A stretch of DNA of 64,000 bases, taken from positions 1 through 64,000 of the forward strand of contig JANQNK010000001.1 in assembly GCA_028279595.1 (NCBI GenBank), read 5' to 3'. Position 1 is the stretch's first letter; each line of letters begins with the position of its first letter. The notes below the pieces were generated by a model. That model saw only the letters and a list, made by a program, of their open reading frames with translations. It did no database searches and was not told the DNA's origin. The stretch is from Thermoplasmatota archaeon. Lineage in GTDB: Archaea > Thermoplasmatota > JAKEGO01. Positions 1 to 64,000 of the stretch are shown in pieces. A program made the position numbers and the translations under genes.

Positions 1-165
1 GACCAAGGGGCGAAGTCGATTCCTGGCGCCGAATCAAAGTACTTGGGTTGAAGTGGAATGGTCCCCTCTCTTGGCAACGATAGATCGTGAAGAAGCTTCT
101 TCGGTCGACTTCGTTCCACATTTTGTAAATGTGGATTAGTGTAAACCTGTTAAGGAGAAACATTG
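1..165. other. Left-edge intergenic region with two inverted repeats
   Basis: No convincing coding sequence is seen here. The stretch holds a perfect 14-base palindrome (GAAGAAGCTTCTTC, 89-102) and a hairpin with an 8-bp stem and 3-base loop (116-134). It lies downstream of the leftward beta-helix gene that ends at 166, so it is probably that gene's 3' region. Confidence 0.5.
116..134 (-). terminator. Possible hairpin terminator of the leftward beta-helix gene
   Basis: CCACATTT and AAATGTGG pair perfectly around the loop TGT, about 30 bases after the stop codon of the gene ending at 166. There is no long T run after it on the minus strand, so termination is inferred from position and structure only. 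Confidence 0.3.
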
Positions 166-3100
166 TCACTCATGTTTCCTCAGATTCACGAAAATAATTG
201 TTGTTAAAGAAAGAAGAATTATTCCGTAATCGGGAATCCCTGTCGCGCCATTAGATTTCCGTTTGATAACTGTCACATCAATTTTTCTTTCAATGGTCGT
301 ACCACTTTCGACAACAGCGCGAATCGTGAACTCGCCTTCGTTTCTGAGGTCGGTACTGAACTGAAGTGAGATTGAACCGTTAAGGTTCATCGTGACATTA
401 TCGACCTCTTCATCATTAATGAGCACCGTGATTTTACCATTATTCCAGTAGTAGGATTGCTCTATAAGAACGAATATTAGCAATGAGGAATCTTCAATAG
501 TAGGATTTGCATTAACTCTCAAGGTCATTGTTAGAACGCCCTGGTTCCCGGTGAAGGGATATCTATCTGTAACATTATTCGAACTGTTGATTATGTATGG
601 TTCTTCACCGATACCATCAAGGTTGACGTCCTGACCATCGTAATTCGACCACCAATTGCCTTCTGACACATTGTCGTCCCAAATGTTAAATGAGTTTTCA
701 TCATGCGCGAGTGGTAGAGTTCCGTTTCCACCGGTAATCGTATTATGATGAATGTAATTGAATTGGCATCCTTGTCTAATCATGATAGCGTATTTCGTTG
801 AATCTGTGAACGAATTCCAGCGAATCTGATTGTATTCCGTGGCTTTTTCACTTCCATACATGTAAACGCCGTACTTGTTGTCGACGAACTCGTTATATTC
901 GATTATGTTATCTGTTGAATTAGTGTTTATCAGGACTCCATCGACGCAATCAATGAACTCGCAGTTTACGATTTTATTATCATGTGATCCGACGAGCTCA
1001 ATGCCGACTGAATTACCCGACACCGAGACGCTTGAAATGATTGAATCATTCGTATATGCAAGGTCTATCGCCTTCGTCGTGTTTGAGAAGGTAAGACCAT
1101 TGCTTGTCATATCAGAGCAGTTCGCGATTATGACCTGTCCCGCATCGGAAGGTACAGTGATGCTTGAGGTATTGGCGTAATAGTAAACTGGATTACCGTT
1201 AACCGTGTTCGATGTCGAGATGTTATGAGAATTCCAATGATCGAGAGAATCACCAGCGATATTAATCCCGCAACCGGTGAATTTGTTGTCACGCAGCGTG
1301 ATATTCCTTGGATTGAAGAATGACACACCAGCTTCGTTTGATTTGATAGTGTTACCTTCGATGATCGAGTGATCACCCGTCACGATGATACCGAGCGGAT
1401 TGTATGAGCATTCATTCTCGATCAATTCAGATCTCATGCCTCCGGATAGACCACAGTAGTAGTTGTATGAACATTGTGTATTCTTAATCCAGCTTCCTGT
1501 TCCTGAATCCAGGAAACCGTAGTAATTATAATCACATACATTGTCCCTTGCCATTAAATCTTCCGTATCGTGAACATAGATACCGTACCAATCATTGAAA
1601 GAGCAGTTGTTGTCAACGATAGTGGTTCTGTATGATAATCTGGAATGGATACCCCATTGACATTCCGATATTGAGTTCTTCCAGTAAGTACAGTTTTCAG
1701 TTTCGAAATCATATATCCCTATAAGATTCTCAGAACAATTATTACGTTCAATAAGGCAATCAGCAACACCGAATACACCGATACCTGTACTCTCTGGCGC
1801 ATTCGAACTGTTCGAAACGTGGAATCCATTAAAAATACAATATTCAGCCACGATTCTCACAACATCTCCTCGACCTTGACCGTTAATGAGTGTTGAAACA
1901 GAACCGTTTCCTATGATTTCCAAAGTTCTATTGACGATAATATTCTCATAATAGATTCCATCATAGACAAGGATCGTATCCCAGTCGATTGAACAGTTTA
2001 TTGCATCTTGTATCGAATGGAAATCTACCCAAGCTCCTTCATCATCATCAACGATCCAAGTTATTGGGCGACGCCCAAATGGCTCAATCAACGGATAATA
2101 ATCAATTGCACTTGAATTTCCCAGAATATAATAGGGTTCATCTGCAATTCCATCGCGATTACTGTCAATATTGCTATGATCCGACCAGTAATTTCCGATG
2201 TTCGAATTATTCCACACAATCGCCGTACCATTGCAAAACGCTTGAATCGAGTTGTTTATGAATGCATTATTGATGACTTCACAATTGTATGAATAGCCAT
2301 TGATTTTTATTCCATATTCAGAACTATTACTGATCGTATTATCATGAATCTCGATATGATATATTCTATGTTCTTGATATATGTAGGAATCTAAGTAAAT
2401 TCCAGAGCGATTTGAATTAACAATAATATTCTCCCCTATTGAGATGTTAGAGCTTCCAAAACTAAGTTGGATACCATAACTAATAAAATTTGATATTCGA
2501 TTAGATATTAAGGAAATATCTGATGAACTTTGAACTCTAAAACCATAATATCCGCGTATATAATCTCGGTCATTTAATATTGTATTATTCTTGACAGAAA
2601 TATTCGTACATTCCCACAAATTAATCCCACTGTGGTGATTTTTAATGGTGTTATCGGCAACGAGAACATTTTCAGAACTAAGAGCTAACCCATTATTCTG
2701 ACTATTTCTAATATTGTTATTAATAAACTGAGAATTCACTAACTCCAATCTAGCTCCGTGATGGGAATTATTGTAGATATTGCATTGTGAAATAATTGAA
2801 TCTCGGCCGCGTAATAATATTCCATCCTCTTCATTTAAATATGCACTACAATTATCAATAGTAATATTCGAATTGGGCCAGTAAGACAGGATGCCCCAGC
2901 GGCTAAAAGAAAAATCGGATGAGTTGATATATACATTACTACAATTTTCTAGGTAAAGAGCCGCGTCACCGTTTTCCGTGAAAGTACAATTATTTATTGA
3001 GATATTACTGCAACCTGAAAGGCTGGCTCCATTTCCATCATTGGAGTATCTATTACCATTTGAGTGAATACTGCTGAGACTCAAATTGACATTTGAAGAA

Positions 3101-3567
3101 TTAATAATGCGAAGGCCCGTAAAATTGGAGTTTAATATTTCACAGCTATTAATACTCACTTTTGTGGAGTTTTTTATGAGGATCGTTGGACGTTGCCAAT
3201 ATTTTGCACCACCCTTTTGAACTGACATGCTTTCCATTGTAACTTCTACGCCATTAATTGTTAGGATCATTTGATTTCCAATTCCGACAATAAATGTATT
3301 TGTAGTTCCATTCCCAATAAAATGGAGACTTGTATTAATGATGTTATCTTCTTTGTATTGACCACTAAATATTCGAATAGTATCATTATTGTCTGCTACG
3401 TCGATTGCATCACCTATCGAGTTGAAGTCTGCCCAAGATCCAAGATCGTCGTCAACAACCCACATAGTAGCCGTGGCGCTGACTGAAATCATTAGAAGGA
3501 GGATTGTTGAATATATAACCATCATCAATATTTGTAATATCAATGGTTCTTGCCGACTTCTTAACAT
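166..3567 (-). CDS. Secreted right-handed beta-helix (NosD-like) protein with IPDY C-terminal anchor
   Basis: This is a protein of about 1,133 residues. It has a hydrophobic N-terminal signal segment (about residues 12-34) followed by VVDDD. Two successive runs of parallel beta-helix repeats follow, rich in N-N-x-I and NIS/NCS units, each closing with an EPY...YP segment. A beta-sandwich-like domain comes next, then GIPDYG, a hydrophobic helix and a basic tail (LRKHE). NosD/CASH-type folds bind or cleave polysaccharide, but no catalytic site can be assigned. The many Asn-X-Ser/Thr sequons suggest N-glycosylation. ATG at 3567 is preferred over GTG 3573 because a TATA-like element (3590-3597) lies about 27 bases upstream. 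The gene is AT-rich and resembles the gene at 57644-58993 in its last 150 residues. The cell-surface location is inferred. Confidence 0.85.
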   Translation of the reverse strand: MLRSRQEPLILQILMMVIYSTILLLMISVSATATMWVVDDDLGSWADFNSIGDAIDVADNNDTIRIFSGQYKEDNIINTSLHFIGNGTTNTFIVGIGNQMILTINGVEVTMESMSVQKGGAKYWQRPTILIKNSTKVSINSCEILNSNFTGLRIINSSNVNLSLSSIHSNGNRYSNDGNGASLSGCSNISINNCTFTENGDAALYLENCSNVYINSSDFSFSRWGILSYWPNSNITIDNCSAYLNEEDGILLRGRDSIISQCNIYNNSHHGARLELVNSQFINNNIRNSQNNGLALSSENVLVADNTIKNHHSGINLWECTNISVKNNTILNDRDYIRGYYGFRVQSSSDISLISNRISNFISYGIQLSFGSSNISIGENIIVNSNRSGIYLDSYIYQEHRIYHIEIHDNTISNSSEYGIKINGYSYNCEVINNAFINNSIQAFCNGTAIVWNNSNIGNYWSDHSNIDSNRDGIADEPYYILGNSSAIDYYPLIEPFGRRPITWIVDDDEGAWVDFHSIQDAINCSIDWDTILVYDGIYYENIIVNRTLEIIGNGSVSTLINGQGRGDVVRIVAEYCIFNGFHVSNSSNAPESTGIGVFGVADCLIERNNCSENLIGIYDFETENCTYWKNSISECQWGIHSRLSYRTTIVDNNCSFNDWYGIYVHDTEDLMARDNVCDYNYYGFLDSGTGSWIKNTQCSYNYYCGLSGGMRSELIENECSYNPLGIIVTGDHSIIEGNTIKSNEAGVSFFNPRNITLRDNKFTGCGINIAGDSLDHWNSHNISTSNTVNGNPVYYYANTSSITVPSDAGQVIIANCSDMTSNGLTFSNTTKAIDLAYTNDSIISSVSVSGNSVGIELVGSHDNKIVNCEFIDCVDGVLINTNSTDNIIEYNEFVDNKYGVYMYGSEKATEYNQIRWNSFTDSTKYAIMIRQGCQFNYIHHNTITGGNGTLPLAHDENSFNIWDDNVSEGNWWSNYDGQDVNLDGIGEEPYIINSSNNVTDRYPFTGNQGVLTMTLRVNANPTIEDSSLLIFVLIEQSYYWNNGKITVLINDEEVDNVTMNLNGSISLQFSTDLRNEGEFTIRAVVESGTTIERKIDVTVIKRKSNGATGIPDYGIILLSLTTIIFVNLRKHE

Positions 3568-3589
3568 AAACACACTCTACCTCTGGCAC

Positions 3590-3597
3590 ATATATAT
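3590..3597 (-). promoter_or_regulatory. TATA box for the beta-helix gene ending at 166
   Basis: ATATATAT is centred about 27 bases before ATG 3567, which fits a leaderless archaeal transcript. Confidence 0.5.
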
Positions 3598-3697
3598 GAT
3601 TTCTCACCCAAATTTCCTGTTACTGCATATGATCACAAATCTCTAGATGTGGGTCGACATACATTATTATCATCTTATCTTGCCCACATGACATCAA

Positions 3698-6628
3698 TTA
3701 CGGTGTATATTGTGGGTCTGGAGATTTTTTCGGATTATTATCATCTTCATTTCCAATTGAATATATACCATCCCCATCGTAATCATTCCACCAATTACCG
3801 TTAGTGCCGTCGTCCCAGGAATTCAATGAACCATCATCATCTGCTTGATCTTCAGTTGATGTGCTTCCATCACCATTATCGACAAAGTTATTATAGTGAA
3901 TTAAAGTGCCCCCAGTTCCACTGCCCAGTGATACACCATAATCATCGTTTGAATCAAATGTGTTGTACCAAAGTACATTATCATCAGCATTCGTACCCCA
4001 GATATAAATTCCGTAGTTGTTGTTTCCGGTATTATCTCCCTCGTCGTTACTGCCTGCTCCATTTATATCATTTAGAATCAAATAATTATTATCACCACCG
4101 GAGGTCAACCAGACGTTGTGTGAATAGCTATTTGCGATGATGTTTGCAATAATCAAATGATTAAAGCAAGCATTTGAATGGTAAAATCCACTCTCGGTAG
4201 CGGCATCCCCATTTTGTGAGATGTTATTATTAATTATCTTTATTGAATCACTGTCAATAAAAATAATTCCGTGATCATCATTGTACGAACAGTCGTTATT
4301 CAAGAGCCAATTATGATCAGCGTGATCCACCTTCATTCCTGCTTTTGAGTTGTCCGAACAATCGTTTAAGATTACATTGTTGTATTCCGAGTAACTAGTG
4401 CCACTTGCATCATCAATATAAATCCCGTATTTATTCTGGTTTTCATTTTGTTTATACAGACTATTAAGAGCAATGATATTATATCCTGCGTCACTTCCAA
4501 GATATATACCGCTTCCTTCACCTTGGTTTGCACCGTTGTCGTAGCAAGTATTGAGGATTACAGTATTTCGACGACAGTAGTCACTATTTGGATTAACGCT
4601 CCCAAGCCGTATACCATGTTGATCGTTTCCGTATACAGTATTACCTTGAATAATATTCCAGATAGTTGAGTCGTCGTCAAATTCAATCCGGATTCCAACA
4701 TGACTATTATCATAGCAAGTGTTGTCAATCACAATATTTCGGTCTACGTTCTTAAGATCAATTCCAAATTTACTTGAATTCATTTCGTTACCGTAAATGA
4801 TGCAATCGTTTTTCAAGCTGGTAAGTGCATGATAATTTGAACCGCTGCTGGTGATCTTAAATCCGGCGATAACACAATTAATTTGATTAAGTATGATCGG
4901 TTCTCCGATTCTTGCTGGATTTTCGGAATCGATCATGACATATTCATTTGCACCGGTCCCTTCGGGTCGTGCGAACAATCTTTCGGTATTGTTAAGCCAA
5001 ATCGGAAATGTCTCAATATTCGGATTCGAATTATCGTACTTACCCCAATCCACGGCTATGACCTTATCATTCCATCCGACAGCAGCAGTAAGTCGTTTGT
5101 ACGGATTAGCATATGTGCCTGCAGGTCCAGATGATGTGTAGTCAGAATCAACGTAATAGAAATTCACGCCCGAAGTAAGTGGATTCGGTGCGTTCTCTCC
5201 AAGACCATAAATATATTCGCTATCACCCCAGTAATTACCCCATGTATCCGTTTCTCCCCAGGTATTAGTGCCATTAGAACAATAATCATACGCGTTCCCA
5301 TCAGCATTTTGAAGAAAATTATTACATTTAGATGGTGCACCAGAATTACCGATGAGAGCTTTCGCATCTGAGATATATATCCCATAATCTTCGTTCCATA
5401 GAAAACTCGAACTCTCAACAACAACGTTATAGTTTGTTCCGTCATCATCAGCATCAATATATAATCCATCCTCACCACAATGATATAATACACAATCTTC
5501 AATTTCATAATCATATGAAGTATTCACACTGTTGCCGATATCAATTCCATTATAAGCAGCATCGAGAATATTGCATGAAGTTATGTCGATGTCATCACAA
5601 TTTGAGAGAGATATCCCATCATCACCAACATTCATAATATTACAATCAGTAACTCGACTCGTAATATCGATCGAGTCTGTTGACGATAGATGTATTCCAT
5701 TGTTATTGACGTTTGAAATATTACATTTAATAATTTTAAAATCTGAGCAGTCCCCGAGATAAATTCCATGGGCGCTTTGAGTGCTTGTTTCCTCAGATAT
5801 ATGACATTTGACTATTTTAATTTCATCAACATTTGAACAATAAATTTGATCATAAATATTATTTGAGATTGGACTTTCATCAATTAGGTAGTTCGTGCCA
5901 CCTTCAATCCTAATTCCGTTTCCATTATTTTCAAATACATAAGTATGGAATATTTTGATGTAATCTGAATAACTTGAAGAATAATCGTCAATTTCAATAC
6001 CATTATCACCGTTTGCAAATATGAAACAATCTTTTATATCTGTATAGTCGGAAGAGAGTCCATTCACATTTCTGAACCGTATTCCATCATGATCATTATT
6101 AAATATTCGACATGATTCAATCAGAACCTTATCACATGATACTAAGTCTATCCCACGGTTGTTATTAAAGATGGCACAATTTATAATGTTGATATTCTGA
6201 ACATTTGTAAAATCAATACCAGAACTCCCTTCGTAAATTAAACACTGTGTGACATTGATATAATTTTCACTTGTAGTATCCTGATCGTTTAATAATATAC
6301 CACCACCAAAAATCGTGAATCGTTTAATTTCGACATCAGTTCGACCAGAACTGATAGTGATATCCCCATGAATATATCTTGAATTCTGATCTTCTCCATC
6401 GATTAATAGATTCTTGCTTACGGTAATATCCTCGTGATATATACCCGCCTTGACTTCTATCGTATCACCGTTATTTGTATTAACGTTATTAATTGCCTCT
6501 TGGATTGTTGTGTAATCTTCACTACCACTATCACCTACAGTCCATGTAGTTGCAGTGGAAAAACCAGCGAATCCGATTAATCCAACGAGCAATACAAATC
6601 CGATTATGCTTCTATATGCGATTTTCAT
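3698..6628 (-). CDS. Secreted right-handed beta-helix repeat protein without a membrane anchor
   Basis: The protein has 976 residues and begins with a clear signal peptide (MKIAYRSIIGF...GFSTA). TTIQEAINNVN, the usual opening of NosD-like helices, follows. There are two beta-helix blocks, about residues 30-480 and 520-930, separated by a YYVDSDYTSSGPAGTYANPY segment that restarts the fold. The repeats are rich in N-N-G-I, S-x-S-D-Y and D-x-G-I-x-I units. The C-terminus is acidic and polar with Asp/Asn/Gly stretches (DYDGDGIYSIGNEDD) and ends in PDPQYTP, so unlike the preceding gene it has no C-terminal helix and is probably released or held by other means. A Shine-Dalgarno-like GAGGGGGA precedes ATG 6628. 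The gene is strongly AT-rich (a sampled row has 18 G/C in 60). The substrate is unknown. Confidence 0.85.
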   Translation of the reverse strand: MKIAYRSIIGFVLLVGLIGFAGFSTATTWTVGDSGSEDYTTIQEAINNVNTNNGDTIEVKAGIYHEDITVSKNLLIDGEDQNSRYIHGDITISSGRTDVEIKRFTIFGGGILLNDQDTTSENYINVTQCLIYEGSSGIDFTNVQNINIINCAIFNNNRGIDLVSCDKVLIESCRIFNNDHDGIRFRNVNGLSSDYTDIKDCFIFANGDNGIEIDDYSSSYSDYIKIFHTYVFENNGNGIRIEGGTNYLIDESPISNNIYDQIYCSNVDEIKIVKCHISEETSTQSAHGIYLGDCSDFKIIKCNISNVNNNGIHLSSTDSIDITSRVTDCNIMNVGDDGISLSNCDDIDITSCNILDAAYNGIDIGNSVNTSYDYEIEDCVLYHCGEDGLYIDADDDGTNYNVVVESSSFLWNEDYGIYISDAKALIGNSGAPSKCNNFLQNADGNAYDYCSNGTNTWGETDTWGNYWGDSEYIYGLGENAPNPLTSGVNFYYVDSDYTSSGPAGTYANPYKRLTAAVGWNDKVIAVDWGKYDNSNPNIETFPIWLNNTERLFARPEGTGANEYVMIDSENPARIGEPIILNQINCVIAGFKITSSGSNYHALTSLKNDCIIYGNEMNSSKFGIDLKNVDRNIVIDNTCYDNSHVGIRIEFDDDSTIWNIIQGNTVYGNDQHGIRLGSVNPNSDYCRRNTVILNTCYDNGANQGEGSGIYLGSDAGYNIIALNSLYKQNENQNKYGIYIDDASGTSYSEYNNVILNDCSDNSKAGMKVDHADHNWLLNNDCSYNDDHGIIFIDSDSIKIINNNISQNGDAATESGFYHSNACFNHLIIANIIANSYSHNVWLTSGGDNNYLILNDINGAGSNDEGDNTGNNNYGIYIWGTNADDNVLWYNTFDSNDDYGVSLGSGTGGTLIHYNNFVDNGDGSTSTEDQADDDGSLNSWDDGTNGNWWNDYDGDGIYSIGNEDDNNPKKSPDPQYTP

Positions 6629-6913
6629 TTAGTCCCCCTCTGATAATGAGTCCGTGAATTAGTCAATAATAAGTACTCTGACCTTTTTTTTACATGAGTT
6701 GTGAATATGATACTTAAAAGAGAAATGTCCTTACTATTAATTAATAATAATGGTATTAATAAAAATAATTTTGGAATCAAGGCACGCTCAATACATAAAT
6801 TGAACTTGGAGATCCAAAATAAATTACCCTCCATTATGATGATAAATCGTAAGAATTCTAATACAAGAAATTTACGGTCATTATTGAAGTGTCAATCAGC
6901 TTGAGTATGCAAA

Positions 6914-6931
6914 TCCCGTCCGGTCCATCCT
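6914..6931 (+). repeat. 18-bp direct repeat, copy 1
   Basis: TCCCGTCCGGTCCATCCT is identical to 7089-7106, and the copies start 175 bases apart. Both lie in the intergenic region before the 570-residue beta-helix protein. Confidence 0.7.
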
Positions 6932-7088
6932 CCCCACTTCAATTACACATTGTTCTAGTCGGTGGAGGAGGATGCCGGTGGGATTCTTTCAAACCTAGAC
7001 GACTTGTTCCAATACAATACAATTACCATCACAAGCCGTCAAGGCCCTCGAAAAGTGTTCAATTCCAGTTCAGGTCCTTTCCTGCGGG

Positions 7089-7106
7089 TCCCGTCCGGTC
7101 CATCCT
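7089..7106 (+). repeat. 18-bp direct repeat, copy 2
   Basis: Identical to 6914-6931. It sits immediately before the TATA-like TTAATTATTAATA of the downstream gene, so it could be an operator or the scar of an insertion. Confidence 0.7.
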
Positions 7107-7118
7107 TAATTATTAATA
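7107..7118 (+). promoter_or_regulatory. TATA-like promoter element of the 570-residue beta-helix gene
   Basis: An A/T-only stretch centred about 29 bases before ATG 7141, consistent with a leaderless or nearly leaderless transcript. Confidence 0.45.
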
Positions 7119-7140
7119 CTGATGAGTCCGAATAGAAATC

Positions 7141-8853
7141 ATGGGGATCGAACGAGCCTTAGTATATTCATTCTTAGCGTGTGTATTCATCGCTCTTGTT
7201 TTAACGAGCGCTTCGGGAGCTACAATTATCGTCGATCGCGATTGGCCTGGGGCGGATTTCGACAATCTTCAGATGGCCGTCAACGCTGCAGAACCGGGTG
7301 ATACTGTCCGGGTACATGATGGGACCCATAACGGCTCGCTCCATGTGAACAAGACCGTGTCCATCATCGGGAATGGCACCAACACGATCATCAGGCAGAA
7401 GGCCACGGACTATTACCCTGTGATCTCTGCTGATGGATGCAGGCTGTCCAACGTTCGGATCGTTCAAGACGTCTACGACACCGGTATCGAGGTCAGCGCT
7501 AATGATATAATGATCGATAATGTGACCGTGAATGCTTATTACAATGGCATTCACGTCATCGATTCAACGAACGTATCGTTATTTCACGTCACGGGTCAAG
7601 TCCATGATGAGCGCGATCACTACAACATCTTGTTCGAACATTCGATGGATTGCACGGTCAGATGGAATCACCCCGAAGAAGGCCAAGAGTACAACATCGG
7701 AGCGATCGATCCTTATGGAAACGGATCAAAGAGGATCCGTATCGCGGATATTACCGGCAACGTAACCATGGAGGGCTCAGAGAACATCACGATCGAAAGG
7801 ATCGTCGGCAGAGTCGATGTTGAGAAATCCGATGACGGCATCATCACGGGGATCACAAACGGGATAGATGTCGATGAATCGAGTGGGATGATCATAAAGA
7901 ACAATACACTCGCAATGAGATCAGGGATCTCTGTCAGTCGATCGGAGAACTGTACGATACGCGGCAACTCGATTAGTGGCGGTCAAACTGGGCTCTACGC
8001 CGGCGGCAATAACATATCGATCTCCAATAACAGCATTCGTTGGAATGAATATGGGATCAATGTCAATTCTTTGACCAATTCGATCATCGAGAACAACACC
8101 ATAACCGGAGTCGATAAGGGCATTCATGGTGGATACTGGTCCAACTATGGGAATCATAAGGTCATCATCAGGAACAACCTTATCGAAGCCGATCAGGCAG
8201 GAATTCGATCGATGAACGACGGACAGATAATCAACAATACGATGATCAATTGTGGTCTTGTCGTCTGTGGTGGAGATCAATCGGTGATCGAAGATAACAC
8301 AATGAACGGTCTACCAATCGTTTACTGGTACGACAGAGAAGCAGGACTTTTCACTGGAAAGGTCGGTCAAGCCATCCTTTACCTCTGCCGAAATGTCACT
8401 GTTGCTGGCGTCATCGCTAACGACGGATCGTCGGGCATAGAGATCGATATGTGCTGGAACCTCACAATAGATGGAAACAAAGCATGGGGGAACAGCCTGT
8501 ATGGAATTCGAATAGCCAACTCTTACAAATGCACGATAGCCAGTAATCACCTCAGCAATAATGGTAGGCATGGATTGTTCTTAGTCAGACTAAAACTGAG
8601 CTCTGTCACGAATAATGATATCAATCACAATGATGGATATGGGATCTTCAATACCTACTCATGCGAAGAGGTTACATATTCTGGCAACGATTTCAGGAGC
8701 AATGGCATCGCAGGTTACCTGCACGAACCCGCCGCCGACGACCCTCATGAAATCACCGTCGAGGACGGGATCGTCGCAACTATCATCGCCATCATAGTGA
8801 TCAACGTGATCATCGTCCACTTCTACAGCGAGTCGAACAGGTCAAAGCGTTGA
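7141..8853 (+). CDS. Secreted or membrane-anchored right-handed beta-helix (NosD-like) protein
   Basis: The protein has 570 residues. An N-terminal signal segment ends near SASGA and IIVDRDWPGADFDNLQMAVNAAEPGDTV follows, the typical entry to a NosD-like helix. Parallel beta-helix turns (N-N-x-I, S-N-N, G-I-x-V) occupy about residues 50-535. A hydrophobic helix near residues 545-563 is followed by ESNRSKR, which would anchor the protein with most of it outside the cell. Unlike three other surface proteins here it has no P-x-F/Y motif before the helix. GC content is intermediate. It overlaps the convergent helicase gene by 12 bases. The substrate is unknown. Confidence 0.85.
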   Translation: MGIERALVYSFLACVFIALVLTSASGATIIVDRDWPGADFDNLQMAVNAAEPGDTVRVHDGTHNGSLHVNKTVSIIGNGTNTIIRQKATDYYPVISADGCRLSNVRIVQDVYDTGIEVSANDIMIDNVTVNAYYNGIHVIDSTNVSLFHVTGQVHDERDHYNILFEHSMDCTVRWNHPEEGQEYNIGAIDPYGNGSKRIRIADITGNVTMEGSENITIERIVGRVDVEKSDDGIITGITNGIDVDESSGMIIKNNTLAMRSGISVSRSENCTIRGNSISGGQTGLYAGGNNISISNNSIRWNEYGINVNSLTNSIIENNTITGVDKGIHGGYWSNYGNHKVIIRNNLIEADQAGIRSMNDGQIINNTMINCGLVVCGGDQSVIEDNTMNGLPIVYWYDREAGLFTGKVGQAILYLCRNVTVAGVIANDGSSGIEIDMCWNLTIDGNKAWGNSLYGIRIANSYKCTIASNHLSNNGRHGLFLVRLKLSSVTNNDINHNDGYGIFNTYSCEEVTYSGNDFRSNGIAGYLHEPAADDPHEITVEDGIVATIIAIIVINVIIVHFYSESNRSKR

Positions 8854-10962
8854 ATCCTTCTTCCAGAATGTCGTTAGCTCTGCCATCGGGTCCGCCGACA
8901 GTCTCAATCCCGGGATCTCCTTGGTGTAGTGATTTGCCCTCTTATCGAGGATCATGGCGACACCTCGGTCCTCCTCCGACCGGATGAGCCGACCAATGGC
9001 CTGCCTTATCTTCCTCCCCGCTGGAGCATGGATCGTGTATTCGAACCCACGACCGAACTTGATGTCGTAGTAATGCTGCAAGGCTCTCTGTCTCGCCGTC
9101 GGCTTCGGGAACGGCATTCCTACGATGACCACCATCTCGAGTTGCTCACCGGGGAAGTCCATACCCTCGCCGATGCGGCCGCCCATCACACCGAAGAGAA
9201 CCGGTTTCTTCGTGGAGATCGTCGGGCCTTCGGTCTCGGGGACTGCTACCTTGTCCACGGCGTCGGGGTCAGGGATGGCCTTCTTGTACTTGTTGACAAG
9301 GGTCATGAACTCGGCCTGAGACATTCCCTGCCTCTCGACGAACATCGGCCTCTTGACGCGGGCCGTCAGGCCGGAGTCCAGGAACTCGTTCATTAGGCGG
9401 TACGAGGGGAAGAAGACGGCGGAGGAACGGTCGACATTCCCGAGCCAGGTCAGAAGGTAGTTCATCATCCTAGCCCTGTTGTCATGGTCGAACCTGATCT
9501 CCTCGTATCTTGTGGTGACGTCGTTGATGTAGCCGACCTTCAGGTTCTTCGCGGGGAAGGGTGACGGTACGATCAGCAACGGGGTCTCATCAGGAAGCCC
9601 TATCGAATCCCTGTACTCGTCGAGCGGACGGAGCGTTCCGGACATGTGTACGGACGAGTGGAACGCGTTCACTGCTCCCGTCACCCTCGCCGGGTCCATG
9701 CAGAAGGCCTCAATCGCAGGGTTCGGTCCGCCGATGACGAGCTGCATGTAGTCCTCCTCCATCATCTCCCGCCAGAACGTGAGGAAGTTGGAGAGGTTGA
9801 AGAGGTACGACCTGGGCAATCTTCCGGCAGCCCTCTTGGCATCACGGATGGCTGAGCCATGTCGATGTAGGTCCGTGAGTATCTCGCCGACCCTGAGGCT
9901 CGTCACTCCGAGCCTGGACATGAGCTCCGTACCGACCTCGTACGGAGGCAGTGCGCCATCGTCCTCGTAGACGTACTCCTCGACGAGGTCGGTGATGATC
10001 TCCCTCAGTATCGCGATGAACTTGACAGCCTTCGTCTCCTCGGCAAGGAGCGGGTCCTTTGCCGACCTGGCCTCGGCGTCGCATCGGTCCAGCGAGGCCA
10101 TGGAAAGGGAAGCGGATGCGAGGTCCCGGGCGAAATCCGGAAGATTGTGAGCCTCGTCCACCACCAGCACGATGGTGTCGAGGGTGCCCATCATGCTCTC
10201 CATCCTGCGGCGCATGAACGGATGGAATGCGAAGTTGTACGGGACCACCGTGACGTCGGCCTCCGGGATCAACCTCTTTGCGGCCTCGTAGGCGCATATC
10301 CCGCGGGAGTGACACTCCTCAGAGAACCGTTCAGCAGTGGGGTGCTCCGACCACACCCATTCTGCGAGGGCGTTGATGTCGTGGTCGAGGAGCCCGGCGA
10401 AGTATCCGCAGGGTTTGATGCCCCGTCTCTGCTCGATCCGGTCCCGCCGCCTCTGCTCCTTGGAAGGACGGTCGTCGGACATCAGCAGGTCAGCCAGGCC
10501 GACACGGGACTCCGCCTCGAGGACCTCCTCGTCTATCGTCCTGGAAAGGGTGCTCTCCCTTTCACGCGCAAGCCTGGCCTCCCTGATGGCGGCCTTCTTC
10601 CTGTCCGCACACAGCAGAGTATGCTCCTCCGGGGTCGACGACTTCAGTTCCATGTCGTCCTTGGCCAGAAGGCAGAGGTTCCTCCTTCCCTGCAGGGCGA
10701 TGACGCGAATAGGTCTCTTCTCGGAGATCGCCCGGGCCTCTGCTATCACCTGTTTCTGCTGGGCGTTCGTCCTGGTGGAATAGAGTACCTTGAGCCCCTT
10801 GTCGAGGGTTACGTCGAGTATCCCCGCAAGGGCGGAGACCGTCTTCCCCGTCCCCGTCGAGGCCTCGATGACGACCGCCCTCTCCTCCTCTACCACCGAG
10901 CGGATCGCGTCGACAATGGCCATCTGTCCGTCCCTCGGAGGATACGGGAATATTTCGGACAT
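8842..10962 (-). CDS. XPD/Rad3-family iron-sulfur DNA helicase
   Basis: This is a superfamily 2 ATP-dependent 5'-3' helicase of 706 residues. The Walker A motif STGTGKT lies near residues 40-46 and the DEAH box (VVDEAHNLPDFA) near residue 268. Between them are four cysteines in the order LC...KPC...EEC...GIC, the arrangement that holds the 4Fe-4S cluster of XPD and DinG. The C-terminal half has GRIGEGMDFPG and QAIGRLIRSEEDRG, matching helicase motifs V and VI. In archaea this family acts in DNA repair or unwinding of damaged or structured DNA. ATG 10962 is about 28 bases after a TATA-like CCTTAATACC on the minus strand. XPD is the more likely identity; DinG-like naming is possible. Confidence 0.9.
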   Translation of the reverse strand: MSEIFPYPPRDGQMAIVDAIRSVVEEERAVVIEASTGTGKTVSALAGILDVTLDKGLKVLYSTRTNAQQKQVIAEARAISEKRPIRVIALQGRRNLCLLAKDDMELKSSTPEEHTLLCADRKKAAIREARLARERESTLSRTIDEEVLEAESRVGLADLLMSDDRPSKEQRRRDRIEQRRGIKPCGYFAGLLDHDINALAEWVWSEHPTAERFSEECHSRGICAYEAAKRLIPEADVTVVPYNFAFHPFMRRRMESMMGTLDTIVLVVDEAHNLPDFARDLASASLSMASLDRCDAEARSAKDPLLAEETKAVKFIAILREIITDLVEEYVYEDDGALPPYEVGTELMSRLGVTSLRVGEILTDLHRHGSAIRDAKRAAGRLPRSYLFNLSNFLTFWREMMEEDYMQLVIGGPNPAIEAFCMDPARVTGAVNAFHSSVHMSGTLRPLDEYRDSIGLPDETPLLIVPSPFPAKNLKVGYINDVTTRYEEIRFDHDNRARMMNYLLTWLGNVDRSSAVFFPSYRLMNEFLDSGLTARVKRPMFVERQGMSQAEFMTLVNKYKKAIPDPDAVDKVAVPETEGPTISTKKPVLFGVMGGRIGEGMDFPGEQLEMVVIVGMPFPKPTARQRALQHYYDIKFGRGFEYTIHAPAGRKIRQAIGRLIRSEEDRGVAMILDKRANHYTKEIPGLRLSADPMAELTTFWKKDSTL

Positions 10963-11023
10963 CGGCCTTGCCAGTGGGCCAGTCGGTATTAAGGCTTTGT
11001 TAGAACGGTGAAAGTGAACGTGT

Positions 11024-12751
11024 CTATCGTGCAGATCCGGCGACCCTCTCGTTGAGGTACATCTGGACGGCCGTGTCGATTACAGAACGTGTCTCGTCCG
11101 AGAGTGCCACGGCGGACAGCACCTCATCGAGTCCGGGGCCTGGCAGGCACCAGTAGGAAGGTATGTAGGTCCCCTCGAACGGCGCGTCGTCCGGGATCTC
11201 GACGAGTGCGCGGAGGAATACCAGGAGCCGAGTAGTTCCGTAGACCCTGCGGCTGTAGTACGGGGCTCCCCTGGGTATCAGGTCCATGTCCCGGCCGAGG
11301 GCCTCCATCGCCCGTCCGGTCACGCCGAAAAGAACGGATGTCCTGCGCTGCAGCGCCTTCATCACCGTGGGCCCCCCGTCCACCGTCGCAGTCTGCCTGA
11401 GGTACGAGAGTATCGCTGCCGAGATGACGTCCCTGTCGGTGTCGAAGTCCTTCCTGCTGACGGAATCGACCAGGGCGTCGAGGCCTCCCGACACCGCCTC
11501 TCCGAGGTCCCGACTCGATATTATCGACGCCGTCGAGTACATCGAATCCTCCAGCGCCTTCACCAGCGGAGATTGGTCGTAGAGGAACGCCGGGCGGTAC
11601 TCTGGATGGATCGCCTCCTCGTCCACGAGGAGGTCCGGCGACAGTGTGTTCGGGATCGATATATTGGCCGTTACCCTTCCGCCGGTCAGTCTGGTCATCC
11701 CTGCCTCGAGCTCCCGTGCGCGACCGTTCTCGAAGACCTTGATGAGGTTGAATATCGTCGACCTGCCGAGGGTCATGAGGCGTCTTTCAGGCCACGGCTT
11801 GAGCCTGTCGATGGCCACCATCGCCCGCCTGACATGCTTGTTCGACACGATCTCCCTGATCGCGTCGTCGGAGCTAGAGCCCACGTGGAAGTGTCCGTCG
11901 ATCCCGTTGATGAATAGCGCCCTGACGGCCCTCCTCGGCTCGTCCACACTCTCCAGGGCCTGCTCGAGTGCTGCGATGAGAAGTGACTCGGCCGACCGTG
12001 ACAGCGGATCGTGGTAGATCGTCCTGTAGGCAGCGAACCTCGCGGCCAGGATTATCTCGATCCCTCGGATGGCGTCACCGCGAACCACTATCCAGTCCCT
12101 TCCCGCCTTCTTTCCAGCGTACATCGACCTCTCGACCACGGACCTGAACAGTGTGCCCAGGTCCCGTCCGAAGGGGATGCCGGAGTAGTGAGCGTCCCTT
12201 ATCAGGTAGTCCATCCTGTCTGCGTCGACGTCGGAAGAGAGTATGGATGAAAGGATGCCAGCCTCCCCCGAGATTATCCTGAAGACGTCCGGAGCGAGGT
12301 CAGGGGTGATCTCGGAAAGTTCCGAACCCACGAACTCGAGGGTGAAGTCCTCGTGACCCCGCGCCGGTCTCCACCCGTGGCGGACGAGCTCCCCTCCATC
12401 GACGTGGAAGATATCGACGTCCGGACTCCACGACGGGTTACGGCGCAGAAGGATCTCCATGGCGTGGGAGAACGGGCCGTGGCCGACGTCGTGGACCAGG
12501 GCGGCCATGCGAACCGCGGCCAGCCCCTCCTTGTCCTTGACGAGACGTTTGTGCATGAGGGACGCCCAGTAGAGGACACCGAAGGAATGCTCGGCCCTCG
12601 TATGTGTGGACCTAGGATAACGCAGATAGGTGAAACCGTTCTGCTTGACCGAACCCAGACGGCGGAACCTGGCGCCCTCCGTCACGGTCCTCTCGGTATC
12701 ATCGAGGGCTATCCTCGCGTTCAGAACGGGGTCCAGGACCGATTCGGGCAC
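11024..12751 (-). CDS. HD-domain phosphohydrolase (COG1078, SAMHD1/dGTPase-like)
   Basis: The protein has 575 residues. The N-terminal DPVLNARIALDD...FRRLGSVKQNG and the metal-binding H...HD...D set are visible: STHTRAEHSFGV, then VHDVGHGPFSHAME, then SDVDADRMDYLIRDAHYSG. These are hallmarks of the COG1078 branch related to dNTP triphosphohydrolases. The long C-terminal part (about residues 230-575) is not recognised. The likely role is hydrolysis of a nucleotide or a nucleotide-like phosphoester; the substrate cannot be read from sequence. GTG 12751 is chosen because the family's conserved N-terminus begins directly after it and a TATA-like element lies about 26 bases upstream. It is divergent from the transglutaminase gene. 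Confidence 0.85.
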   Translation of the reverse strand: MPESVLDPVLNARIALDDTERTVTEGARFRRLGSVKQNGFTYLRYPRSTHTRAEHSFGVLYWASLMHKRLVKDKEGLAAVRMAALVHDVGHGPFSHAMEILLRRNPSWSPDVDIFHVDGGELVRHGWRPARGHEDFTLEFVGSELSEITPDLAPDVFRIISGEAGILSSILSSDVDADRMDYLIRDAHYSGIPFGRDLGTLFRSVVERSMYAGKKAGRDWIVVRGDAIRGIEIILAARFAAYRTIYHDPLSRSAESLLIAALEQALESVDEPRRAVRALFINGIDGHFHVGSSSDDAIREIVSNKHVRRAMVAIDRLKPWPERRLMTLGRSTIFNLIKVFENGRARELEAGMTRLTGGRVTANISIPNTLSPDLLVDEEAIHPEYRPAFLYDQSPLVKALEDSMYSTASIISSRDLGEAVSGGLDALVDSVSRKDFDTDRDVISAAILSYLRQTATVDGGPTVMKALQRRTSVLFGVTGRAMEALGRDMDLIPRGAPYYSRRVYGTTRLLVFLRALVEIPDDAPFEGTYIPSYWCLPGPGLDEVLSAVALSDETRSVIDTAVQMYLNERVAGSAR

Positions 12752-12825
12752 GGCCAGGATAATCGGCTCACGATAGATAATCCTGTGGGAAACGTTTAAT
12801 TAACTTGCTGGACAATTCTACTGGC

Positions 12826-14109
12826 ATGAACGTCTGCCCCGAGTGCTACTATACTGGCAACACCGGAGTCTGTCCGGAGTGCGGCAGCGAGATGATCCCG
12901 TATCTCGATGACGCCCACGATTTCGAGGAGTTCAGGCGTCCCCGCGAACGCCGTGTCATCTCCCGGCACGGGGGCACGATCATAAGGGTCGTGACGGTAC
13001 TGGTGATCCTCATGCTCCTTTGGTTCTACACTGGAGGCAACATCATGGAGGCGTTCCTCCCCCAGAGCGGTCGGGTCTTCCCGGAGGACACCGAGTTCAC
13101 TGTCAAGAAGTCAATAATCCTCACATCGGAAGCGGACGGTTCGGATATGACCTATGACCTCTACCTTCCCGAGGACAACGATTACCAGGAGGTCCTGGAC
13201 ATCGAGATATCGCCACCGGGTACTATGGACCCCGGCAATTCCCTTCACATTGAATGGGAGTATGACAACGTCCCGAACGGCCAGTCCCGAAGGATCGAGC
13301 TCAATTACACCATCAAGACCAAGGCGAAGAAGCAGAAGATGGACTCATCGGACTCCGGGACCATCGGAGACATTCCCCAGAACTACATCGATTCATACAT
13401 AGCCCCATCGCGTCCCGAGACGGGAGCGCCCGACAACGCGATCAACGGCCAGCAGTGGTGGAACGATGACCAGAACGTCTGGACCATCGATCCGATGAAC
13501 CCAGAGGTCCAGCTCAAGGCAACCGAGCTCGGTCAGGGGAAGGTCAATGTCTACGATCTCGTCAAGGCCGTCTACGACTGGACCAGGGACAGATGGTCCT
13601 ACTCGACAGCGGGCGGCAACCTGAAGACCTGCCAGGAGATGCTCAACTCCGAATCCGGCGACTGCGACGACCAGTCCGTAGTGATGATCTCGGTACTTCG
13701 CGCCATGGGCATACCAGCCTGGCTGGAGCTCGGTGTCCTCTACAACAAGGACGCAAACAGCTGGGGCGGTCATGGGTGGGCCAATGTGGTAATCCCGAAG
13801 GGGAGCTCCCATATCATCGGTCAGATCGATGTCGTCAACGACGAGTTCCTGTTCCGCGACCCCTGGCGATTCACCGAATACATCGACGACGGCGACGGTT
13901 ACGATCTCCACGAATACTACACTGTCTTTCACGTGAGCGGCGGGGACGGCAACTTCGAGGTCAAGTATCATACTGTGGCCTACGAGGAGGACGGCGAGAT
14001 ATGGCTCGACAAGACCACGCCGTTCGTCGGCACCGAGGGTCTGGTCATCGCAGTTGCCGTTGTTGCGCTTGTCTACAGGAGAAAGCAGAGGATACAACAG
14101 GCTGATTAG
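12826..14109 (+). CDS. Membrane protein with zinc ribbon and transglutaminase-like domain
   Basis: The protein has 427 residues. It opens with a zinc ribbon (CPECYYTGNTGVCPEC), then a transmembrane helix (about residues 55-75, VVTVLVILMLLWFY), then a large domain with a transglutaminase core. The likely Cys is in SGDCDDQSV, the His in GGHGWANV and the Asp in FRDPWRF. A second helix (about 404-418) is followed by YRRKQRIQQ. The topology implies a cytoplasmic ribbon and an outside catalytic domain, a protease or cross-linking fold; the activity is inferred. ATG 12826 is preferred over an upstream TTG at 12805 because the A/T-rich GTTTAATTAA lies about 30 bases before it and the ribbon begins right after it. 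Confidence 0.8.
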   Translation: MNVCPECYYTGNTGVCPECGSEMIPYLDDAHDFEEFRRPRERRVISRHGGTIIRVVTVLVILMLLWFYTGGNIMEAFLPQSGRVFPEDTEFTVKKSIILTSEADGSDMTYDLYLPEDNDYQEVLDIEISPPGTMDPGNSLHIEWEYDNVPNGQSRRIELNYTIKTKAKKQKMDSSDSGTIGDIPQNYIDSYIAPSRPETGAPDNAINGQQWWNDDQNVWTIDPMNPEVQLKATELGQGKVNVYDLVKAVYDWTRDRWSYSTAGGNLKTCQEMLNSESGDCDDQSVVMISVLRAMGIPAWLELGVLYNKDANSWGGHGWANVVIPKGSSHIIGQIDVVNDEFLFRDPWRFTEYIDDGDGYDLHEYYTVFHVSGGDGNFEVKYHTVAYEEDGEIWLDKTTPFVGTEGLVIAVAVVALVYRRKQRIQQAD

Positions 14110-14135
14110 ACCGTCGTCTGAGGGCTGTTAAGAGG

Positions 14136-14152
14136 GTAGGGCTCCGACCTAC
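14136..14152. terminator. Small hairpin between convergent genes
   Basis: GTAGG and CCTAC pair around a 7-base loop between the stop codons at 14109 and 14174. It may act as a terminator for either gene, but the stem is only 5 bp, so support is weak. Confidence 0.2.
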
Positions 14153-14173
14153 TGAGTGCCTTTTCTGGTATCC

Positions 14174-15556
14174 TCACCTTCGGAACCTGTTCTTCCTGGC
14201 CTCGGCAGTGATGAAGATCGCAAAGACCGCTGTCAACGCAACCATTACGCCGAACTCCGGTACCTGCTCGGGAGCGTCGTTGTCGGTCCTGTTGGTCTGA
14301 GGTCTCTGGTCCGTCTCGTTGCCAGGTCCGTCTATCGGATAGGGATCGTCCGCGATACCGTCTCCGTTGTCATCAGTATTGTTGTGATCGTTCCAGTGGT
14401 TACCGGCAGTGTCGTTCTGCCACCAGTTGTTGCCATCGTCGTATCCCTGTGAGGATGTCCCGTTGTTGTTGTGGAAATTGTTGTAGTATACCCAGATGTA
14501 GGTGGCCATGTTCAGCATCACGCCATAGTTCGAGTTGTTGAATATCTCGTTGTGATAGATCTCCGACCAATTCGAGGACGTGTACTGGACACCGGGTCCG
14601 GTGTTCTGATAGAAGCTGTTGTTGAACGTGTCGATGGAGTCCGAGTTCATCACCTGGAGTCCACCGCCCGTGTTCAAGAAGACGTCGTTGTATTCAACGG
14701 TCATGTTGTCTGAATCGCCGATATATATCCCATCATCACCATTCATGTATACGTCGTTGCGGGCGATCTGCGAGTTCTTGGTATAGATGAAGTAGATTCC
14801 AGTGAACGTCTGGCCGTAGACCTGATTGTCCCTGACCGTGATGTTGTCGAACTGCCACTTCCGGCCCCCGATCAGATAGAAGTCCACGCCATACGTGTTG
14901 TACATTATCGAATTACCCTCGATCGATATGTTGTTCTGCGTGCCATCTCCTCTGATACCATCGTTCTCCTTGCCTCCCCGCCTGGTATTGTTGTAGATCC
15001 AGTTCATGTGGATATCGATGAATTCGGTATTGTAGAGATAGACGCCGTCGCCATTGAATCCGATATGACAATCGTACACGAAGATGTCCGAACAGTTCGA
15101 GATCCAGATCCCCGTCTGGTTGTTGTCCATGACCCAGCACATCTCGATACGGCCGTTCATGGAACCTGCACCGCCGGAGCCCGTGAAATTGACACCAAAG
15201 TCGCCGTTCGTGATGTTCATGCTCATCAATGTCACATTCGTGGCGGTCACGTCGAACACGGTCCCCGATCCACCGCCGTCTACGATGGTCTCCATGGACC
15301 CGTTGCCGATGATCGTTACCGATTTGTTGACGATCACGTTCTCCGAGAAAGTCCCATTGTACACATAGATGGTATCGCCATCATCCGCTGCGTCTATCGC
15401 ACTCTGGATGTCCTGGAAGTCCGTCTGCGAGTGCATCTCGTCATCCACGATCCAGACCGCTGCCCCCGCTGTGCCGACGGTCAGCATTCCCACAACAAGC
15501 ATTACCACCATACTCAAGCATGTGCTACGCATCAAGATCCCTCTGCGAATTGACAT
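14174..15556 (-). CDS. Secreted beta-helix (NosD-like) protein with PEFG-type C-terminal signal
   Basis: The protein has about 460 residues. A signal peptide ends near TAGAA and VWIVDDEMHSQTDFQDIQSAIDAADDGDTIYVYNG-like NosD entry sequence follows (about residues 33-70). Beta-helix turns extend to about residue 370, then a DDPYPIDG segment, a polar linker and EQVPEFGVMVAL...FITAEARKNRFRR. That tail is a P-E-F-G motif, a hydrophobic helix and a basic end. It closely resembles PEFG-CTERM and PGF-CTERM sorting signals of other archaea, which suggests processing by an archaeosortase (inference). ATG 15532, with GAGGG upstream, is an alternative start. It is GC-rich like its neighbours, unlike the beta-helix genes at the left edge. 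Confidence 0.85.
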   Translation of the reverse strand: MSIRRGILMRSTCLSMVVMLVVGMLTVGTAGAAVWIVDDEMHSQTDFQDIQSAIDAADDGDTIYVYNGTFSENVIVNKSVTIIGNGSMETIVDGGGSGTVFDVTATNVTLMSMNITNGDFGVNFTGSGGAGSMNGRIEMCWVMDNNQTGIWISNCSDIFVYDCHIGFNGDGVYLYNTEFIDIHMNWIYNNTRRGGKENDGIRGDGTQNNISIEGNSIMYNTYGVDFYLIGGRKWQFDNITVRDNQVYGQTFTGIYFIYTKNSQIARNDVYMNGDDGIYIGDSDNMTVEYNDVFLNTGGGLQVMNSDSIDTFNNSFYQNTGPGVQYTSSNWSEIYHNEIFNNSNYGVMLNMATYIWVYYNNFHNNNGTSSQGYDDGNNWWQNDTAGNHWNDHNNTDDNGDGIADDPYPIDGPGNETDQRPQTNRTDNDAPEQVPEFGVMVALTAVFAIFITAEARKNRFRR

Positions 15557-15598
15557 GATGTACGGGGTTTTTAAATATTCTTAATTCCCGGGGCGCCA

Positions 15599-16327
15599 TC
15601 ACTCCCTGAACATGTCCACCAGCTGCTCCGCGTCCTCGAGCATCGTGATGTTGTTGAAGATCACATGGCCAGTGGCCCCTTCGATGGTGCCGAGCAGTGA
15701 TCGGATGTCGTCCTTCGTGTAGTTGTAGTAATAGGGGCGCTCTCCGGGTGGCGAACCGTTCAGTCTGAAGTATATCTCACCCTCGGTCACCGGATTACGT
15801 GCGAACGGATCGACGGCGTGGATGACATCGAGCCCCTCCAATGCACCTGTGACGTCGGCTGTTGTCCATCCCCGTGGCTCCCAGGCGCACCTCTGCTCCT
15901 CCGAGGCCATCTCCATGAAGGCCCTGAGGTTCTGGACGTTATCCTCCGTCGCGTCGAACGACGGAGGGGTCTGGAACAGGATAACTGATGCATCCAGGGC
16001 ATCCGCGAACTCGGAGAGCTCCGCCCACCCCTCAAGCACCTCCTTCGACATCCTGAAATGGCCGTATCGGGACTTCTTCCTCGGCCCAACCTTGATGCCT
16101 GCTCGGGCATATGAGGGGCTGGTGGCCGGATGCGTGATCCCCTGCCACGCCTTGACGGTGAAGTCGAAGTTCACGGGCGCCCTGCTCCTCATCGTCTCTG
16201 CCGACTCGATCTTGGGTATCTTGAGAAATGTCTTCTGGACCTCCACGGTCTCCAGCTGTCTGTAATAGGCCTCCCGCCTTATCGGGAACCCGGAGGTTCC
16301 CACCAACGGCCCCGCCTGGCCTCGCAT
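15599..16327 (-). CDS. DUF72 (YecE-like) family protein
   Basis: The protein has 242 residues. It opens with PLVGTSGFPIRREAYYRQLETVEVQ and contains FDFTVKAWQGITHP, ILFQTPPSFDAT, WEPRGW and YFRLNGSPP...YYNYT. This is the order of motifs in DUF72, a TIM-barrel family of unknown biochemical function. The start is placed at ATG 16327 rather than an upstream TTG, because 16327 lies 28 bases from the shared TATA element at 16351-16360. It is divergent from dtdA, with only 59 bases between the start codons. The function is not established. Confidence 0.8.
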   Translation of the reverse strand: MRGQAGPLVGTSGFPIRREAYYRQLETVEVQKTFLKIPKIESAETMRSRAPVNFDFTVKAWQGITHPATSPSYARAGIKVGPRKKSRYGHFRMSKEVLEGWAELSEFADALDASVILFQTPPSFDATEDNVQNLRAFMEMASEEQRCAWEPRGWTTADVTGALEGLDVIHAVDPFARNPVTEGEIYFRLNGSPPGERPYYYNYTKDDIRSLLGTIEGATGHVIFNNITMLEDAEQLVDMFRE

Positions 16328-16350
16328 GCAGCCCAATCGTCAGGCGAGGG

Positions 16351-16360
16351 ATAAATATAT
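16351..16360. promoter_or_regulatory. Bidirectional TATA element between the DUF72 gene and dtdA
   Basis: ATAAATATAT is centred about 32 bases before ATG 16387 and about 28 bases before ATG 16327 on the opposite strand. It reads as a TATA box in both directions, so one element could direct both divergent leaderless genes. Confidence 0.5.
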
Positions 16361-16386
16361 TGTGGTCCGGTCCGTTCGAGGCCGTG

Positions 16387-17214
16387 ATGAAGGTCCTCGT
16401 GAGGGCGCTCAAGGACGACGCCAGCGTCAACATCGCCGACAAACTCGTCTCCATCAGGGAGTTCGAGGAAGAGGGTGAGTTCGAGGGCTACCCGGTATCG
16501 AGATGGAACGATTGGCATCTCGTTACGACACCGGAATACCATATCGACAACGAGCACCTCGACCGGAGGATATCTAATACCTTGGGGGATGACGTGGAAC
16601 TCATGGTGTTCCTCTCCAGGCACAGGAGCGAGAGCGGCGCCAGGTCGCTGACCGTCCACCCTCCCGGGAATCCTGCCTCGGCGGACCTCGGTGGTGTTCC
16701 GAAGACGTTGGTCCCCTCTGCCCCTCACGAGATGACGGCTGCCCTTCGGAATCTGGTCGGGACAGCAGAAGGGCTCGACTACGCGGTCACCTTCGAGGTG
16801 ACCCATCACGGTCCATCCCTCGAGGCCCCGACGCTCTTCATCGAGATCGGCTCGTCAGAGGCCGAATGGAACGACCCCGAGGCGGGCAAGGCCGTCGCGG
16901 AAGCGGTCTCCGGAATTATGGGCGGCATCGACCTATCGACCACAACGCTTATCGGCATCGGCGGAGGCCACTACGCCCCCAGGTTCACCGAGATAGTACA
17001 GGGGTACAATGCGTCCGTCGGACACATGATCCCGACCTACCACGTGGACAACATCGACGCTCCGCTCATCCTCCAGGCCATGGAGAAGACCGGCGCTGAC
17101 GGCGCCTACCTTCACAGGAAATCGATGAGGTCAGAACCCCGCAGGAGAATCATAGGATTGCTCGAGGACCTCGGGATCAAGGTCTACCGCGCCTCCGACC
17201 TCGAACCGCTGTGA
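16387..17214 (+). CDS. dtdA: D-aminoacyl-tRNA deacylase (archaeal DtdA/GEK1 type)
   Basis: The 275-residue protein begins MKVLVRALKDDASVNIADKL. It contains SRHRSESGARSLTVHPPGN, FEVTHHGPSLEAPTLFIEIGS and IGGGHYAPRFTE, characteristic of the archaeal and plant family that frees tRNA from wrongly attached D-amino acids. The His and Glu residues in these motifs are the likely zinc and catalytic ligands of the family. Length matches archaeal members. ATG 16387 gives the conserved N-terminus; the reading frame is open further upstream, but that part is poorly conserved in character. The 3' end overlaps the convergent SBBP gene by 38 bases. Confidence 0.92.
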   Translation: MKVLVRALKDDASVNIADKLVSIREFEEEGEFEGYPVSRWNDWHLVTTPEYHIDNEHLDRRISNTLGDDVELMVFLSRHRSESGARSLTVHPPGNPASADLGGVPKTLVPSAPHEMTAALRNLVGTAEGLDYAVTFEVTHHGPSLEAPTLFIEIGSSEAEWNDPEAGKAVAEAVSGIMGGIDLSTTTLIGIGGGHYAPRFTEIVQGYNASVGHMIPTYHVDNIDAPLILQAMEKTGADGAYLHRKSMRSEPRRRIIGLLEDLGIKVYRASDLEPL

Positions 17215-19030
17215 CGGCGACCAGTGCCAAGGTCATCAGGACCAGATCGAAGCCGGGGATGCCATCGTCGTTACCACTGTCACTGGTTCCCGTCTCAGCG
17301 ATGTTATCGACCGTCACTGTGATGGAGGCCGTGACGTCGGCTCCCTCATCATGGCCCATACGAGCGGTTATGATATGGGGTCCGTCCTCCACGGAGGCGG
17401 TATCCCAGACAAAGGTCCAGCTCTCGGTTCCGACAGCCTCGGACCAGCCCCCACCGTCAAAGGAGACCTCGACCAGCTCCACCACGCCGGGGGACGATGC
17501 GGTACCCGAGATCGTGATCGTACCCTCGACCGTTGCTCCCTCCACAGGCCCCTCTACAGAGACCCATGCCCAGGTACCTGAACCACCGATGCCGATGGTG
17601 GCGATCCCCGCATCTATGTGCCCCCCGTTGAAGCTCTCGTCGTAGGTATCGTCCGAGACCGGGAAGTCCGAGGAGTTCGTGTATCCGACCATCGAGAAAC
17701 CGCTTTCCGATCGGACGAGGCCGGTAGCACCGTCGGTCCCGTTCCGTCCGACGAAGGTCGAATGGTACAGCCCGTCTGGTCCTGGCCTCAGGGTCAGGAA
17801 GACCATGTCGGACTTGCCCTCCATCCACCTGTCCGTCGCATCCTCCGTGGTCGGGAAATCGGTCGAGAAAGAACGTCCGACAACGTGGGCGGCCCCCATG
17901 CTGTGGACCACTGCGCCCGCCTCGTCGGCCTCGGTCCCCCCGATGTAGGTCGAGTAGACCAGGTCCGAGCCTTCCTGCGATATGGCCGACACCGTGAAGT
18001 CCCTGTCATCGTTCGTCCCCGTCAGCGCGTCGGAGTAGGCGTCCGACGTGGTCGGGAAGTCCTCCGACAGCGAATATCCAGCAACCCAGATCGGGCCGTC
18101 CGCAGATCGCGATATCCCGTTCGGAACATCTGCCGCGGACCCGCCGAGGAACGTGGAGAAGACCAGGTCCGATCCATCCGCATTCAACTCCAGGATGAAG
18201 TAATCCCTCCCTCCGTTGTGTATCGTGTCGTAGGCGCCGGTCGTGGTAGGGAAATCGTTCGAGGTAGTGTCCCCGGTCATGGCGGCATGCCCGTTGCCGT
18301 CGATCACGATATCCCTTGCACCCTCGTAGTCCCATCCTCCGAAGTAGGTGGAATAGACAAGGTCGGAACCCTCCTCATTGAGCTTGAAGGCGAATCCGTC
18401 CCACCCCGCAGCATAGTATGTCCTGTCATAAGCCCCCTCCGTCGTCGGGAAGTTCGGCGAGTTGGTATGGCCCGCGACGTAGGCCATTCCCGATCCATCG
18501 ACCGCCACGCCGGCGTATCCCACCTCGTACTGGACTCCCCCCACGAAGGTCGAGTATTCCAGGTCAGACCCGTCGGTGGCCAGCTTGAACACGACTACAT
18601 CGCTGTCTCCTGCGTGTGCCTCTTGATAGGCTCCGGACGTGGTCGGGAAATCGGTGGAATCCGTCCTTCCGGTCACGAAGACGTACCCGTCATGGTCGAC
18701 CTCGATCCCGTAGGCGAGGTCGTTGTCGCCGCCACCCACGTATGTCGCCCAGACAAGCTCCCCGCAATCGTCGGTGAGTTTCGCGACGAAGATGTCCCTG
18801 ATCCCGTTGAAGGTCGTATCGAAGGCCCCGTCGGTGACCGGGAAGTCCTCCGAATAGGTGTCCCCAGCCACATAGATGTGGCCGTCGTCGTCCGCAGCGA
18901 TCACTATCCCGTTGTCGGAGTTCGCTCCCCCGAGGAACGTCGCACCCTCGAGTCCATAGTCGCCGGATGCGGCCGGCATAGCTGAGATCGAAAGAACGAC
19001 AACCAGTAGTACCAGCATCAACAGCTTCAT
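17177..19030 (-). CDS. SBBP beta-propeller surface protein with PGF-type C-terminal signal
   Basis: The protein has 617 residues. A signal peptide ends near AASG. Eight or so repeats follow, each with an S-T-[FY]-[FVL]-G-G core and a G-x-T-x-S-x-D-F-P-T-T ending, the SBBP (beta-propeller) repeat, over about residues 25-480. A bacterial Ig-like domain follows (EGPVEGATVEGTITISGTA...DGPHIITARM, about 490-580). A polar spacer and GIPGFDLVLMTLALVAVTAVRGRRRGRP close the protein: a PGF motif, a hydrophobic helix and a basic tail. This is the layout of archaeosortase A substrates. It is probably a glycosylated cell-surface protein; its ligand is unknown. A Shine-Dalgarno GGGGAGA sits before ATG 19030. 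Confidence 0.88.
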   Translation of the reverse strand: MKLLMLVLLVVVLSISAMPAASGDYGLEGATFLGGANSDNGIVIAADDDGHIYVAGDTYSEDFPVTDGAFDTTFNGIRDIFVAKLTDDCGELVWATYVGGGDNDLAYGIEVDHDGYVFVTGRTDSTDFPTTSGAYQEAHAGDSDVVVFKLATDGSDLEYSTFVGGVQYEVGYAGVAVDGSGMAYVAGHTNSPNFPTTEGAYDRTYYAAGWDGFAFKLNEEGSDLVYSTYFGGWDYEGARDIVIDGNGHAAMTGDTTSNDFPTTTGAYDTIHNGGRDYFILELNADGSDLVFSTFLGGSAADVPNGISRSADGPIWVAGYSLSEDFPTTSDAYSDALTGTNDDRDFTVSAISQEGSDLVYSTYIGGTEADEAGAVVHSMGAAHVVGRSFSTDFPTTEDATDRWMEGKSDMVFLTLRPGPDGLYHSTFVGRNGTDGATGLVRSESGFSMVGYTNSSDFPVSDDTYDESFNGGHIDAGIATIGIGGSGTWAWVSVEGPVEGATVEGTITISGTASSPGVVELVEVSFDGGGWSEAVGTESWTFVWDTASVEDGPHIITARMGHDEGADVTASITVTVDNIAETGTSDSGNDDGIPGFDLVLMTLALVAVTAVRGRRRGRP

Positions 19031-19081
19031 TCGGATCTCCCCGTTTCAGATAGAACTTGGATTAGATAACACTGTCTGCGC

Positions 19082-21682
19082 TCAATCCGCCTTGGTCTTC
19101 CTCTTCAATTCGGCCAGGGCGTTGAGGGCTTCCATCGGGGTCATGTTCTCGACGTCCAGCTCCTTCAGCCTGGTCTCGACGGCGCTCTCCTGGAACAGGA
19201 CGTTCTGGACCATCCTGCGCCTCTTCCGCGGTACGTCGGGGGTCCTCCGCCCCTCCAGGTTCTCGAGGACCTCGTTCGCCCTGTCGATGACCTCCTGCGG
19301 AAGGCCCGCCAGTTTGGCGACGTGGATGCCGTACGAGCGCTGGCTCGGCCCCGGGACGACCTTCCTGAGGAAGGTTATCCTGTGACCCTCCTCGCTAACG
19401 GCGACGTTGTAATTGGCGACGCCCTCGAGCCTATCCTCCAGGACCGTGAGCTCGTGATAGTGGGTAGCGAACAGCGTCTTGGCCCCGAGCCGCTTCGGAT
19501 CGTCGATGTACTCCGCCACGGACCAGGCTATCGACATGCCGTCGAAGGTGCTCGTCCCCCTTCCGATCTCGTCGAGCAGTACCAGGCTCCTCGACGTGGC
19601 GCAGTTCAGGATGTTCGCCAGCTCGAGCATCTCGACCATGAACGTGCTCTGCCCGTGTATGAGGTCGTCGAACGCCCCAACCCTGGTGAATATCCTGTCC
19701 ACGATGCCGATCATGGCTCTGTCGGCAGGGACGAAGGACCCGGCCTGCGCCATGAGTGCGATGTGGGCGACCTGCCTCATGTACGTGGATTTTCCGGCCA
19801 TGTTCGGTCCGGTTATCAGAAGCACCCTGTGGTCGGAGCAGTCGAGGTTGGTATCGTTGGGAACGAACGGCTCGTCGAGGTGCGCCTCGACCACCGGATG
19901 GCGTCCCCCCTTGATCTCGATCCTGTCCGAGTCCTCGATGGACGGTTTGACGTACTGGCTCAGCTCTGCCCGCTCCGCAAGAGCGGCTACGACGTCGATG
20001 GTCCCGACGCCCTCCCCCATGCGCTGGATGTCGTCCGCCCTGGCGGCCACTTCCTCACGGACCCTGACGAAGATGTCGTACTCGAGACTCTCCAGCCTGC
20101 CCCGGGCGCTGAGGATCCTGTCCTCCATGCCCTTCAGTTCCTCCGTGATGAAACGCTCGGAGTTCACCATGGTCTGTTTCCTGACGTAATCCTCGGGGAC
20201 CTTGTCCAGGTTCGCCTTCGATACGTCGATGTAGTATCCGAAGACCTGGTTGTACTTGACCTTCAGGCTCTTGATGCCCGTCTCAGCCCTCTGACGGGCC
20301 TCGTACTTGACGATCCACGACCCGCCGTCCCTGACCACCTCCCTGAGCTCGTCCAGTTCACCGTCGAATCCGTCGCGTATCATCCCGCCCTCGCGGACTG
20401 TCGCCGGCGGGTCGTCGACCAGCGCTCTCTGTATCAGGTCCTCGATATCATCCAGGTCGCCGACGTTCTCAAGGGATCCGAGGAGGAGTCGCGAGCTCGG
20501 TGTGAAGCGCTCCTTCAGTTCGGAGGCCTTCCTCAGCGAGACGAGCATCGCCACGAGGTCCCTCGGCGATGCGCGTCCGTAGACCGTCCTGCTCACCAGG
20601 CGCTCGAGGTCGGAGATGGAATCAACGATCTCCCTGACCTCCTTCCGGACGAAGAGGTCGGACGCCATCTCCTCGACAGCATCGTGACGATCGCTTATCC
20701 CGTCGACGTCCATGAGCGGATGCTGCAGCCACCGGCGGAGCATCCTCGATCCCATGGCTGTCTTCGTCATGTCCAGGAGTTCGAAGAGGGTCCCCTTCCT
20801 GCTCCTGTCCCTTATGTTCTCGAAGACCTCGAGGTCCCTGAGGGTGACCGAATCGAGGACCAGGAAATCGGAGGTGCTGTAGGCCCTGAGGTTGGAGATG
20901 TATGAGAGCGCGCCACCCTGCATCTCCTCGACGTAGGCCAGGGCAGCGCCGGCGGCGCTGATCAGAGATGGCTTCCCGGCGCATCCGAAGCCTTCCAGAC
21001 CGGCCACCTCGAAGTGCCCCGTCAGTCGTTCGGACGCGATGTCCTCCTCGAACAGGACAGGATTCCATCTGTTGAGTACGGCAGCGCTGTCTTCGGCGAT
21101 CGAGGCTTCCAACGCAGGCGGCAGTGGCAAACCCTCGGGAGCGATCACCTCGGCGGGCTGGATGCGGGCCAGTTCGGTGATAGCCTCGGCAACGGCCTCA
21201 TCACCAGTCAGCTCCGTGGCCAGGAACTCTCCCGTCGATGTGTCGATGGCGGCGAGGCCGATCCGTCCGAGGTCGGCAGATATCGCGACCAGGTAATTGT
21301 TCGCGGTCTCGGGCAAGAGGTTCTCCTCGACTATGGTTCCGGGCGTGATGACCCGGACCACCTCGCGCTTGACGAGCCCCTTGGCCTGCTTCGGGTCCTC
21401 CACCTGCTCGCAGATGGCGACCCTGTGCCCTTTCCTGATGAGCTTCGCGAGGTAGGTGTCCAGTGCATGGTACGGGATCCCAGCGAGGGGGACCGCCTGT
21501 CCGTTGACCCCCTTGTCCCTGGCGGTAAGCACTATGTTGAGCTCCTTGGACGCGATGACCGCGTCGTCGAAGAAGGTCTCGTAGAAGTCTCCCATCCTGA
21601 ACAGGAGGATGGCGTGCTGATACTGCGATTTGATGGATAGGTACTGCTTCATCAGGGGCGTGAGCCTGCCCACGGGCGTCAC
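19082..21682 (-). CDS. mutS: DNA mismatch recognition ATPase MutS
   Basis: MutS binds mismatches and uses ATP to signal repair. The 866-residue protein has the bacterial MutS1 order: N-terminal mismatch-binding domain with LTPLMKQYLSIK and FRMGDFYETF (the Phe-x-Glu wedge), connector, lever and clamp. The ATPase carries GPNMAGKST, DEIGRGTSTFDG and the LFATHYHEL switch, then a short C-terminal tail. GTG 21682 is chosen because the upstream extension (to 21754) overlaps the RAM-domain gene and looks non-coding, while the conserved LTPLM begins just after it. MutS is patchily distributed in archaea and generally considered of bacterial origin. No mutL is seen in the window. It is co-transcribed with the small Lrp-like gene directly upstream. 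Confidence 0.95.
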   Translation of the reverse strand: MTPVGRLTPLMKQYLSIKSQYQHAILLFRMGDFYETFFDDAVIASKELNIVLTARDKGVNGQAVPLAGIPYHALDTYLAKLIRKGHRVAICEQVEDPKQAKGLVKREVVRVITPGTIVEENLLPETANNYLVAISADLGRIGLAAIDTSTGEFLATELTGDEAVAEAITELARIQPAEVIAPEGLPLPPALEASIAEDSAAVLNRWNPVLFEEDIASERLTGHFEVAGLEGFGCAGKPSLISAAGAALAYVEEMQGGALSYISNLRAYSTSDFLVLDSVTLRDLEVFENIRDRSRKGTLFELLDMTKTAMGSRMLRRWLQHPLMDVDGISDRHDAVEEMASDLFVRKEVREIVDSISDLERLVSRTVYGRASPRDLVAMLVSLRKASELKERFTPSSRLLLGSLENVGDLDDIEDLIQRALVDDPPATVREGGMIRDGFDGELDELREVVRDGGSWIVKYEARQRAETGIKSLKVKYNQVFGYYIDVSKANLDKVPEDYVRKQTMVNSERFITEELKGMEDRILSARGRLESLEYDIFVRVREEVAARADDIQRMGEGVGTIDVVAALAERAELSQYVKPSIEDSDRIEIKGGRHPVVEAHLDEPFVPNDTNLDCSDHRVLLITGPNMAGKSTYMRQVAHIALMAQAGSFVPADRAMIGIVDRIFTRVGAFDDLIHGQSTFMVEMLELANILNCATSRSLVLLDEIGRGTSTFDGMSIAWSVAEYIDDPKRLGAKTLFATHYHELTVLEDRLEGVANYNVAVSEEGHRITFLRKVVPGPSQRSYGIHVAKLAGLPQEVIDRANEVLENLEGRRTPDVPRKRRRMVQNVLFQESAVETRLKELDVENMTPMEALNALAELKRKTKAD

Positions 21683-21686
21683 CAGC

Positions 21687-21920
21687 TCACTTGAAGACCG
21701 CACCGGTGTAGGTCTTAGTGGCCTTGATGCCGTCGACCGTCCGGATGGTCTCAACTATCTCGCTCAGGTGCGTGATGCCCTCCGCTTCCACCTTGGCCAT
21801 GATGTCGTACTCGCCGAAAAGAGGATGAATTTCCACGATCCCATCGGACATCTGGAGGGTCTTCAGTACGGACTGCTCCTTACCCGGTTCCGTGCTGATC
21901 AACACGTATGCTATTACCAC
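21687..21920 (-). CDS. Lrp/AsnC ligand-binding (RAM) domain protein
   Basis: The 77-residue protein is a stand-alone RAM domain without a DNA-binding helix-turn-helix. VIAYVLISTEPGKE, GIVEIHPLFGEYDIMAKVEAEG and IVETIRTVDGIKATKTYTG follow the beta-alpha-beta-beta-alpha-beta pattern of Lrp/AsnC effector-binding domains, which bind amino acids and form dimers or octamers. It begins with GTG 21920 after GAGGTGATG, with a TATA-like CTTATATGG centred near 21958. mutS follows 4 bases downstream. It may modulate a full-length Lrp protein elsewhere; a role in repair is not implied. Confidence 0.85.
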   Translation of the reverse strand: MVIAYVLISTEPGKEQSVLKTLQMSDGIVEIHPLFGEYDIMAKVEAEGITHLSEIVETIRTVDGIKATKTYTGAVFK

Positions 21921-21980
21921 TGCATCACCTCTGTGTCTCCGATGGGGAGGGAACCATATAAGGGTATTGACCGGGCTTCT

Positions 21981-22787
21981 TCAACGGGCCTTCCTCATGT
22001 CCTCGGCAAGGTTCCACGCGGCCTTCCGCGCCGCGTCGGCGTAGTCCGTCCCGGAAGATGCGTAGATGATCCCCCTGGATGAATTGATGAGCACCGGGCC
22101 CTGCGCGGCAGCCTTGACGGCGGGTCCCAGCTCTCCGCCCTGGGCGCCGATCCCCGGAATGAGAAGTGGTATCCCGGGCGCAGCCGCCCGGACCTCGTCT
22201 ATGGCTCCCGGGACCGTCGCGCCCACGACCAATCCCGCGTTGACCCCGTCCATCTCCGCGACCATGTTGGCTATGGCGACGTAGAGCGACATTCCTCCCG
22301 TGTGTGCCTTCTGGACCTCGCCTGCGGTCGGGTTCGATGTCCGCGATAGGACGAAGGCCCCCCTGTCCGGGCGCTCGAGGAAAGGGATGAGCGATTCCCT
22401 GCCGAGATAGGGGCTCACGGTCACCGCATCGAAGCCCATCGTGTCGAAGACCGCCTCCGCGTACTTCTGGGACGAGTTTCCGATGTCCCCTCGCTTCGCG
22501 TCCAGAAGGGCTATCCTGTCCGACGGTATCGCCCTGCGCGTCTCCTCGAGGACCCAGACCCCCTGGTGGCCCATGGCCTCGTAGAACGCAGCGTTGGGCT
22601 TGTAAGCCGCCGCGATGTCCTTGGTCGCGTCGATCATCCTGATATTGAACTCCAGCACGCCCTCCGGCGTCCTCGGGATCCCCTCGGGCATCCTGGAAAG
22701 GTCTGGGTCCAGGCCCACGCAGAGGTAGGAATCGACGGCAGCGATGCTCTTCGAGAGTCTGTCAACGAACCTCATCGCTGAGCCCAT
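21981..22787 (-). CDS. pyrF: Orotidine 5'-phosphate decarboxylase (type 2)
   Basis: The enzyme decarboxylates OMP to UMP, the last step of UMP synthesis. The 268-residue protein contains LCVGLDPDLSRMPEG, AAYKPNAAFYEAMG and the catalytic LLDAKRGDIGNSS (Asp-x-Lys-x-x-Asp), then TVSPYLG, GLVVGATVPG and LLIPGIGAQGGE. This matches the longer type 2 OMPDCs (about 270 residues) rather than the shorter form common in archaea. ATG 22787 or 22775 are the likely starts; the open frame up to 22868 runs into intergenic hairpin element 1. It is divergent from the JAMM gene. Confidence 0.92.
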   Translation of the reverse strand: MGSAMRFVDRLSKSIAAVDSYLCVGLDPDLSRMPEGIPRTPEGVLEFNIRMIDATKDIAAAYKPNAAFYEAMGHQGVWVLEETRRAIPSDRIALLDAKRGDIGNSSQKYAEAVFDTMGFDAVTVSPYLGRESLIPFLERPDRGAFVLSRTSNPTAGEVQKAHTGGMSLYVAIANMVAEMDGVNAGLVVGATVPGAIDEVRAAAPGIPLLIPGIGAQGGELGPAVKAAAQGPVLINSSRGIIYASSGTDYADAARKAAWNLAEDMRKAR

Positions 22788-22836
22788 CGGCCCGGGGGTA
22801 GTTATGGTTTTCTGACGTCTTCGAACCTGGGTGAAT

Positions 22837-22878
22837 GTGCGCTCGTCGCCGTCCCGTAGGGGCGACAAGCGCCTCGGG
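22837..22878 (+). repeat. Intergenic hairpin element 1 (variable-stem family)
   Basis: The left flank is TGCGCTCG and the right flank CAAGCGCCTC. The inner stem is TCGCC/GGCGA (22846-22850 with 22861-22865) around a 10-base loop. GCGCT and AGCGC in the flanks also pair. It lies between pyrF and the JAMM gene and has the same orientation as six further elements. Confidence 0.6.
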
Positions 22879-22930
22879 ACCTCAGATCCAGTATCGCGGG
22901 ACCCTCATCCAGTTACCTGCTGTGGAAATC

Positions 22931-22940
22931 ACTAAATAAT
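22931..22940 (+). promoter_or_regulatory. TATA box of the JAMM protease gene
   Basis: ACTAAATAAT is centred about 26 bases before ATG 22962, as expected for a leaderless transcript. Confidence 0.5.
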
Positions 22941-22961
22941 CGGACATGGCATGCACACGGG

Positions 22962-23339
22962 ATGGTAGTGCCGACAAAGATCGACAGACCCCTTCTCGAA
23001 ATGATCTTCGAGGCGTCCAAGGACTCCCATCCTTACGAGTTCGGGGCCCTCCTGAGAAAGGATGGCGACACGATAACCGAGCTTCTCCTGCTTCCCGGAA
23101 CGGTCTCGAGCACCCAGAGCGCTCTCTTCAAGCTCTACATGATGCCCATAGACCACGATGTTGCTGGGAGCGTCCACAGCCATCCGTCGCCGAGCCCCTA
23201 CCCGTCCAACGCGGACATCAGTTTCTTTGGCAACCTGGGCGATGTCCATATCATCTGTGCCAGTCCCTACAACGAGAGGTCCTGGCGCGCCTACAACCGG
23301 AAGGGCGAATCGACCCGGCTCGATGTCGTCGAACTCTGA
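22962..23339 (+). CDS. JAMM/MPN-domain metalloprotease (Mov34 family)
   Basis: The 125-residue protein has an N-terminal Glu in SHPYEFGALL. The zinc-binding JAMM signature HSHPSPSPYPSNAD (His-x-His followed by Asp) is near residues 71-84, with the Ser in place before it. Archaeal JAMM proteins cleave isopeptide bonds of ubiquitin-like modifiers (SAMPs) or act on related substrates; that substrate is inferred from the family. It is a single-domain protein of typical length. It is convergent with the acyl-CoA synthetase gene, 2 bases apart. Confidence 0.88.
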   Translation: MVVPTKIDRPLLEMIFEASKDSHPYEFGALLRKDGDTITELLLLPGTVSSTQSALFKLYMMPIDHDVAGSVHSHPSPSPYPSNADISFFGNLGDVHIICASPYNERSWRAYNRKGESTRLDVVEL

Positions 23340-23341
23340 TT

Positions 23342-25009
23342 TCAGGCCTTCCTCAGTTCTCTCCGGAGTATCTTTCCGGAGATCGTCTTCGGAAGCTCAT
23401 CAACGTATTCGACGAGTCTCGGATACTTGTACGGGGCGGTGGTCTCCTTCACGAAGTTCTGCAGCTCCTTCGTCAGCTCGTCCGATGGTTCGAAACCAGC
23501 TGCAAGCACGATGAACGCCTTCACAAGGACTCCCCTGGTGCCCTCCGGGTCATCGGCGCCGACGACGGCGCACTCGGCCACCGCGTCATGTGCGACCAGT
23601 GCCGACTCGACCTCGAACGGGCCGATCCTGTATCCAGAGGACTTGATGACGTCGTCGGACCTGCCGACGAACCAGAAGTATCCGTCCTCGTCGACGTATC
23701 CGCGGTCGCCTGTATAGTAGAAGTCGCCGCGGAAGGCCTTCTCCATCTCCTCGGGGTCCTTCCAGTACTCCATCATGAGTCCTGGCGGTCGGCCGTCACC
23801 CAGATAGATGGCGATGTTGCCCTCCTCGCCGACCGGGACAGGGCCTCCGTCGTCGTCCACGATCCTCATGTCGTGGCCTGGCGTCGGCTTGCCCATGGAC
23901 CCGTACCTGAGCGGGAAGTCGGGCGAGTTCGCGATGATGCAGACCGTCTCGGTCTGTCCGTAGAAGTCGTAGATCTCGACGCCGAAGGCCTCGCGCCATA
24001 CCCGGATGACCTCGGGGTTCAGCGGCTCGCCCGCTGACATGCAGTGCCTGAGGGTCAGTTTGTACTTCTTGAGGTCCTTCTGGATGAGCATCCTGTAGAC
24101 CGTCGGCGGGGCGCAGAACGAGGTCACGCCGTACTGCTCCATCAGCCCGAGGAGCTTGTCAGGGACGAAGCGCCCCGGCGTGTCCCACTGGATGACAGCT
24201 GCTCCGACGATCATCTGGCCGAAGAGCTTTCCCCATGCCGCCTTGGCCCATCCGGTGTCAGAGACGGTCCAGTGAAGATCCGTGCCCCGAAGGTTCTGGG
24301 CGTGCCTTGCCGTGACCTCGTGGGCCTTGGCGTACCTCTGGGCGTGGAGCACCATCTTCGGATGTCCGGTGGTGCCGGACGTGAAGTATATCCACATCGG
24401 GTCGTCGGCGAGGGTCGGCTCGATGGTGTTCCTGTCGACGACGTCGGATGCCTCGGCCATCTCGCTCGAGAAGCAGTGCCACCCCTCCATTTGACAGTCT
24501 ATGGACATGAGGTGCTTGACAGTCGGACACTTCTCGACGACGCGCTCGACCCTGCCGGTGTGTACCATGTCGGTGATGACCATGGTCGCCTCGGACCTGT
24601 TCAACCTATACTCGATGTCCTTCGGTTTCAGCTGGGTGGTCCCCGGCATCGGGATGACCCCCATCTTGATCATGCCGATCATGACGACGTACCACTCGGG
24701 GATGCTGTTCAGGATGACCAGCACGCGGTCGCCCTTCTTGATGCCTATCTTCCTGAGGACGTTGACGAACTTGTCCGATTCCTGGCTCAGCCTGAAGAAG
24801 GTGTGATAGCGGGCGGCGTCCCCGCTCTGGTCTATCGATATCAACGCCAGCTTGGTCCTGTCCTCTGCCCACTTGTCGACGACGTCGAACCCGAAGTTGA
24901 AGTGGTCGGCGCTCAGTTCGACGTGGTCGATCTGAACTGGTTCTTCCACTGCTGGCTCGGGCGTCTCCGGTTCTGGCTTCCTTATCTCCGGCTTAGTGAG
25001 GAGCGGCAT
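23342..25009 (-). CDS. AMP-forming acyl-CoA synthetase
   Basis: The 555-residue protein is an adenylate-forming ligase. The P-loop YFTSGTTGHPKMV is near residue 210, GEPLNPEV and YDFYGQTET near 325-350, and YYTGDRGYVDEDGYFWFVGRSDDVIKSSGYRIGP near 435-470. A C-terminal catalytic Lys lies in PKTISGKILRRELR. The pattern is closest to medium-chain/acetate-type synthetases (ACSM/Acs), which make acyl-CoA from a carboxylic acid, ATP and CoA; chain length cannot be fixed. The N-terminal 26 residues are Pro/Glu-rich. GGTGATAAGG precedes ATG 25009 and a TATA-like CTTAAATATG lies further up. It may feed the thiolase encoded at 48972. Confidence 0.9.
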   Translation of the reverse strand: MPLLTKPEIRKPEPETPEPAVEEPVQIDHVELSADHFNFGFDVVDKWAEDRTKLALISIDQSGDAARYHTFFRLSQESDKFVNVLRKIGIKKGDRVLVILNSIPEWYVVMIGMIKMGVIPMPGTTQLKPKDIEYRLNRSEATMVITDMVHTGRVERVVEKCPTVKHLMSIDCQMEGWHCFSSEMAEASDVVDRNTIEPTLADDPMWIYFTSGTTGHPKMVLHAQRYAKAHEVTARHAQNLRGTDLHWTVSDTGWAKAAWGKLFGQMIVGAAVIQWDTPGRFVPDKLLGLMEQYGVTSFCAPPTVYRMLIQKDLKKYKLTLRHCMSAGEPLNPEVIRVWREAFGVEIYDFYGQTETVCIIANSPDFPLRYGSMGKPTPGHDMRIVDDDGGPVPVGEEGNIAIYLGDGRPPGLMMEYWKDPEEMEKAFRGDFYYTGDRGYVDEDGYFWFVGRSDDVIKSSGYRIGPFEVESALVAHDAVAECAVVGADDPEGTRGVLVKAFIVLAAGFEPSDELTKELQNFVKETTAPYKYPRLVEYVDELPKTISGKILRRELRKA

Positions 25010-25098
25010 TCCTTATCACCGCGCCACCCTAAAATGTCCTCATATTTAAGCGGGACCCTTGGAATCGTCAGAAGACGTTGACCGGGCTGGAATCGTTC

Positions 25099-25140
25099 GG
25101 CGCTCGCCCCCGACGCTGTCGGGGGGCCGACGCGCCTCGC
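25099..25140 (+). repeat. Intergenic hairpin element 2 (variable-stem family)
   Basis: Left flank GGCGCTCG; perfect 8-bp stem CCCCCGAC/GTCGGGGG (25107-25114 with 25118-25125) with the 3-base loop GCT; right flank CCGACGCGCCTCGC. It sits in the divergent interval between the acyl-CoA synthetase gene and ribK. Confidence 0.65.
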
Positions 25141-25190
25141 TAGAAGAGCTCAAGATGGCGGACCATGCCACCCTTAGTCTTCATCAATAG

Positions 25191-25198
25191 TAATATAA
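25191..25198 (+). promoter_or_regulatory. TATA box of ribK
   Basis: TAATATAA is centred about 25 bases before ATG 25219, which supports that start codon over upstream in-frame candidates at 25165 and 25198. Confidence 0.55.
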
Positions 25199-25218
25199 TG
25201 AGAGACCGTTCACCCAAC

Positions 25219-25878
25219 ATGAACTTCCGTGACCTTCAGATGCTGAAGGAGATCGCGATGCTCGGCGGTGTCGACTCCTACATCACCGTCAAGACTGGCG
25301 ATCTGGCAAGGCGCATCGGATGCGCCCAGCAGACCGCCTCGCGGATGGTCCTGAACCTTCTCAGCCTGAACCTGATCGAACGGAGCCCGAAGACACGGGG
25401 ATACGACCTCCGACTCACCCAGGACGGCGTGGACCTGCTCTTCAAGGAGTACCTCGACTACATCAGGATATTCGAGGTAAGGGAGAAGCTCGTATTCTGG
25501 GGAATGGTCTCCTCCGGCTTCGGCGAGGGCCACATCTTCGTCCAGAGGAAAGGGTATCAGGACCAGATCGACGAGAAGTTCGGCATCACGCCGTTCCCCG
25601 GCACGCTCAACATCCAGGTCGCGCTGAAGGAGCGGCCGAAGCTGAGGCTGCTCGACGTCCTTCCGTGCGAGTACCTCCTCGGTTTCGAGGAGGAGGGCAG
25701 GGCCTACGGTAGGGTGAAGTGCTTCAGGGCCAGTCTGAACAACACCGCGGACGTTATCCTTGTGAGGCCGGAGGTCGGCGGCCACGCTGACGTGGTGGAG
25801 CTGATCGCCCACGAGAGCCTTCGGGAATCATTGGAGCTCGACGACGGCATGTGGGTATCGGTCGAGGTCGAGGCCTAG
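25219..25878 (+). CDS. ribK: CTP-dependent riboflavin kinase with N-terminal helix-turn-helix
   Basis: The archaeal enzyme makes FMN from riboflavin using CTP. The 219-residue protein has an N-terminal winged helix-turn-helix (about residues 1-85: LARRIGCAQQTASRMVLNLLSLNLIERSP). The RibK domain follows with GMVSSGFGEGHIFVQRKGYQDQIDEKFG, PFPGTLNIQV and the C-terminal DVVELIAHESLRESLELDDGMWVSVEVE. The fusion with a DNA-binding domain is known in this archaeal family and suggests self-regulation by flavin (inference). The start is fixed by the TATA element at 25191-25198. Confidence 0.93.
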   Translation: MNFRDLQMLKEIAMLGGVDSYITVKTGDLARRIGCAQQTASRMVLNLLSLNLIERSPKTRGYDLRLTQDGVDLLFKEYLDYIRIFEVREKLVFWGMVSSGFGEGHIFVQRKGYQDQIDEKFGITPFPGTLNIQVALKERPKLRLLDVLPCEYLLGFEEEGRAYGRVKCFRASLNNTADVILVRPEVGGHADVVELIAHESLRESLELDDGMWVSVEVEA

Positions 25879-25977
25879 ACTCGGGATCGGGCACCCGAAC
25901 TCCTCCCACATCACCGCTGTTTCCACTCAACATCGATGGAAGGCCCTCCCAGGCATCGAACTTTCCATGTGTAACTG

Positions 25978-25986
25978 TTATATAAT
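25978..25986 (+). promoter_or_regulatory. Promoter of the rps12-rps7-aef2 cluster
   Basis: TTATATAAT is a strong TATA box about 50 bases before rps12. Transcription would start near 26007, leaving a short leader with GTGGTGG just before the TTG start. Confidence 0.6.
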
Positions 25987-26030
25987 AGAAGGGTTAATGT
26001 GCCGGCACTTCGACAGTAAGTGGTGGTAGA

Positions 26031-26459
26031 TTGGCACGAGGACTCCATGCTGCGAGAAAGCTGAAGGCCGAACGGAAGAAGTACCGCTGGAAGGACTTCT
26101 ACTTCAAGAGGCGGGAGCTGAAGCTCAAGGAGAAGGCGGACCCGCTCGAGGGGTCAGCGCAGGCCAGGGGCATCGTCATAGAGAAGGTCGGCATCGAGGC
26201 GAAGCAGCCCAACTCTGCCATCAGGAAGTGCGTCAAGGTCCAGCTCATCAAGAACGGCCGCCAGATAACGGCCTTCGCGGTGGGGGACGGCGCCATCAAT
26301 TTCATAGACGAGCACGACGAGATCCTCGTTGAGGGCATCGGCGGTCGTCTGGGGCGGTCCTACGGCGACCTGCCCGGGGTCAGATACAAGGTGATCAAGG
26401 TCAACGGCGTGTCCCTGGACGAGATGGTCAGGGGCCGTAAGGAGAAGCCGCAGAGGTGA
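26031..26459 (+). CDS. rps12: 30S ribosomal protein uS12
   Basis: The 142-residue archaeal S12 has [19 protein letters not shown] at the N-terminus, [19 protein letters not shown] (the decoding-site loop) and [19 protein letters not shown] near the C-terminus. Length is typical for archaea. The start is TTG 26031 with GTGGTGG upstream; no ATG is available nearby. It is the first gene of the str cluster. Confidence 0.97.
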
Positions 26460-26464
26460 TGTCA

Positions 26465-27037
26465 ATGGTCGAGGATCTTACACTTCTGTTCGGCAAGTAC
26501 GACCTGAGCGACGTCGCATGTCGCGACCCGGGTCTCGCGAACTACATCAACCTCACGGTCACGGGCGTCCCGCATACCGGTGCGAGGCACTCGAGCCGGG
26601 CGTTCGGCAAGACGAAGATCAACATCGTCGAGCGGCTCATCAACAGGCTGATGATGTCCGAGAACTACACCGGGAAGAAATCGAAGTCCTACAAGGCGGT
26701 CATGGATTCGTTCGACCTCATCGAGAAGCGAACGAAGCAGAACCCCGCCCAGGTCCTCGTCGACGCACTGGTCAACTCGGCACCACGGGAGGAGATCCTG
26801 CGCCTGAGGTTCGGAGGCATATCCGTGCCCAAGGCAGTGGACATCGGCCCGTCGAGGAGGCTGGACATCGCCATCGGCAACCTCTGCCGCGGCGCGATGA
26901 AGACCACCTACAAGAACAAGAAGGCGGTCTCGGAATGCCTGGCCACCGAGCTCATCAGGGCCTCGAAGAAGGAGATCGAGAGTTTTGCCGTCTCGAAGAA
27001 AGAGGAGATCGAGAGGGTTGCGGGCTCCGCCCGTTGA
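26465..27037 (+). CDS. rps7: 30S ribosomal protein uS7
   Basis: The 190-residue archaeal S7 contains TGVPHTGARHSSRAFGKTKINIVERLINRLM, NPAQVLVDALVNSAPREE and GPSRRLDIAIGNLCRGAM; its C-terminus is basic. It binds the 3' domain of 16S rRNA and starts head assembly. ATG 26465 is chosen because GAGGTGATG, overlapping the rps12 stop, lies 5-6 bases before it; GTG 26456 and ATG 26459 are in frame but too close to that signal. Confidence 0.97.
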   Translation: MVEDLTLLFGKYDLSDVACRDPGLANYINLTVTGVPHTGARHSSRAFGKTKINIVERLINRLMMSENYTGKKSKSYKAVMDSFDLIEKRTKQNPAQVLVDALVNSAPREEILRLRFGGISVPKAVDIGPSRRLDIAIGNLCRGAMKTTYKNKKAVSECLATELIRASKKEIESFAVSKKEEIERVAGSAR

Positions 27038-27049
27038 GGAGGCGATCCC

Positions 27050-29254
27050 ATGGGAAGGAAGGAAGACAACATCAAGAAGGCCATGACCATAATGGACCAG
27101 CTCAAGTTCATCCGCAACATAGACATTGCGGCGCACATCGACCACGGAAAGACAACGCTCAGCGACAACCTGATCGCGGGCGCCGGCATGATGTCCGAGG
27201 ACCTCGCCGGGAAGCAGCTGCTCCTCGATTTCCACGAGGACGAGCAGGAGCGCGGGATCACCATCGACTCCGCCAACGTCTCCATGGTCCACGAGTTCGA
27301 GGGACAGGAATACCTCATCAACCTGATCGACACCCCGGGTCACGTCGACTTCGGCGGTGACGTCACCAGGGCAATGAGGGCGGTCGACGGGTGCGTCATC
27401 GTGGCGTGCGCGGTCGAGGGCGTCATGCCCCAGACCGAGACCGTCGTGAGGCAGGCCCTCCGCGAGAAGGTCAAGCCCACGCTGTTCATCAACAAGGTCG
27501 ACAGGCTGATCAACGAGCTCAAGGTGACACCCGAGCAGATGCAGGAGCGCTTCGTCAACATCATTACCGAGGTGAACCGGCTCATCGCCAAGATGGTCCC
27601 ACCCGAGTTCAAGAACGAGTGGGGCGTCAACGTCGAGGACGGCTCAGTCGCGTTCGGTTCCGCCTACTACAACTGGGCAATCTCCGTGCCCTACATGAAG
27701 GCCACCGGGATCACGTTCAAGGAGATCTACGACCACTGCGCTCAGGATGATCAGAAGACCCTCGCCAAGAAGGCCCCGGTCCATCAGATCCTCCTGGATA
27801 TGGTCATCGACCATCTCCCGAACCCGATCGATGCCCAGAAGTACCGTATCCCGCACATCTGGCACGGCGATCCCGAATCAAAGGAGGGCACGTCCATGGC
27901 CGATGTCAATGCCAACGGCCCGACCGTCTTCATGGTCACCAAGATATTCATCGACCCACATGCGGGGGAGATCGCGGCAGGCCGTCTGTACAGCGGAACG
28001 ATAGAGAAGGGCCAGGAGCTGTTCGTCAGCGGAATGCCGAAGCCGAACCGTGTCCAGCAAGTGTCGCTTTTCGTCGGCCCCGACAGGATCAACGTCGACA
28101 AGATCATCGCCGGGAACATCGTCGCAGCGGTCGGTCTGAAGGACGCGATCGCAGGTTCGACCGTCACGTCGAGCGACGAGATAGAGGCCTTCGAGAGGAT
28201 AGTCCATATCTCGGAACCGGTCGTGACCGTGGCCATAGAGGCGAAGGCGGTCAAGGACCTCCCGAAGCTCATCGAGGTCCTCAGAAAGGTCGGGAAGGCG
28301 GACCCGTCCCTGCAGATCGAGATCGACCAGGAGACCGGGGAGCATCTCATCTCGGGTATGGGCGAGCTCCATCTCGAGGTCATCCAGAACAGGATCATAT
28401 CCGAGCACGGCGTGGATGTCACGTCCTCCGAGCCGATCGTCGTTTACCGCGAGACAGTCAACAGCCAGGCCGGACCGTTCGAGGGCAAGTCCCCGAACAA
28501 GCACAACAGGTTCTACATCGTCGTCGAGCCCCTCGAGGACGAGGCCGCGGAGGCCATCCGGAACGGCAAGATATCCTACGGCAAGGTCAGGAAGAAGGAC
28601 CGGAAGGAGGTGGGGAAGGCGCTCGAGGAGTGCGGACTCACCAAGGACGAGACGAAGCACCCGGTCTACGTACACGGACAGAACGTCCTGCTCGACATGA
28701 CCAAGGGTATCCAGTACCTCTACGAGACCATGGAACTGGTCCAGCAAGCCTTCGAGACCGCAATGAAGGTCGGGCCCCTCGCGGGCGAACCGATATCCAA
28801 GGTCAAGGTCAAGCTCATGGACGCCAAGCTCCACGAGGACTCCATCCACAGGGGTCCCGCCCAGGTCCTCCCGGCGGTCAAGGCCGCCATCTACGGCGCC
28901 GTCCTGCAGGCCAACGACGTGCTGCTCGAACCGCAGCAGCGTGTCTTCATCACCCTGCCACAGGACCAGATGGGAGCCGCCACCCGCGAGCTCCAGTCGA
29001 GAAGGTCAGTCATCGAGGAGATGGACGCGGACCAGGGCGACCTCGCGATAGTCACCGCAAAGGCTCCGGTGGCCGAGCTCTTCGGCTTCGCCGGGGACAT
29101 CAGGTCCGCGACACAGGGCCGGGCCCTGTGGTCCAGCGAGCATGCTGGCTTCGAGGTGCTTCCGAGGGAGCTCCAGGACAAGATCGTAAGCGACATCCGC
29201 GCCCGGAAGGGGCTCAAGCCCGAGCCGCCCACCTGGCAGAACTACGTCGCTTGA
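27050..29254 (+). CDS. fusA: Translation elongation factor aEF-2
   Basis: This 734-residue GTPase drives ribosome translocation. The G1 motif AHIDHGKTT, switch region [13 protein letters not shown]3 [10 protein letters not shown] and G4 NKVD are in place. The C-terminal [12 protein letters not shown] carries the histidine (residue 600) expected to become diphthamide. GAGGAGG lies 8 bases before ATG 27050. It forms a single unit with rps12 and rps7; the gene for EF-1 alpha, which often follows in archaea, is not here. Confidence 0.98.
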
Positions 29255-29304
29255 AACACCGCTACCCACCGGGCATCTGTCCGGTCAATTTCATGATGTT
29301 AGCG

Positions 29305-29350
29305 GACGCGCTCGTTCCCTGACACGGTCAGGGGAACAACGCGTCTCACC
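29305..29350 (+). repeat. Intergenic hairpin element 3 (variable-stem family)
   Basis: Outer stem GACGCG/CGCGTC (29305-29310 with 29340-29345), CTCG, then the inner stem TTCCCTGAC against GTCAGGGGAA (one bulged G) around the loop ACG, then CAA, and TCACC after the right arm. It lies between aef2 and the thioredoxin gene. It is the most complete copy of the family. Confidence 0.7.
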
Positions 29351-29382
29351 CCCTATCGGCGATGTCCCTATCTCGACCGACA

Positions 29383-29392
29383 GATTAAAATT
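29383..29392 (+). promoter_or_regulatory. TATA-like element of the thioredoxin gene
   Basis: GATTAAAATT lies about 36 bases before ATG 29424, giving a leader of roughly 10 bases. Confidence 0.4.
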
Positions 29393-29423
29393 ACCCAAGA
29401 CAGCTTTGAATTCGGGGATACAG

Positions 29424-29810
29424 ATGGGCGGCAAGATAGTCGAGCTCGATGCAGAAGGACTGAATGAAGCCCTTGAAGGGGAGAAGCTTGTCGTCGTTGA
29501 GTTCTTCTCCCAGACCTGTCCCAACTGTCAGTCGATGGCACCCGTCTTCTCGAAGATAGCGAACGACCTCGGCGGTGAAGCGACCTTCGCCATGGTAGAT
29601 GTGCAAGCCCACACCTCGCTCGCCTTCACCTTCGCCGTGATGTCGGTCCCGACCTTCATGTTCTTCTGCAGGGGGAGGCCCATCGGCAGCATCGTCGGCG
29701 CCCTCAACGAGACCCTGCTGAGGAACTCGATCCGGGACGCCCTCTCCCACAGGGAGGAGTGCGTGACCAGATCGACGCCGATAAGTTACGACATGGACGG
29801 ATACGCCTAG
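29424..29810 (+). CDS. Thioredoxin-like protein
   Basis: The 128-residue protein has a thioredoxin fold with a CPNC redox centre (VVEFFSQTCPNCQSMAP), the cis-Pro turn in MSVPTFMFF and FRGRPIG-like strand residues. It is probably a cytoplasmic disulfide reductase or glutaredoxin-like exchanger. The C-terminal 25 residues (EECVTRSTPISYD...) extend beyond a minimal thioredoxin and add a third cysteine. ATG 29424 is preferred over TTG 29406. Confidence 0.88.
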   Translation: MGGKIVELDAEGLNEALEGEKLVVVEFFSQTCPNCQSMAPVFSKIANDLGGEATFAMVDVQAHTSLAFTFAVMSVPTFMFFCRGRPIGSIVGALNETLLRNSIRDALSHREECVTRSTPISYDMDGYA

Positions 29811-29813
29811 GGC

Positions 29814-29827
29814 ATTTCGGCCGAAAT
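29814..29827. terminator. Palindrome after the thioredoxin gene
   Basis: ATTTCGGCCGAAAT is a perfect 14-base palindrome 3 bases after the stop codon, followed by TTCCCCTTT. It may be a terminator or a protein-binding site. Confidence 0.3.
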
Positions 29828-29866
29828 TTCCCCTTTGGACGCGGGATGTAGGGGCTCCGGGTACCG

Positions 29867-29876
29867 CTTATAATAT
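29867..29876 (+). promoter_or_regulatory. Upstream TATA box in the aglB leader
   Basis: CTTATAATAT is the first of two or three TATA-like elements ahead of aglB. It is centred about 26 bases before ATG 29898, which opens an 8-codon frame. Confidence 0.4.
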
Positions 29877-29906
29877 TGTCTTTCACTCTTTTCTGTAATG
29901 GTTCCC

Positions 29907-29915
29907 TTTATATAC
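29907..29915 (+). promoter_or_regulatory. Second TATA box in the aglB leader
   Basis: TTTATATAC is centred about 27 bases before ATG 29938, the start of a 20-codon leader frame. A third A/T core (ATATAAA, 29929-29935) follows. Confidence 0.45.
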
Positions 29916-29937
29916 TCAAGGTGAAAGGATATAAAGG

Positions 29938-30000
29938 ATGAGTTCTTACGACGTTGCACCGCACTCATTCGTAAGTGGGACGGACGGACAGCCTGTCTGA
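29938..30000 (+). CDS. Possible 20-residue leader peptide upstream of aglB
   Basis: The frame reads MSSYDVAPHSFVSGTDGQPV and ends 55 bases before the aglB start, in a different frame. Its ATG lies where a leaderless transcript from the TATA box at 29907-29915 would begin, and AAAGG precedes it. A regulatory uORF is possible, but a chance frame of this length is also plausible; no homolog is known to me. Confidence 0.25.
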   Translation: MSSYDVAPHSFVSGTDGQPV

Positions 30001-30055
30001 AGCACTACGGATCGACGACAGACGCGGACCATCGACACAGGACAAGGGAACAGGG

Positions 30056-33000
30056 ATGAAAATGAAAGCACGAACGTCATCCGGTGGCACTCCCCTGGGT
30101 GCGATCTGGAAGGAGGCGAAGAGGAACTGGAAGACCATCATGATACTGATGGTTCTGTTCCTGATCGGTCTCACCCTAAGATCGTACTACTACTACCAGG
30201 AGAGTGTTGAGAGCGAGGTCGAACTCTCTGGGAACGATCCCTATTATCACAAGAGGGTCATCGACTACGTTCAGGATGAGAAGACACACCTGGTGAGGGA
30301 CCCGCTCCTCGGGTACCCGGCCAAGCCGCACAACCCGCGGCCGCCTCTGTTCGACTGGTCCATCGCGGTCGAGGGACTCGTGTTCGGGACCTTGTTCGGC
30401 AGTCTCGGGGCGACCACACTGTTCATAACCCAGATGACGCCATCGTTCTGGGGGGCGCTCACCATCATCCCGGTATACTTCCTCACGAAGGAGTACTTCG
30501 GAAAGAAGGCCGGCCTGTGGGCGGCACTCTTCCTAACGATAATGCCCTCCCACATCGACCGTTCATCCTTCGGTTTCGCTGACCACGACTCGTTCGTACT
30601 CTTCTTCGTGGTCGTAACCTTCTTCTTCCTCGCGAAGTCGCTGAGGCATCTGAAGGCGAAACGATGGATAGACAACTTCCTCTCCCCGAGGAGCGTGGCC
30701 AAGGGCCTAAGGAGGTTCGGGAACGAGAACTTCCTCTCCCTCGGATACGCCATGATGGCGGCGTTGTCGCTCGCCACCATAGCCCTCGCCTGGAAGGGAT
30801 TCAGCTACGTTGTCGCCATAATCATGGTTTACTACCTCGCGCAGTTGATCATCAACACGTTCAAGCACGAGGACTCCACGGGGGTCGCGGCGGTCATCCT
30901 GATATTGTTGACCGTGCCGCTCCTGCTGGCCCTTCCGGCATACGGCTCGATGAACATGATCTGGTCCCAGTGGGGGCTCAGACCCGTCATCTACATCTAC
31001 GTCGGCGCATGGGCATTGACCCTGGCCTTCGTCCCGACCAGGGACGTTCCGTGGATCATCCTGCTTCCTGCACTGGCCATTGCGGCCGGCATTGTCTACA
31101 CACTGCTGAACATGTTCAATCCGGATCTCGCCGAGACGCTCATCAGCGGCGGCGGATACTTCGTCAAGACGAAGCGGTACTCGACGATCGCAGAGGCTCA
31201 GGCACCCATCCTCAGCCGGCTCATAGTCAGTTACGGACCGGTGACCTTCTTCTTCGCCCTCATCGGGATACTGTTCGCCTTCGTCCGCTTCACGCGGCAC
31301 TGGAGGACCGATGAACTGTTCATCGTGATCTGGGCGTTCGTCTCGATCTTCATGGCCATCTCGGCCGTTCGGTTCATGTTCAACGCCGCACCGGCGTTCG
31401 CCATCCTTCAAGGATGGATCGTCTTCCTGCTGTTGAAGAAGACAGACTTCCGAGCAATCTCGCGGTCACTTCAGGGATTCTCGGGCCAGTTCTGGTACGG
31501 ACTGCGCAAGGGCCTGAGGGTGCGCCACGTGGCCGTGGCGCTGTTCATGGTCTTCATGGTGGTACTGCCGAACTTCTGGCTCGCGTTCGATGCATCCCTC
31601 CCGTACGAGAAGAAACGGGAGATCGACAACCAGATATACGACTCCATGCCCGAGTTCCTCCGGCCGGAGAAGTACAACGAGCAGAACACCCTCTGGTGGA
31701 CCGGCGCCTTCGGACAGGGCTTCCCGTCCGAGTACTGGCACGAGTTCTTCGAGTGGCTCGCCCAGCAGGACAACGAGTACGAAACGGAGGAACGGCCAGC
31801 GTTCATGAGCTGGTGGGACTACGGCATGTGGTGCGTCGAGATCGGCGAACACCCCACCGTTGCCGACAACTTCATGAACGGTCACGAAATGGCCGGGAAC
31901 TTCATCGCCTCGCCCAACGAGACGAACTCGCTGTCTCTCCTCGTCGTCCGGACGCTCGAGTACGAGCTCCGGGACACGAAGGGCGAAAACGAGGCGACCG
32001 CTCTGATCAAGGAGCACCTCGGCGATGAGAACGGCAGCCTGTTCATCGATGCCATCAGGAACCCCAGGAAATACATCGACAGGATCAACGCCCATCCCGA
32101 ACTGTTCGGCAACAAGGACGGCCTCCGGGTCGGTAACGCCCGGTTCGCCATGGCCTCCCACGTCATCGAGAAGAACCTCGAGGACGAGGAGATCATCGAC
32201 TTCCTCGTCGACGCCGAGAGACTGACCGGCAACTGGATACGGTACTTCGCCGTCGATTCGAGGATGTTCCCGTTCAGCTACTACAACACCGGTATCTTCT
32301 ACGCTCCGATCACACTTTCGGACCACGCGGTCTCCGACTACCTCGACACCATGGTGCAGGTGGGCAACCAGCTCTACACACCTGAGGAGTTCGAGAGGCG
32401 CCTCGCGCTGGACCCGGACCTCGAGGCGGACGACCTCGTTCTGACCTACACGCCGGCGTTCTTCGACACCATGTTCTACAAAGCCTACATCGGTTACAGC
32501 GCCCTCGACATCGGGGGCAATCTGTCCATGGGCATCCCGGGGATCTCCGGGGAGCTCGCGGCACAGCCGCCGATGCAGGGCTGGATGATGAAGCACTACA
32601 AGCTCATCTACAAGACGACCTACTACAACCCGTACAACTCGTCCCTCCGGACGAAGCACCAGGACGACTGGGAGATCATCCACTTCGACGAGGCTGTCGA
32701 GAAGCAGGGTGACGAGAACGTGACCGGGACGGTCGATACCCAGACAGGACTGGTCCAGGGCGTCATGGTCCTCAAGTACTACCACGGTGCGAAGATATCC
32801 GGCCGTGTGACGACCGAGGGCGGCGTGGGCATCCCCGGCGCCGTCGTCACGATATACGACGAGTACGGCATCCCGCACGACCTTGCGGAGACCGACGACG
32901 AGGGCAACTACAATGTAATAGCACCCTCCGGGGAGGTCGTCCTCAGGGCGAGCAAGGGCGGCGACTTCAACCCGTTCTTCCAGACCTTCAACGATGTCCT

Positions 33001-36000
33001 CCAGGAGGAGAAGTTCAACATCACCGAGGCCCAGGCAGAGAGGCTGACCGAGGACCTCGACGGAGACGGACGGTACGACTACCTGATCGAGATGGACCTC
33101 ATCGCGAACTCCACCCACATCAACGGGACACTGTTCTGGGACGACGACGGCGACGGAGACCTCGACGACAACGAGGAGGTCATAACGGGCGCCGAGGTCG
33201 AGCTCACCGGCTCGAACATCATCTCGCTCACGACCGACGGGGAGGGCAACTTCAGCACTCCCGACGCCATCGAGACGGACTACGAGTTCGTCTTCATCCA
33301 GGACGGCAACAGGTACGAACTGGACCAGACGATATCATCGGACGGCAATCAGTCCGTCGAGGAGATGGTCCCGATCGAGGGCCTGACCGTCGAGGGGCGC
33401 GTCACGATAAACGACTCCAACGCAAGGGACGTCGAGGTAACGCTCCATGACACCGAGGCCGACATGACATACGTCACGGAAACCAACGGCAAGGGACTCT
33501 TCACGTTCGAGCGCATCCTTCCCGGAACGGACGGGAACGCGGAGTTCGAGATCACATTCGAATACGAGGGCTCCATCCCGGTCACCAGGACGTTCAACGG
33601 CCGGCTCGGCAGGAACGAGGAGGTCAACGTACAGCTGACCGGCGCCTCGGTCCTTGACGGGACGGTGACGGTGGACATGGACGGCGACGGGATATCCGAC
33701 GGCACGGTCCCGAACGCCCTGGTGGTCGCAACGGGAGACGGGACATCCTACGAGGCGATGTCCGATGCCAACGGCGACTATTCGATGGTCGTACCCGAGG
33801 GGAGCTTCATCGTATCTGCCCGCTCGGCGAACGCCGACGGACAGCTCGGCGGCGACGCCAAGGGTGAATCCCCAGGGTCGGCCAACGTCCGTATCGAACC
33901 GCTGTACTGTCTCGGCGGAACCGTCTACATCGACGGCGACGAGGACGACGAGTTCGACCAAGGGATCGATTCGGTCAGCTCGAACGCGCTGGTATCGATC
34001 ACCGGCTCATCCCAGTGGTCCGGCGTGGCCAACCAGGACGGGACCTTCACGGCCCTCCTTCCATACGGCGATTACTATGTGACCGCATCCCACGACCCGA
34101 CCGGCACCAATAGCACATACCTGAACACCAGCTGGGTCTCCCTGGACGCGTCGAGGTCCATCGACCTTCAGCTTACCCAGAGCGAGACCGTCAGCGGTTA
34201 TCTCTACTGGGACAGGAACGACAACGACCTTCCGGACGGTGACGAGTACATCGACGGTGTGCCGTTGACCTTCACTGGCGACCACGAGTTCACGACCATG
34301 ACCGGCGGAGCCCAGTTCCAATCGACCCAGCTCTTCGGGAACGGCTTCTTCTTCAACACGTTCTCGTACTCGACGGGATCCAACGGGTCCTTCGAGGCAC
34401 AGCTGATCCCGGGGAACTACACGGTCTCGATACCGAACTTCGAGGACGTCGAGCTGCCGGAGGGCGACGACATCCTCCTGGATATGACGCCTCTCGAGAC
34501 GACCTTCAGGGGCGACGTCTGGGCCGACGGGAACTTCGACACGGTCGTCGATCCATGGGAGGTCCCCTCGGCGGGCCTCGAGATCACGTTGACGAACACA
34601 CGGGACCAGAACGACGTTATCGTGACGGCCACCGGTGCGAACGGCCGCTTCATCGCATCCCTGATGCCAGGCACCTACGAGGTCAGCATCAACGGGACCG
34701 ACGGCAACGACGTCATGTTCCAGGGCGGAACATTGCTGGACATCCCATACGGCGAGGCCGAGGTCGAGACCGATATCCTGGTCTACCAGCTCTTCCACGT
34801 CATCCCCGAGTACTACATCGACGGGTCCCAGGAGGACCTCGTCTTCGGGCCCGACGACGAGTTCAGGATCGTGGCCTCGGAGGCGAGATGGAACCTGAGC
34901 GTCCCGAACGAGTTCGGCGATCCGGACTGGACCGAGGGCGGGTTCATCTTCCCCGGCGAGTACGACGTCTACATATCCCACGACGGCTACGCCTACATGG
35001 GAGACATCAACGCGACCCAGAGCCAGTCCTACCGATTCGACCTCCGGCCGGGGGTCCAGTACACGGGCGAGGTCAGGACGGTCGATCAGGGACAGACGGT
35101 CAACCGGGACGTCGGAGAACTGGCGATCTCGTTCAGGACCCAGGACGATGTATACCTCACAGAGTTCCTAACCCTGGACCCGATCGGCAACGATTACAAT
35201 TTCAGCGCATTCCTCCCGCCGGGGGACATCGACGTATCGATAGACCATACCCATCTGAACGACGTCTATCTGCTGGATGGACCGCTCACCAACGGTTCCA
35301 TCGAGATGGTCCGTCACTTCAGGATCACCGGGAAGGTCTATTACGATGAGGACCAGGACGGCAACCGCGACTCGAGGGAGGGCCTCGAGGGTGTCGAGCT
35401 GTCGTTCACAGGCGACAACACGTTCAATGTCACCACCGAGGAGAACGGGGATTACACTGTCTATCTGCCCTTCGGCACCCACGGATCGTACAACATCTCC
35501 TTACCCTCTTCCGACTACGTCGAGATCGCTCCTGACCTGGTCGCCGTGCCTGCTGGCACCACGCACATAAGGGTCCAGCCGAGGAACCTCACGGTAACCG
35601 GTACGACCTTCAATGACATCGACATGGACGGCCAGTCCGATGCTGGCGAGGCGGTCGACGCCGACAGGATAGTGTTCATACCCGATTTCGGCACGACGGT
35701 CTCCGTTACACCGTCCGGCGCGAACTACACGGTAGACCTTGCTCCAGGGCCTTACACGGTACACGCCTACTCCGACGACCATGCGGTGATCACCGAGGTG
35801 GACGTTTCCATCGGCAACGATACCGTCATCGACCTGAACATGACCGAGGCCGTCAGCGTAACAGGTACGATCTACTATGTCAACATGACAGGGGATACCA
35901 TCCTCCCGTCCACAGCGGACCTGAAGAAGGAGTTGAGCCTGGCGGGAGATGAGGGAACCATTCTCGTCCCTGTCCATACCGGCCAGTATCAGGTCGTGGT

Positions 36001-37300
36001 GCCCGTCGGCAGGTACAAGGTCAAGGCTACTGCCGAGATGGACGAGTACGGCATCACGAGCGAGTACGCGGTCAACAAGAACTACCAGTTCGAGACCGAG
36101 ATCATGAACTTCGAGCTCCCCAGGGACGACGACTATTCCGTCAGGGTCCGCTGGGACGAGGAGGCCGTAAGGACGCTGCCCGGCACGATGGTGGACTACA
36201 CGATCACCGTGCAGAACACCGGGAACATGCTCATGAACCGCGTCGACGTCACCTCGCAGAACGCACCGGACGGCTGGAACGTCACCTTCGGGAACGAGAC
36301 CTCCACGAGGGTGGACCTCGGACTGAACGAGACCGTCGAGGTCGTCGTGACCATCGCACTGCCATCGGTCACGGAATCCGGTCTCCAGGATGTCAGGATC
36401 AGGGCTGTCCCCCTCGAGGCGGCGTCGGACGACGACTCCGAGACCCTCGAGGTCAACGTGAGCGCGACATACTCGTTCAAGCTTGATGTACTTCGTCCCG
36501 AGAACGGCATTGGCCAGAACATGACCGCCATCATCGATTTCGTCGTCGTGAACCTGGGGAACGCCGAGGACACGTTCATCATCGAACCCCCTGTCGATCC
36601 GGCCGGGTTCACACTCGATATGATGAACGGGACCATGCACCCGATGATCGACACGGACGGTGACGGAGAGCTCGACACCGGCCCGATAAGGGCCTTCGAG
36701 CCCCAGCCGGTGTTCATCAACGTGACCACCGCGGCCGACGCGACCGGCAAGGTAAGCCTGCCCGTGAGGGTAACATCCGTCACATCGGGGATCACGAAGA
36801 CCGCCTATCTGTCGATCCAGGTGATAGACCCCGACATAGGGGTCAACTCGCTGGTGGCCACCGAGACGGCCATCGGCGACGACACGTTCGTCGACCTCTC
36901 CTTCAACGTCTCGAACACGGGGCTCCGCGATGTGGACAACATCGACATCGAGTTCTTCATGGACGGCGATCCGATCGGTTCACGCGACGATGTGATCTAC
37001 AACGGCGCGCCGGTCGGGAACGGGACCATCAACTCGCCGATCGGGCTGAACCTGTCGCTCTCGGTGAGCATCCAGGTGAACTCGACTGGAACGCACACCT
37101 TTGACGTTGTCGTGACACCTGCCGACGATCCCGACGCCCACATGGGCGACAACAGGGCGTCGACGGAGCTGAAGGTTGGGAAGACGGCCTCTGACGACGA
37201 GGGCGCCGACGATTCCATCGTCCAGTTCCTTGCGGTCGCGATAGTCATACTGGTCCTGCTCATCGTGTACGGGGTTTACAGGAGAAAGAGGCGCTGGTAG
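30056..37300 (+). CDS. aglB: Giant STT3/AglB oligosaccharyltransferase with surface repeat extension
   Basis: AglB transfers a lipid-linked glycan to Asn in secreted proteins. This one has about 2,414 residues, far above the usual 800-1,000. The STT3 membrane part (about residues 20-500) has GNDPYY (Asp61), DHD (176-178) and a TIAE motif (377-380). The catalytic WWDYG is at 586-590. From about residue 910 come roughly twelve carboxypeptidase-regulatory or SdrD B-like beta-sandwich repeats (G-x-V...GVELTFTG...NGDYTV..PG.Y.V), several opening with Asp-rich loops such as DDDGDGDLDD that could bind calcium. Three NEW3/CARDB-like domains follow (about 2025-2370), then a final transmembrane helix and YRRKRRW. 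The repeats should lie outside the membrane. ATG 30056 (or 30062) is taken as the start; GTG 29975 is an alternative. Confidence 0.93.
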   Translation: MKMKARTSSGGTPLGAIWKEAKRNWKTIMILMVLFLIGLTLRSYYYYQESVESEVELSGNDPYYHKRVIDYVQDEKTHLVRDPLLGYPAKPHNPRPPLFDWSIAVEGLVFGTLFGSLGATTLFITQMTPSFWGALTIIPVYFLTKEYFGKKAGLWAALFLTIMPSHIDRSSFGFADHDSFVLFFVVVTFFFLAKSLRHLKAKRWIDNFLSPRSVAKGLRRFGNENFLSLGYAMMAALSLATIALAWKGFSYVVAIIMVYYLAQLIINTFKHEDSTGVAAVILILLTVPLLLALPAYGSMNMIWSQWGLRPVIYIYVGAWALTLAFVPTRDVPWIILLPALAIAAGIVYTLLNMFNPDLAETLISGGGYFVKTKRYSTIAEAQAPILSRLIVSYGPVTFFFALIGILFAFVRFTRHWRTDELFIVIWAFVSIFMAISAVRFMFNAAPAFAILQGWIVFLLLKKTDFRAISRSLQGFSGQFWYGLRKGLRVRHVAVALFMVFMVVLPNFWLAFDASLPYEKKREIDNQIYDSMPEFLRPEKYNEQNTLWWTGAFGQGFPSEYWHEFFEWLAQQDNEYETEERPAFMSWWDYGMWCVEIGEHPTVADNFMNGHEMAGNFIASPNETNSLSLLVVRTLEYELRDTKGENEATALIKEHLGDENGSLFIDAIRNPRKYIDRINAHPELFGNKDGLRVGNARFAMASHVIEKNLEDEEIIDFLVDAERLTGNWIRYFAVDSRMFPFSYYNTGIFYAPITLSDHAVSDYLDTMVQVGNQLYTPEEFERRLALDPDLEADDLVLTYTPAFFDTMFYKAYIGYSALDIGGNLSMGIPGISGELAAQPPMQGWMMKHYKLIYKTTYYNPYNSSLRTKHQDDWEIIHFDEAVEKQGDENVTGTVDTQTGLVQGVMVLKYYHGAKISGRVTTEGGVGIPGAVVTIYDEYGIPHDLAETDDEGNYNVIAPSGEVVLRASKGGDFNPFFQTFNDVLQEEKFNITEAQAERLTEDLDGDGRYDYLIEMDLIANSTHINGTLFWDDDGDGDLDDNEEVITGAEVELTGSNIISLTTDGEGNFSTPDAIETDYEFVFIQDGNRYELDQTISSDGNQSVEEMVPIEGLTVEGRVTINDSNARDVEVTLHDTEADMTYVTETNGKGLFTFERILPGTDGNAEFEITFEYEGSIPVTRTFNGRLGRNEEVNVQLTGASVLDGTVTVDMDGDGISDGTVPNALVVATGDGTSYEAMSDANGDYSMVVPEGSFIVSARSANADGQLGGDAKGESPGSANVRIEPLYCLGGTVYIDGDEDDEFDQGIDSVSSNALVSITGSSQWSGVANQDGTFTALLPYGDYYVTASHDPTGTNSTYLNTSWVSLDASRSIDLQLTQSETVSGYLYWDRNDNDLPDGDEYIDGVPLTFTGDHEFTTMTGGAQFQSTQLFGNGFFFNTFSYSTGSNGSFEAQLIPGNYTVSIPNFEDVELPEGDDILLDMTPLETTFRGDVWADGNFDTVVDPWEVPSAGLEITLTNTRDQNDVIVTATGANGRFIASLMPGTYEVSINGTDGNDVMFQGGTLLDIPYGEAEVETDILVYQLFHVIPEYYIDGSQEDLVFGPDDEFRIVASEARWNLSVPNEFGDPDWTEGGFIFPGEYDVYISHDGYAYMGDINATQSQSYRFDLRPGVQYTGEVRTVDQGQTVNRDVGELAISFRTQDDVYLTEFLTLDPIGNDYNFSAFLPPGDIDVSIDHTHLNDVYLLDGPLTNGSIEMVRHFRITGKVYYDEDQDGNRDSREGLEGVELSFTGDNTFNVTTEENGDYTVYLPFGTHGSYNISLPSSDYVEIAPDLVAVPAGTTHIRVQPRNLTVTGTTFNDIDMDGQSDAGEAVDADRIVFIPDFGTTVSVTPSGANYTVDLAPGPYTVHAYSDDHAVITEVDVSIGNDTVIDLNMTEAVSVTGTIYYVNMTGDTILPSTADLKKELSLAGDEGTILVPVHTGQYQVVVPVGRYKVKATAEMDEYGITSEYAVNKNYQFETEIMNFELPRDDDYSVRVRWDEEAVRTLPGTMVDYTITVQNTGNMLMNRVDVTSQNAPDGWNVTFGNETSTRVDLGLNETVEVVVTIALPSVTESGLQDVRIRAVPLEAASDDDSETLEVNVSATYSFKLDVLRPENGIGQNMTAIIDFVVVNLGNAEDTFIIEPPVDPAGFTLDMMNGTMHPMIDTDGDGELDTGPIRAFEPQPVFINVTTAADATGKVSLPVRVTSVTSGITKTAYLSIQVIDPDIGVNSLVATETAIGDDTFVDLSFNVSNTGLRDVDNIDIEFFMDGDPIGSRDDVIYNGAPVGNGTINSPIGLNLSLSVSIQVNSTGTHTFDVVVTPADDPDAHMGDNRASTELKVGKTASDDEGADDSIVQFLAVAIVILVLLIVYGVYRRKRRW

Positions 37301-37331
37301 GGAAAACGGTCCAGACCGCGTATTTCATATA

Positions 37332-37347
37332 CCCAGCGCGAGCTGGG
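37332..37347. terminator. GNRA-capped hairpin between convergent genes
   Basis: CCCAGC and GCTGGG form a perfect 6-bp stem capped by GCGA, a GNRA tetraloop, 31 bases after the aglB stop. It is a likely 3'-end or RNA-stability structure; no long T run follows. Confidence 0.4.
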
Positions 37348-37385
37348 CCATTTCGATATCTGTAGTTCGGGGACGGGATCCGAGT

Positions 37386-37985
37386 TCAGTCCTCATCGTG
37401 CTCGTCGAACGTATAGAGCGGGTGATGCCGTTTCCGTCCGGTCTTGATCATCTCGAGAAGGTCCTTGAACCTGGGATCGCCTGCATCCCTCATCATCTCG
37501 TAGATCAGCGACTGCGACGTCGTCACGACCGCCCCCAGCTGACCAAGCCGATCCAGGGCGCGCCTGTGGTCCTCGGGGTCCATCGAGCCCACTGCGTCAG
37601 CGACGACGTAGACCCTCATACCCCGATCGAGGGCTTCGATCGCCGTCTGCAGGATGCATATATGCGTCTCGATCCCTATGAGGACCACCGTGTTGCGGCC
37701 CAGGTGGACCGCCTTGTCGGCGAAACTCCTGCAGGCGAACGCGTTGAATACCTTCTTCTCGTCGGGGTTATATCTCGGCAACGCCGACTCGACCTGGGCT
37801 ATCGTGGAGCCTAGACCTGCAGGGTTCTGCTCCGTGACCAGTATCGGCATGTTGAATATCTTAACGCCGTTGATCGTGAACAGGACCTTGTCGAGGACGA
37901 CATCGTGCTCGGCCACCCTCGGGAAGAGCTTCTCCTGGATATCGACGACTAGAAGGAACGTGTCATTGACGTCTATCAGAGGCAT
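37386..37985 (-). CDS. Isochorismatase-like (cysteine) hydrolase
   Basis: The 199-residue protein has the Asp-Lys-Cys triad arrangement of the isochorismatase/nicotinamidase superfamily: LLVVDIQEKLF, then KKVFNAFAC and GIETHICILQTA. The ETH-x-C form and the context-free sequence resemble the YcaC-like branch, whose substrates are mostly unknown. The start is placed at ATG 37985 (MPLIDVND), since the 44 upstream residues are basic and unlike the fold. The function beyond an amide- or ether-cleaving hydrolase cannot be stated. Confidence 0.85.
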   Translation of the reverse strand: MPLIDVNDTFLLVVDIQEKLFPRVAEHDVVLDKVLFTINGVKIFNMPILVTEQNPAGLGSTIAQVESALPRYNPDEKKVFNAFACRSFADKAVHLGRNTVVLIGIETHICILQTAIEALDRGMRVYVVADAVGSMDPEDHRRALDRLGQLGAVVTTSQSLIYEMMRDAGDPRFKDLLEMIKTGRKRHHPLYTFDEHDED

Positions 37986-38032
37986 GCACCCTCCATGCTG
38001 GAGGGCGGTAAAAACGTTTGTGCCATTGGACC

Positions 38033-40960
38033 TCACTCGACTATGAACTCGAAGCTGCAACCGGCGCATCTGACGGTAGCGGGACGCTTCGCTGGAATGT
38101 AGACGGCGACCCCGCACATCGGACAGGGGGCCTCTGTCGCCATCGAGACCTCGTCATCGACCGCCTCGGAGGTGGGAGGTTCCGGCTCGGACACCTCGAC
38201 CTCCTCCCCAGGCTCCTCTTCCATCTCCTCCTCGACCTCTTCCTCTATCTCGTCGACGATCCTGGAGGGACGCCTTGCGGGGATCCGGTGCCCCTCCTCG
38301 GACGGAAGCAGGGCCTCAAGTTCCTCGAGCTTCTTCTTGAACTTCTTTGCACGCCTGGTGTGCTTCTCGTCGTCCTTCTTCAGCTTTCGGATCTTCCGCT
38401 GTGAGCCGGCGAGGGCGATCAACAGGACCAGGATGACCACGATGAGGACCATCGCTACCAGGTACATGATGTCGAAACCATCGTCATCATCATCCGAGAC
38501 CGCCTCCTTGACATGGAGGGGAACATGGGTGTCCATGGTCTCGATCCCATCGGAGGTCAGATACTGGGCTGTCAAAGTCACCGTGTAATCGCCAGCGACA
38601 AGGTCGGTGACCATGACCGTACCGTTGGGCGATGTTACATTGTATGATTTGGCTATGGTATCATAACGATGATCCTGCCGTATTGTTAGGAATGCTCCAA
38701 GAAATTCACCATCCCCCCCCCATGGATTCGTTTGATAGCCCAATACGAACGTTTTCCGGTTCTCGACCGAAGTGGGTACATGGACCTCGGCCCACCCTTC
38801 GAAATAGAGGACGATGGAACCCTCAACGGCCCTTCCATTGTCGAAGGCGCGGACGGTCACCTTGACGAAATCATCATCCCAGCCCGAAGGCACATATATT
38901 CTGAAGTCACCCACTGAAGAGCTCAAGTTCCCCGATCGAAGGCCGCCCAAGGCCTCGTATTCGATGACCGCATCTTCGGTCACATTTGGAACTGCATATC
39001 TGATCATGAACCCGTTCCCACTCCGGCGAACTGGATATTTCCCTACATGTTCGATAAAGACCTGGGACGAGGTCACCTCGATGTCTAGCGAACCCGTGAC
39101 CAGGGATCCGTTCACCACTGCCGATCCAAGGAGTCTTACTGTTCCGTCGGACTCCGGCATGGTGATCGTTATCTCCTCCTCGGTGGTCCCTGCATCAAAC
39201 GCCCCATCAAGGAATTCAGCCACGTAATCGACCCTGGCTGTGACGGATTCATTACTATCCATAACGACTACGTTGTAGTCGGCATCCTCCCCAGCTACTA
39301 CGATCTCAGGTCCAATGAATGAAAGGCTGCGGGATCCTCCCGAGACCGATACGATATGCCTTGTGGTAGGATACCCGACCGATGATATCGAAATCGAGTG
39401 GCTGCCCTCCTCCATGGATCCATGAAAAAGGACCGCTTTCCCGGAGCCATCCGTGGTCAGGTCCGTTTCCTCGCTCCCGACCTCGACCTCAATATCGACA
39501 TTCCTGACCGGTGATGACACCTTCTCGATCGTATATCCGGAGGATTCAACGAAATAAATGAGGTCACCCACTCGCATCAACGGTCTGTCGAATGGGTCGG
39601 TCCCCTCTGACATCGGTGGCACATAGGAGGTGACATCGCCATGCGGAGTCCGGATCCACCAAACCGGCCTCTCCCCGAGAATCTCGGTCGAGATCGTTAG
39701 CTTCAGAGGCTCGTCGGTCCCGAAGTGCGTGGCCCCCTCGACAGTTATGATCGGCTCTCCGAAGGCCAATGGCACGGTCTTCCTCACGGTCCTGGACGAG
39801 ATGTTGAGATAGAACTCGATCCTGTTATCGGCGCCGGTGGCCCAGAGGGAGTCTCCGTAGACCACGTCAGGCACGCTCGTGAACGTGTCATATCCGTTGA
39901 GCTTGTTGAGCTGGTCCTGGACCCTCTCCACACCGTCCACGGTGTTGTAGATCACGTCCCAGTCGAGCTCCTCGAAGTCATCGAGCCCCATGCCGATGTC
40001 CCGTGCCGAGAAGTAGGTCTTGGTCAATGAACCAGGTTCATACACATCCATGGTGGTGTCGGCCCAGAGGTCGCAGTAAGAGACGTGGATCCTATCCCTG
40101 AACATCGTTACGCCGTCCAGCAACATGGTCAAGGTGTAGAATCCCGGGTCCCCGGAGCCCGGAAGGGCAACGTCGGTCGTCTCGTATATGTTCGAATTCT
40201 GTACGCTTCCGGAGGGGGAGATGACGCTCATGTCGAGGTCTAGCGAGGTGTGGACCGTTATCGTCTCGCCGAAGTGATAGATGTCCTTTGCAGGGAACAC
40301 GGAAACATCCGAGACGGTGAACGTACCGATCAGTCCACCGAACTCCGTCCTAAGCTCATAGATGCCGGGGTCGTATGTCAGCGGTATCTCGAACCCGCCC
40401 TCGGGGCCTTCGAGGGGATCGCTGACAGAGGAGTGCTGGTCGTCGTAGACCTCGATGGTCCCGACATCGGTGACGTTCGTGACGGCAAGGTCGTTGAGGA
40501 CGGAATACCAGACGGTGTCCCCGGGGGCGTAGAAGGTCCGGTCCGTCGTAACACCCAGCAGGTCCAATGAGACGCTGTCCAGGAAGAACCCGTCACCGCC
40601 GCCCCAGCCGTCCTGGCTGTCGGGGTCGCATACTGAATAGACGTAGGTTCCAGCGTATGGATAAGAGGTGGCAAGGCTAACGTTGAACCAGCCATCGGCC
40701 TCGGAAGTGAACGGCCATCCCTCCGGGAGGTACGATCCGTCAGGGAACATGGTGTACAAGGCGGCGCTGTCGATGAGGGGTGTTCCCCCGTCATGCACGA
40801 ACACCGTCATGTTGACGTCCCCACCCGGGAGGAGTGCTCCAGTCCCGGGATGGTCGACGCTCTCCATCGTGAGGTCGGCCTCGAAACCGGAGGCACCACC
40901 CGCTGCCATGGCTATCGTTAGAATACATACTATCATCAGGCCCCGCACAACCCAACTCAT
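38033..40960 (-). CDS. Large membrane-anchored surface protein with cytoplasmic zinc ribbon
   Basis: The 975-residue protein has a signal segment (about residues 5-25, ending GGASG) and then some 800 residues of extracellular Ig-like/macroglobulin-like strands. Phrases such as YPYAGTYVYSV, YAPGDTVWYSV, HFGETITVHTS and TVTLTAQYLTSDG recur. A transmembrane helix lies near 820-845, followed by a charged coiled coil (KIRKLKKDDEKHTRRAKKF), an acidic Pro/Glu linker, and a C-terminal zinc ribbon with CPMCG and RCAGC. The likely role is adhesion or sensing; there is no known family name. ATG 40960 is preceded by GGTGG; ATG 40981 with a TATA-like element at 41001-41010 is an alternative. A run of nine G (coding strand) lies inside the gene at 38714-38722. 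Confidence 0.75.
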   Translation of the reverse strand: MSWVVRGLMIVCILTIAMAAGGASGFEADLTMESVDHPGTGALLPGGDVNMTVFVHDGGTPLIDSAALYTMFPDGSYLPEGWPFTSEADGWFNVSLATSYPYAGTYVYSVCDPDSQDGWGGGDGFFLDSVSLDLLGVTTDRTFYAPGDTVWYSVLNDLAVTNVTDVGTIEVYDDQHSSVSDPLEGPEGGFEIPLTYDPGIYELRTEFGGLIGTFTVSDVSVFPAKDIYHFGETITVHTSLDLDMSVISPSGSVQNSNIYETTDVALPGSGDPGFYTLTMLLDGVTMFRDRIHVSYCDLWADTTMDVYEPGSLTKTYFSARDIGMGLDDFEELDWDVIYNTVDGVERVQDQLNKLNGYDTFTSVPDVVYGDSLWATGADNRIEFYLNISSRTVRKTVPLAFGEPIITVEGATHFGTDEPLKLTISTEILGERPVWWIRTPHGDVTSYVPPMSEGTDPFDRPLMRVGDLIYFVESSGYTIEKVSSPVRNVDIEVEVGSEETDLTTDGSGKAVLFHGSMEEGSHSISISSVGYPTTRHIVSVSGGSRSLSFIGPEIVVAGEDADYNVVVMDSNESVTARVDYVAEFLDGAFDAGTTEEEITITMPESDGTVRLLGSAVVNGSLVTGSLDIEVTSSQVFIEHVGKYPVRRSGNGFMIRYAVPNVTEDAVIEYEALGGLRSGNLSSSVGDFRIYVPSGWDDDFVKVTVRAFDNGRAVEGSIVLYFEGWAEVHVPTSVENRKTFVLGYQTNPWGGDGEFLGAFLTIRQDHRYDTIAKSYNVTSPNGTVMVTDLVAGDYTVTLTAQYLTSDGIETMDTHVPLHVKEAVSDDDDDGFDIMYLVAMVLIVVILVLLIALAGSQRKIRKLKKDDEKHTRRAKKFKKKLEELEALLPSEEGHRIPARRPSRIVDEIEEEVEEEMEEEPGEEVEVSEPEPPTSEAVDDEVSMATEAPCPMCGVAVYIPAKRPATVRCAGCSFEFIVE
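38714..38722 (-). repeat. Nine-base homopolymer tract inside a surface-protein gene
   Basis: CCCCCCCCC on the plus strand (poly-G in the coding sense) encodes part of WGGDG in the extracellular region. Such tracts can slip during replication and switch the frame. Confidence 0.7.
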
Positions 40961-41048
40961 CGTGTCCACCCGTCCACGCATCCACTTCGGATTATTAAAT
41001 CCTTTTTAAAGGAACGGGAAATGGGGACCGATCCACTAGAAAACCAAT

Positions 41049-41267
41049 TCAGCGCCAGTGCGCCCTGTCTATCTCCCTGTCCTTCTTGGCCTTCTTCTTG
41101 TACTCCTTGTAATGCTCCTGGCAAAGGTGGACGCGTCTCTTAACCGCGTGCCCCTTCTTCTTCGCTGGCGCGGCCACCTCGAGATACGGTGAGACCCTTG
41201 AAAACGGCAGGGACCTCGTCGCCTCCTTCTCGCATCCGGTCACGCCGCACTTCGGTTCCGGTGTCAT
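41049..41267 (-). CDS. Small archaeal zinc-binding protein
   Basis: The 72-residue protein has C-x4-C near the start (CGVTGC) and C-x2-H later (LCQEHYKEYKKKAKKDRE), a likely single zinc site, and is very basic at its C-terminus. I recognise the pattern of HYKEYKK-type small archaeal proteins of unknown function. ATG 41267 is chosen, with AGGAT upstream and a TATA-like GATAAATAC centred near 41299. It may bind nucleic acid (inference from charge). It is divergent from the PQQ-propeller gene. Confidence 0.7.
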   Translation of the reverse strand: MTPEPKCGVTGCEKEATRSLPFSRVSPYLEVAAPAKKKGHAVKRRVHLCQEHYKEYKKKAKKDREIDRAHWR

Positions 41268-41338
41268 GGTGATCCTGCATCGATAATCCCCACCGTATTT
41301 ATCGATGCCGGTTGAATGGGGACCCAGGCCCCCGAAAA

Positions 41339-41346
41339 GTATTAAG
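41339..41346 (+). promoter_or_regulatory. TATA box of the PQQ-like propeller gene
   Basis: GTATTAAG is centred about 28 bases before ATG 41371, consistent with a leaderless transcript. Confidence 0.45.
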
Positions 41347-41370
41347 AACGCTAAGGGGTCTCTAGTCGGT

Positions 41371-42864
41371 ATGCCGGGCTCATGGAGATGGGGTATCATA
41401 CTATCTATCCTCATCATCGTCCTCGTATCGCAGGGTGGGTCCGCAAATCGGGGATGGAGCGCCTCATACGGGGACGAGGTCCATTCGGCCCGCTTGGTCG
41501 ATGACTCCCTCTATCTCCTCATCGAGCAGGACTCCGTGATGTACCTTTCAAGGGTCGACAACGGCAGCCAGGTATGGCGGTATCCCCTCCCCGAGGGAAG
41601 TCCGGTGGTGGTACCCGCTGTATCCGGGGACATTGTCGTCACTCCTTTCGGTCGGGGTACCGCGGGCATCAACATAACCGACGGCAGCCTCATGTGGAAC
41701 ATCTCGGTCGAGCTGGCCGACGACCCCGAGATCGACGGTGCATTGATGTTCCTCCCGAACGGGTCGAGGCTCTCTGCGCGGTTCACCGGTGCACAGCACG
41801 AGGAGCTATGGAACGCATCGCTCTTCGAGGACCTCCGTTTCATTCTCCCAATCGATGACCTCGTGGTCCTCGGACACGGCGACGGCGTTGTCTCGGCGCT
41901 CAACAGGTCCGACGGCTCCACTGAATGGTTCGTGATCCCCGAAGGCGTCGAGCTTGGCCGGCCTCTCGTCGCGGGCGACGTGATCTACGTGGTCAGCGGC
42001 AACTCAACCTCAGGTGACCTGAACGCCATCAACGTCGGCGGATACATCGAGTGGACCCGGGAGATCGGTCCGACGGAGGCTCCTCCGCTGGCGTTCGACG
42101 GCATCACCGTGGTAACGGTCGACGGCCTTGTACGCTCGTATACCGAGAACGGGACGGCAACGAGATTGAACAGCACTGGATTGGCCGTATCCGATGCCTT
42201 TTCCGCCGACGATCGGATCTACGCCCTCACCCCCTCCGGCAACCTTACCGAGGTCATTCTTATGAACGGTTCTGCCGTCCCCGGTTGGAACCTGAGCGTC
42301 GGGACCCGCCTGGCACCGGTCGGTGTCGGTGACGGCCTAATACACGTTCATGATGGGAGTGGAAGCGTCATTGCCATCGATGGCGTCCCGTTGCAGGACC
42401 CGTTCCTCGTTCCCGGCTCGCTTTTCCTGGCGCACGATCCCCCCCTCGAGGGTTACGAGACGACCGTCAACTTCGGTGTCGGGAACCGGGGCACTGCACC
42501 CTCCAGCATTGTGGTCTCCGTCAACATCGACGGCGAGGAGTTCGATAGGAAGGCCGTCGCCATCGGACCCGGCGACGTCATCCCGATCGAGGTCCCGTGG
42601 AAACCCTCCCTGGGGGATACCACGGTCACGGTCTCGATGGAGGTCGATGGCGATGAGATATCCTACACCGACGACGAGCTGGAGATGACCACCGAGGTCG
42701 TGCAGACCGTCGAAGAGGACGACATGGAATTCCTCATGACCATCCTCGTAGGATTCGTCATACTATGGGGTCTCCTGATAGTCATCGCCATCGTCTGGAG
42801 GAAGTACGTCCACCGGACAAAACGTGTTGGCGGAAAGGGAGAGGCCGAGGAGGATGAGAAGTAG
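41371..42864 (+). CDS. Membrane-anchored PQQ-like beta-propeller protein
   Basis: The 497-residue protein has a signal segment (about residues 5-23). Propeller blades of the pyrroloquinoline-quinone-like type occupy about 25-350, seen in NGSQVWRYPLPEG, DGSLMWNISVEL, DGSTEWFVIPEG and NVGGYIEWTREI. A CARDB-like beta-sandwich follows (YETTVNFGVGNRGTAPSSIVVSVNIDG, about 365-450), then a transmembrane helix (about 452-472) and a charged tail. It is probably a surface protein with a scaffolding or binding role; no catalytic residues are evident. The start is supported by the TATA box at 41339. Confidence 0.82.
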   Translation: MPGSWRWGIILSILIIVLVSQGGSANRGWSASYGDEVHSARLVDDSLYLLIEQDSVMYLSRVDNGSQVWRYPLPEGSPVVVPAVSGDIVVTPFGRGTAGINITDGSLMWNISVELADDPEIDGALMFLPNGSRLSARFTGAQHEELWNASLFEDLRFILPIDDLVVLGHGDGVVSALNRSDGSTEWFVIPEGVELGRPLVAGDVIYVVSGNSTSGDLNAINVGGYIEWTREIGPTEAPPLAFDGITVVTVDGLVRSYTENGTATRLNSTGLAVSDAFSADDRIYALTPSGNLTEVILMNGSAVPGWNLSVGTRLAPVGVGDGLIHVHDGSGSVIAIDGVPLQDPFLVPGSLFLAHDPPLEGYETTVNFGVGNRGTAPSSIVVSVNIDGEEFDRKAVAIGPGDVIPIEVPWKPSLGDTTVTVSMEVDGDEISYTDDELEMTTEVVQTVEEDDMEFLMTILVGFVILWGLLIVIAIVWRKYVHRTKRVGGKGEAEEDEK

Positions 42865-42867
42865 AGA

Positions 42868-42882
42868 CCGGGCTGGGCCCGG
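42868..42882. terminator. Hairpin between convergent genes
   Basis: CCGGGC and GCCCGG form a perfect 6-bp stem around TGG, 3 bases after the propeller gene's stop and 32 bases after the small leftward gene's stop. It may end transcription from either side. Confidence 0.4.
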
Positions 42883-42913
42883 ACTTTGAGGATTGGCCTA
42901 TCGTGATGCAAGA

Positions 42914-43054
42914 TCAGTACATCGCGCTCTTCTTCTCCTCGAGGGTCCGGAGGACCAGTGCCAGATATCGCTGAAGGTCTTCAGGGCGTTCGTCGGAGTG
43001 CTTCTTTATGAGGGTCGCCGCCGCCTCGAAGCCATCGATGAAATCCGAATACAT
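42914..43054 (-). CDS. 46-residue small protein, unknown function
   Basis: The frame starts MYSDFIDGFEAAATLIKKHS, continues DERPEDLQRYLALVLRTLEE and ends KKSAMY. It is mostly predicted helix, with a charged pattern suited to a short coiled coil or protein-binding peptide. Support comes from a strong Shine-Dalgarno (GGAAGGGGGAGG) 4 bases before the ATG and a TATA-like GATAAAAAC at 43093-43101, which would give a leader of about 17 bases. It is convergent with the propeller gene. No family is recognised. Confidence 0.6.
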   Translation of the reverse strand: MYSDFIDGFEAAATLIKKHSDERPEDLQRYLALVLRTLEEKKSAMY

Positions 43055-43092
43055 TTTGCCTCCCCCTTCCTTGAGATAGCATTGCCGTCGAA

Positions 43093-43101
43093 GTTTTTAT
43101 C
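43093..43101 (-). promoter_or_regulatory. TATA box of the 46-residue protein gene
   Basis: GATAAAAAC on the minus strand is centred about 43 bases before the ATG, leaving room for the Shine-Dalgarno. Confidence 0.4.
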
Positions 43102-43204
43102 TAGATTGGTATGAAATTTTGACATGGGAAATACACTCATTCGTTCGTGTTCAATTGTTTTTCCGCAAGGGAGCCAGACAGGTCCCGGTGCGGTCCTTCG
43201 GTGG

Positions 43205-43215
43205 TTTTTAAATAG
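43205..43215 (+). promoter_or_regulatory. TATA box of the acyl-CoA synthetase (ADP-forming) subunit gene
   Basis: TTTTTAAATAG is centred about 26 bases before ATG 43236, consistent with leaderless transcription. Confidence 0.55.
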
Positions 43216-43235
43216 AACTGGGGCGATTGGGCGGC

Positions 43236-43853
43236 ATGCCCGGAAGGCCACTCGACGAGTTCGACTCCAAGGAGCTCCTTGCGAAGCACGGGCTCAAGGT
43301 CCCGCACATGTTCAAGCTCGGCGAGGTTCGAGCGACGATCGAGTATCCGGTGGTCCTGAAGGCGGTCTCCGCCGACATCAAGCACAAGACCGAGGCGGGG
43401 GCCGTGGTCCTGGACATCGGGTCCGACGAGGAGCTCGAGCTGGAGGCGGAGCGGATGCGCGGACGGCTTCCCGGCGTCGAGCTCATGGTCGAACAGATGG
43501 TCCCGAAGGGTCTGGAGGCGATCGTCGGGGTCGTGGACGATGCCACGTTCGGGCGCGTCATCATGGTCGGCCTCGGCGGCACGATGGCAGAACTCCTTGC
43601 GGACACCTCGTTCAGGAAGGTCCCTATCACCAAACGGGACGCCGAGGAGATGGTGGCTGACCTCGAACACCGGGAGATTTTCTCCGGGTTCCGCGGATAT
43701 CCGGATGTCACTGATGAGCTCGTAAGGACCCTCGTCGCCATATCTGACCTGGTGGAGGTCGAGAATATTGTGGAAATGGACCTGAATCCAGTGGTCCTCA
43801 ACGAAAGCGGGGCGGTGATCGTCGATGCCAAGATCTCGGTCGGCAACGAATGA
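43236..43853 (+). CDS. acdB: ADP-forming acyl-CoA synthetase beta subunit (ATP-grasp)
   Basis: The 205-residue protein opens with DEFDSKELLAKHGLKVP and has YPVVLKAVSADIKHKTEAGAV, LMVEQMVPKGLEAIVGVVDDATFGRVIMVGLGG and EMDLNPVVLNESGAVIVDA. This is the ATP-grasp beta chain of acetyl-CoA/acyl-CoA synthetases that conserve energy as ATP (acyl-CoA + ADP + Pi to acid + ATP + CoA). It is slightly shorter than typical stand-alone beta subunits. No alpha subunit is in the window, so the partner lies elsewhere. The small membrane-protein gene overlaps its end. Confidence 0.88.
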   Translation: MPGRPLDEFDSKELLAKHGLKVPHMFKLGEVRATIEYPVVLKAVSADIKHKTEAGAVVLDIGSDEELELEAERMRGRLPGVELMVEQMVPKGLEAIVGVVDDATFGRVIMVGLGGTMAELLADTSFRKVPITKRDAEEMVADLEHREIFSGFRGYPDVTDELVRTLVAISDLVEVENIVEMDLNPVVLNESGAVIVDAKISVGNE

Positions 43854-44010
43854 CCCTTACCTGGAATCCCTGGGCAGGAATCCCCTGCTAAGAGGCTTCA
43901 TCGAGAGGAAACTTCATCACAAATTGATCAGGATCGGTCTCATCTGGTCGGTCATCGCCATGGTGATCGCGCTTTCCTATATCGTCTACGTGGTCTGGTC
44001 GGGCGCCTGA
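43825..44010 (+). CDS. Small single-pass membrane protein
   Basis: The 61-residue protein has a basic N-terminal half (PYLESLGRNPLLRGFIERKLHHKL) and one hydrophobic helix (IGLIWSVIAMVIALSYIVYVV, about residues 37-57). ATG 43825 overlaps the end of acdB by 29 bases, and no later ATG leaves the helix intact, so translation is probably coupled. Its 3' end overlaps the convergent TOPRIM gene by 25 bases. The function is unknown. Confidence 0.6.
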   Translation: MPRSRSATNDPYLESLGRNPLLRGFIERKLHHKLIRIGLIWSVIAMVIALSYIVYVVWSGA

Positions 44011-44450
44011 TCGGACTTGCCATTCTTCCCTTCCCACACCGAAGGGTCCAGCCGTTCCTCCGCCCTTCGACGAACGTTCTCGAGGAGGGCGGGCAGTGCC
44101 TCAACGGTCCTGACCTCCCCGCGGGCGATCCGGGCGAACCGCCTCCTGTATTCGAGGTCCCATTCGACGGACTCTCCCTCGAGGTAAGTGGTGAGCCGGC
44201 GGGCGATGGTCCCGCCCGTCCTGTCCCAGTCCGTTAGTATGATGACGCGCGAGAACCTCTTCGCGAGGTCCGAGGCGAAGTTGACGAGGCTCATGCCCAC
44301 GTTGACCTTAAGCACCTCGCCCTCGAGCCCCAATCTCAAGAGTCCGGCGATGTCCTTGTCACCCTCCACCACGACCGGGTACCGGAGGTTGTCCTCCACG
44401 AGGTCCTCGATGGTCCTCTCGAGTTCGGCGAGGCGCTCGGTGTCGGTCAT
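43986..44450 (-). CDS. TOPRIM-domain protein
   Basis: The 154-residue protein has the TOPRIM signature: Glu in YPVVVEGDKDIAGLLRLG and the Asp-x-Asp in VIILTDWDRTGGTIARRL. This stand-alone form resembles archaeal DnaG/RNase M5-like TOPRIM proteins, which act on nucleic acid phosphodiesters; the actual substrate is not known. ATG 44450 is preferred over 44465 since the TATA element AGATATAATA (44471-44480) is 25 bases upstream of it. Confidence 0.82.
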   Translation of the reverse strand: MTDTERLAELERTIEDLVEDNLRYPVVVEGDKDIAGLLRLGLEGEVLKVNVGMSLVNFASDLAKRFSRVIILTDWDRTGGTIARRLTTYLEGESVEWDLEYRRRFARIARGEVRTVEALPALLENVRRRAEERLDPSVWEGKNGKSDQAPDQTT

Positions 44451-44470
44451 CGTCCGGGAATCCATGTCAA

Positions 44471-44480
44471 AGATATAATA
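44471..44480 (-). promoter_or_regulatory. TATA box of the TOPRIM gene
   Basis: TATTATATCT on the minus strand is centred about 25 bases before ATG 44450. Confidence 0.5.
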
Positions 44481-44590
44481 CAGTAACGAGCCGCCGTAGG
44501 TGGTATGGTGAACGAGCCAAACAGCACTTTAGAGCACGTTATCGGCACTTAGGGCCGGATCCGCCGTGTCAAATTATTGCACAAATCTAC

Positions 44591-44598
44591 TTATATAC
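44591..44598 (+). promoter_or_regulatory. TATA box of the membrane regulator gene
   Basis: TTATATAC is placed so that transcription would begin near 44621, leaving a 19-base leader that contains the Shine-Dalgarno GGAGG before ATG 44640. Confidence 0.5.
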
Positions 44599-44639
44599 TC
44601 ACGGCCGCGATAACTTCTCAGACGCACGGAGGCATGGAA

Positions 44640-46616
44640 ATGGGAAGCGATCTTCCGGTCAGGATAGGCCTGCTCGCGCTGTTCGTACTTATCACAGTAT
44701 CCTTCATGATAGCCCTTGTCGAGGGCTCCATCACCACAGAGTACGAGGGATACCTCGGATCGGCCGGCGACGACGTGGAGATCCTCATCTCCGTGACCAA
44801 CGACGGCAATGCCTCCGACACGGCCGCCATAACTGTTGATGACACAAACGGATGGCCTGTGGCTGTCCCCGTCGATTTCAATATCGATGCTGGTGAGACC
44901 CTCGAGCGCACCGTGACAATATCCATTCCCGAGGACGCCCTTGCCACAGAACCGAACACTGTCGACATAACCTACGAGCTCGACAGCAGCGGTGAGACAG
45001 GTACTGACACAGTCCAGATCGATGTCGAGCAGGTGTTCGACATCAATGCATCTCTTTTCGGAGGCCCTTACTCTGCCGCCCCTGGTCGTTCCTATCTCAT
45101 CCACCTGATGCTAACGAACAACGGGAACGGCGATGACCTCGTTGCCGGGGAACTGTATGCTCCAAAAGGCCCTGCTGGACAGGGTCTCTACGATATCCAT
45201 CACGAGACCTTCTCTGTGCTCCTTTCTCCGGCCGAGTCGAAGACCATGATCATAATGTCCACCATCAGTCGAATGGCGGATCCCGGGAACGAGACCTTCA
45301 GGACGATCATCTATGCAAATTCATCTGGCGGGAACGATGACCATGAGCTATTCGCTGAGATCGGCGTTGACGATCACGATACCTGGATCAGGAACCTGAA
45401 TGCGACCATGGAGTCGCATGGAGAGGTCGTCGGGGAGTCCATTACCGCGACCGCGAAGTTCGGAACGGTGTATGCGAACGCCAATCCTCTTGCACCAGTT
45501 GCGAACCTCACTGTCTCGGTCCATTCCTCGGCGGCCAAGGGCAAGGAGATGCTGGATTCGAATACCACCTCTGCATTGATCAAGGACTTCGACGCGGATA
45601 CGCTGATAATGTCCCTGGACTACCCTACCACTGACTACGACGATTACGTGATACGTGCTACTGTCGAATACCTCGGAACGACATGGGACCTTGTCGAGGA
45701 GACGATCACCCTGGTCGAACCGGAGTTCGCCTTCGACTTGAGGTGCCTGGACGACGAGGTGACCCTCGCTCCGGACGATGACATGCACACGTTCGACGTC
45801 GCCATCGAGAACACCGGTAACGTCGCTGACACCTACACGGTCGATATCCTCTCCGAGACCCCGCCCGTCCTGTTCAACAACGGACAGATGACGATCACAC
45901 TCGAGCCGAACGAGGAGGTCCACATCTACGTCACCTTCGATCCCTCCATCCAGATGGGCAGACACGTAGCCCAGGTTCGAGTCGTGTCCCAGGGTTCGAG
46001 CGCGGAGATGACCGAGGATGTCGAGGCGAACGTTGCCGAGGCTGAGGACAAGGAAGGCGGTCCGTTCGGTGACATACCGACGGATATCGTGGTCGGCGCG
46101 ATCGTCGCCGGCGCACTGATGTTCTTCTTCTTCGGGACGGAGATCGGTTGGCTCTCACTGCTCGCATTCGTTCCGCTCTATTACCGCGTCACGGGGAAGC
46201 AGGTCCTCGACAACTACGTCCGCGGTAAGATCCACGGATACGTCATCGCAAATCCCGGCGACCACTACAACGGCATCAAGGGGCACCTCGGGATCAACAA
46301 TGGCACCCTTGCCTATCACCTCAAGGTGCTCGAGAGGGAGAACTATCTCAAGTCAAGGATGGACGGCAAGTACAAGCGTTACTATCCATACGAATCGATG
46401 ATCCCGAGCAAGAAGAAGCTCTCGCCGATACAGAAGCTGATCGTCGAGAAGCTGAAGAACAACCCCGGAGTGTCCCAGAGGAAGCTCGGAAAGCTCTCCG
46501 GGGAGAGCGTGCAGGTGGTCAACTACCACATGAAGCAGCTGGAGGACGCAGGGGTCGTGGAGATCGAGAAGCTCGGCAACCGGAGTAAGTGCTACGTTTG
46601 CGAGGGTTGGAAGTGA
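44640..46616 (+). CDS. Membrane-bound transcriptional regulator with two winged helices
   Basis: The 658-residue protein has an N-terminal membrane helix (about residues 8-28) and then about 440 residues of extracellular CARDB/NEW3-type beta-sandwiches (VEILISVTNDGNASDTAAI, DVAIENTGNVADTYTVDI). A paired hydrophobic stretch follows (about 481-520). Two cytoplasmic winged helix-turn-helix domains come last: GIKGHLGINNGTLAYHLKVLERENYL and SQRKLGKLSGESVQVVNYHMKQLEDAGVVE. This is a one-protein signal path from cell surface to DNA, a layout known among archaeal predicted membrane regulators. Target genes are unknown. The ATG is fixed by GGAGG 7 bases before it. Confidence 0.85.
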   Translation: MGSDLPVRIGLLALFVLITVSFMIALVEGSITTEYEGYLGSAGDDVEILISVTNDGNASDTAAITVDDTNGWPVAVPVDFNIDAGETLERTVTISIPEDALATEPNTVDITYELDSSGETGTDTVQIDVEQVFDINASLFGGPYSAAPGRSYLIHLMLTNNGNGDDLVAGELYAPKGPAGQGLYDIHHETFSVLLSPAESKTMIIMSTISRMADPGNETFRTIIYANSSGGNDDHELFAEIGVDDHDTWIRNLNATMESHGEVVGESITATAKFGTVYANANPLAPVANLTVSVHSSAAKGKEMLDSNTTSALIKDFDADTLIMSLDYPTTDYDDYVIRATVEYLGTTWDLVEETITLVEPEFAFDLRCLDDEVTLAPDDDMHTFDVAIENTGNVADTYTVDILSETPPVLFNNGQMTITLEPNEEVHIYVTFDPSIQMGRHVAQVRVVSQGSSAEMTEDVEANVAEAEDKEGGPFGDIPTDIVVGAIVAGALMFFFFGTEIGWLSLLAFVPLYYRVTGKQVLDNYVRGKIHGYVIANPGDHYNGIKGHLGINNGTLAYHLKVLERENYLKSRMDGKYKRYYPYESMIPSKKKLSPIQKLIVEKLKNNPGVSQRKLGKLSGESVQVVNYHMKQLEDAGVVEIEKLGNRSKCYVCEGWK

Positions 46617-46623
46617 TGCCCTT

Positions 46624-47019
46624 ATGATAACCATGGACACGATGAGGAAGGCGCTCGTGAACACCTTCGATGGAAGGATGAACGAGGTGGAGGCCGCCAA
46701 TCTCGCCGAGTTCGTGATGAACTTCTTCGGCTACAACGACAGGATACTCGACAACTACCTCGAATCGGGCGACAGGAACATCTTCTACATGCTCGAGGAC
46801 GAGGGACTTCTCCACGCAACACAGCAGGAGATATCGATAAAGGTCGGCCAGAGGTGGCGCCTGAACTTCTGGGTCCTCAAGACCCATGTGATAGAGCAGA
46901 GGGCGACCTGTCCGTGCGTTCAGGAGGAGACCTTCACGTTCCAGTCCCTCTACGAGGACGTCTGGAAGACAATGGCCCATGACGAGCCCCATGTCAGCGC
47001 CCACGGCGTCGTACACTGA
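46624..47019 (+). CDS. DUF6015-like archaeal protein
   Basis: The 131-residue protein has MRKALVNTFDGRMNEVEAANLAEFVMNFFGYNDRILDN-type helices, then FYMLEDEGLL and RWRLNFWVLK. It resembles a conserved protein of Thermoplasmata (DUF6015, from memory and not verified), and the helical N-terminal part looks like a small winged helix. A CPCVQEET motif is near the C-terminus. It follows the membrane regulator by 7 bases with GTGAT upstream, so the two are probably co-transcribed and may act together. Function unknown. Confidence 0.65.
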   Translation: MITMDTMRKALVNTFDGRMNEVEAANLAEFVMNFFGYNDRILDNYLESGDRNIFYMLEDEGLLHATQQEISIKVGQRWRLNFWVLKTHVIEQRATCPCVQEETFTFQSLYEDVWKTMAHDEPHVSAHGVVH

Positions 47020-47039
47020 TAATTGCTCGGAAGCCCCAG

Positions 47040-47837
47040 TCACCATTCAGGTAAGCTGGCGTTCGTCAGTGCATTAGCGACCTCTGTGGGTCCCGATGCC
47101 CTGATGAGGTGGTCGAGCACCCTGCTCTCGTTCCTCACACCGATCCCGACATCCTCGAAATCGATCCCGGGATAACTTATGGCCATAAGTATCAGGGGTT
47201 CCGGTGGGGCGGTTCCGAACGACGCCGTAACGTCCGGCTTCTCTATGGCCGTCCTTACCCCTTCGACGGTAGACTCCCCTCGACCGACCGCAATGACAGC
47301 TGCTGCGATCCTTCTGACCATGTTCCAGATGAAAGCCACACCCTTCACATCCAGGACCAGCACTCCGGTCCCGTTCCGCTTAACGCGGACATCCAGCACC
47401 TTCCTCACAGTCTCCCTTTCGTCCTTTCTTGAGAAATTCGAAAAATCGTGTTCCCCGATGAACAGGCGGGCGCACTCTGCCGCCAGGTCTGGATCCACCG
47501 CAGGGTCCGTGATCAGATACCTGTACCATCTCCACGATGCGAACCTGGGATTGAAGTCATCATCGACGACAGCTATCCCCGTCACCGCGACCCCGTCCAG
47601 GGAAGCGTTGAGCCTCCCGGTGTCGATGGGTCCGTCGCTTCCAACGGCGCAGACGTTCCCGAGGGCGCTAACGCCCCGGTCGGTCCTGCTTCCCGAATGT
47701 ATCTCGATGGAACCGAATTGCTGTTTTATACCGTCTATGAGCGCTCCTTCGACTGTCCTCTTTCCTTCAACTTCGGGATATCCCTCGAAATCGGTCCCGT
47801 CGTAGGCGAAACGAAGCGCGCTTCTCAATACGGTCAC
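47040..47837 (-). CDS. truA: tRNA pseudouridine synthase A
   Basis: TruA converts uridines in the anticodon arm (positions 38-40) to pseudouridine. The 265-residue protein has LRFAYDGTDFEGY, the catalytic Asp53 in SGSRTDRGVSA, FNPRFASWRWYRYLI and FIWNMVRRIAAAVI. The start is GTG 47837, which overlaps the stop of the upstream glycosyltransferase gene as GTGA, indicating translational coupling. Confidence 0.94.
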   Translation of the reverse strand: MTVLRSALRFAYDGTDFEGYPEVEGKRTVEGALIDGIKQQFGSIEIHSGSRTDRGVSALGNVCAVGSDGPIDTGRLNASLDGVAVTGIAVVDDDFNPRFASWRWYRYLITDPAVDPDLAAECARLFIGEHDFSNFSRKDERETVRKVLDVRVKRNGTGVLVLDVKGVAFIWNMVRRIAAAVIAVGRGESTVEGVRTAIEKPDVTASFGTAPPEPLILMAISYPGIDFEDVGIGVRNESRVLDHLIRASGPTEVANALTNASLPEW

Positions 47838-48928
47838 GCTCCGTCAAGGGTCTTCTTGAGGACATCGGAGGTCTCCCTCGCCACGTCCATCCAAGTGCGG
47901 CCTTTGACGGCCTGGAGTCCGCGTGCCCCCATCTGCTCCCTCAGGGTCCTGTCTCCCGCAATCTCAGTGAGGGCTTCCCGGAGCTCCTCCTCGGTCGAGA
48001 ATAGGCGCCCGGCCCCCTCGGCGAGTATCTCGGGGATCCCGCCGGTCCTCGAAGCGATCACCGGTTTCCCCGAGGCCATACCCTCGAGGATCACGTTCCC
48101 CAGCGGCTCGTATAGGGTCGGATAGACGATGATGTCAGCAGCCTTGTAGTAGGACGGGACGTCGTCGAAGGGGACGACACCCTTGAAGAGGACGCGTTTA
48201 CCGAGCCCTTCCGCCTCCTCCCTGAGGTCCCTCTCCGACGGTCCGCCGCCTATGACCAGAAGGCTGCCCTTCCTCAGTCCCTTGACGGCCTTGATCAGGG
48301 GCGAGACGTTCTTGTGCGGCGACAGGCGCCCTATGTACGCGATGATCGGCCTTTTGAGCTTGACCTCGGCCGGCTCGGCCCCGTCGAACCGTTCGAAGTC
48401 GACGCCGTTCGGGATGAGACTGATCTTGTTAGGTTCTATCCCGTACTCCTCCGCCCCCTTGGAGATGTACTTGCTTATGGAGATGAGGTGGTCGGCTCTC
48501 GAACACGTCGCCCGGTCCATCCTCACGTACTTCGGGATCGAGAGATTGACGTAGCTCCAGCTCGCCGAGCCGGGAAGGTTCCTGTAGGCCTCCAGTTCCT
48601 GGGCCCAGATGTTGTGGAGCTTCACTACGGTCGGCGGGTGCCTCCCCTTCAGTAGTCCGTGGGCACAGATGCCGTGTCCATGGACAACGTCTATCGTCCC
48701 CATGATCTCGCGGGCCTTCCTGGCAGAGAACTGCGTGTATGGTCTCGGGACCCTGTGCACGGTGACGCCGTCGTCGTCCTCCATCTTGGGCGCGCCCGGA
48801 GCGGTCGCCGAGATGATGCTTATCTCATGGCCGAGTCTCTGTAGTGAGTGCGCAAGCTGGTAGGTGTGTACAGTCGTTCCCCCCGCGTGCCTCGGCGGAT
48901 AGTCCATTGACAGGTGCAGTACCCGCAT
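47834..48928 (-). CDS. GT4-family glycosyltransferase
   Basis: The 364-residue protein has two Rossmann halves. The N-terminal MRVLHLSMDYPPRHAGGTTVHTYQLAHSL marks the acceptor domain. The C-terminal IGRLSPHKNVSPLIKAV, FKGVVPFDDVPSYYKAADI and YEPLGNVILEGMASGKPVIAS (the E-x7-E motif) mark the nucleotide-sugar domain. It is a retaining transferase likely to build surface glycans or glycolipids; sugar and acceptor are unknown, and a link to AglB is only inferred. ATG 48928 lies about 26 bases after a TATA-like GTTATTAAG. Confidence 0.9.
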   Translation of the reverse strand: MRVLHLSMDYPPRHAGGTTVHTYQLAHSLQRLGHEISIISATAPGAPKMEDDDGVTVHRVPRPYTQFSARKAREIMGTIDVVHGHGICAHGLLKGRHPPTVVKLHNIWAQELEAYRNLPGSASWSYVNLSIPKYVRMDRATCSRADHLISISKYISKGAEEYGIEPNKISLIPNGVDFERFDGAEPAEVKLKRPIIAYIGRLSPHKNVSPLIKAVKGLRKGSLLVIGGGPSERDLREEAEGLGKRVLFKGVVPFDDVPSYYKAADIIVYPTLYEPLGNVILEGMASGKPVIASRTGGIPEILAEGAGRLFSTEEELREALTEIAGDRTLREQMGARGLQAVKGRTWMDVARETSDVLKKTLDGA

Positions 48929-48971
48929 CGACACGCGATGGCTCTGTTCCCTTAATAACGGTTCGCCGGGT

Positions 48972-50183
48972 TCAGCGCTCAACGACCATGGTGACGGCGT
49001 TGCCGCCTCCGAGGCAGACGGCCTCCATGCCGCGGTGCACGTCCCTGTTGATCATGGCGTAGATCATCGTGACAAGGACCCTTGCTCCGGAAGCACCGAT
49101 CGGGTGTCCGATCGCCACGGCTCCGCCGTGAACGTTGAACCTCTCGTCCTTGATCCCGAACTCCTTCTGGACCGCCACGGAAGCCGAGGCGAAGGCCTCG
49201 TTGTGCTCGATGAGGTCCATGTCCTCAATGGTCAGTCCCGTCAACTCCAGCTGCTTGTTGATGGCCGGAATAGGCGCGCTCATGACGTGCTCCGGTTCCA
49301 TGCCGGATGTGGCGTATCCACGGATGGTCACGAGGGGGGTAAGTCCCATCTCCTCGGCCTTGTCGGCCGACATGACGACCAGGGCGGCCGCACCATCGCT
49401 GATCTGCGATGCGTTGCCTGCGGTGACGACCCCATCCTCCTTGAACGCCGGCCTGAGCTTGGCCAGCTTCTCGATCGTCGTGTCCGCCCTGACGCCCTCG
49501 TCCCTATCCAAAGTGACCATGTCTCGCTTGACCTTGACCTCGACCGGGAGCATCTCGTCCTTAAAGAGTCCCTTCTCGTGGGCCTCCGCAGCCAGCTTGT
49601 GGCTCCGCAGGGCGAACTCGTCGATCTCCTCCCGGTTGAGTCCGAACCTCTCGGCGACTATCTCCCCGGTTATCCCCATATGGAAGTCGTTGTAGATGTC
49701 CCACAATCCGTCGTTCACCATCGAATCGACGATCTTGTCGTTACCTAGCCTGTAACCGCTTCTTGCCTTGTACAGGACGTATGGCGCGAGGTCCATGTTC
49801 TCCATGCCGCCGGCGACGACTGTGTCGTACTCACCGGCCCGTATGGCGTTGGCGGCCATCATGACCGTCTTCAGCCCGGAGCCGCAGACCTTGTTGATCG
49901 TGCAGGCGCCCGCCTCGTACGGGATCCCTGCCCTGATCGCCGCCTGGCGTGCGGGGTTCTGACCCATTCCGGCCTGGACCACCTGGCCCATTAGGACCTC
50001 CTGGACATCGTTCTTCTCGATACCGGCTCGCTTGACCGCTTCCTCGATGACGAGTCCGCCGAGCTCCACGGCAGGCGTGTTGGAAAGTGTTCCAGAGAAT
50101 CTGCCGACGGGCGTGCGAACTCCGCTGACTATGACTACGTCCTTCAAAGTATCACCGTTCCTGGGTATGACCATGGGATACAT
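48972..50183 (-). CDS. Acetyl-CoA acetyltransferase (thiolase, bacterial AtoB type)
   Basis: The 403-residue protein has the nucleophilic Cys100 in TINKVCGSGLK, HNEAFA, GGAVAIGHPIGASGAR and CLGGGNAV, the four motifs of a complete thiolase. It condenses two acetyl-CoA, or cleaves acetoacetyl- and longer 3-ketoacyl-CoA. The sequence looks like the bacterial AtoB/FadA form. The archaeal mevalonate thiolase usually sits beside HMG-CoA synthase and a DUF35 gene, and neither is here, so a role in acyl-CoA breakdown or polymer metabolism is also possible. AGGTG precedes ATG 50183. Confidence 0.92.
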   Translation of the reverse strand: MYPMVIPRNGDTLKDVVIVSGVRTPVGRFSGTLSNTPAVELGGLVIEEAVKRAGIEKNDVQEVLMGQVVQAGMGQNPARQAAIRAGIPYEAGACTINKVCGSGLKTVMMAANAIRAGEYDTVVAGGMENMDLAPYVLYKARSGYRLGNDKIVDSMVNDGLWDIYNDFHMGITGEIVAERFGLNREEIDEFALRSHKLAAEAHEKGLFKDEMLPVEVKVKRDMVTLDRDEGVRADTTIEKLAKLRPAFKEDGVVTAGNASQISDGAAALVVMSADKAEEMGLTPLVTIRGYATSGMEPEHVMSAPIPAINKQLELTGLTIEDMDLIEHNEAFASASVAVQKEFGIKDERFNVHGGAVAIGHPIGASGARVLVTMIYAMINRDVHRGMEAVCLGGGNAVTMVVER

Positions 50184-50238
50184 AATCCTTTCACCTGTAG
50201 ATGCCGCACCGTGGTGGGAATCTGACAATGTGGATGAT

Positions 50239-50280
50239 AGCGCTCGATGATGCGCCATGGCATCATCAACGCGCGTCACT
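50239..50280 (+). repeat. Intergenic hairpin element 4 (variable-stem family)
   Basis: Left flank AGCGCTCG; perfect 7-bp stem ATGATGC/GCATCAT (50247-50253 with 50260-50266) and 6-base loop GCCATG; right flank CAACGCGCGTC. It lies between pycA and the thiolase gene, upstream of the latter. Confidence 0.65.
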
Positions 50281-50304
50281 AGCAACGGATCTGGAGTCGG
50301 GGGA

Positions 50305-51759
50305 TCACTGATTGTTGCCCTGGTTCGCGGCGATGAAAGCGCTTACACCCGCCATCGCAGCAGCGGTCTTGGCTCCCCCGCCCTGCTCCTTCTGTTCCTT
50401 GACGTACTCGACCACCCTGTCGAGGATGCCGTAGCGCGGGATGTAGCTGGTGTCGTAAGTGCCGGACTTGAAGACATCGTCGTTCATGACGACGGTGTGG
50501 AACGGAATGTTGTGCCTGACCCCGGAGATCTGGAACTCCCAGAGGGCGCGCTTCGTCCGCTCGATTGCCCTCGGGCGGTCCTCGGCCCAGACTATGAGCT
50601 TCGCTATCATGGAGTCGTAGAAGGGCGGGATCTCGAAGCCGGCGTAGACGCCACTGTCGATCCTGATGCCCGGGCCACTCGGCTCGGCGTACCTGACGAT
50701 CTTTCCGGGCGCCGGAGCGAACTCGGCGAGCGGGTCCTCGGCGTTTATCCGGCACTCGATGGCGTGTCCACGTGGGACGATGTCCGCCTGCTCGTACTCG
50801 AGGTCCAGACCGGACGCCACCCTGAGCTGTTCCCGGGCGAGGTCGATGCCGGTGATGGCCTCGGTGATCGGGTGCTCCACCTGAAGACGCGTGTTCATCT
50901 CCAGGAAGTAGTACCTGTCGTCCTTGAACATGAACTCGCAGGTCCCTGCATTGTAATACCCGGCGGTCTTCGCGGCGAGGATGGCCTGTTCGCCGATCTC
51001 CTCCCTCAGTTCGGGGGTGAGGGCGCAGCTGGGGGTCTCCTCGACGAGCTTCTGATGCCGCCGCTGTACGGAGCACTCGCGCTCGTAGGCGTGGATGATG
51101 TGACCGCTCTTGTCGCCGATGATCTGGTACTCGATGTGCCTGGGGTCGTCGATGAACTTCTCGATGAACACGGAGTCGTCGCCGAAGCTGTTCAGCGCAA
51201 GACGCCGAATGGATTCGAGGGTCTCCTCCATCTGGGCCTCGTTCTCGACCATCTGGATGCCGATGCCGCCGCCTCCAGCGCTGGCCTTGAGCATTATCGG
51301 GTATCCGATCTCGTGTGCGATGTCCTTGGCCCTCTCGTGGTCGGCGATGGCCTCGGTCACTCCGGGAACGACACTGACCCCTGCCTCGATCATGGACTTC
51401 TTGGACTCGATCTTCGAACCCATCAGTTCCATGGCGCCCACGGGCGGTCCGATGAACTCGATCCCGTTCTTGGCGCACATCCCCGCGAAGGTGAAGTTCT
51501 CCGCCAGGAAGCCGTAACCCGGATGTATACCATCGGCACCGCACTCCAGCGCGGTCTCGATGAGCTTGTCCATTACCAGATAACTGAGCTTGGCAGGCCC
51601 CGGACCGATGTGGTACTTCTCGTCGGCGTATCTGACGAAAAGGGCAGACGCGTCGGCGTCCGAGTAGACGGCAACCGTCGATATGCCCAGTTCCTTGCAG
51701 GCCCTCATAATTCTGACCGCTATCTCGCCCCTGTTCGCGATCAGGACCTTGTTCAGCAT
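50305..51759 (-). CDS. pycA: Pyruvate carboxylase subunit A (biotin carboxylase)
   Basis: The 484-residue protein is the ATP-grasp biotin carboxylase that loads CO2 on biotin. It has KVLIANRGEIAVRIMRACKELG, HPGYGFLAEN, IMLKASAGGGGIGIQMV, the Glu-x-x-Arg lid ARE-QLR region, and MNTRLQVEHPITEAITGIDL. Paired with pycB 13 bases upstream, it forms the two-subunit pyruvate carboxylase known from archaea. An acetyl-CoA carboxylase role is less likely because the adjacent carboxyltransferase is of the pyruvate type. Confidence 0.93.
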   Translation of the reverse strand: MLNKVLIANRGEIAVRIMRACKELGISTVAVYSDADASALFVRYADEKYHIGPGPAKLSYLVMDKLIETALECGADGIHPGYGFLAENFTFAGMCAKNGIEFIGPPVGAMELMGSKIESKKSMIEAGVSVVPGVTEAIADHERAKDIAHEIGYPIMLKASAGGGGIGIQMVENEAQMEETLESIRRLALNSFGDDSVFIEKFIDDPRHIEYQIIGDKSGHIIHAYERECSVQRRHQKLVEETPSCALTPELREEIGEQAILAAKTAGYYNAGTCEFMFKDDRYYFLEMNTRLQVEHPITEAITGIDLAREQLRVASGLDLEYEQADIVPRGHAIECRINAEDPLAEFAPAPGKIVRYAEPSGPGIRIDSGVYAGFEIPPFYDSMIAKLIVWAEDRPRAIERTKRALWEFQISGVRHNIPFHTVVMNDDVFKSGTYDTSYIPRYGILDRVVEYVKEQKEQGGGAKTAAAMAGVSAFIAANQGNNQ

Positions 51760-51772
51760 GTTAGATCACATC

Positions 51773-53599
51773 CTACAGTATCTGCATGATGATGTCGCCG
51801 GATGCGACGGTGTCCCCCACTGCGACGAAGATGTCCTTGACCTCTCCATTGTGATCGGCCAGGATATCGCTCTCCATCTTCATTGCCTCGATGACCGCGA
51901 CGGGCTGACCCTCCTCGACCGTGTCGCCGACCGCGACCAGGACCTTGAGGATGGTGCCCTGCATCCCGGTCTCCTGGCCCCCCTCGATGTCTGCGGGGGG
52001 TCCAGCCGATGCAGGAGCGGCGCCTCCCTCGGAAACGGTCATGTATCCGCCCGTAGGTTCGACGCAGACCTCGTAGGGTTCTCCGTCGACCTGGACGTTG
52101 AACTGTGTCGGTATCTGTGCGGGACCGGCGCCGACCCTCTTCTCGGGCGGCTCCTCCTCGATGTATACGTCCTTCAGTTCCGGGAACTGGGCCTTCACCA
52201 TGGCCCTCGTGAACGGGTGGTCCTTGTCAAGCGGCAGCTGGTCAGAGGTGAACTCGGCCTTGTTCTCCCCCTTCAGGAAGTCCAGACCGACCTTCGGATA
52301 GATAGCGTAGGTAAGCACATCCTCCTCCCTCTTGAGGAGGCCCATGCTGTCGAGCTCGTCCCTGCGGATGTCCCAAAGGGGCTCGATGAGGTCCGCCGGG
52401 CGGCACTCGATGACCTTGTCCTTCCAGTCCGAGCCGAGCACGAGCTCCATGATCTCGGGCTTGATCTCGGCCGGAGGCCTGCCGTAGAGACCGCGGCAAT
52501 AGTCCTTGGTCTCCTCGGGGACCTTCTTGTAGCGTCCGAACAGGACGTTCATGACTGCCTGGACACCCACCACCTGGCTCGTCGGTGTGACAAGCGGCGG
52601 ATAGCCGAGCTCCTCCCTGACCCTCGCGGTCTCCTCGAGGACCTCGAAGTACTTGTCCGAGGCACCCTGCGCCTCCAGCTGGGAGACGAGGTTCGAGAGC
52701 ATGCCGCCGGGGATCTGGTGGACCATCACGGACGGGTCGACCTTCATGGCCTCCTGTCTGTGCAGATGCCGGTACTTCTTCCAGACCTCGAGGAAGTACT
52801 TCCTGATCTCCACGAGGTGCTCGAGATCGTAACCAGTGTCCCACTCCGTGCCCTGAAGGGCCGAGACCACTGACTCGGTCGGCATGTGGCCCGTACCCCC
52901 CGATATGGGTGAGATGCACGTGTCCAGTATGTCCACGCCCGCCTCGCAGGCGGCCCAGTAGGCCATTCCGGTCATCCCGCTCGTGGTATGACAGTGGAGG
53001 TCGATGGGAGCCTTCCCGCCAGCCTCCTTGTAACCGTGTATGATGTCGTACGCCCGGGTAGGCGATATCATGCCCGCCATGTCCTTGATGCACACTGTCT
53101 GGCAGCCAAGCTTCTCGAGCTCGAGAAGCTGGCTGACGTAGCGCTCCACCGTATGGACGGGACTGATCGTGTACGAGACGCAACCCTGGGCATGCCCTCC
53201 TTCCTCCAGAACGGCCTCGATGGGGACCTTCATGTTCCGCGGATCGTTCAGGGCATCGAAGACCCTGAACACGTCGCACCCGTTCTTGTGGGCGTAGTGT
53301 ATGAACTTCCTGACCATATCGTCGGGGAAGTTCCAGTATGCCACTATGTTCATCGCCCTTTCAAGCATCTGGAGCGGAGTGTTGGGCAGGTGCTCCTTCA
53401 ATGTCCTGAGCCTGTCCCAAGGGTCCTCGTTCAGATACCTGATCGGTACGTCGAAAGTAGCTCCTCCCCACACCTCAAGGGACCAGAAACCCGCCTCGTC
53501 CATCTTGTCGCAGATGGGGAGCATGTCCTCTGTTCTCATACGGGTAGCCAGAACCGATTGGTGTCCGTCGCGCAATATCTGTTCATGCAGCTGAACCAT
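51773..53599 (-). CDS. pycB: Pyruvate carboxylase subunit B (carboxyltransferase plus biotin carrier)
   Basis: This 608-residue protein makes oxaloacetate from pyruvate and carboxybiotin. The TIM-barrel part (about residues 1-300) has LRDGHQSVLATRM (metal Asp), FWSLEVWGGATFD, FRVFDALND, CIKDMAG (Lys) and LHCHTTSGMTGM (two His for the metal). A conserved linker follows and the C-terminal biotinyl domain has EAMKMES with Lys574. ATG 53599 is chosen, with GGGAGA upstream; GTG 53626 is in frame. Without membrane subunits nearby it is more likely pyruvate carboxylase than a decarboxylase pump. Confidence 0.93.
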   Translation of the reverse strand: MVQLHEQILRDGHQSVLATRMRTEDMLPICDKMDEAGFWSLEVWGGATFDVPIRYLNEDPWDRLRTLKEHLPNTPLQMLERAMNIVAYWNFPDDMVRKFIHYAHKNGCDVFRVFDALNDPRNMKVPIEAVLEEGGHAQGCVSYTISPVHTVERYVSQLLELEKLGCQTVCIKDMAGMISPTRAYDIIHGYKEAGGKAPIDLHCHTTSGMTGMAYWAACEAGVDILDTCISPISGGTGHMPTESVVSALQGTEWDTGYDLEHLVEIRKYFLEVWKKYRHLHRQEAMKVDPSVMVHQIPGGMLSNLVSQLEAQGASDKYFEVLEETARVREELGYPPLVTPTSQVVGVQAVMNVLFGRYKKVPEETKDYCRGLYGRPPAEIKPEIMELVLGSDWKDKVIECRPADLIEPLWDIRRDELDSMGLLKREEDVLTYAIYPKVGLDFLKGENKAEFTSDQLPLDKDHPFTRAMVKAQFPELKDVYIEEEPPEKRVGAGPAQIPTQFNVQVDGEPYEVCVEPTGGYMTVSEGGAAPASAGPPADIEGGQETGMQGTILKVLVAVGDTVEEGQPVAVIEAMKMESDILADHNGEVKDIFVAVGDTVASGDIIMQIL

Positions 53600-53821
53600 G
53601 GTCACATCTCCCGTGCCAGCCGACACCTTCGGCCATTTAACTCGGTCGGGTAGTTAAAGGTTGCGGCCATGTCTGGACAAATAAGATAGACACGCCAGCC
53701 AGGGCGCTCTTTATCACAACGGCACTCCTGGATGGCCGAGAATATGCCAGTATACCCTCGGAATATCAAGCATTGTTCGAATAACCCGAAAATATGGCCA
53801 TTACGACGTTCGTCGACCTTT

Positions 53822-55495
53822 TCAGGATATCGAATCGATGAATATCTCATCGACGCCTAGACCCTTCAGGAACTCGAGCTTCTGGCCCACCCGCATCGTG
53901 TACTTCTCCATGAACACGCTCATGTCCATGGGGATCCTGCCGTACTTGTCGTCGAAGTCCTCGATATCGATGCATCCCTTTACAGGGACCTTGCCGTCAT
54001 AGATGTCGGAATCGGTCCACTCGACGCTGTTCCGTGCCACCTGGAGGAGGATGTCCAATGAGGTTTCCTTGGGGATGTCGTAGCCGAGATAGTTGTCGGT
54101 GTTGAGGACCAACGCCTTCGCTCCGGTCGCCCTCAGTCCTCGGAGGATGCACTGGGCCTCCCAGTCCATGGGGCCGCAGATGAACGGATTGGCACCGGGG
54201 ACCATCTTCAGCCTCCCCATCTGCGAGAATGGAATGTTCTCAGCGCTCGACGGCCTCGTCTGGACGGACATGTAGTAGGCGCTGATCTGGAGCGGGTCCT
54301 CGAGGAGCATCACCGGAGGCATGGTCTCGTTCTTCTGTATGATTATCAGATAATCGGGCCACGGGGCGTTCGGGCTCTCGTCCGCGATGGGAAGCCCCGT
54401 CCGAAGGCTCTCGCACCTGCCGTTGGGCGAGTAGGTGTCGCCGTAGACCAGTTGCCCGTCAGGGGTTATCATGTTGTTCTCGGCGGTGACGACCGTTCCC
54501 GGATAGATGCTTCCCTCCTCCGCGTAGTCGTCCGTCTTATTGTAGAGGTTGTCCTCGAGTCCGATGAGGCCCGTGGACCTGTCCTCCGGTGTGAATATTA
54601 TGGCGAGCGAGTCGTCGTGCCCTATCCTGACGAACTCCCCGGCCTCCGGGTCCAGGCGTTCCGGGTAGGAGTGCATCGACAGCGTGGACTTGCCGGTACC
54701 GCTGAGCCCGATGATGGCGAACGAGGTCGTCGACAGCTTTCCGTCGACGTCCACTATCCGCATCTCCTTGCTGCTGGCGTGGAGCGGCGCCCCGATCCCC
54801 TTGACCTTGAGCATGTGCCATCCAAGACGGAGCATGGCCTTCTTCAGCTCGCCGAAGTACATCGCTCCGCACAGGTATGCGACGTAGTTCTCCCTGTCGA
54901 AGATCATCAGCCCCCTCGGAGGGGCGTTCTCCTTGATCTGCGCGATGTTCCAGGTCTCCGACCAGCTCCGTTCCCAGGCTGGATTGACCCAAGTCGGGTC
55001 CACGACTATCATGATGTCTGGATCCCCTTCGCCTGCCGGGAAGTTGTTCACCACAGCGTCCAGCCCGTGCTTCGCGAACGCCTTCGGTAATAGTATGCCG
55101 ACCTTCGCGCTCCACCCGTTCCCCCGTCCGAGGGATGTCTCGACGTAGAGCATCTCGCGGTCCAGGAACCTCATGTTCCTCTCAAGGGTCAGCCTGGAGT
55201 AGAGGTCCCTCTCCCTCGCCGAGCAATATGACAGGTCGATGAACGCGTCCGGCGACCTTGCGGTGACGAAACCGGTATACGAGACCGGGATCGTGCCGTC
55301 GAAGCCGTATCTCTCGGACACGCCCTCAGGCAGCGGAACCTTCGAGAATGCGACGTTGGCCTGGTCCTTCAAATAACCGTAGAGGTCCGACGGCGCGGGC
55401 CTTTCGGGGTTGGTCTGGCCGAAAAGGGAGACGGCCTTCGACCTCAGGAGCTTCTCCGACAGTCCGGACTCGGCCTCGTTGATCCGTGATCTCAT
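53822..55495 (-). CDS. pckA: Phosphoenolpyruvate carboxykinase (ATP-type)
   Basis: The enzyme turns oxaloacetate and ATP into phosphoenolpyruvate, CO2 and ADP, the entry to gluconeogenesis. The 557-residue protein has IGLSGTGKSTLSMHS (P-loop), RIGHDDSLAI at the place of the second kinase motif, and VTAENNM, GDTYSPNGRCES and CGPMDWEAQ-type loops. It resembles ATP-dependent rather than GTP-dependent enzymes, but the second motif is divergent from the E. coli GDDEHGW form. It begins 5 bases after rfcS and lies upstream of pycB and pycA, so the locus pairs the two steps of pyruvate to PEP. Confidence 0.88.
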   Translation of the reverse strand: MRSRINEAESGLSEKLLRSKAVSLFGQTNPERPAPSDLYGYLKDQANVAFSKVPLPEGVSERYGFDGTIPVSYTGFVTARSPDAFIDLSYCSARERDLYSRLTLERNMRFLDREMLYVETSLGRGNGWSAKVGILLPKAFAKHGLDAVVNNFPAGEGDPDIMIVVDPTWVNPAWERSWSETWNIAQIKENAPPRGLMIFDRENYVAYLCGAMYFGELKKAMLRLGWHMLKVKGIGAPLHASSKEMRIVDVDGKLSTTSFAIIGLSGTGKSTLSMHSYPERLDPEAGEFVRIGHDDSLAIIFTPEDRSTGLIGLEDNLYNKTDDYAEEGSIYPGTVVTAENNMITPDGQLVYGDTYSPNGRCESLRTGLPIADESPNAPWPDYLIIIQKNETMPPVMLLEDPLQISAYYMSVQTRPSSAENIPFSQMGRLKMVPGANPFICGPMDWEAQCILRGLRATGAKALVLNTDNYLGYDIPKETSLDILLQVARNSVEWTDSDIYDGKVPVKGCIDIEDFDDKYGRIPMDMSVFMEKYTMRVGQKLEFLKGLGVDEIFIDSIS

Positions 55496-55500
55496 CCGTT

Positions 55501-56460
55501 TCAGCCCTTGAGCTTCCGACCCAGGCTGGCGAAGCGGGCCAGGAGGCCCTCCAGCTGGATCCGTTCGGTCCCGCCCTCGATCAGCCTGTAGTCCACCTCC
55601 CCCAGGTGGAACAGCATCTCGATCTTGATGTCGTCGGGGATGTTGAGCTTGAATATCTCGCGGTGCATCTGCCTCAGGATGTCGACCCCGGAGAGGCCGT
55701 TGTCTATGAGCAGCTTGTCCAGGATCCCTCGGGCCGTGGTGAAACTGCCCTTGAGGGACTCGTCCAGTATCTTGGATATCTCCTCGGGCCTAGCCGAGGC
55801 GGTCACCTGGTAGATCGAATCTGCGGTGACCTTGCCGTCGAGCACTGCACCGACCTGGAGGGTGTTCACCGACCGCCTCATGTCACCCTGTGCGACGTAG
55901 AGTATGGCCTGGATGGCCTCGTCCTCGATGTCTATCTTCTCGGCCTTGGAGATCCGGAGCATGTACTCCTTGACCTCGTCGTCGGTCAACGGCCTGAACC
56001 TGAACACCGCGCATCGCGACTGGATCGGGTCGATGATCCGTGAAGAGTAATTACATGAAAGGATGAAACGGCACGACTGGGAGTACTTCTCCATAGTCCT
56101 GCGAAGGGCTGCCTGCGCCGCCTGCGTGAGGGCGTCGGCCTCGTCCAGGAATATGACCTTGAACGACATCCCGATCGGAGCTGTCCTCGCGAAGTCCTTG
56201 ATCCTCGAGCGGACGACGTCGATACCACGCTCGTCACTGGCATTGAGCTCCAGGAAGTTCTGCTTCCATCCGTCTCCGAAGAATCCTTTCGCTAGGGCGA
56301 TGGCGCAGGTGGTCTTCCCGGTGCCTGCCGGTCCTGCGAACAGAAGATGCGGCATGGAGCCAGTGCTGACGTACGAGAGCAGACGCTTCGTGATCTCGGT
56401 CTGGCCGACGACCTCCTCGAGGGTCGCGGGCCTGTACTTCTCGATCCAGACGTCCTCCAA
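55501..56460 (-). CDS. rfcS: Replication factor C small subunit
   Basis: RfcS loads the PCNA clamp at primer ends. The 319-residue protein has WIEKYRPATLEEVVGQ, the P-loop GPAGTGKT (43-50), LNASDERGIDVVR, IFLDEADALTQAAQAAL and SCNYSSRIIDPIQSRC, the last with the Arg finger. The C-terminal helical collar domain is complete. Unlike many archaea, rfcL is not adjacent. A TATA-like ATAATATTA (56494-56502) lies about 38 bases before ATG 56460. Confidence 0.96.
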   Translation of the reverse strand: MEDVWIEKYRPATLEEVVGQTEITKRLLSYVSTGSMPHLLFAGPAGTGKTTCAIALAKGFFGDGWKQNFLELNASDERGIDVVRSRIKDFARTAPIGMSFKVIFLDEADALTQAAQAALRRTMEKYSQSCRFILSCNYSSRIIDPIQSRCAVFRFRPLTDDEVKEYMLRISKAEKIDIEDEAIQAILYVAQGDMRRSVNTLQVGAVLDGKVTADSIYQVTASARPEEISKILDESLKGSFTTARGILDKLLIDNGLSGVDILRQMHREIFKLNIPDDIKIEMLFHLGEVDYRLIEGGTERIQLEGLLARFASLGRKLKG

Positions 56461-56493
56461 AGGATATCCCCCGTCCGGTCAACGCTCCATGGC

Positions 56494-56502
56494 ATAATAT
56501 TA
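56494..56502 (-). promoter_or_regulatory. TATA-like promoter of rfcS
   Basis: TAATATTAT on the minus strand, about 38 bases before ATG 56460, would leave a leader of about 12 bases. Confidence 0.4.
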
Positions 56503-56579
56503 CTTTTGGTCTCATGGGTGAAAGTGACCATGATGACTCCATCCAACTCGCGTTCTCACAACGTTCCCGTCGCATGACC

Positions 56580-56617
56580 GACGCGCTCGATGACGACCTC
56601 GCGCCGTCATCAACGCG
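56580..56617 (+). repeat. Intergenic hairpin element 5 (variable-stem family)
   Basis: GACGCGCTCG; 6-bp stem ATGACG/CGTCAT (56590-56595 with 56605-56610) around a 9-base loop; then CAACGCG. It lies in the divergent interval between rfcS and the gamma-CA fusion gene. Confidence 0.65.
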
Positions 56618-56658
56618 GATTATTAGTTCTGAGGCACGATATTCGCAATACCTGAACC

Positions 56659-56667
56659 ATTAAATAC
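56659..56667 (+). promoter_or_regulatory. TATA box of the gamma-CA fusion gene
   Basis: ATTAAATAC is centred about 25 bases before ATG 56688, consistent with a leaderless transcript. Confidence 0.55.
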
Positions 56668-56687
56668 ACCCCGCTCTTTTTCTGGCC

Positions 56688-57581
56688 ATGTTCCCTAAGA
56701 TAGACCCTAGTGCGCATGTCGACCCCCACGCGACCATTCTCGGAGACGTCGTCATCGGACCGGGGGTCTCCGTCTGGCCTGGAGCCGCCATCCGGGGGGA
56801 TCTCAACCACATCGAGGTCGGCGAGGGGACGAACGTCCAGGACAACGCCGTCGTCCATGCGACCGCCACACACCCGACGACGATCGGGAAGAACGTCTCG
56901 ATAGGGCACGGCGCCATCGTCCACGCGTGCACTATCGGCGACACGACGATCATCGGAATGAACGCAACCGTGCTTGACGGCTCCGTCATCGGGAGCGGCT
57001 GCATGATCGGCGCGAACGCCCTTATCACCCAGGGGACCGAGATCCCGGACAACAGCCTGGTCCTTGGAGTACCTGGCAAGGTCGTCAAGACCGATCCCTC
57101 GATGCCCGAGAAGACCATAATCAACGCTCAGACCTATCATAAGCTGAGGGACCTACACAAGTCTGGCAACTGCCCGGACTGGCGTGACTTCCATTACACC
57201 ATACTCCCGATCAGGATGCTCAAGGAGCACGAGGAGACGAAGCCGGAAGCGCTTGCGAAGCTCACCGAAGCGGTCAAGGCCGACGGCGAACTCCAAAAAC
57301 CAATTCTCGTCGACCGATGCCACCATGTGGTACTGGACGGACATCACAGGCTGAACGCCCTGAAGAATCTGAACCTCACGTACGCCCCGGTCTACCTCGT
57401 CGATTACAAGGACGAACGGATAGAGTTAGACTTCTGGCCGGAGGCGAAGGTGCGCGGATTCGGAAAGGACGAGGTAATCGCCACGGCGCTCTCGGGTAAG
57501 GTCTATCCGCCGAAGACCACGAGGCACATCATCAAGATCGATGTACCGAATTTCACGACGTCGTTGGATATTCTGAAGTGA
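56688..57581 (+). CDS. Fusion of gamma-carbonic anhydrase-like and SerK/ParB-like domains
   Basis: The 297-residue protein has two parts. Residues 1 to about 165 form a left-handed beta-helix of the gamma-carbonic anhydrase type, with hexapeptide repeats (IGPGVSVWPGAAIRGD) and three His in metal-ligand places (NAVVHA, IGHGAIVHA). Residues about 165-297 form a ParB/SerK-like domain: LPIRMLKEHEETKP, then KPILVDRCHHVVLDGHHRLNAL, APVYLVDYKDERIELDFWP and PPKTTRH. In Thermococcus SerK, a related domain phosphorylates free L-serine using ADP. The DGHHR motif and the HE pair are conserved here. The enzyme role of the fusion (carbonic anhydrase, acyltransferase, serine kinase) is inferred. Confidence 0.82.
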   Translation: MFPKIDPSAHVDPHATILGDVVIGPGVSVWPGAAIRGDLNHIEVGEGTNVQDNAVVHATATHPTTIGKNVSIGHGAIVHACTIGDTTIIGMNATVLDGSVIGSGCMIGANALITQGTEIPDNSLVLGVPGKVVKTDPSMPEKTIINAQTYHKLRDLHKSGNCPDWRDFHYTILPIRMLKEHEETKPEALAKLTEAVKADGELQKPILVDRCHHVVLDGHHRLNALKNLNLTYAPVYLVDYKDERIELDFWPEAKVRGFGKDEVIATALSGKVYPPKTTRHIIKIDVPNFTTSLDILK

Positions 57582-57643
57582 ATGCACAGATCTTCCCTGG
57601 AAGGGTATAAGTAGCATCAGAGGGAATCGATAGTGGGATCAAT

Positions 57644-58993
57644 ATGAGACGGGTGCTGATGGTCGGAGTGGTATTGCTGTTCCTAATTATTATTTCTGGA
57701 ACAGAAGGAAATCCAATTTACATTGATGTGGATGCAGATGTCGAAATTGAAGACGGTTCTATTCAAAACCCTTATTCCACAATCCAGAAAGGAATCGATA
57801 ATGCAACTGCAAATGATAACATAATCATTCGGGCAGGGAATTATCGCCAATTTAGAATCAATGGTTTGAGATCATTGCAGATCTATCCGTACGGATATTA
57901 CAATGATAGTCTAGAATCAGTTACTGTATTCATTCCTCGACACAATAGATCAATCTTCATACATAACTCGACCAATATATTCATTCATGGATTGAATATT
58001 CTAGCTGAAAACGCTTATAATGGCCGTGGGGTCTATATTAACGCCAGTAACAATATTTCAATATCAAACATATCAATCTCACACCATCATTTCGATGGAG
58101 TCCAGATACGAGCTTCCGATTCTATCAAAATTTCGAACTCGAGATTTTACGATTGTGCAAAGGCAATCAAGATTCTCACTTACAATTCCTCCTCGATAAC
58201 CATTGATAATAACACTATAAGTGATTCCACAAATGGCATAAAACTTTTTCATACTCAAGGTGTCATAGTAAATAATAATTCGATTTTTCAATGCTACAGG
58301 GGAATCTATATAGATGAATCGTACAACAACGTTATAACAAACAATGAATTCTATAATAACTCACATTCAGGAGTGACAATTCTCAATAATTCATATAACA
58401 ATTCAGTCTTCAATAATCAATTCGTTAATAATGGGGATCACAATTCACAAGGGATTGATCATGGTGTAAACAACAGTTGGGACGATGGTGCATATGGGAA
58501 TTGGTGGTCAGATTACTCTGGTATCGATATTGATGGAAATGGAATTGGTGATGAACCTTATCACATCAATAGCTCATACAATGTTGCAGACCGATATCCA
58601 TTAATGGATACTACCAACATTTTCACCGTTACGTTATTTATCAATCCCAATCCATCCGTTCAGGGCCAGCTTGTAGACATAATCCTGTCAATAGAGCAAG
58701 ACGTCGATTGGGTAAGCATGAGAGTCTACCTTCACATTGATGGTGACCTTCACGATAGTTTCATGACAGACTTGAATGGAACGATAATTCACCATTTTAC
58801 ATGGAAGGCTTCAAGCAAAGGCACACACGAGATCCGAGTAACCATGGAGGGCGTCGTCACAGAAGAAGTCAACAGGACTATCGAAGTTCGTCCCTCCACA
58901 TCTGATAGCTCTACCTCAATCCCCGACTACGCGTATTTTATATTGGCCGCTACGACGGTCTTCCTCGCTACATACCGACGAAGATCCTTCTAA
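57644..58993 (+). CDS. AT-rich secreted beta-helix protein with IPDY C-terminal anchor
   Basis: The 449-residue protein has a signal segment (about residues 4-22), a NosD-type entry (IYIDVDADVEIEDGSIQNPYSTIQKGI) and beta-helix turns to about residue 290. A GDEPYHINSSYNVADRYP marker follows, then a beta-sandwich-like domain (about 320-415), a Ser-rich spacer and IPDYAYFILAATTVFLATYRRRSF. From the EPY marker on it parallels the gene at 166-3567, 54 kb away, so the two look like members of one surface family. A TATA-like GGTATAAG lies about 35 bases before ATG 57644. It is sharply AT-rich (a sampled row has 17 G/C in 60) against GC-rich neighbours, suggesting acquisition or relaxed composition. 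Confidence 0.85.
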   Translation: MRRVLMVGVVLLFLIIISGTEGNPIYIDVDADVEIEDGSIQNPYSTIQKGIDNATANDNIIIRAGNYRQFRINGLRSLQIYPYGYYNDSLESVTVFIPRHNRSIFIHNSTNIFIHGLNILAENAYNGRGVYINASNNISISNISISHHHFDGVQIRASDSIKISNSRFYDCAKAIKILTYNSSSITIDNNTISDSTNGIKLFHTQGVIVNNNSIFQCYRGIYIDESYNNVITNNEFYNNSHSGVTILNNSYNNSVFNNQFVNNGDHNSQGIDHGVNNSWDDGAYGNWWSDYSGIDIDGNGIGDEPYHINSSYNVADRYPLMDTTNIFTVTLFINPNPSVQGQLVDIILSIEQDVDWVSMRVYLHIDGDLHDSFMTDLNGTIIHHFTWKASSKGTHEIRVTMEGVVTEEVNRTIEVRPSTSDSSTSIPDYAYFILAATTVFLATYRRRSF

Positions 58994-59069
58994 CGGCAAA
59001 GGATATATCACTTATCAGTTACCACGATTTCGGGAAATCTTATCTAAGACCCCTGTCCTACGAAGTTTC

Positions 59070-59831
59070 ATGCGAGCCGTTCCGCTCATCATCGTGACCG
59101 TACTGATACTCACTGCATTCACAGGATGCGTCGAAGAGGGTTCCGACTCGAAGGGCCGTGCTCCCGTCGGTGATTACAACAAGAAACTGCTGAGGGACAG
59201 CCCTTACCCGGACCTCGTCATCGAGATCGATTACGTCGAGGGATTCCAGCCCTCTAACAGCGCCGTACAGCTCCTGAAGCATCGCATCAACGAGAACAGC
59301 GACAAATCGACCGTTTCCGTCAGCCAGAGCGCCTTCGCCTCCGACGACGATGTCTACACACTTAAGGAGATCAAGAACCTCGAGTCCAGGCACAGGACGA
59401 AGAAGACCGGCGGAGATACGATCGTCGTTCACATCCTCTACCTGAACGGACGGTACTCGGAGAGCAACAACGTCCTCGGGATCGCCTATTACGCGGACGC
59501 ATTCTGCCTCTTCAAGGAGCGCATCGAGGACGTGGCCACCACGGGGATAGACAATCCTTTCCTCGTTTCCGACGAGGACATCGAGGAAGCCGTGATCGTC
59601 CACGAGTTCGGCCATCTCCTCGGACTCGTCAACATGAACTACGAGAGCGAACGGGACCACGAGGACCCCGATCACAAGCATCACTGCGTCCACGAGGACT
59701 GCGTCATGAACGCGCAGATCGAGACCAATGCCATCTCGAACCTCATCAATACGGGCGGGACGTCGAACAAACCTCCGACGGACTTCGACCCCGACTGCAA
59801 ATTCGACCTGAACAAACTCAGGAACGGATGA
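59070..59831 (+). CDS. Metzincin-like zinc protease lipoprotein
   Basis: The 253-residue protein has a signal peptide with a lipobox-like FTGC (Cys20), so it is probably lipid-anchored outside. The zinc motif HEFGHLLGL is near residue 178. The usual third ligand of HExxHxxGxxH is not at its place (Asn instead), but after an acidic insertion comes HHCVHEDCVMNA. That gives a His directly before C-x4-C-x-Met, the pattern of archaemetzincin-type Met-turns. I infer that this His completes the site. The N-terminal DLVIEIDYVEG strand and TIVVHILYLNG fit a metzincin fold. A TATA-like CTTATCTAAG is about 26 bases before ATG 59070. Confidence 0.78.
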   Translation: MRAVPLIIVTVLILTAFTGCVEEGSDSKGRAPVGDYNKKLLRDSPYPDLVIEIDYVEGFQPSNSAVQLLKHRINENSDKSTVSVSQSAFASDDDVYTLKEIKNLESRHRTKKTGGDTIVVHILYLNGRYSESNNVLGIAYYADAFCLFKERIEDVATTGIDNPFLVSDEDIEEAVIVHEFGHLLGLVNMNYESERDHEDPDHKHHCVHEDCVMNAQIETNAISNLINTGGTSNKPPTDFDPDCKFDLNKLRNG

Positions 59832-60359
59832 TCAGGCGATCCTCTTGTAATCCTGCGGATACCTTCTCGAGGCCAGGTCGGCGTAGAGTCCCTTGAACTC
59901 CGTCCACTGCTTGATATAACTGTCACTTACGTCGGCGACTATCTTTGCAGGTACACCGGCGACTATCTTCCTCGCGGGGACGACGTCCTTGTTCTTGACG
60001 ACCGCCCCTTCCGCTACAACGGCCCACTCCCCCACCTGGGCGTAGTCGCTGACCACAGCACCCATTCCTACGACGACCCAGTCCTCGAGGGTGGCATTGT
60101 GGATGATGCAGCCGTGGCCGAGTGTGACCTTCTTCCTGATGGTGCACCTCTCGTCCGGCCTGGCATGGATGACGGTATTATCCTCGACGGCGGTCCCGTC
60201 ACCGATGGTAATGGTACCGTAATCCCCGCGTATCCGAGCTCCAGGGGCGATGAAGCAGTCGGCCCCGATGGTCACGTCGCCGATCACGGTGGCGTCCTCG
60301 CAAACGTACGATCCCCTTCCGATGGTCGGCCTCCTGTCACCGAGCTCGTAGACTGCCAT
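59832..60359 (-). CDS. Gamma-carbonic anhydrase family protein (YrdA/PaaY-like)
   Basis: The 175-residue protein is a left-handed beta-helix with hexapeptide repeats (IGRGSYVCEDATVIGDVTIG). His residues in DNTVIHARPDE, TLGHGCIIHNA correspond to the metal ligands of the gamma class, and the C-terminal helix is complete. It probably forms trimers and binds zinc or iron; carbonic anhydrase activity is likely but not certain, since some relatives are thioesterases. It is the second such domain in the window. It shares the divergent TATA element at 60390-60399 with the HAD gene and ends right after the protease gene. Confidence 0.88.
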   Translation of the reverse strand: MAVYELGDRRPTIGRGSYVCEDATVIGDVTIGADCFIAPGARIRGDYGTITIGDGTAVEDNTVIHARPDERCTIRKKVTLGHGCIIHNATLEDWVVVGMGAVVSDYAQVGEWAVVAEGAVVKNKDVVPARKIVAGVPAKIVADVSDSYIKQWTEFKGLYADLASRRYPQDYKRIA

Positions 60360-60389
60360 TGTGTCACCGTCCGTCCAAGGACCGGTTCG

Positions 60390-60399
60390 GATATAATGT
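60390..60399. promoter_or_regulatory. Bidirectional TATA element between the gamma-CA and HAD genes
   Basis: GATATAATGT is centred about 31 bases before ATG 60425 and about 35 bases before ATG 60359 on the other strand, so one A/T core may serve both genes. Confidence 0.45.
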
Positions 60400-60424
60400 T
60401 TGCTCCGACAGGTGTCGGGGGGAA

Positions 60425-61261
60425 ATGGTTTATGCCCCCGTTCCCCTATCCTTGCAGGACTCGGGTGATAGCATACCGGAAAAGCAATTCGCAGTAGGGA
60501 TCGACCTCCACGGCACGCTTCTCGACGACAGATGGGCGATCAGGTCCGACCTTATGGATCCACTCATCGGAGCCATGGACTCCGTCCTGGACATCTGCAA
60601 CATCTACGTCTGTTCCGGCAACGACCTCACATTCATCGAGAAGTACGTCCCCACCGACGTAAGGAAACGGTTCAAGGGATACATCCTCGAGACCGGATGC
60701 GTCCTCTCCGACGGATTCGAGGAGGCGATCCTCGTCCACGCCGATGACGTCGAGGACATCAAGAAGCTAGAGAAGGCCCTGTGGAGGGAGGGCATCCCGA
60801 ACGTCCGGTACTTCGCCAGACGTCTGGCCACCGTCAGCATGTTCACCCGGGACGAGAAGGAGGGAACCCGTCCCGAGGAGATATTCGAACGCGTGAAGGA
60901 GCTCGTCCGGCACATCGGATATGCCAGGAAGGTCTACGTGACCCATTCCAACGTGGCCGTCGACATAATACCGGTCGGATACGACAAGTTCACCGCCCTT
61001 GACTATGCGGCGAAGGGGCTCGGGACCATCGGGATCGCGGACTCCCTCAACGATTCGCACCTCATTCTCAACGCCACCTACGGCTTCGTACCTAGGAACG
61101 CCTCTCCTGCCCTGCTGCAGCTGATCGGAGGCGAGGGGAGGCAGACCGCTGTCATGAGCTCGTCGGACCCCACCCCGGGCGAGATCAGGATAAGCGACCG
61201 GGAGAGCACCGAATGTGTCATCGAAGTGCTCCGTTATATCGACGAGAACCTGCGTCACTGA
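60425..61261 (+). CDS. HAD-superfamily phosphatase-like protein with His in motif I
   Basis: The 278-residue protein has the HAD fold: motif I is IDLHGTLLDD, motif II the strand ending CNIYVCSGND, motif III Lys in VGYDKFTALDYA and motif IV GIADSLNDSHL. The cap is of the Cof/phosphoglycolate-phosphatase type. The second Asp of the DxD pair, the usual acid-base residue, is His here, so activity may be altered. ATG 60425 is chosen because the TATA element 60390-60399 lies about 31 bases before it. It overlaps the convergent CDP-alcohol transferase gene by 7 bases. The substrate is unknown. Confidence 0.8.
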   Translation: MVYAPVPLSLQDSGDSIPEKQFAVGIDLHGTLLDDRWAIRSDLMDPLIGAMDSVLDICNIYVCSGNDLTFIEKYVPTDVRKRFKGYILETGCVLSDGFEEAILVHADDVEDIKKLEKALWREGIPNVRYFARRLATVSMFTRDEKEGTRPEEIFERVKELVRHIGYARKVYVTHSNVAVDIIPVGYDKFTALDYAAKGLGTIGIADSLNDSHLILNATYGFVPRNASPALLQLIGGEGRQTAVMSSSDPTPGEIRISDRESTECVIEVLRYIDENLRH

Positions 61262-61866
61262 CCCTTCAGGTCGCGCCAGGTCAGGACGCCCCTGTGGATC
61301 GCCGTTACCTGTCCCGCGACCGCGAACAGTATCATGACCATCTCGAAGACCGTGAAATGATAGAGTTCGAAAGAATACTCCAAGGCAGCGTACTGGAAGA
61401 TCGGCGCCAGGATCAGAATGACCATCCTCTCCGCCCTCCCCATGATGCCCGAATAGTTGCGCTTCTTGGTCAGGGCATGCGCCTGGACCCCGAGGTACGA
61501 GACAAGGAGAACGCTCACTATGGCCACGAGTCCGATCTCCGGCCTGCAGTAGGGCCCTATCGCTATCGCACCTATGATGAAGACATCCCCGTAGCGGTCC
61601 AGGACGTGGTCGAGGAAATCACCTCGCTTGGACGCCCGCCCGGTGGCCTTCGCCACCTTGCCGTCCACGGCGTCGAAGCCTGACGACATCAGTATGAAAA
61701 TGCTGGCGAGAAGAAGGTACCACTCGCCCTTGTAGAGGAACAGGCCCGCGACGATCGCCGTCACGAGACCGAGCCACGTCAATGTGTTCGGATTGAATCC
61801 CATGAACGGTTTGGCTATCCCGGACACGACAGGGTCGGCATTCTTCCTGTACTTGTCCAGGGCCAA
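61255..61866 (-). CDS. CDP-alcohol phosphatidyltransferase family membrane enzyme
   Basis: The 203-residue protein has six or so membrane helices and the signature DAVDGKVAK...RGDFLDHVLDRYGD, i.e. D-x2-D-G-x2-A-(R/K)-x8-G-x3-D-x3-D, with Lys in place of the common Arg. It links a CDP-alcohol to a polar head in archaeal phospholipids; archaetidylinositol phosphate synthase is the best guess by family. TTG 61866 is chosen because AAAGGGTGA, overlapping the purB stop, lies just before it; an upstream TTG at 61896 is the alternative. It is co-transcribed with purB. Confidence 0.85.
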   Translation of the reverse strand: MALDKYRKNADPVVSGIAKPFMGFNPNTLTWLGLVTAIVAGLFLYKGEWYLLLASIFILMSSGFDAVDGKVAKATGRASKRGDFLDHVLDRYGDVFIIGAIAIGPYCRPEIGLVAIVSVLLVSYLGVQAHALTKKRNYSGIMGRAERMVILILAPIFQYAALEYSFELYHFTVFEMVMILFAVAGQVTAIHRGVLTWRDLKGQ

Positions 61867-61870
61867 TGGA

Positions 61871-63202
61871 TCACCCTTTTCTGACCGCAGCCACAACGCG
61901 GTCCACTATCGCGCCCGAGTTACCGACGTAGGTCGCCGGATCGAGGAGCTCCTCGAGGTCCTCCGCCGTCATAAGTGTGCCGATGGTCTCCTCGGCAAGG
62001 AGGTCCTTGGCGAAGTCGCCACCGACGAGCGCTGCCTTCCTTACGAGTTCGTGCGCGTCCTGACGGCCTATCCCACGCTCGACGAGGGCCATGATGACCC
62101 TCTCGGCCATGACCCGTCCGCCGGACATGGAGACGTTCTCGGCCATCCGGTCCGAGTCGACGATGAGGTTCCTGAACAGGTTGGTCGTCTTGTGGACGAC
62201 GTCGTCCGTCAGTATCGCTACATGCGGTATCACGAACCTCTCGGCCGAGCTGTTCGAAAGGTCCCTCTCGTGCCACTGGACCGCGCCCTCCCAGGCGGGT
62301 GTGAGGAATCCCCTGATGACCCGTGCCAGGCCGGTGATGTTCTCGCAGACGATCGGGTTGCGCTTCTGGGCCATAGTGGAGCTCCCGACCTGCTTCTCCG
62401 CGTGGAAGTACTCCATAACCTCGCCGATCTCTGTCCTCTGGAGGTTCCTGATCTCTGTGGAGAACTTCTCTATCGTCGCGGAGATGTTCGCACAGAGTGA
62501 TACGAACTCGATCATCCGATCCCGCTGGACGATCTGCGTAGACGCCCGCTCGGCTGTAAGTCCGAGGAGCTTCATGACGTGCTTCTCGACGGCGAGCCCG
62601 TTCGGCCCCATGGCGGCCATGGACCCGACCGCACCGGACATCTTGCCCACACAGAGGCGGGGAGTCAGCTCATCCAGCCTCTGAATGTGCCTGTGTACCT
62701 CGTCGGCGTAGACGGCCATCTTCAGGCCGAACGTGATCGGTACAGCATGCTGTCCGTGTGTCCGTCCTATCATCAGCGTGTCCCTGTGCTCGACGGCCAG
62801 GTCAACGAGGGCTCCCCTCAGCTCCTCCAGCTCGATCCTGAGGATCTCCAGGTAGGACTTGAACTGAAGCCCCGAGGCAGTGTCCACTATGTCGTATGAC
62901 GTGGCTCCAAGGTGGATGTAATGCCCGGCGTCCCCGCACTGCTCGGAAAGGGCCTTCACTATGGCCATGACGTCGTGCTTGATCTCGGCCTCGATCTCGT
63001 CGACGCGCTCTATCTTGACCTTACCCTCGGCGACGGCCTTCTCGATGTCGTCAGCTGCCTTCACCGGGACCATCTCGAGCTCGGACTGCGCCCTCGCGAG
63101 GGCCGCCTCGACCTCGAGGTAGTAACGAACACGTCTCTCGTGAGAGAAGATATCCTTGACGACGTCCCTTCCATACCTGAAATCCAGCGGGCAGACGGGC
63201 AT
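61871..63202 (-). CDS. purB: Adenylosuccinate lyase
   Basis: PurB works twice in purine synthesis, splitting SAICAR and adenylosuccinate to release fumarate. The 443-residue protein has RYGRDVVKDIFSHERRVRYYLEVE, CGDAGHYIHLGATSYDIVDTA, IGRTHGQHAVPITFG and the fumarase-superfamily signature GSSTMAQKRNP. ATG 63202 gives a conserved MPVCPLDFRYG start; the longer open frame runs through a basic, low-quality extension. A TATA-like CTTTTTACA lies about 32 bases upstream. Confidence 0.95.
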   Translation of the reverse strand: MPVCPLDFRYGRDVVKDIFSHERRVRYYLEVEAALARAQSELEMVPVKAADDIEKAVAEGKVKIERVDEIEAEIKHDVMAIVKALSEQCGDAGHYIHLGATSYDIVDTASGLQFKSYLEILRIELEELRGALVDLAVEHRDTLMIGRTHGQHAVPITFGLKMAVYADEVHRHIQRLDELTPRLCVGKMSGAVGSMAAMGPNGLAVEKHVMKLLGLTAERASTQIVQRDRMIEFVSLCANISATIEKFSTEIRNLQRTEIGEVMEYFHAEKQVGSSTMAQKRNPIVCENITGLARVIRGFLTPAWEGAVQWHERDLSNSSAERFVIPHVAILTDDVVHKTTNLFRNLIVDSDRMAENVSMSGGRVMAERVIMALVERGIGRQDAHELVRKAALVGGDFAKDLLAEETIGTLMTAEDLEELLDPATYVGNSGAIVDRVVAAVRKG

Positions 63203-63295
63203 GCTATCGGCCCCGGATTGCGGTGTGTCTGTAAAAAGGTTGTTCCCGGCAATTCGCCGTCCGGTCGGATGGGATGACGCGGTGACGGGGGATAT

Positions 63296-63339
63296 CCGCG
63301 CTCGCCCCCGACCCCGTCGTGGGACCAACGCGTCTCACC
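63296..63339 (+). repeat. Intergenic hairpin element 6 (variable-stem family)
   Basis: CGCGCTCG; 8-bp stem CCCCCGAC against GTCGTGGG (one mismatch; 63305-63312 with 63316-63323), loop CCC; then CCAACGCGTCTCACC. The left stem arm is identical to element 2. Confidence 0.65.
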
Positions 63340-63379
63340 AACACTGTCGATGGAGCGCGTCCCACCAAATTGCAGTGCC

Positions 63380-63422
63380 GACGCGCTCGATGACGCCTCT
63401 CTTGGTCATCCACGCGTCTCAA
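63380..63422 (+). repeat. Intergenic hairpin element 7 (variable-stem family)
   Basis: Outer stem GACGCG/CGCGTC (63380-63385 with 63413-63418), CTCG, inner stem ATGAC/GTCAT (63390-63394 with 63405-63409), 10-base loop. It lies in tandem with element 6, about 40 bases after it. Confidence 0.65.
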
Positions 63423-63454
63423 GCAAGCTGGAATATGTGAAAAATATCGGAGGA

Positions 63455-63470
63455 CATCCGTCTCCGGATG
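63455..63470 (-). terminator. Hairpin after the small leftward gene
   Basis: CATCCG and CGGATG pair around a 4-base loop 26 bases after the stop codon at 63497. On the minus strand a T-rich stretch (ATATTTTTC) follows, so this is a plausible terminator. Confidence 0.45.
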
Positions 63471-63496
63471 CCGCTCCTTTGAAAAACGGGTCCGGC

Positions 63497-63706
63497 TCAG
63501 TCGCTTATCTGACTGATGCTCGTGACCTCTTTCTCGCCCTCCATGACCGCTCTTACGTGGTCGATGTTGACGACGAGTCCTACGAACTCCTCTCCGTCCT
63601 TGGAGAGGTAGCGCTGGGCCTTGTCGAAGGCATCGGCGGATAGGTTCACCTTGAGTGCGCCTCCCGCGTTGCTCTTCCGAATGTAGCCCATGAGCATTGA
63701 GTTCAC
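63497..63706 (-). CDS. Conserved small archaeal protein, unknown function
   Basis: The 69-residue protein reads as GYIRKSNAGGALKVNLSAD, a helix with DAFDKAQRYLSKDG, then EFVGLVVNIDHVRAVMEGEKEVTSI. The GGALKV...FVGLVVN...EVTS pattern resembles small proteins I have seen in other archaea, without an assigned function. GTG 63706 is chosen because GGAGGTGA lies 5 bases before it; ATG 63697 is the alternative. The mix of beta-strand and basic residues could suit nucleic-acid or subunit binding, but that is a guess. Confidence 0.6.
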   Translation of the reverse strand: MNSMLMGYIRKSNAGGALKVNLSADAFDKAQRYLSKDGEEFVGLVVNIDHVRAVMEGEKEVTSISQISD

Positions 63707-63890
63707 ATGTCTCACCTCCGTTTCCTTCTTCGGCCGCCGGCAACGGTCTCGGCGGCATTCCGCGATGATCGGAGGTATTGATATGGTTTCACGGGGGAGG
63801 ACGAGGAAAGTGAAAATGATGATGCAACATCCCAATGAGAGATTTTCATCCGAGCTATCTCAATATTTCACAATATACCTATTGTGACAT

Positions 63891-63899
63891 TAATATACG
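63891..63899 (+). promoter_or_regulatory. TATA box of the PiT transporter gene
   Basis: TAATATACG is centred about 26 bases before ATG 63921, consistent with leaderless transcription. Confidence 0.55.
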
Positions 63900-63920
63900 A
63901 ATAACTCAATCCCGTGCCGG

Positions 63921-64000
63921 ATGGCAACAGACTTAGTTATACTTGGATTGGCGACCTGCGTCGGCTTCTACATGGCGTGGAACATCGGCGCGAACGATGT
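63921..64000 (+). CDS. PiT-family inorganic phosphate transporter (5' end only)
   Basis: The first 26 residues are visible before the window ends. They form a hydrophobic helix ending in MAWNIGANDV, where GAND is the N-terminal signature of PiT phosphate (or sulfate) permeases that use H+ or Na+. The rest lies outside the window, so substrate and length cannot be judged. Confidence 0.75.
   Translation, partial: MATDLVILGLATCVGFYMAWNIGAND

Follow-up and report, generated by a model that had tools for sequence, protein, structure and literature searches.

A predicted oligosaccharyltransferase with a long external tail, conserved in most of the archaeal phylum Thermoplasmatota

The window analysed is a stretch of 64,000 nucleotides from a Thermoplasmatota archaeon. 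Its giant aglB gene, located inside a contig of 253,890 bases, is a single uninterrupted frame on the + strand (29975-37300, with the stop codon ending at 37300). Translation from the ATG at 30056 gives 2,414 amino acids, and an in-frame GTG at 29975 would give 2,441. The ATG is supported as the start because, with this numbering, the WWDYG motif begins at residue 586 both in the window protein and in a 59%-identical relative (L033). A search of the genome with PF02516 identified this AglB as the sole STT3 protein. Directly upstream, behind rps7 and EF-2, is a gene for a thioredoxin-like protein with a CPNC motif (29406-29810, +). The rps7/EF-2 neighbourhood is common only to the nearest relative and is not conserved more widely. 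The features of the locus are as follows.

29906..29938, +, two A/T-rich TATA-like stretches, TTTATATAC and GATATAAAG, upstream of aglB; a candidate archaeal promoter, read directly and by eye only
30056..37300, +, giant aglB (STT3 oligosaccharyltransferase), 2,414 amino acids
30113..31600, +, STT3 transmembrane domain, amino acids 20-515, with D61, DHD 176-178 and TIAE 377-380 (motifs, Pfam, fold)
31601..32770, +, AglB extracellular catalytic domain, amino acids 516-905, with WWDYG (586-590) at 31811-31825 (motifs, sequence search, model)
32771..33025, +, first transthyretin-like (CarboxypepD_reg) domain, amino acids 906-990 (Pfam, conservation, model)
33053..36670, +, six DxDxDG loops, at amino acids 1000, 1029, 1207, 1764, 1854 and 2199; candidate Ca2+ sites (motif)
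33083..36145, +, transthyretin-like domains 2-12, amino acids 1010-2030 (Pfam, motifs and predicted strands, by eye)
36146..36790, +, two NEW3-like domains, amino acids 2031-2245, with approximate boundaries (Pfam, model)
36791..37180, +, CARDB-like domain, amino acids 2246-2375; together with the following helix it matches the second half of the protein encoded downstream in other lineages
37214..37297, +, C-terminal membrane helix (residues 2387-2413) and basic end YRRKRRW (model)

The catalytic core has every expected element of an AglB/STT3 enzyme, i.e., the STT3 fold, the first Asp, the second acidic motif, TIxE and WWDYG. The Pfam STT3 match covers residues 55-501, and 21 relatives all share D61, T377, E380 and WWDYG 586-590. 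The AlphaFold2 model of residues 1-1100 (pLDDT 87, pTM 0.81) showed with confidence a complete AglB followed by two beta-sandwiches. Among proteins of solved structure, Archaeoglobus fulgidus AglB (PDB 3waj, 3wak, 5gmy and 7e9s) is the nearest, both by sequence (1.6e-47) and by the fold of the model (4.7e-29). This enzyme shares with the window protein the STT3 membrane domain, the first Asp, the acidic/His motif, TIxE, WWDYG and the external domain, but it is about 870 amino acids long and lacks the transthyretin-like and NEW3/CARDB array as well as the C-terminal membrane helix. The window gene is thus predicted to encode a functional archaeal N-glycosylation enzyme with an intact catalytic core. 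The protein also matches positions 1-759 of the 831 in TIGR04154, the archaeosortase-associated STT3 profile (2e-73), but its score of 248 bits is below the cut-off of 450, and by NCBI's criterion it is not a member of that family. Two divergent long AglBs (L069 and L070, family f17) lack the WWDYG motif.

Past about residue 905 the protein continues for about 1,500 residues with some 15 small domains: about 12 transthyretin-like domains, a count made by eye on the basis of repeat motifs and strand predictions, and three NEW3/CARDB domains, followed by the C-terminal membrane helix. Pfam detected five CarboxypepD_reg stretches (1e-33), three SdrD_B stretches (2e-11) and a NEW3 domain at 2043-2118. 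Single tail domains therefore belong to the broad CarboxypepD_reg and SdrD_B families of surface repeats, whereas in AglB they are joined to an integral-membrane enzyme and add up to a near-constant total length. The AlphaFold2 model of residues 1215-2414 is all beta with one terminal helix (pLDDT 76); its pTM of only 0.37 means that it does not give the spatial arrangement of the domains. An earlier note on this DNA had described a complete catalytic STT3 part followed by an external, membrane-reanchored array, and had proposed structure modelling to predict the domain boundaries. The first part of that description agrees with the intact motifs, their invariance in relatives and the AglB fold of the core. 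The second is borne out by Pfam, the terminal helix and the models, in which the core and two beta-sandwiches are confident and the outer tail is a chain of beta-sandwiches arranged with low confidence.

A search of 60 related genomes with the core detected AglB in 59 of them, and many of the open frames were 2,060-3,210 amino acids long. Among the named genomes, 52 of the 55 complete AglB genes encode more than 1,800 amino acids, these 52 in fact all exceeding 2,050, and the terminal membrane helix is present in 50 of these 52 long proteins. In a scan of the whole phylum the AglB frames were mostly 2,060-3,300 amino acids long, including those of the single-contig genomes G033, G049 and G252. 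The genomes concerned belong to Thermoplasmatota and include those of Methanomassiliicoccales, marine groups II and III, and DHVE2. The long architecture appears, from these sequence comparisons, to be a conserved feature of most of the phylum. The window's genome is metagenome-like, with 21 contigs and 86% completeness, as could suit a misassembly or a read-through fusing AglB to an adjacent surface-protein gene, but the identical architecture in dozens of independent genomes, some of them single-contig, rules this artefact out for practical purposes. Since frames of 2,060-3,300 amino acids recur across the phylum, the length is neither due to chance nor to an assembly join; the comparison of AglB lengths that the earlier note had called for came out in its favour, and the misassembly that it had raised as a counter-explanation was rejected. 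One contig labelled Flavobacteriaceae TMED121 (L140) bears an AglB of the Thermoplasmatota type and probably comes from a mislabelled or mixed genome.

In some families AglB has only 1,023-1,427 amino acids; these short forms retain the first transthyretin-like domain and a few others but lack the NEW3/CARDB domains and the terminal helix. No tail gene was found beside the short AglBs. A separate tail frame was found in only one genome, the single-contig G016 (L053), where aglB is divided, through a sequencing error or a real split, into two overlapping frames, 7712-12520 (-) and 2946-7883 (-), the second of which matches at 73% the tail of a relative whose gene is whole. In the core tree, rooted at its midpoint, the short AglBs are nested within the long ones and two changes are needed. 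This nesting makes shortening the likelier derived state, and the midpoint root leaves the ancestry of the long form likely rather than proven. The ancestor of Thermoplasmatota probably already had a long AglB.

Conservation is uneven along the tail. The first transthyretin-like domain is the most conserved, with a relative entropy of 1.9 versus about 0.9-1.4 further out, and it is retained in short AglBs. The tails of relatives are only about 14-31% identical to that of the window, and yet the length after WWDYG is 1590 +/- 66 residues in 44 AglBs that have a separate partner gene (described below). A length so narrowly held at such low identity argues for a fixed geometry and against a freely varying stalk. 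The DxDxDG loops behave differently from what would be expected of a calcium-binding rod of the SdrD_B type, in which they should be conserved. There are six in the window and 0-9 in relatives, and whole lineages (L041-L043, L049-L051) have none. The Asp-rich, calcium-type loops pointed out before are therefore real in the window protein, but the motif is not kept in several relatives and calcium binding was rejected as a general function of the tail.

The tails are rich in glycosylation sequons. Across 73 distinct tails there are 1,963 N-x-S/T motifs and 1,077 reversed ones, and the D-x-S/T control showed no comparable excess. At the N+2 position Thr is 2.8-fold and Ser 1.4-fold over composition, with no other residue above 1.1. 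After removal of the N-Y/F-T repeat motif, N-x-T still outnumbers T-x-N (1,177 versus 508), and the window tail alone has 33 sequons versus 15 reversed. Such enrichment in the external part, as in surface glycoproteins, is what N-glycosylation of the tail itself would be expected to leave, and the tail is probably glycosylated. The enrichment is also consistent with the earlier idea of the tail as an element of the surface or envelope.

A long aglB is directly followed in 48 loci by a gene for an anchored CARDB protein of about 260 amino acids. This gene has the same orientation as aglB and often overlaps it or starts within 4 bases. Examples are listed below.

L036, 5146-5976, -, partner gene
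L129, 16198-16962, +, partner gene
L123, 8354-9121, +, partner gene
45 more loci

The partner protein starts with a signal or N-terminal helix, followed by an Ig-like and a CARDB domain, a C-terminal helix and a basic end. It matched no family beyond CARDB. An identity with TRAP-beta was rejected: TRAP-beta was matched by just 2 of the 28 members (best E about 0.01), and CARDB by 26. When a partner profile was compared to the genomes, full-length matches were found only in the class with partner-bearing aglB loci, mostly at the aglB position; a partial match in G034 is on a contig other than that of aglB. Where the downstream partner is absent, as in the window, AglB itself terminates in a CARDB-TM module to which the second half of the partner can be matched (6e-9 for the window). 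The de-duplicated set includes 38 loci with the separate gene only, 22 with the fused module only, one with neither and none with both; L090, outside that table, has both forms, weakly (15.7 bits). A Rosetta-stone reading of this pattern was rejected. It represents only 2-3 changes on the tree, L090 weakly combines both forms, and other surface proteins of these genomes commonly carry the CARDB-TM module as an anchor, with 30 matches in the window's own genome. Because of the few events and the commonness of the module, the split/fused pattern is weak evidence of a shared complex. The gene pair, in contrast, is good evidence of a functional association, stronger than that from the fusion pattern, and the downstream CARDB protein is a candidate accessory subunit of the oligosaccharyltransferase. 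The same module also forms the C-terminus of a 519-amino acid PQQ-type beta-propeller protein encoded in the window (41305-42861, +).

A profile of the tail found human NOMO2 as its best match in the PDB (5e-40; the next different protein was at 2e-9), and the Pfam family NOMO_5th was matched by 22 of 32 tails. NOMO, a component of the BOS complex of the eukaryotic multipass translocon, is like the tail a single-anchored transthyretin-like array but has no STT3. With an unrelated CarboxypepD_reg array of the window's genome as a control, no NOMO match was obtained. Orthology was nonetheless rejected. The alignments are not colinear, with the same two profile repeats matching several NOMO repeats. 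The window tail alone, as a single-sequence query, found neither NOMO nor anything else. PF23194 (NOMO_5th), run as a single domain over 60 genomes, had no match above the cut-off and two below it, both in AglB frames. In a fold comparison of the tail, general multi-Ig proteins ranked first and NOMO was absent from the best 50. The similarity seems to be only a likeness of repeats in a similar membrane-anchored layout, and not membership. That the tail and the downstream CARDB protein form an accessory module at the translocon, like NOMO or other eukaryotic accessory subunits and possibly sharing ancestry with them, is very improbable.

The reading that we tentatively prefer, with a probability of roughly 0.45, is that the tail is a built-in accessory subunit or scaffold of the enzyme and that the long AglB is probably ancestral, a role that we infer from the architecture alone. 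The chain would exit the catalytic domain through the conserved first beta-sandwich and arch outside the membrane until the last helix pins it back, so that both ends are anchored. As a built-in accessory subunit, the tail could bring the enzyme together with the translocation exit and with envelope proteins as they emerge, while it is itself being glycosylated. In lineages with the separate membrane-anchored CARDB protein encoded downstream, this protein would likely be part of the same complex. This reading is favoured by the single STT3 with invariant motifs and a core like that of A. fulgidus AglB, by the first tail domain being both the most conserved and retained in short forms, by the same-strand partner gene in 48 loci, and by the narrow tail length with N-x-S/T enrichment against a flat D-x-S/T control. 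It is weakened by the short AglBs, which show most of the array to be dispensable in some lineages, by the low-confidence spatial course of the tail and by the commonness of the CARDB-TM module on other surface proteins.

The main rival is that the tail is a structural part of the envelope. In cells whose S-layer is scant or absent, the enzyme itself would form a pseudo-wall or glycocalyx that is glycosylated and anchored at both ends. A beta-sandwich array with strong sequon enrichment would suit such a role, and the fold comparison lists multi-domain Ig arrays, one of them, at rank 30, being a pentameric S-layer protein. In a metatranscriptome study of marine group II (PMC9723583), the genes enriched during transcriptional activity of one genus include one for an oligosaccharyltransferase, long or short. 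However, these genomes have many other large surface proteins, and the best-conserved portion of the tail adjoins the active domain instead of lying in the outer portion. Enzymes, moreover, are normally too scarce to coat a cell. We consider this explanation somewhat unlikely. It is also doubtful, and rather more so, that the tail is mainly a tether or spacer for the enzyme, or a means of capturing glycans or acceptor proteins in cis, with a near-neutral number of domains and no structural or accessory role. The outer repeats diverge fast and short forms have lost most of them, as such a function would allow, but the length is narrowly held in the 44 divergent sequences and the terminal anchor is kept in 50 of the 52 long forms.

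To our knowledge, the characterised archaeal oligosaccharyltransferases are single-subunit enzymes under about 1,100 amino acids. In most of this phylum the oligosaccharyltransferase is two to three times as large; it bears a conserved arm outside the membrane and, in many lineages, is accompanied by a linked partner gene. Should the arm prove to be an accessory module, it would illustrate a way of building accessory oligosaccharyltransferase functions in archaea. No description of the long AglB architecture was found in the open-access papers searched. The phylum-wide architecture, the conserved first tail domain and the accompanying CARDB gene in many lineages go beyond the earlier reading of this gene.

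Another gene of the window (38033-40981, -) encodes a predicted surface protein of 982 amino acids, which had no Pfam match at 1e-5. It has a signal, a beta-rich ectodomain, one membrane helix and an acidic tail in the cytoplasm, at the end of which two cysteine motifs form a zinc-ribbon-like pair. Several large right-handed beta-helix (NosD-like) proteins are encoded at 166-3573 (-), 3698-6628 (-) and 57644-58990 (+).
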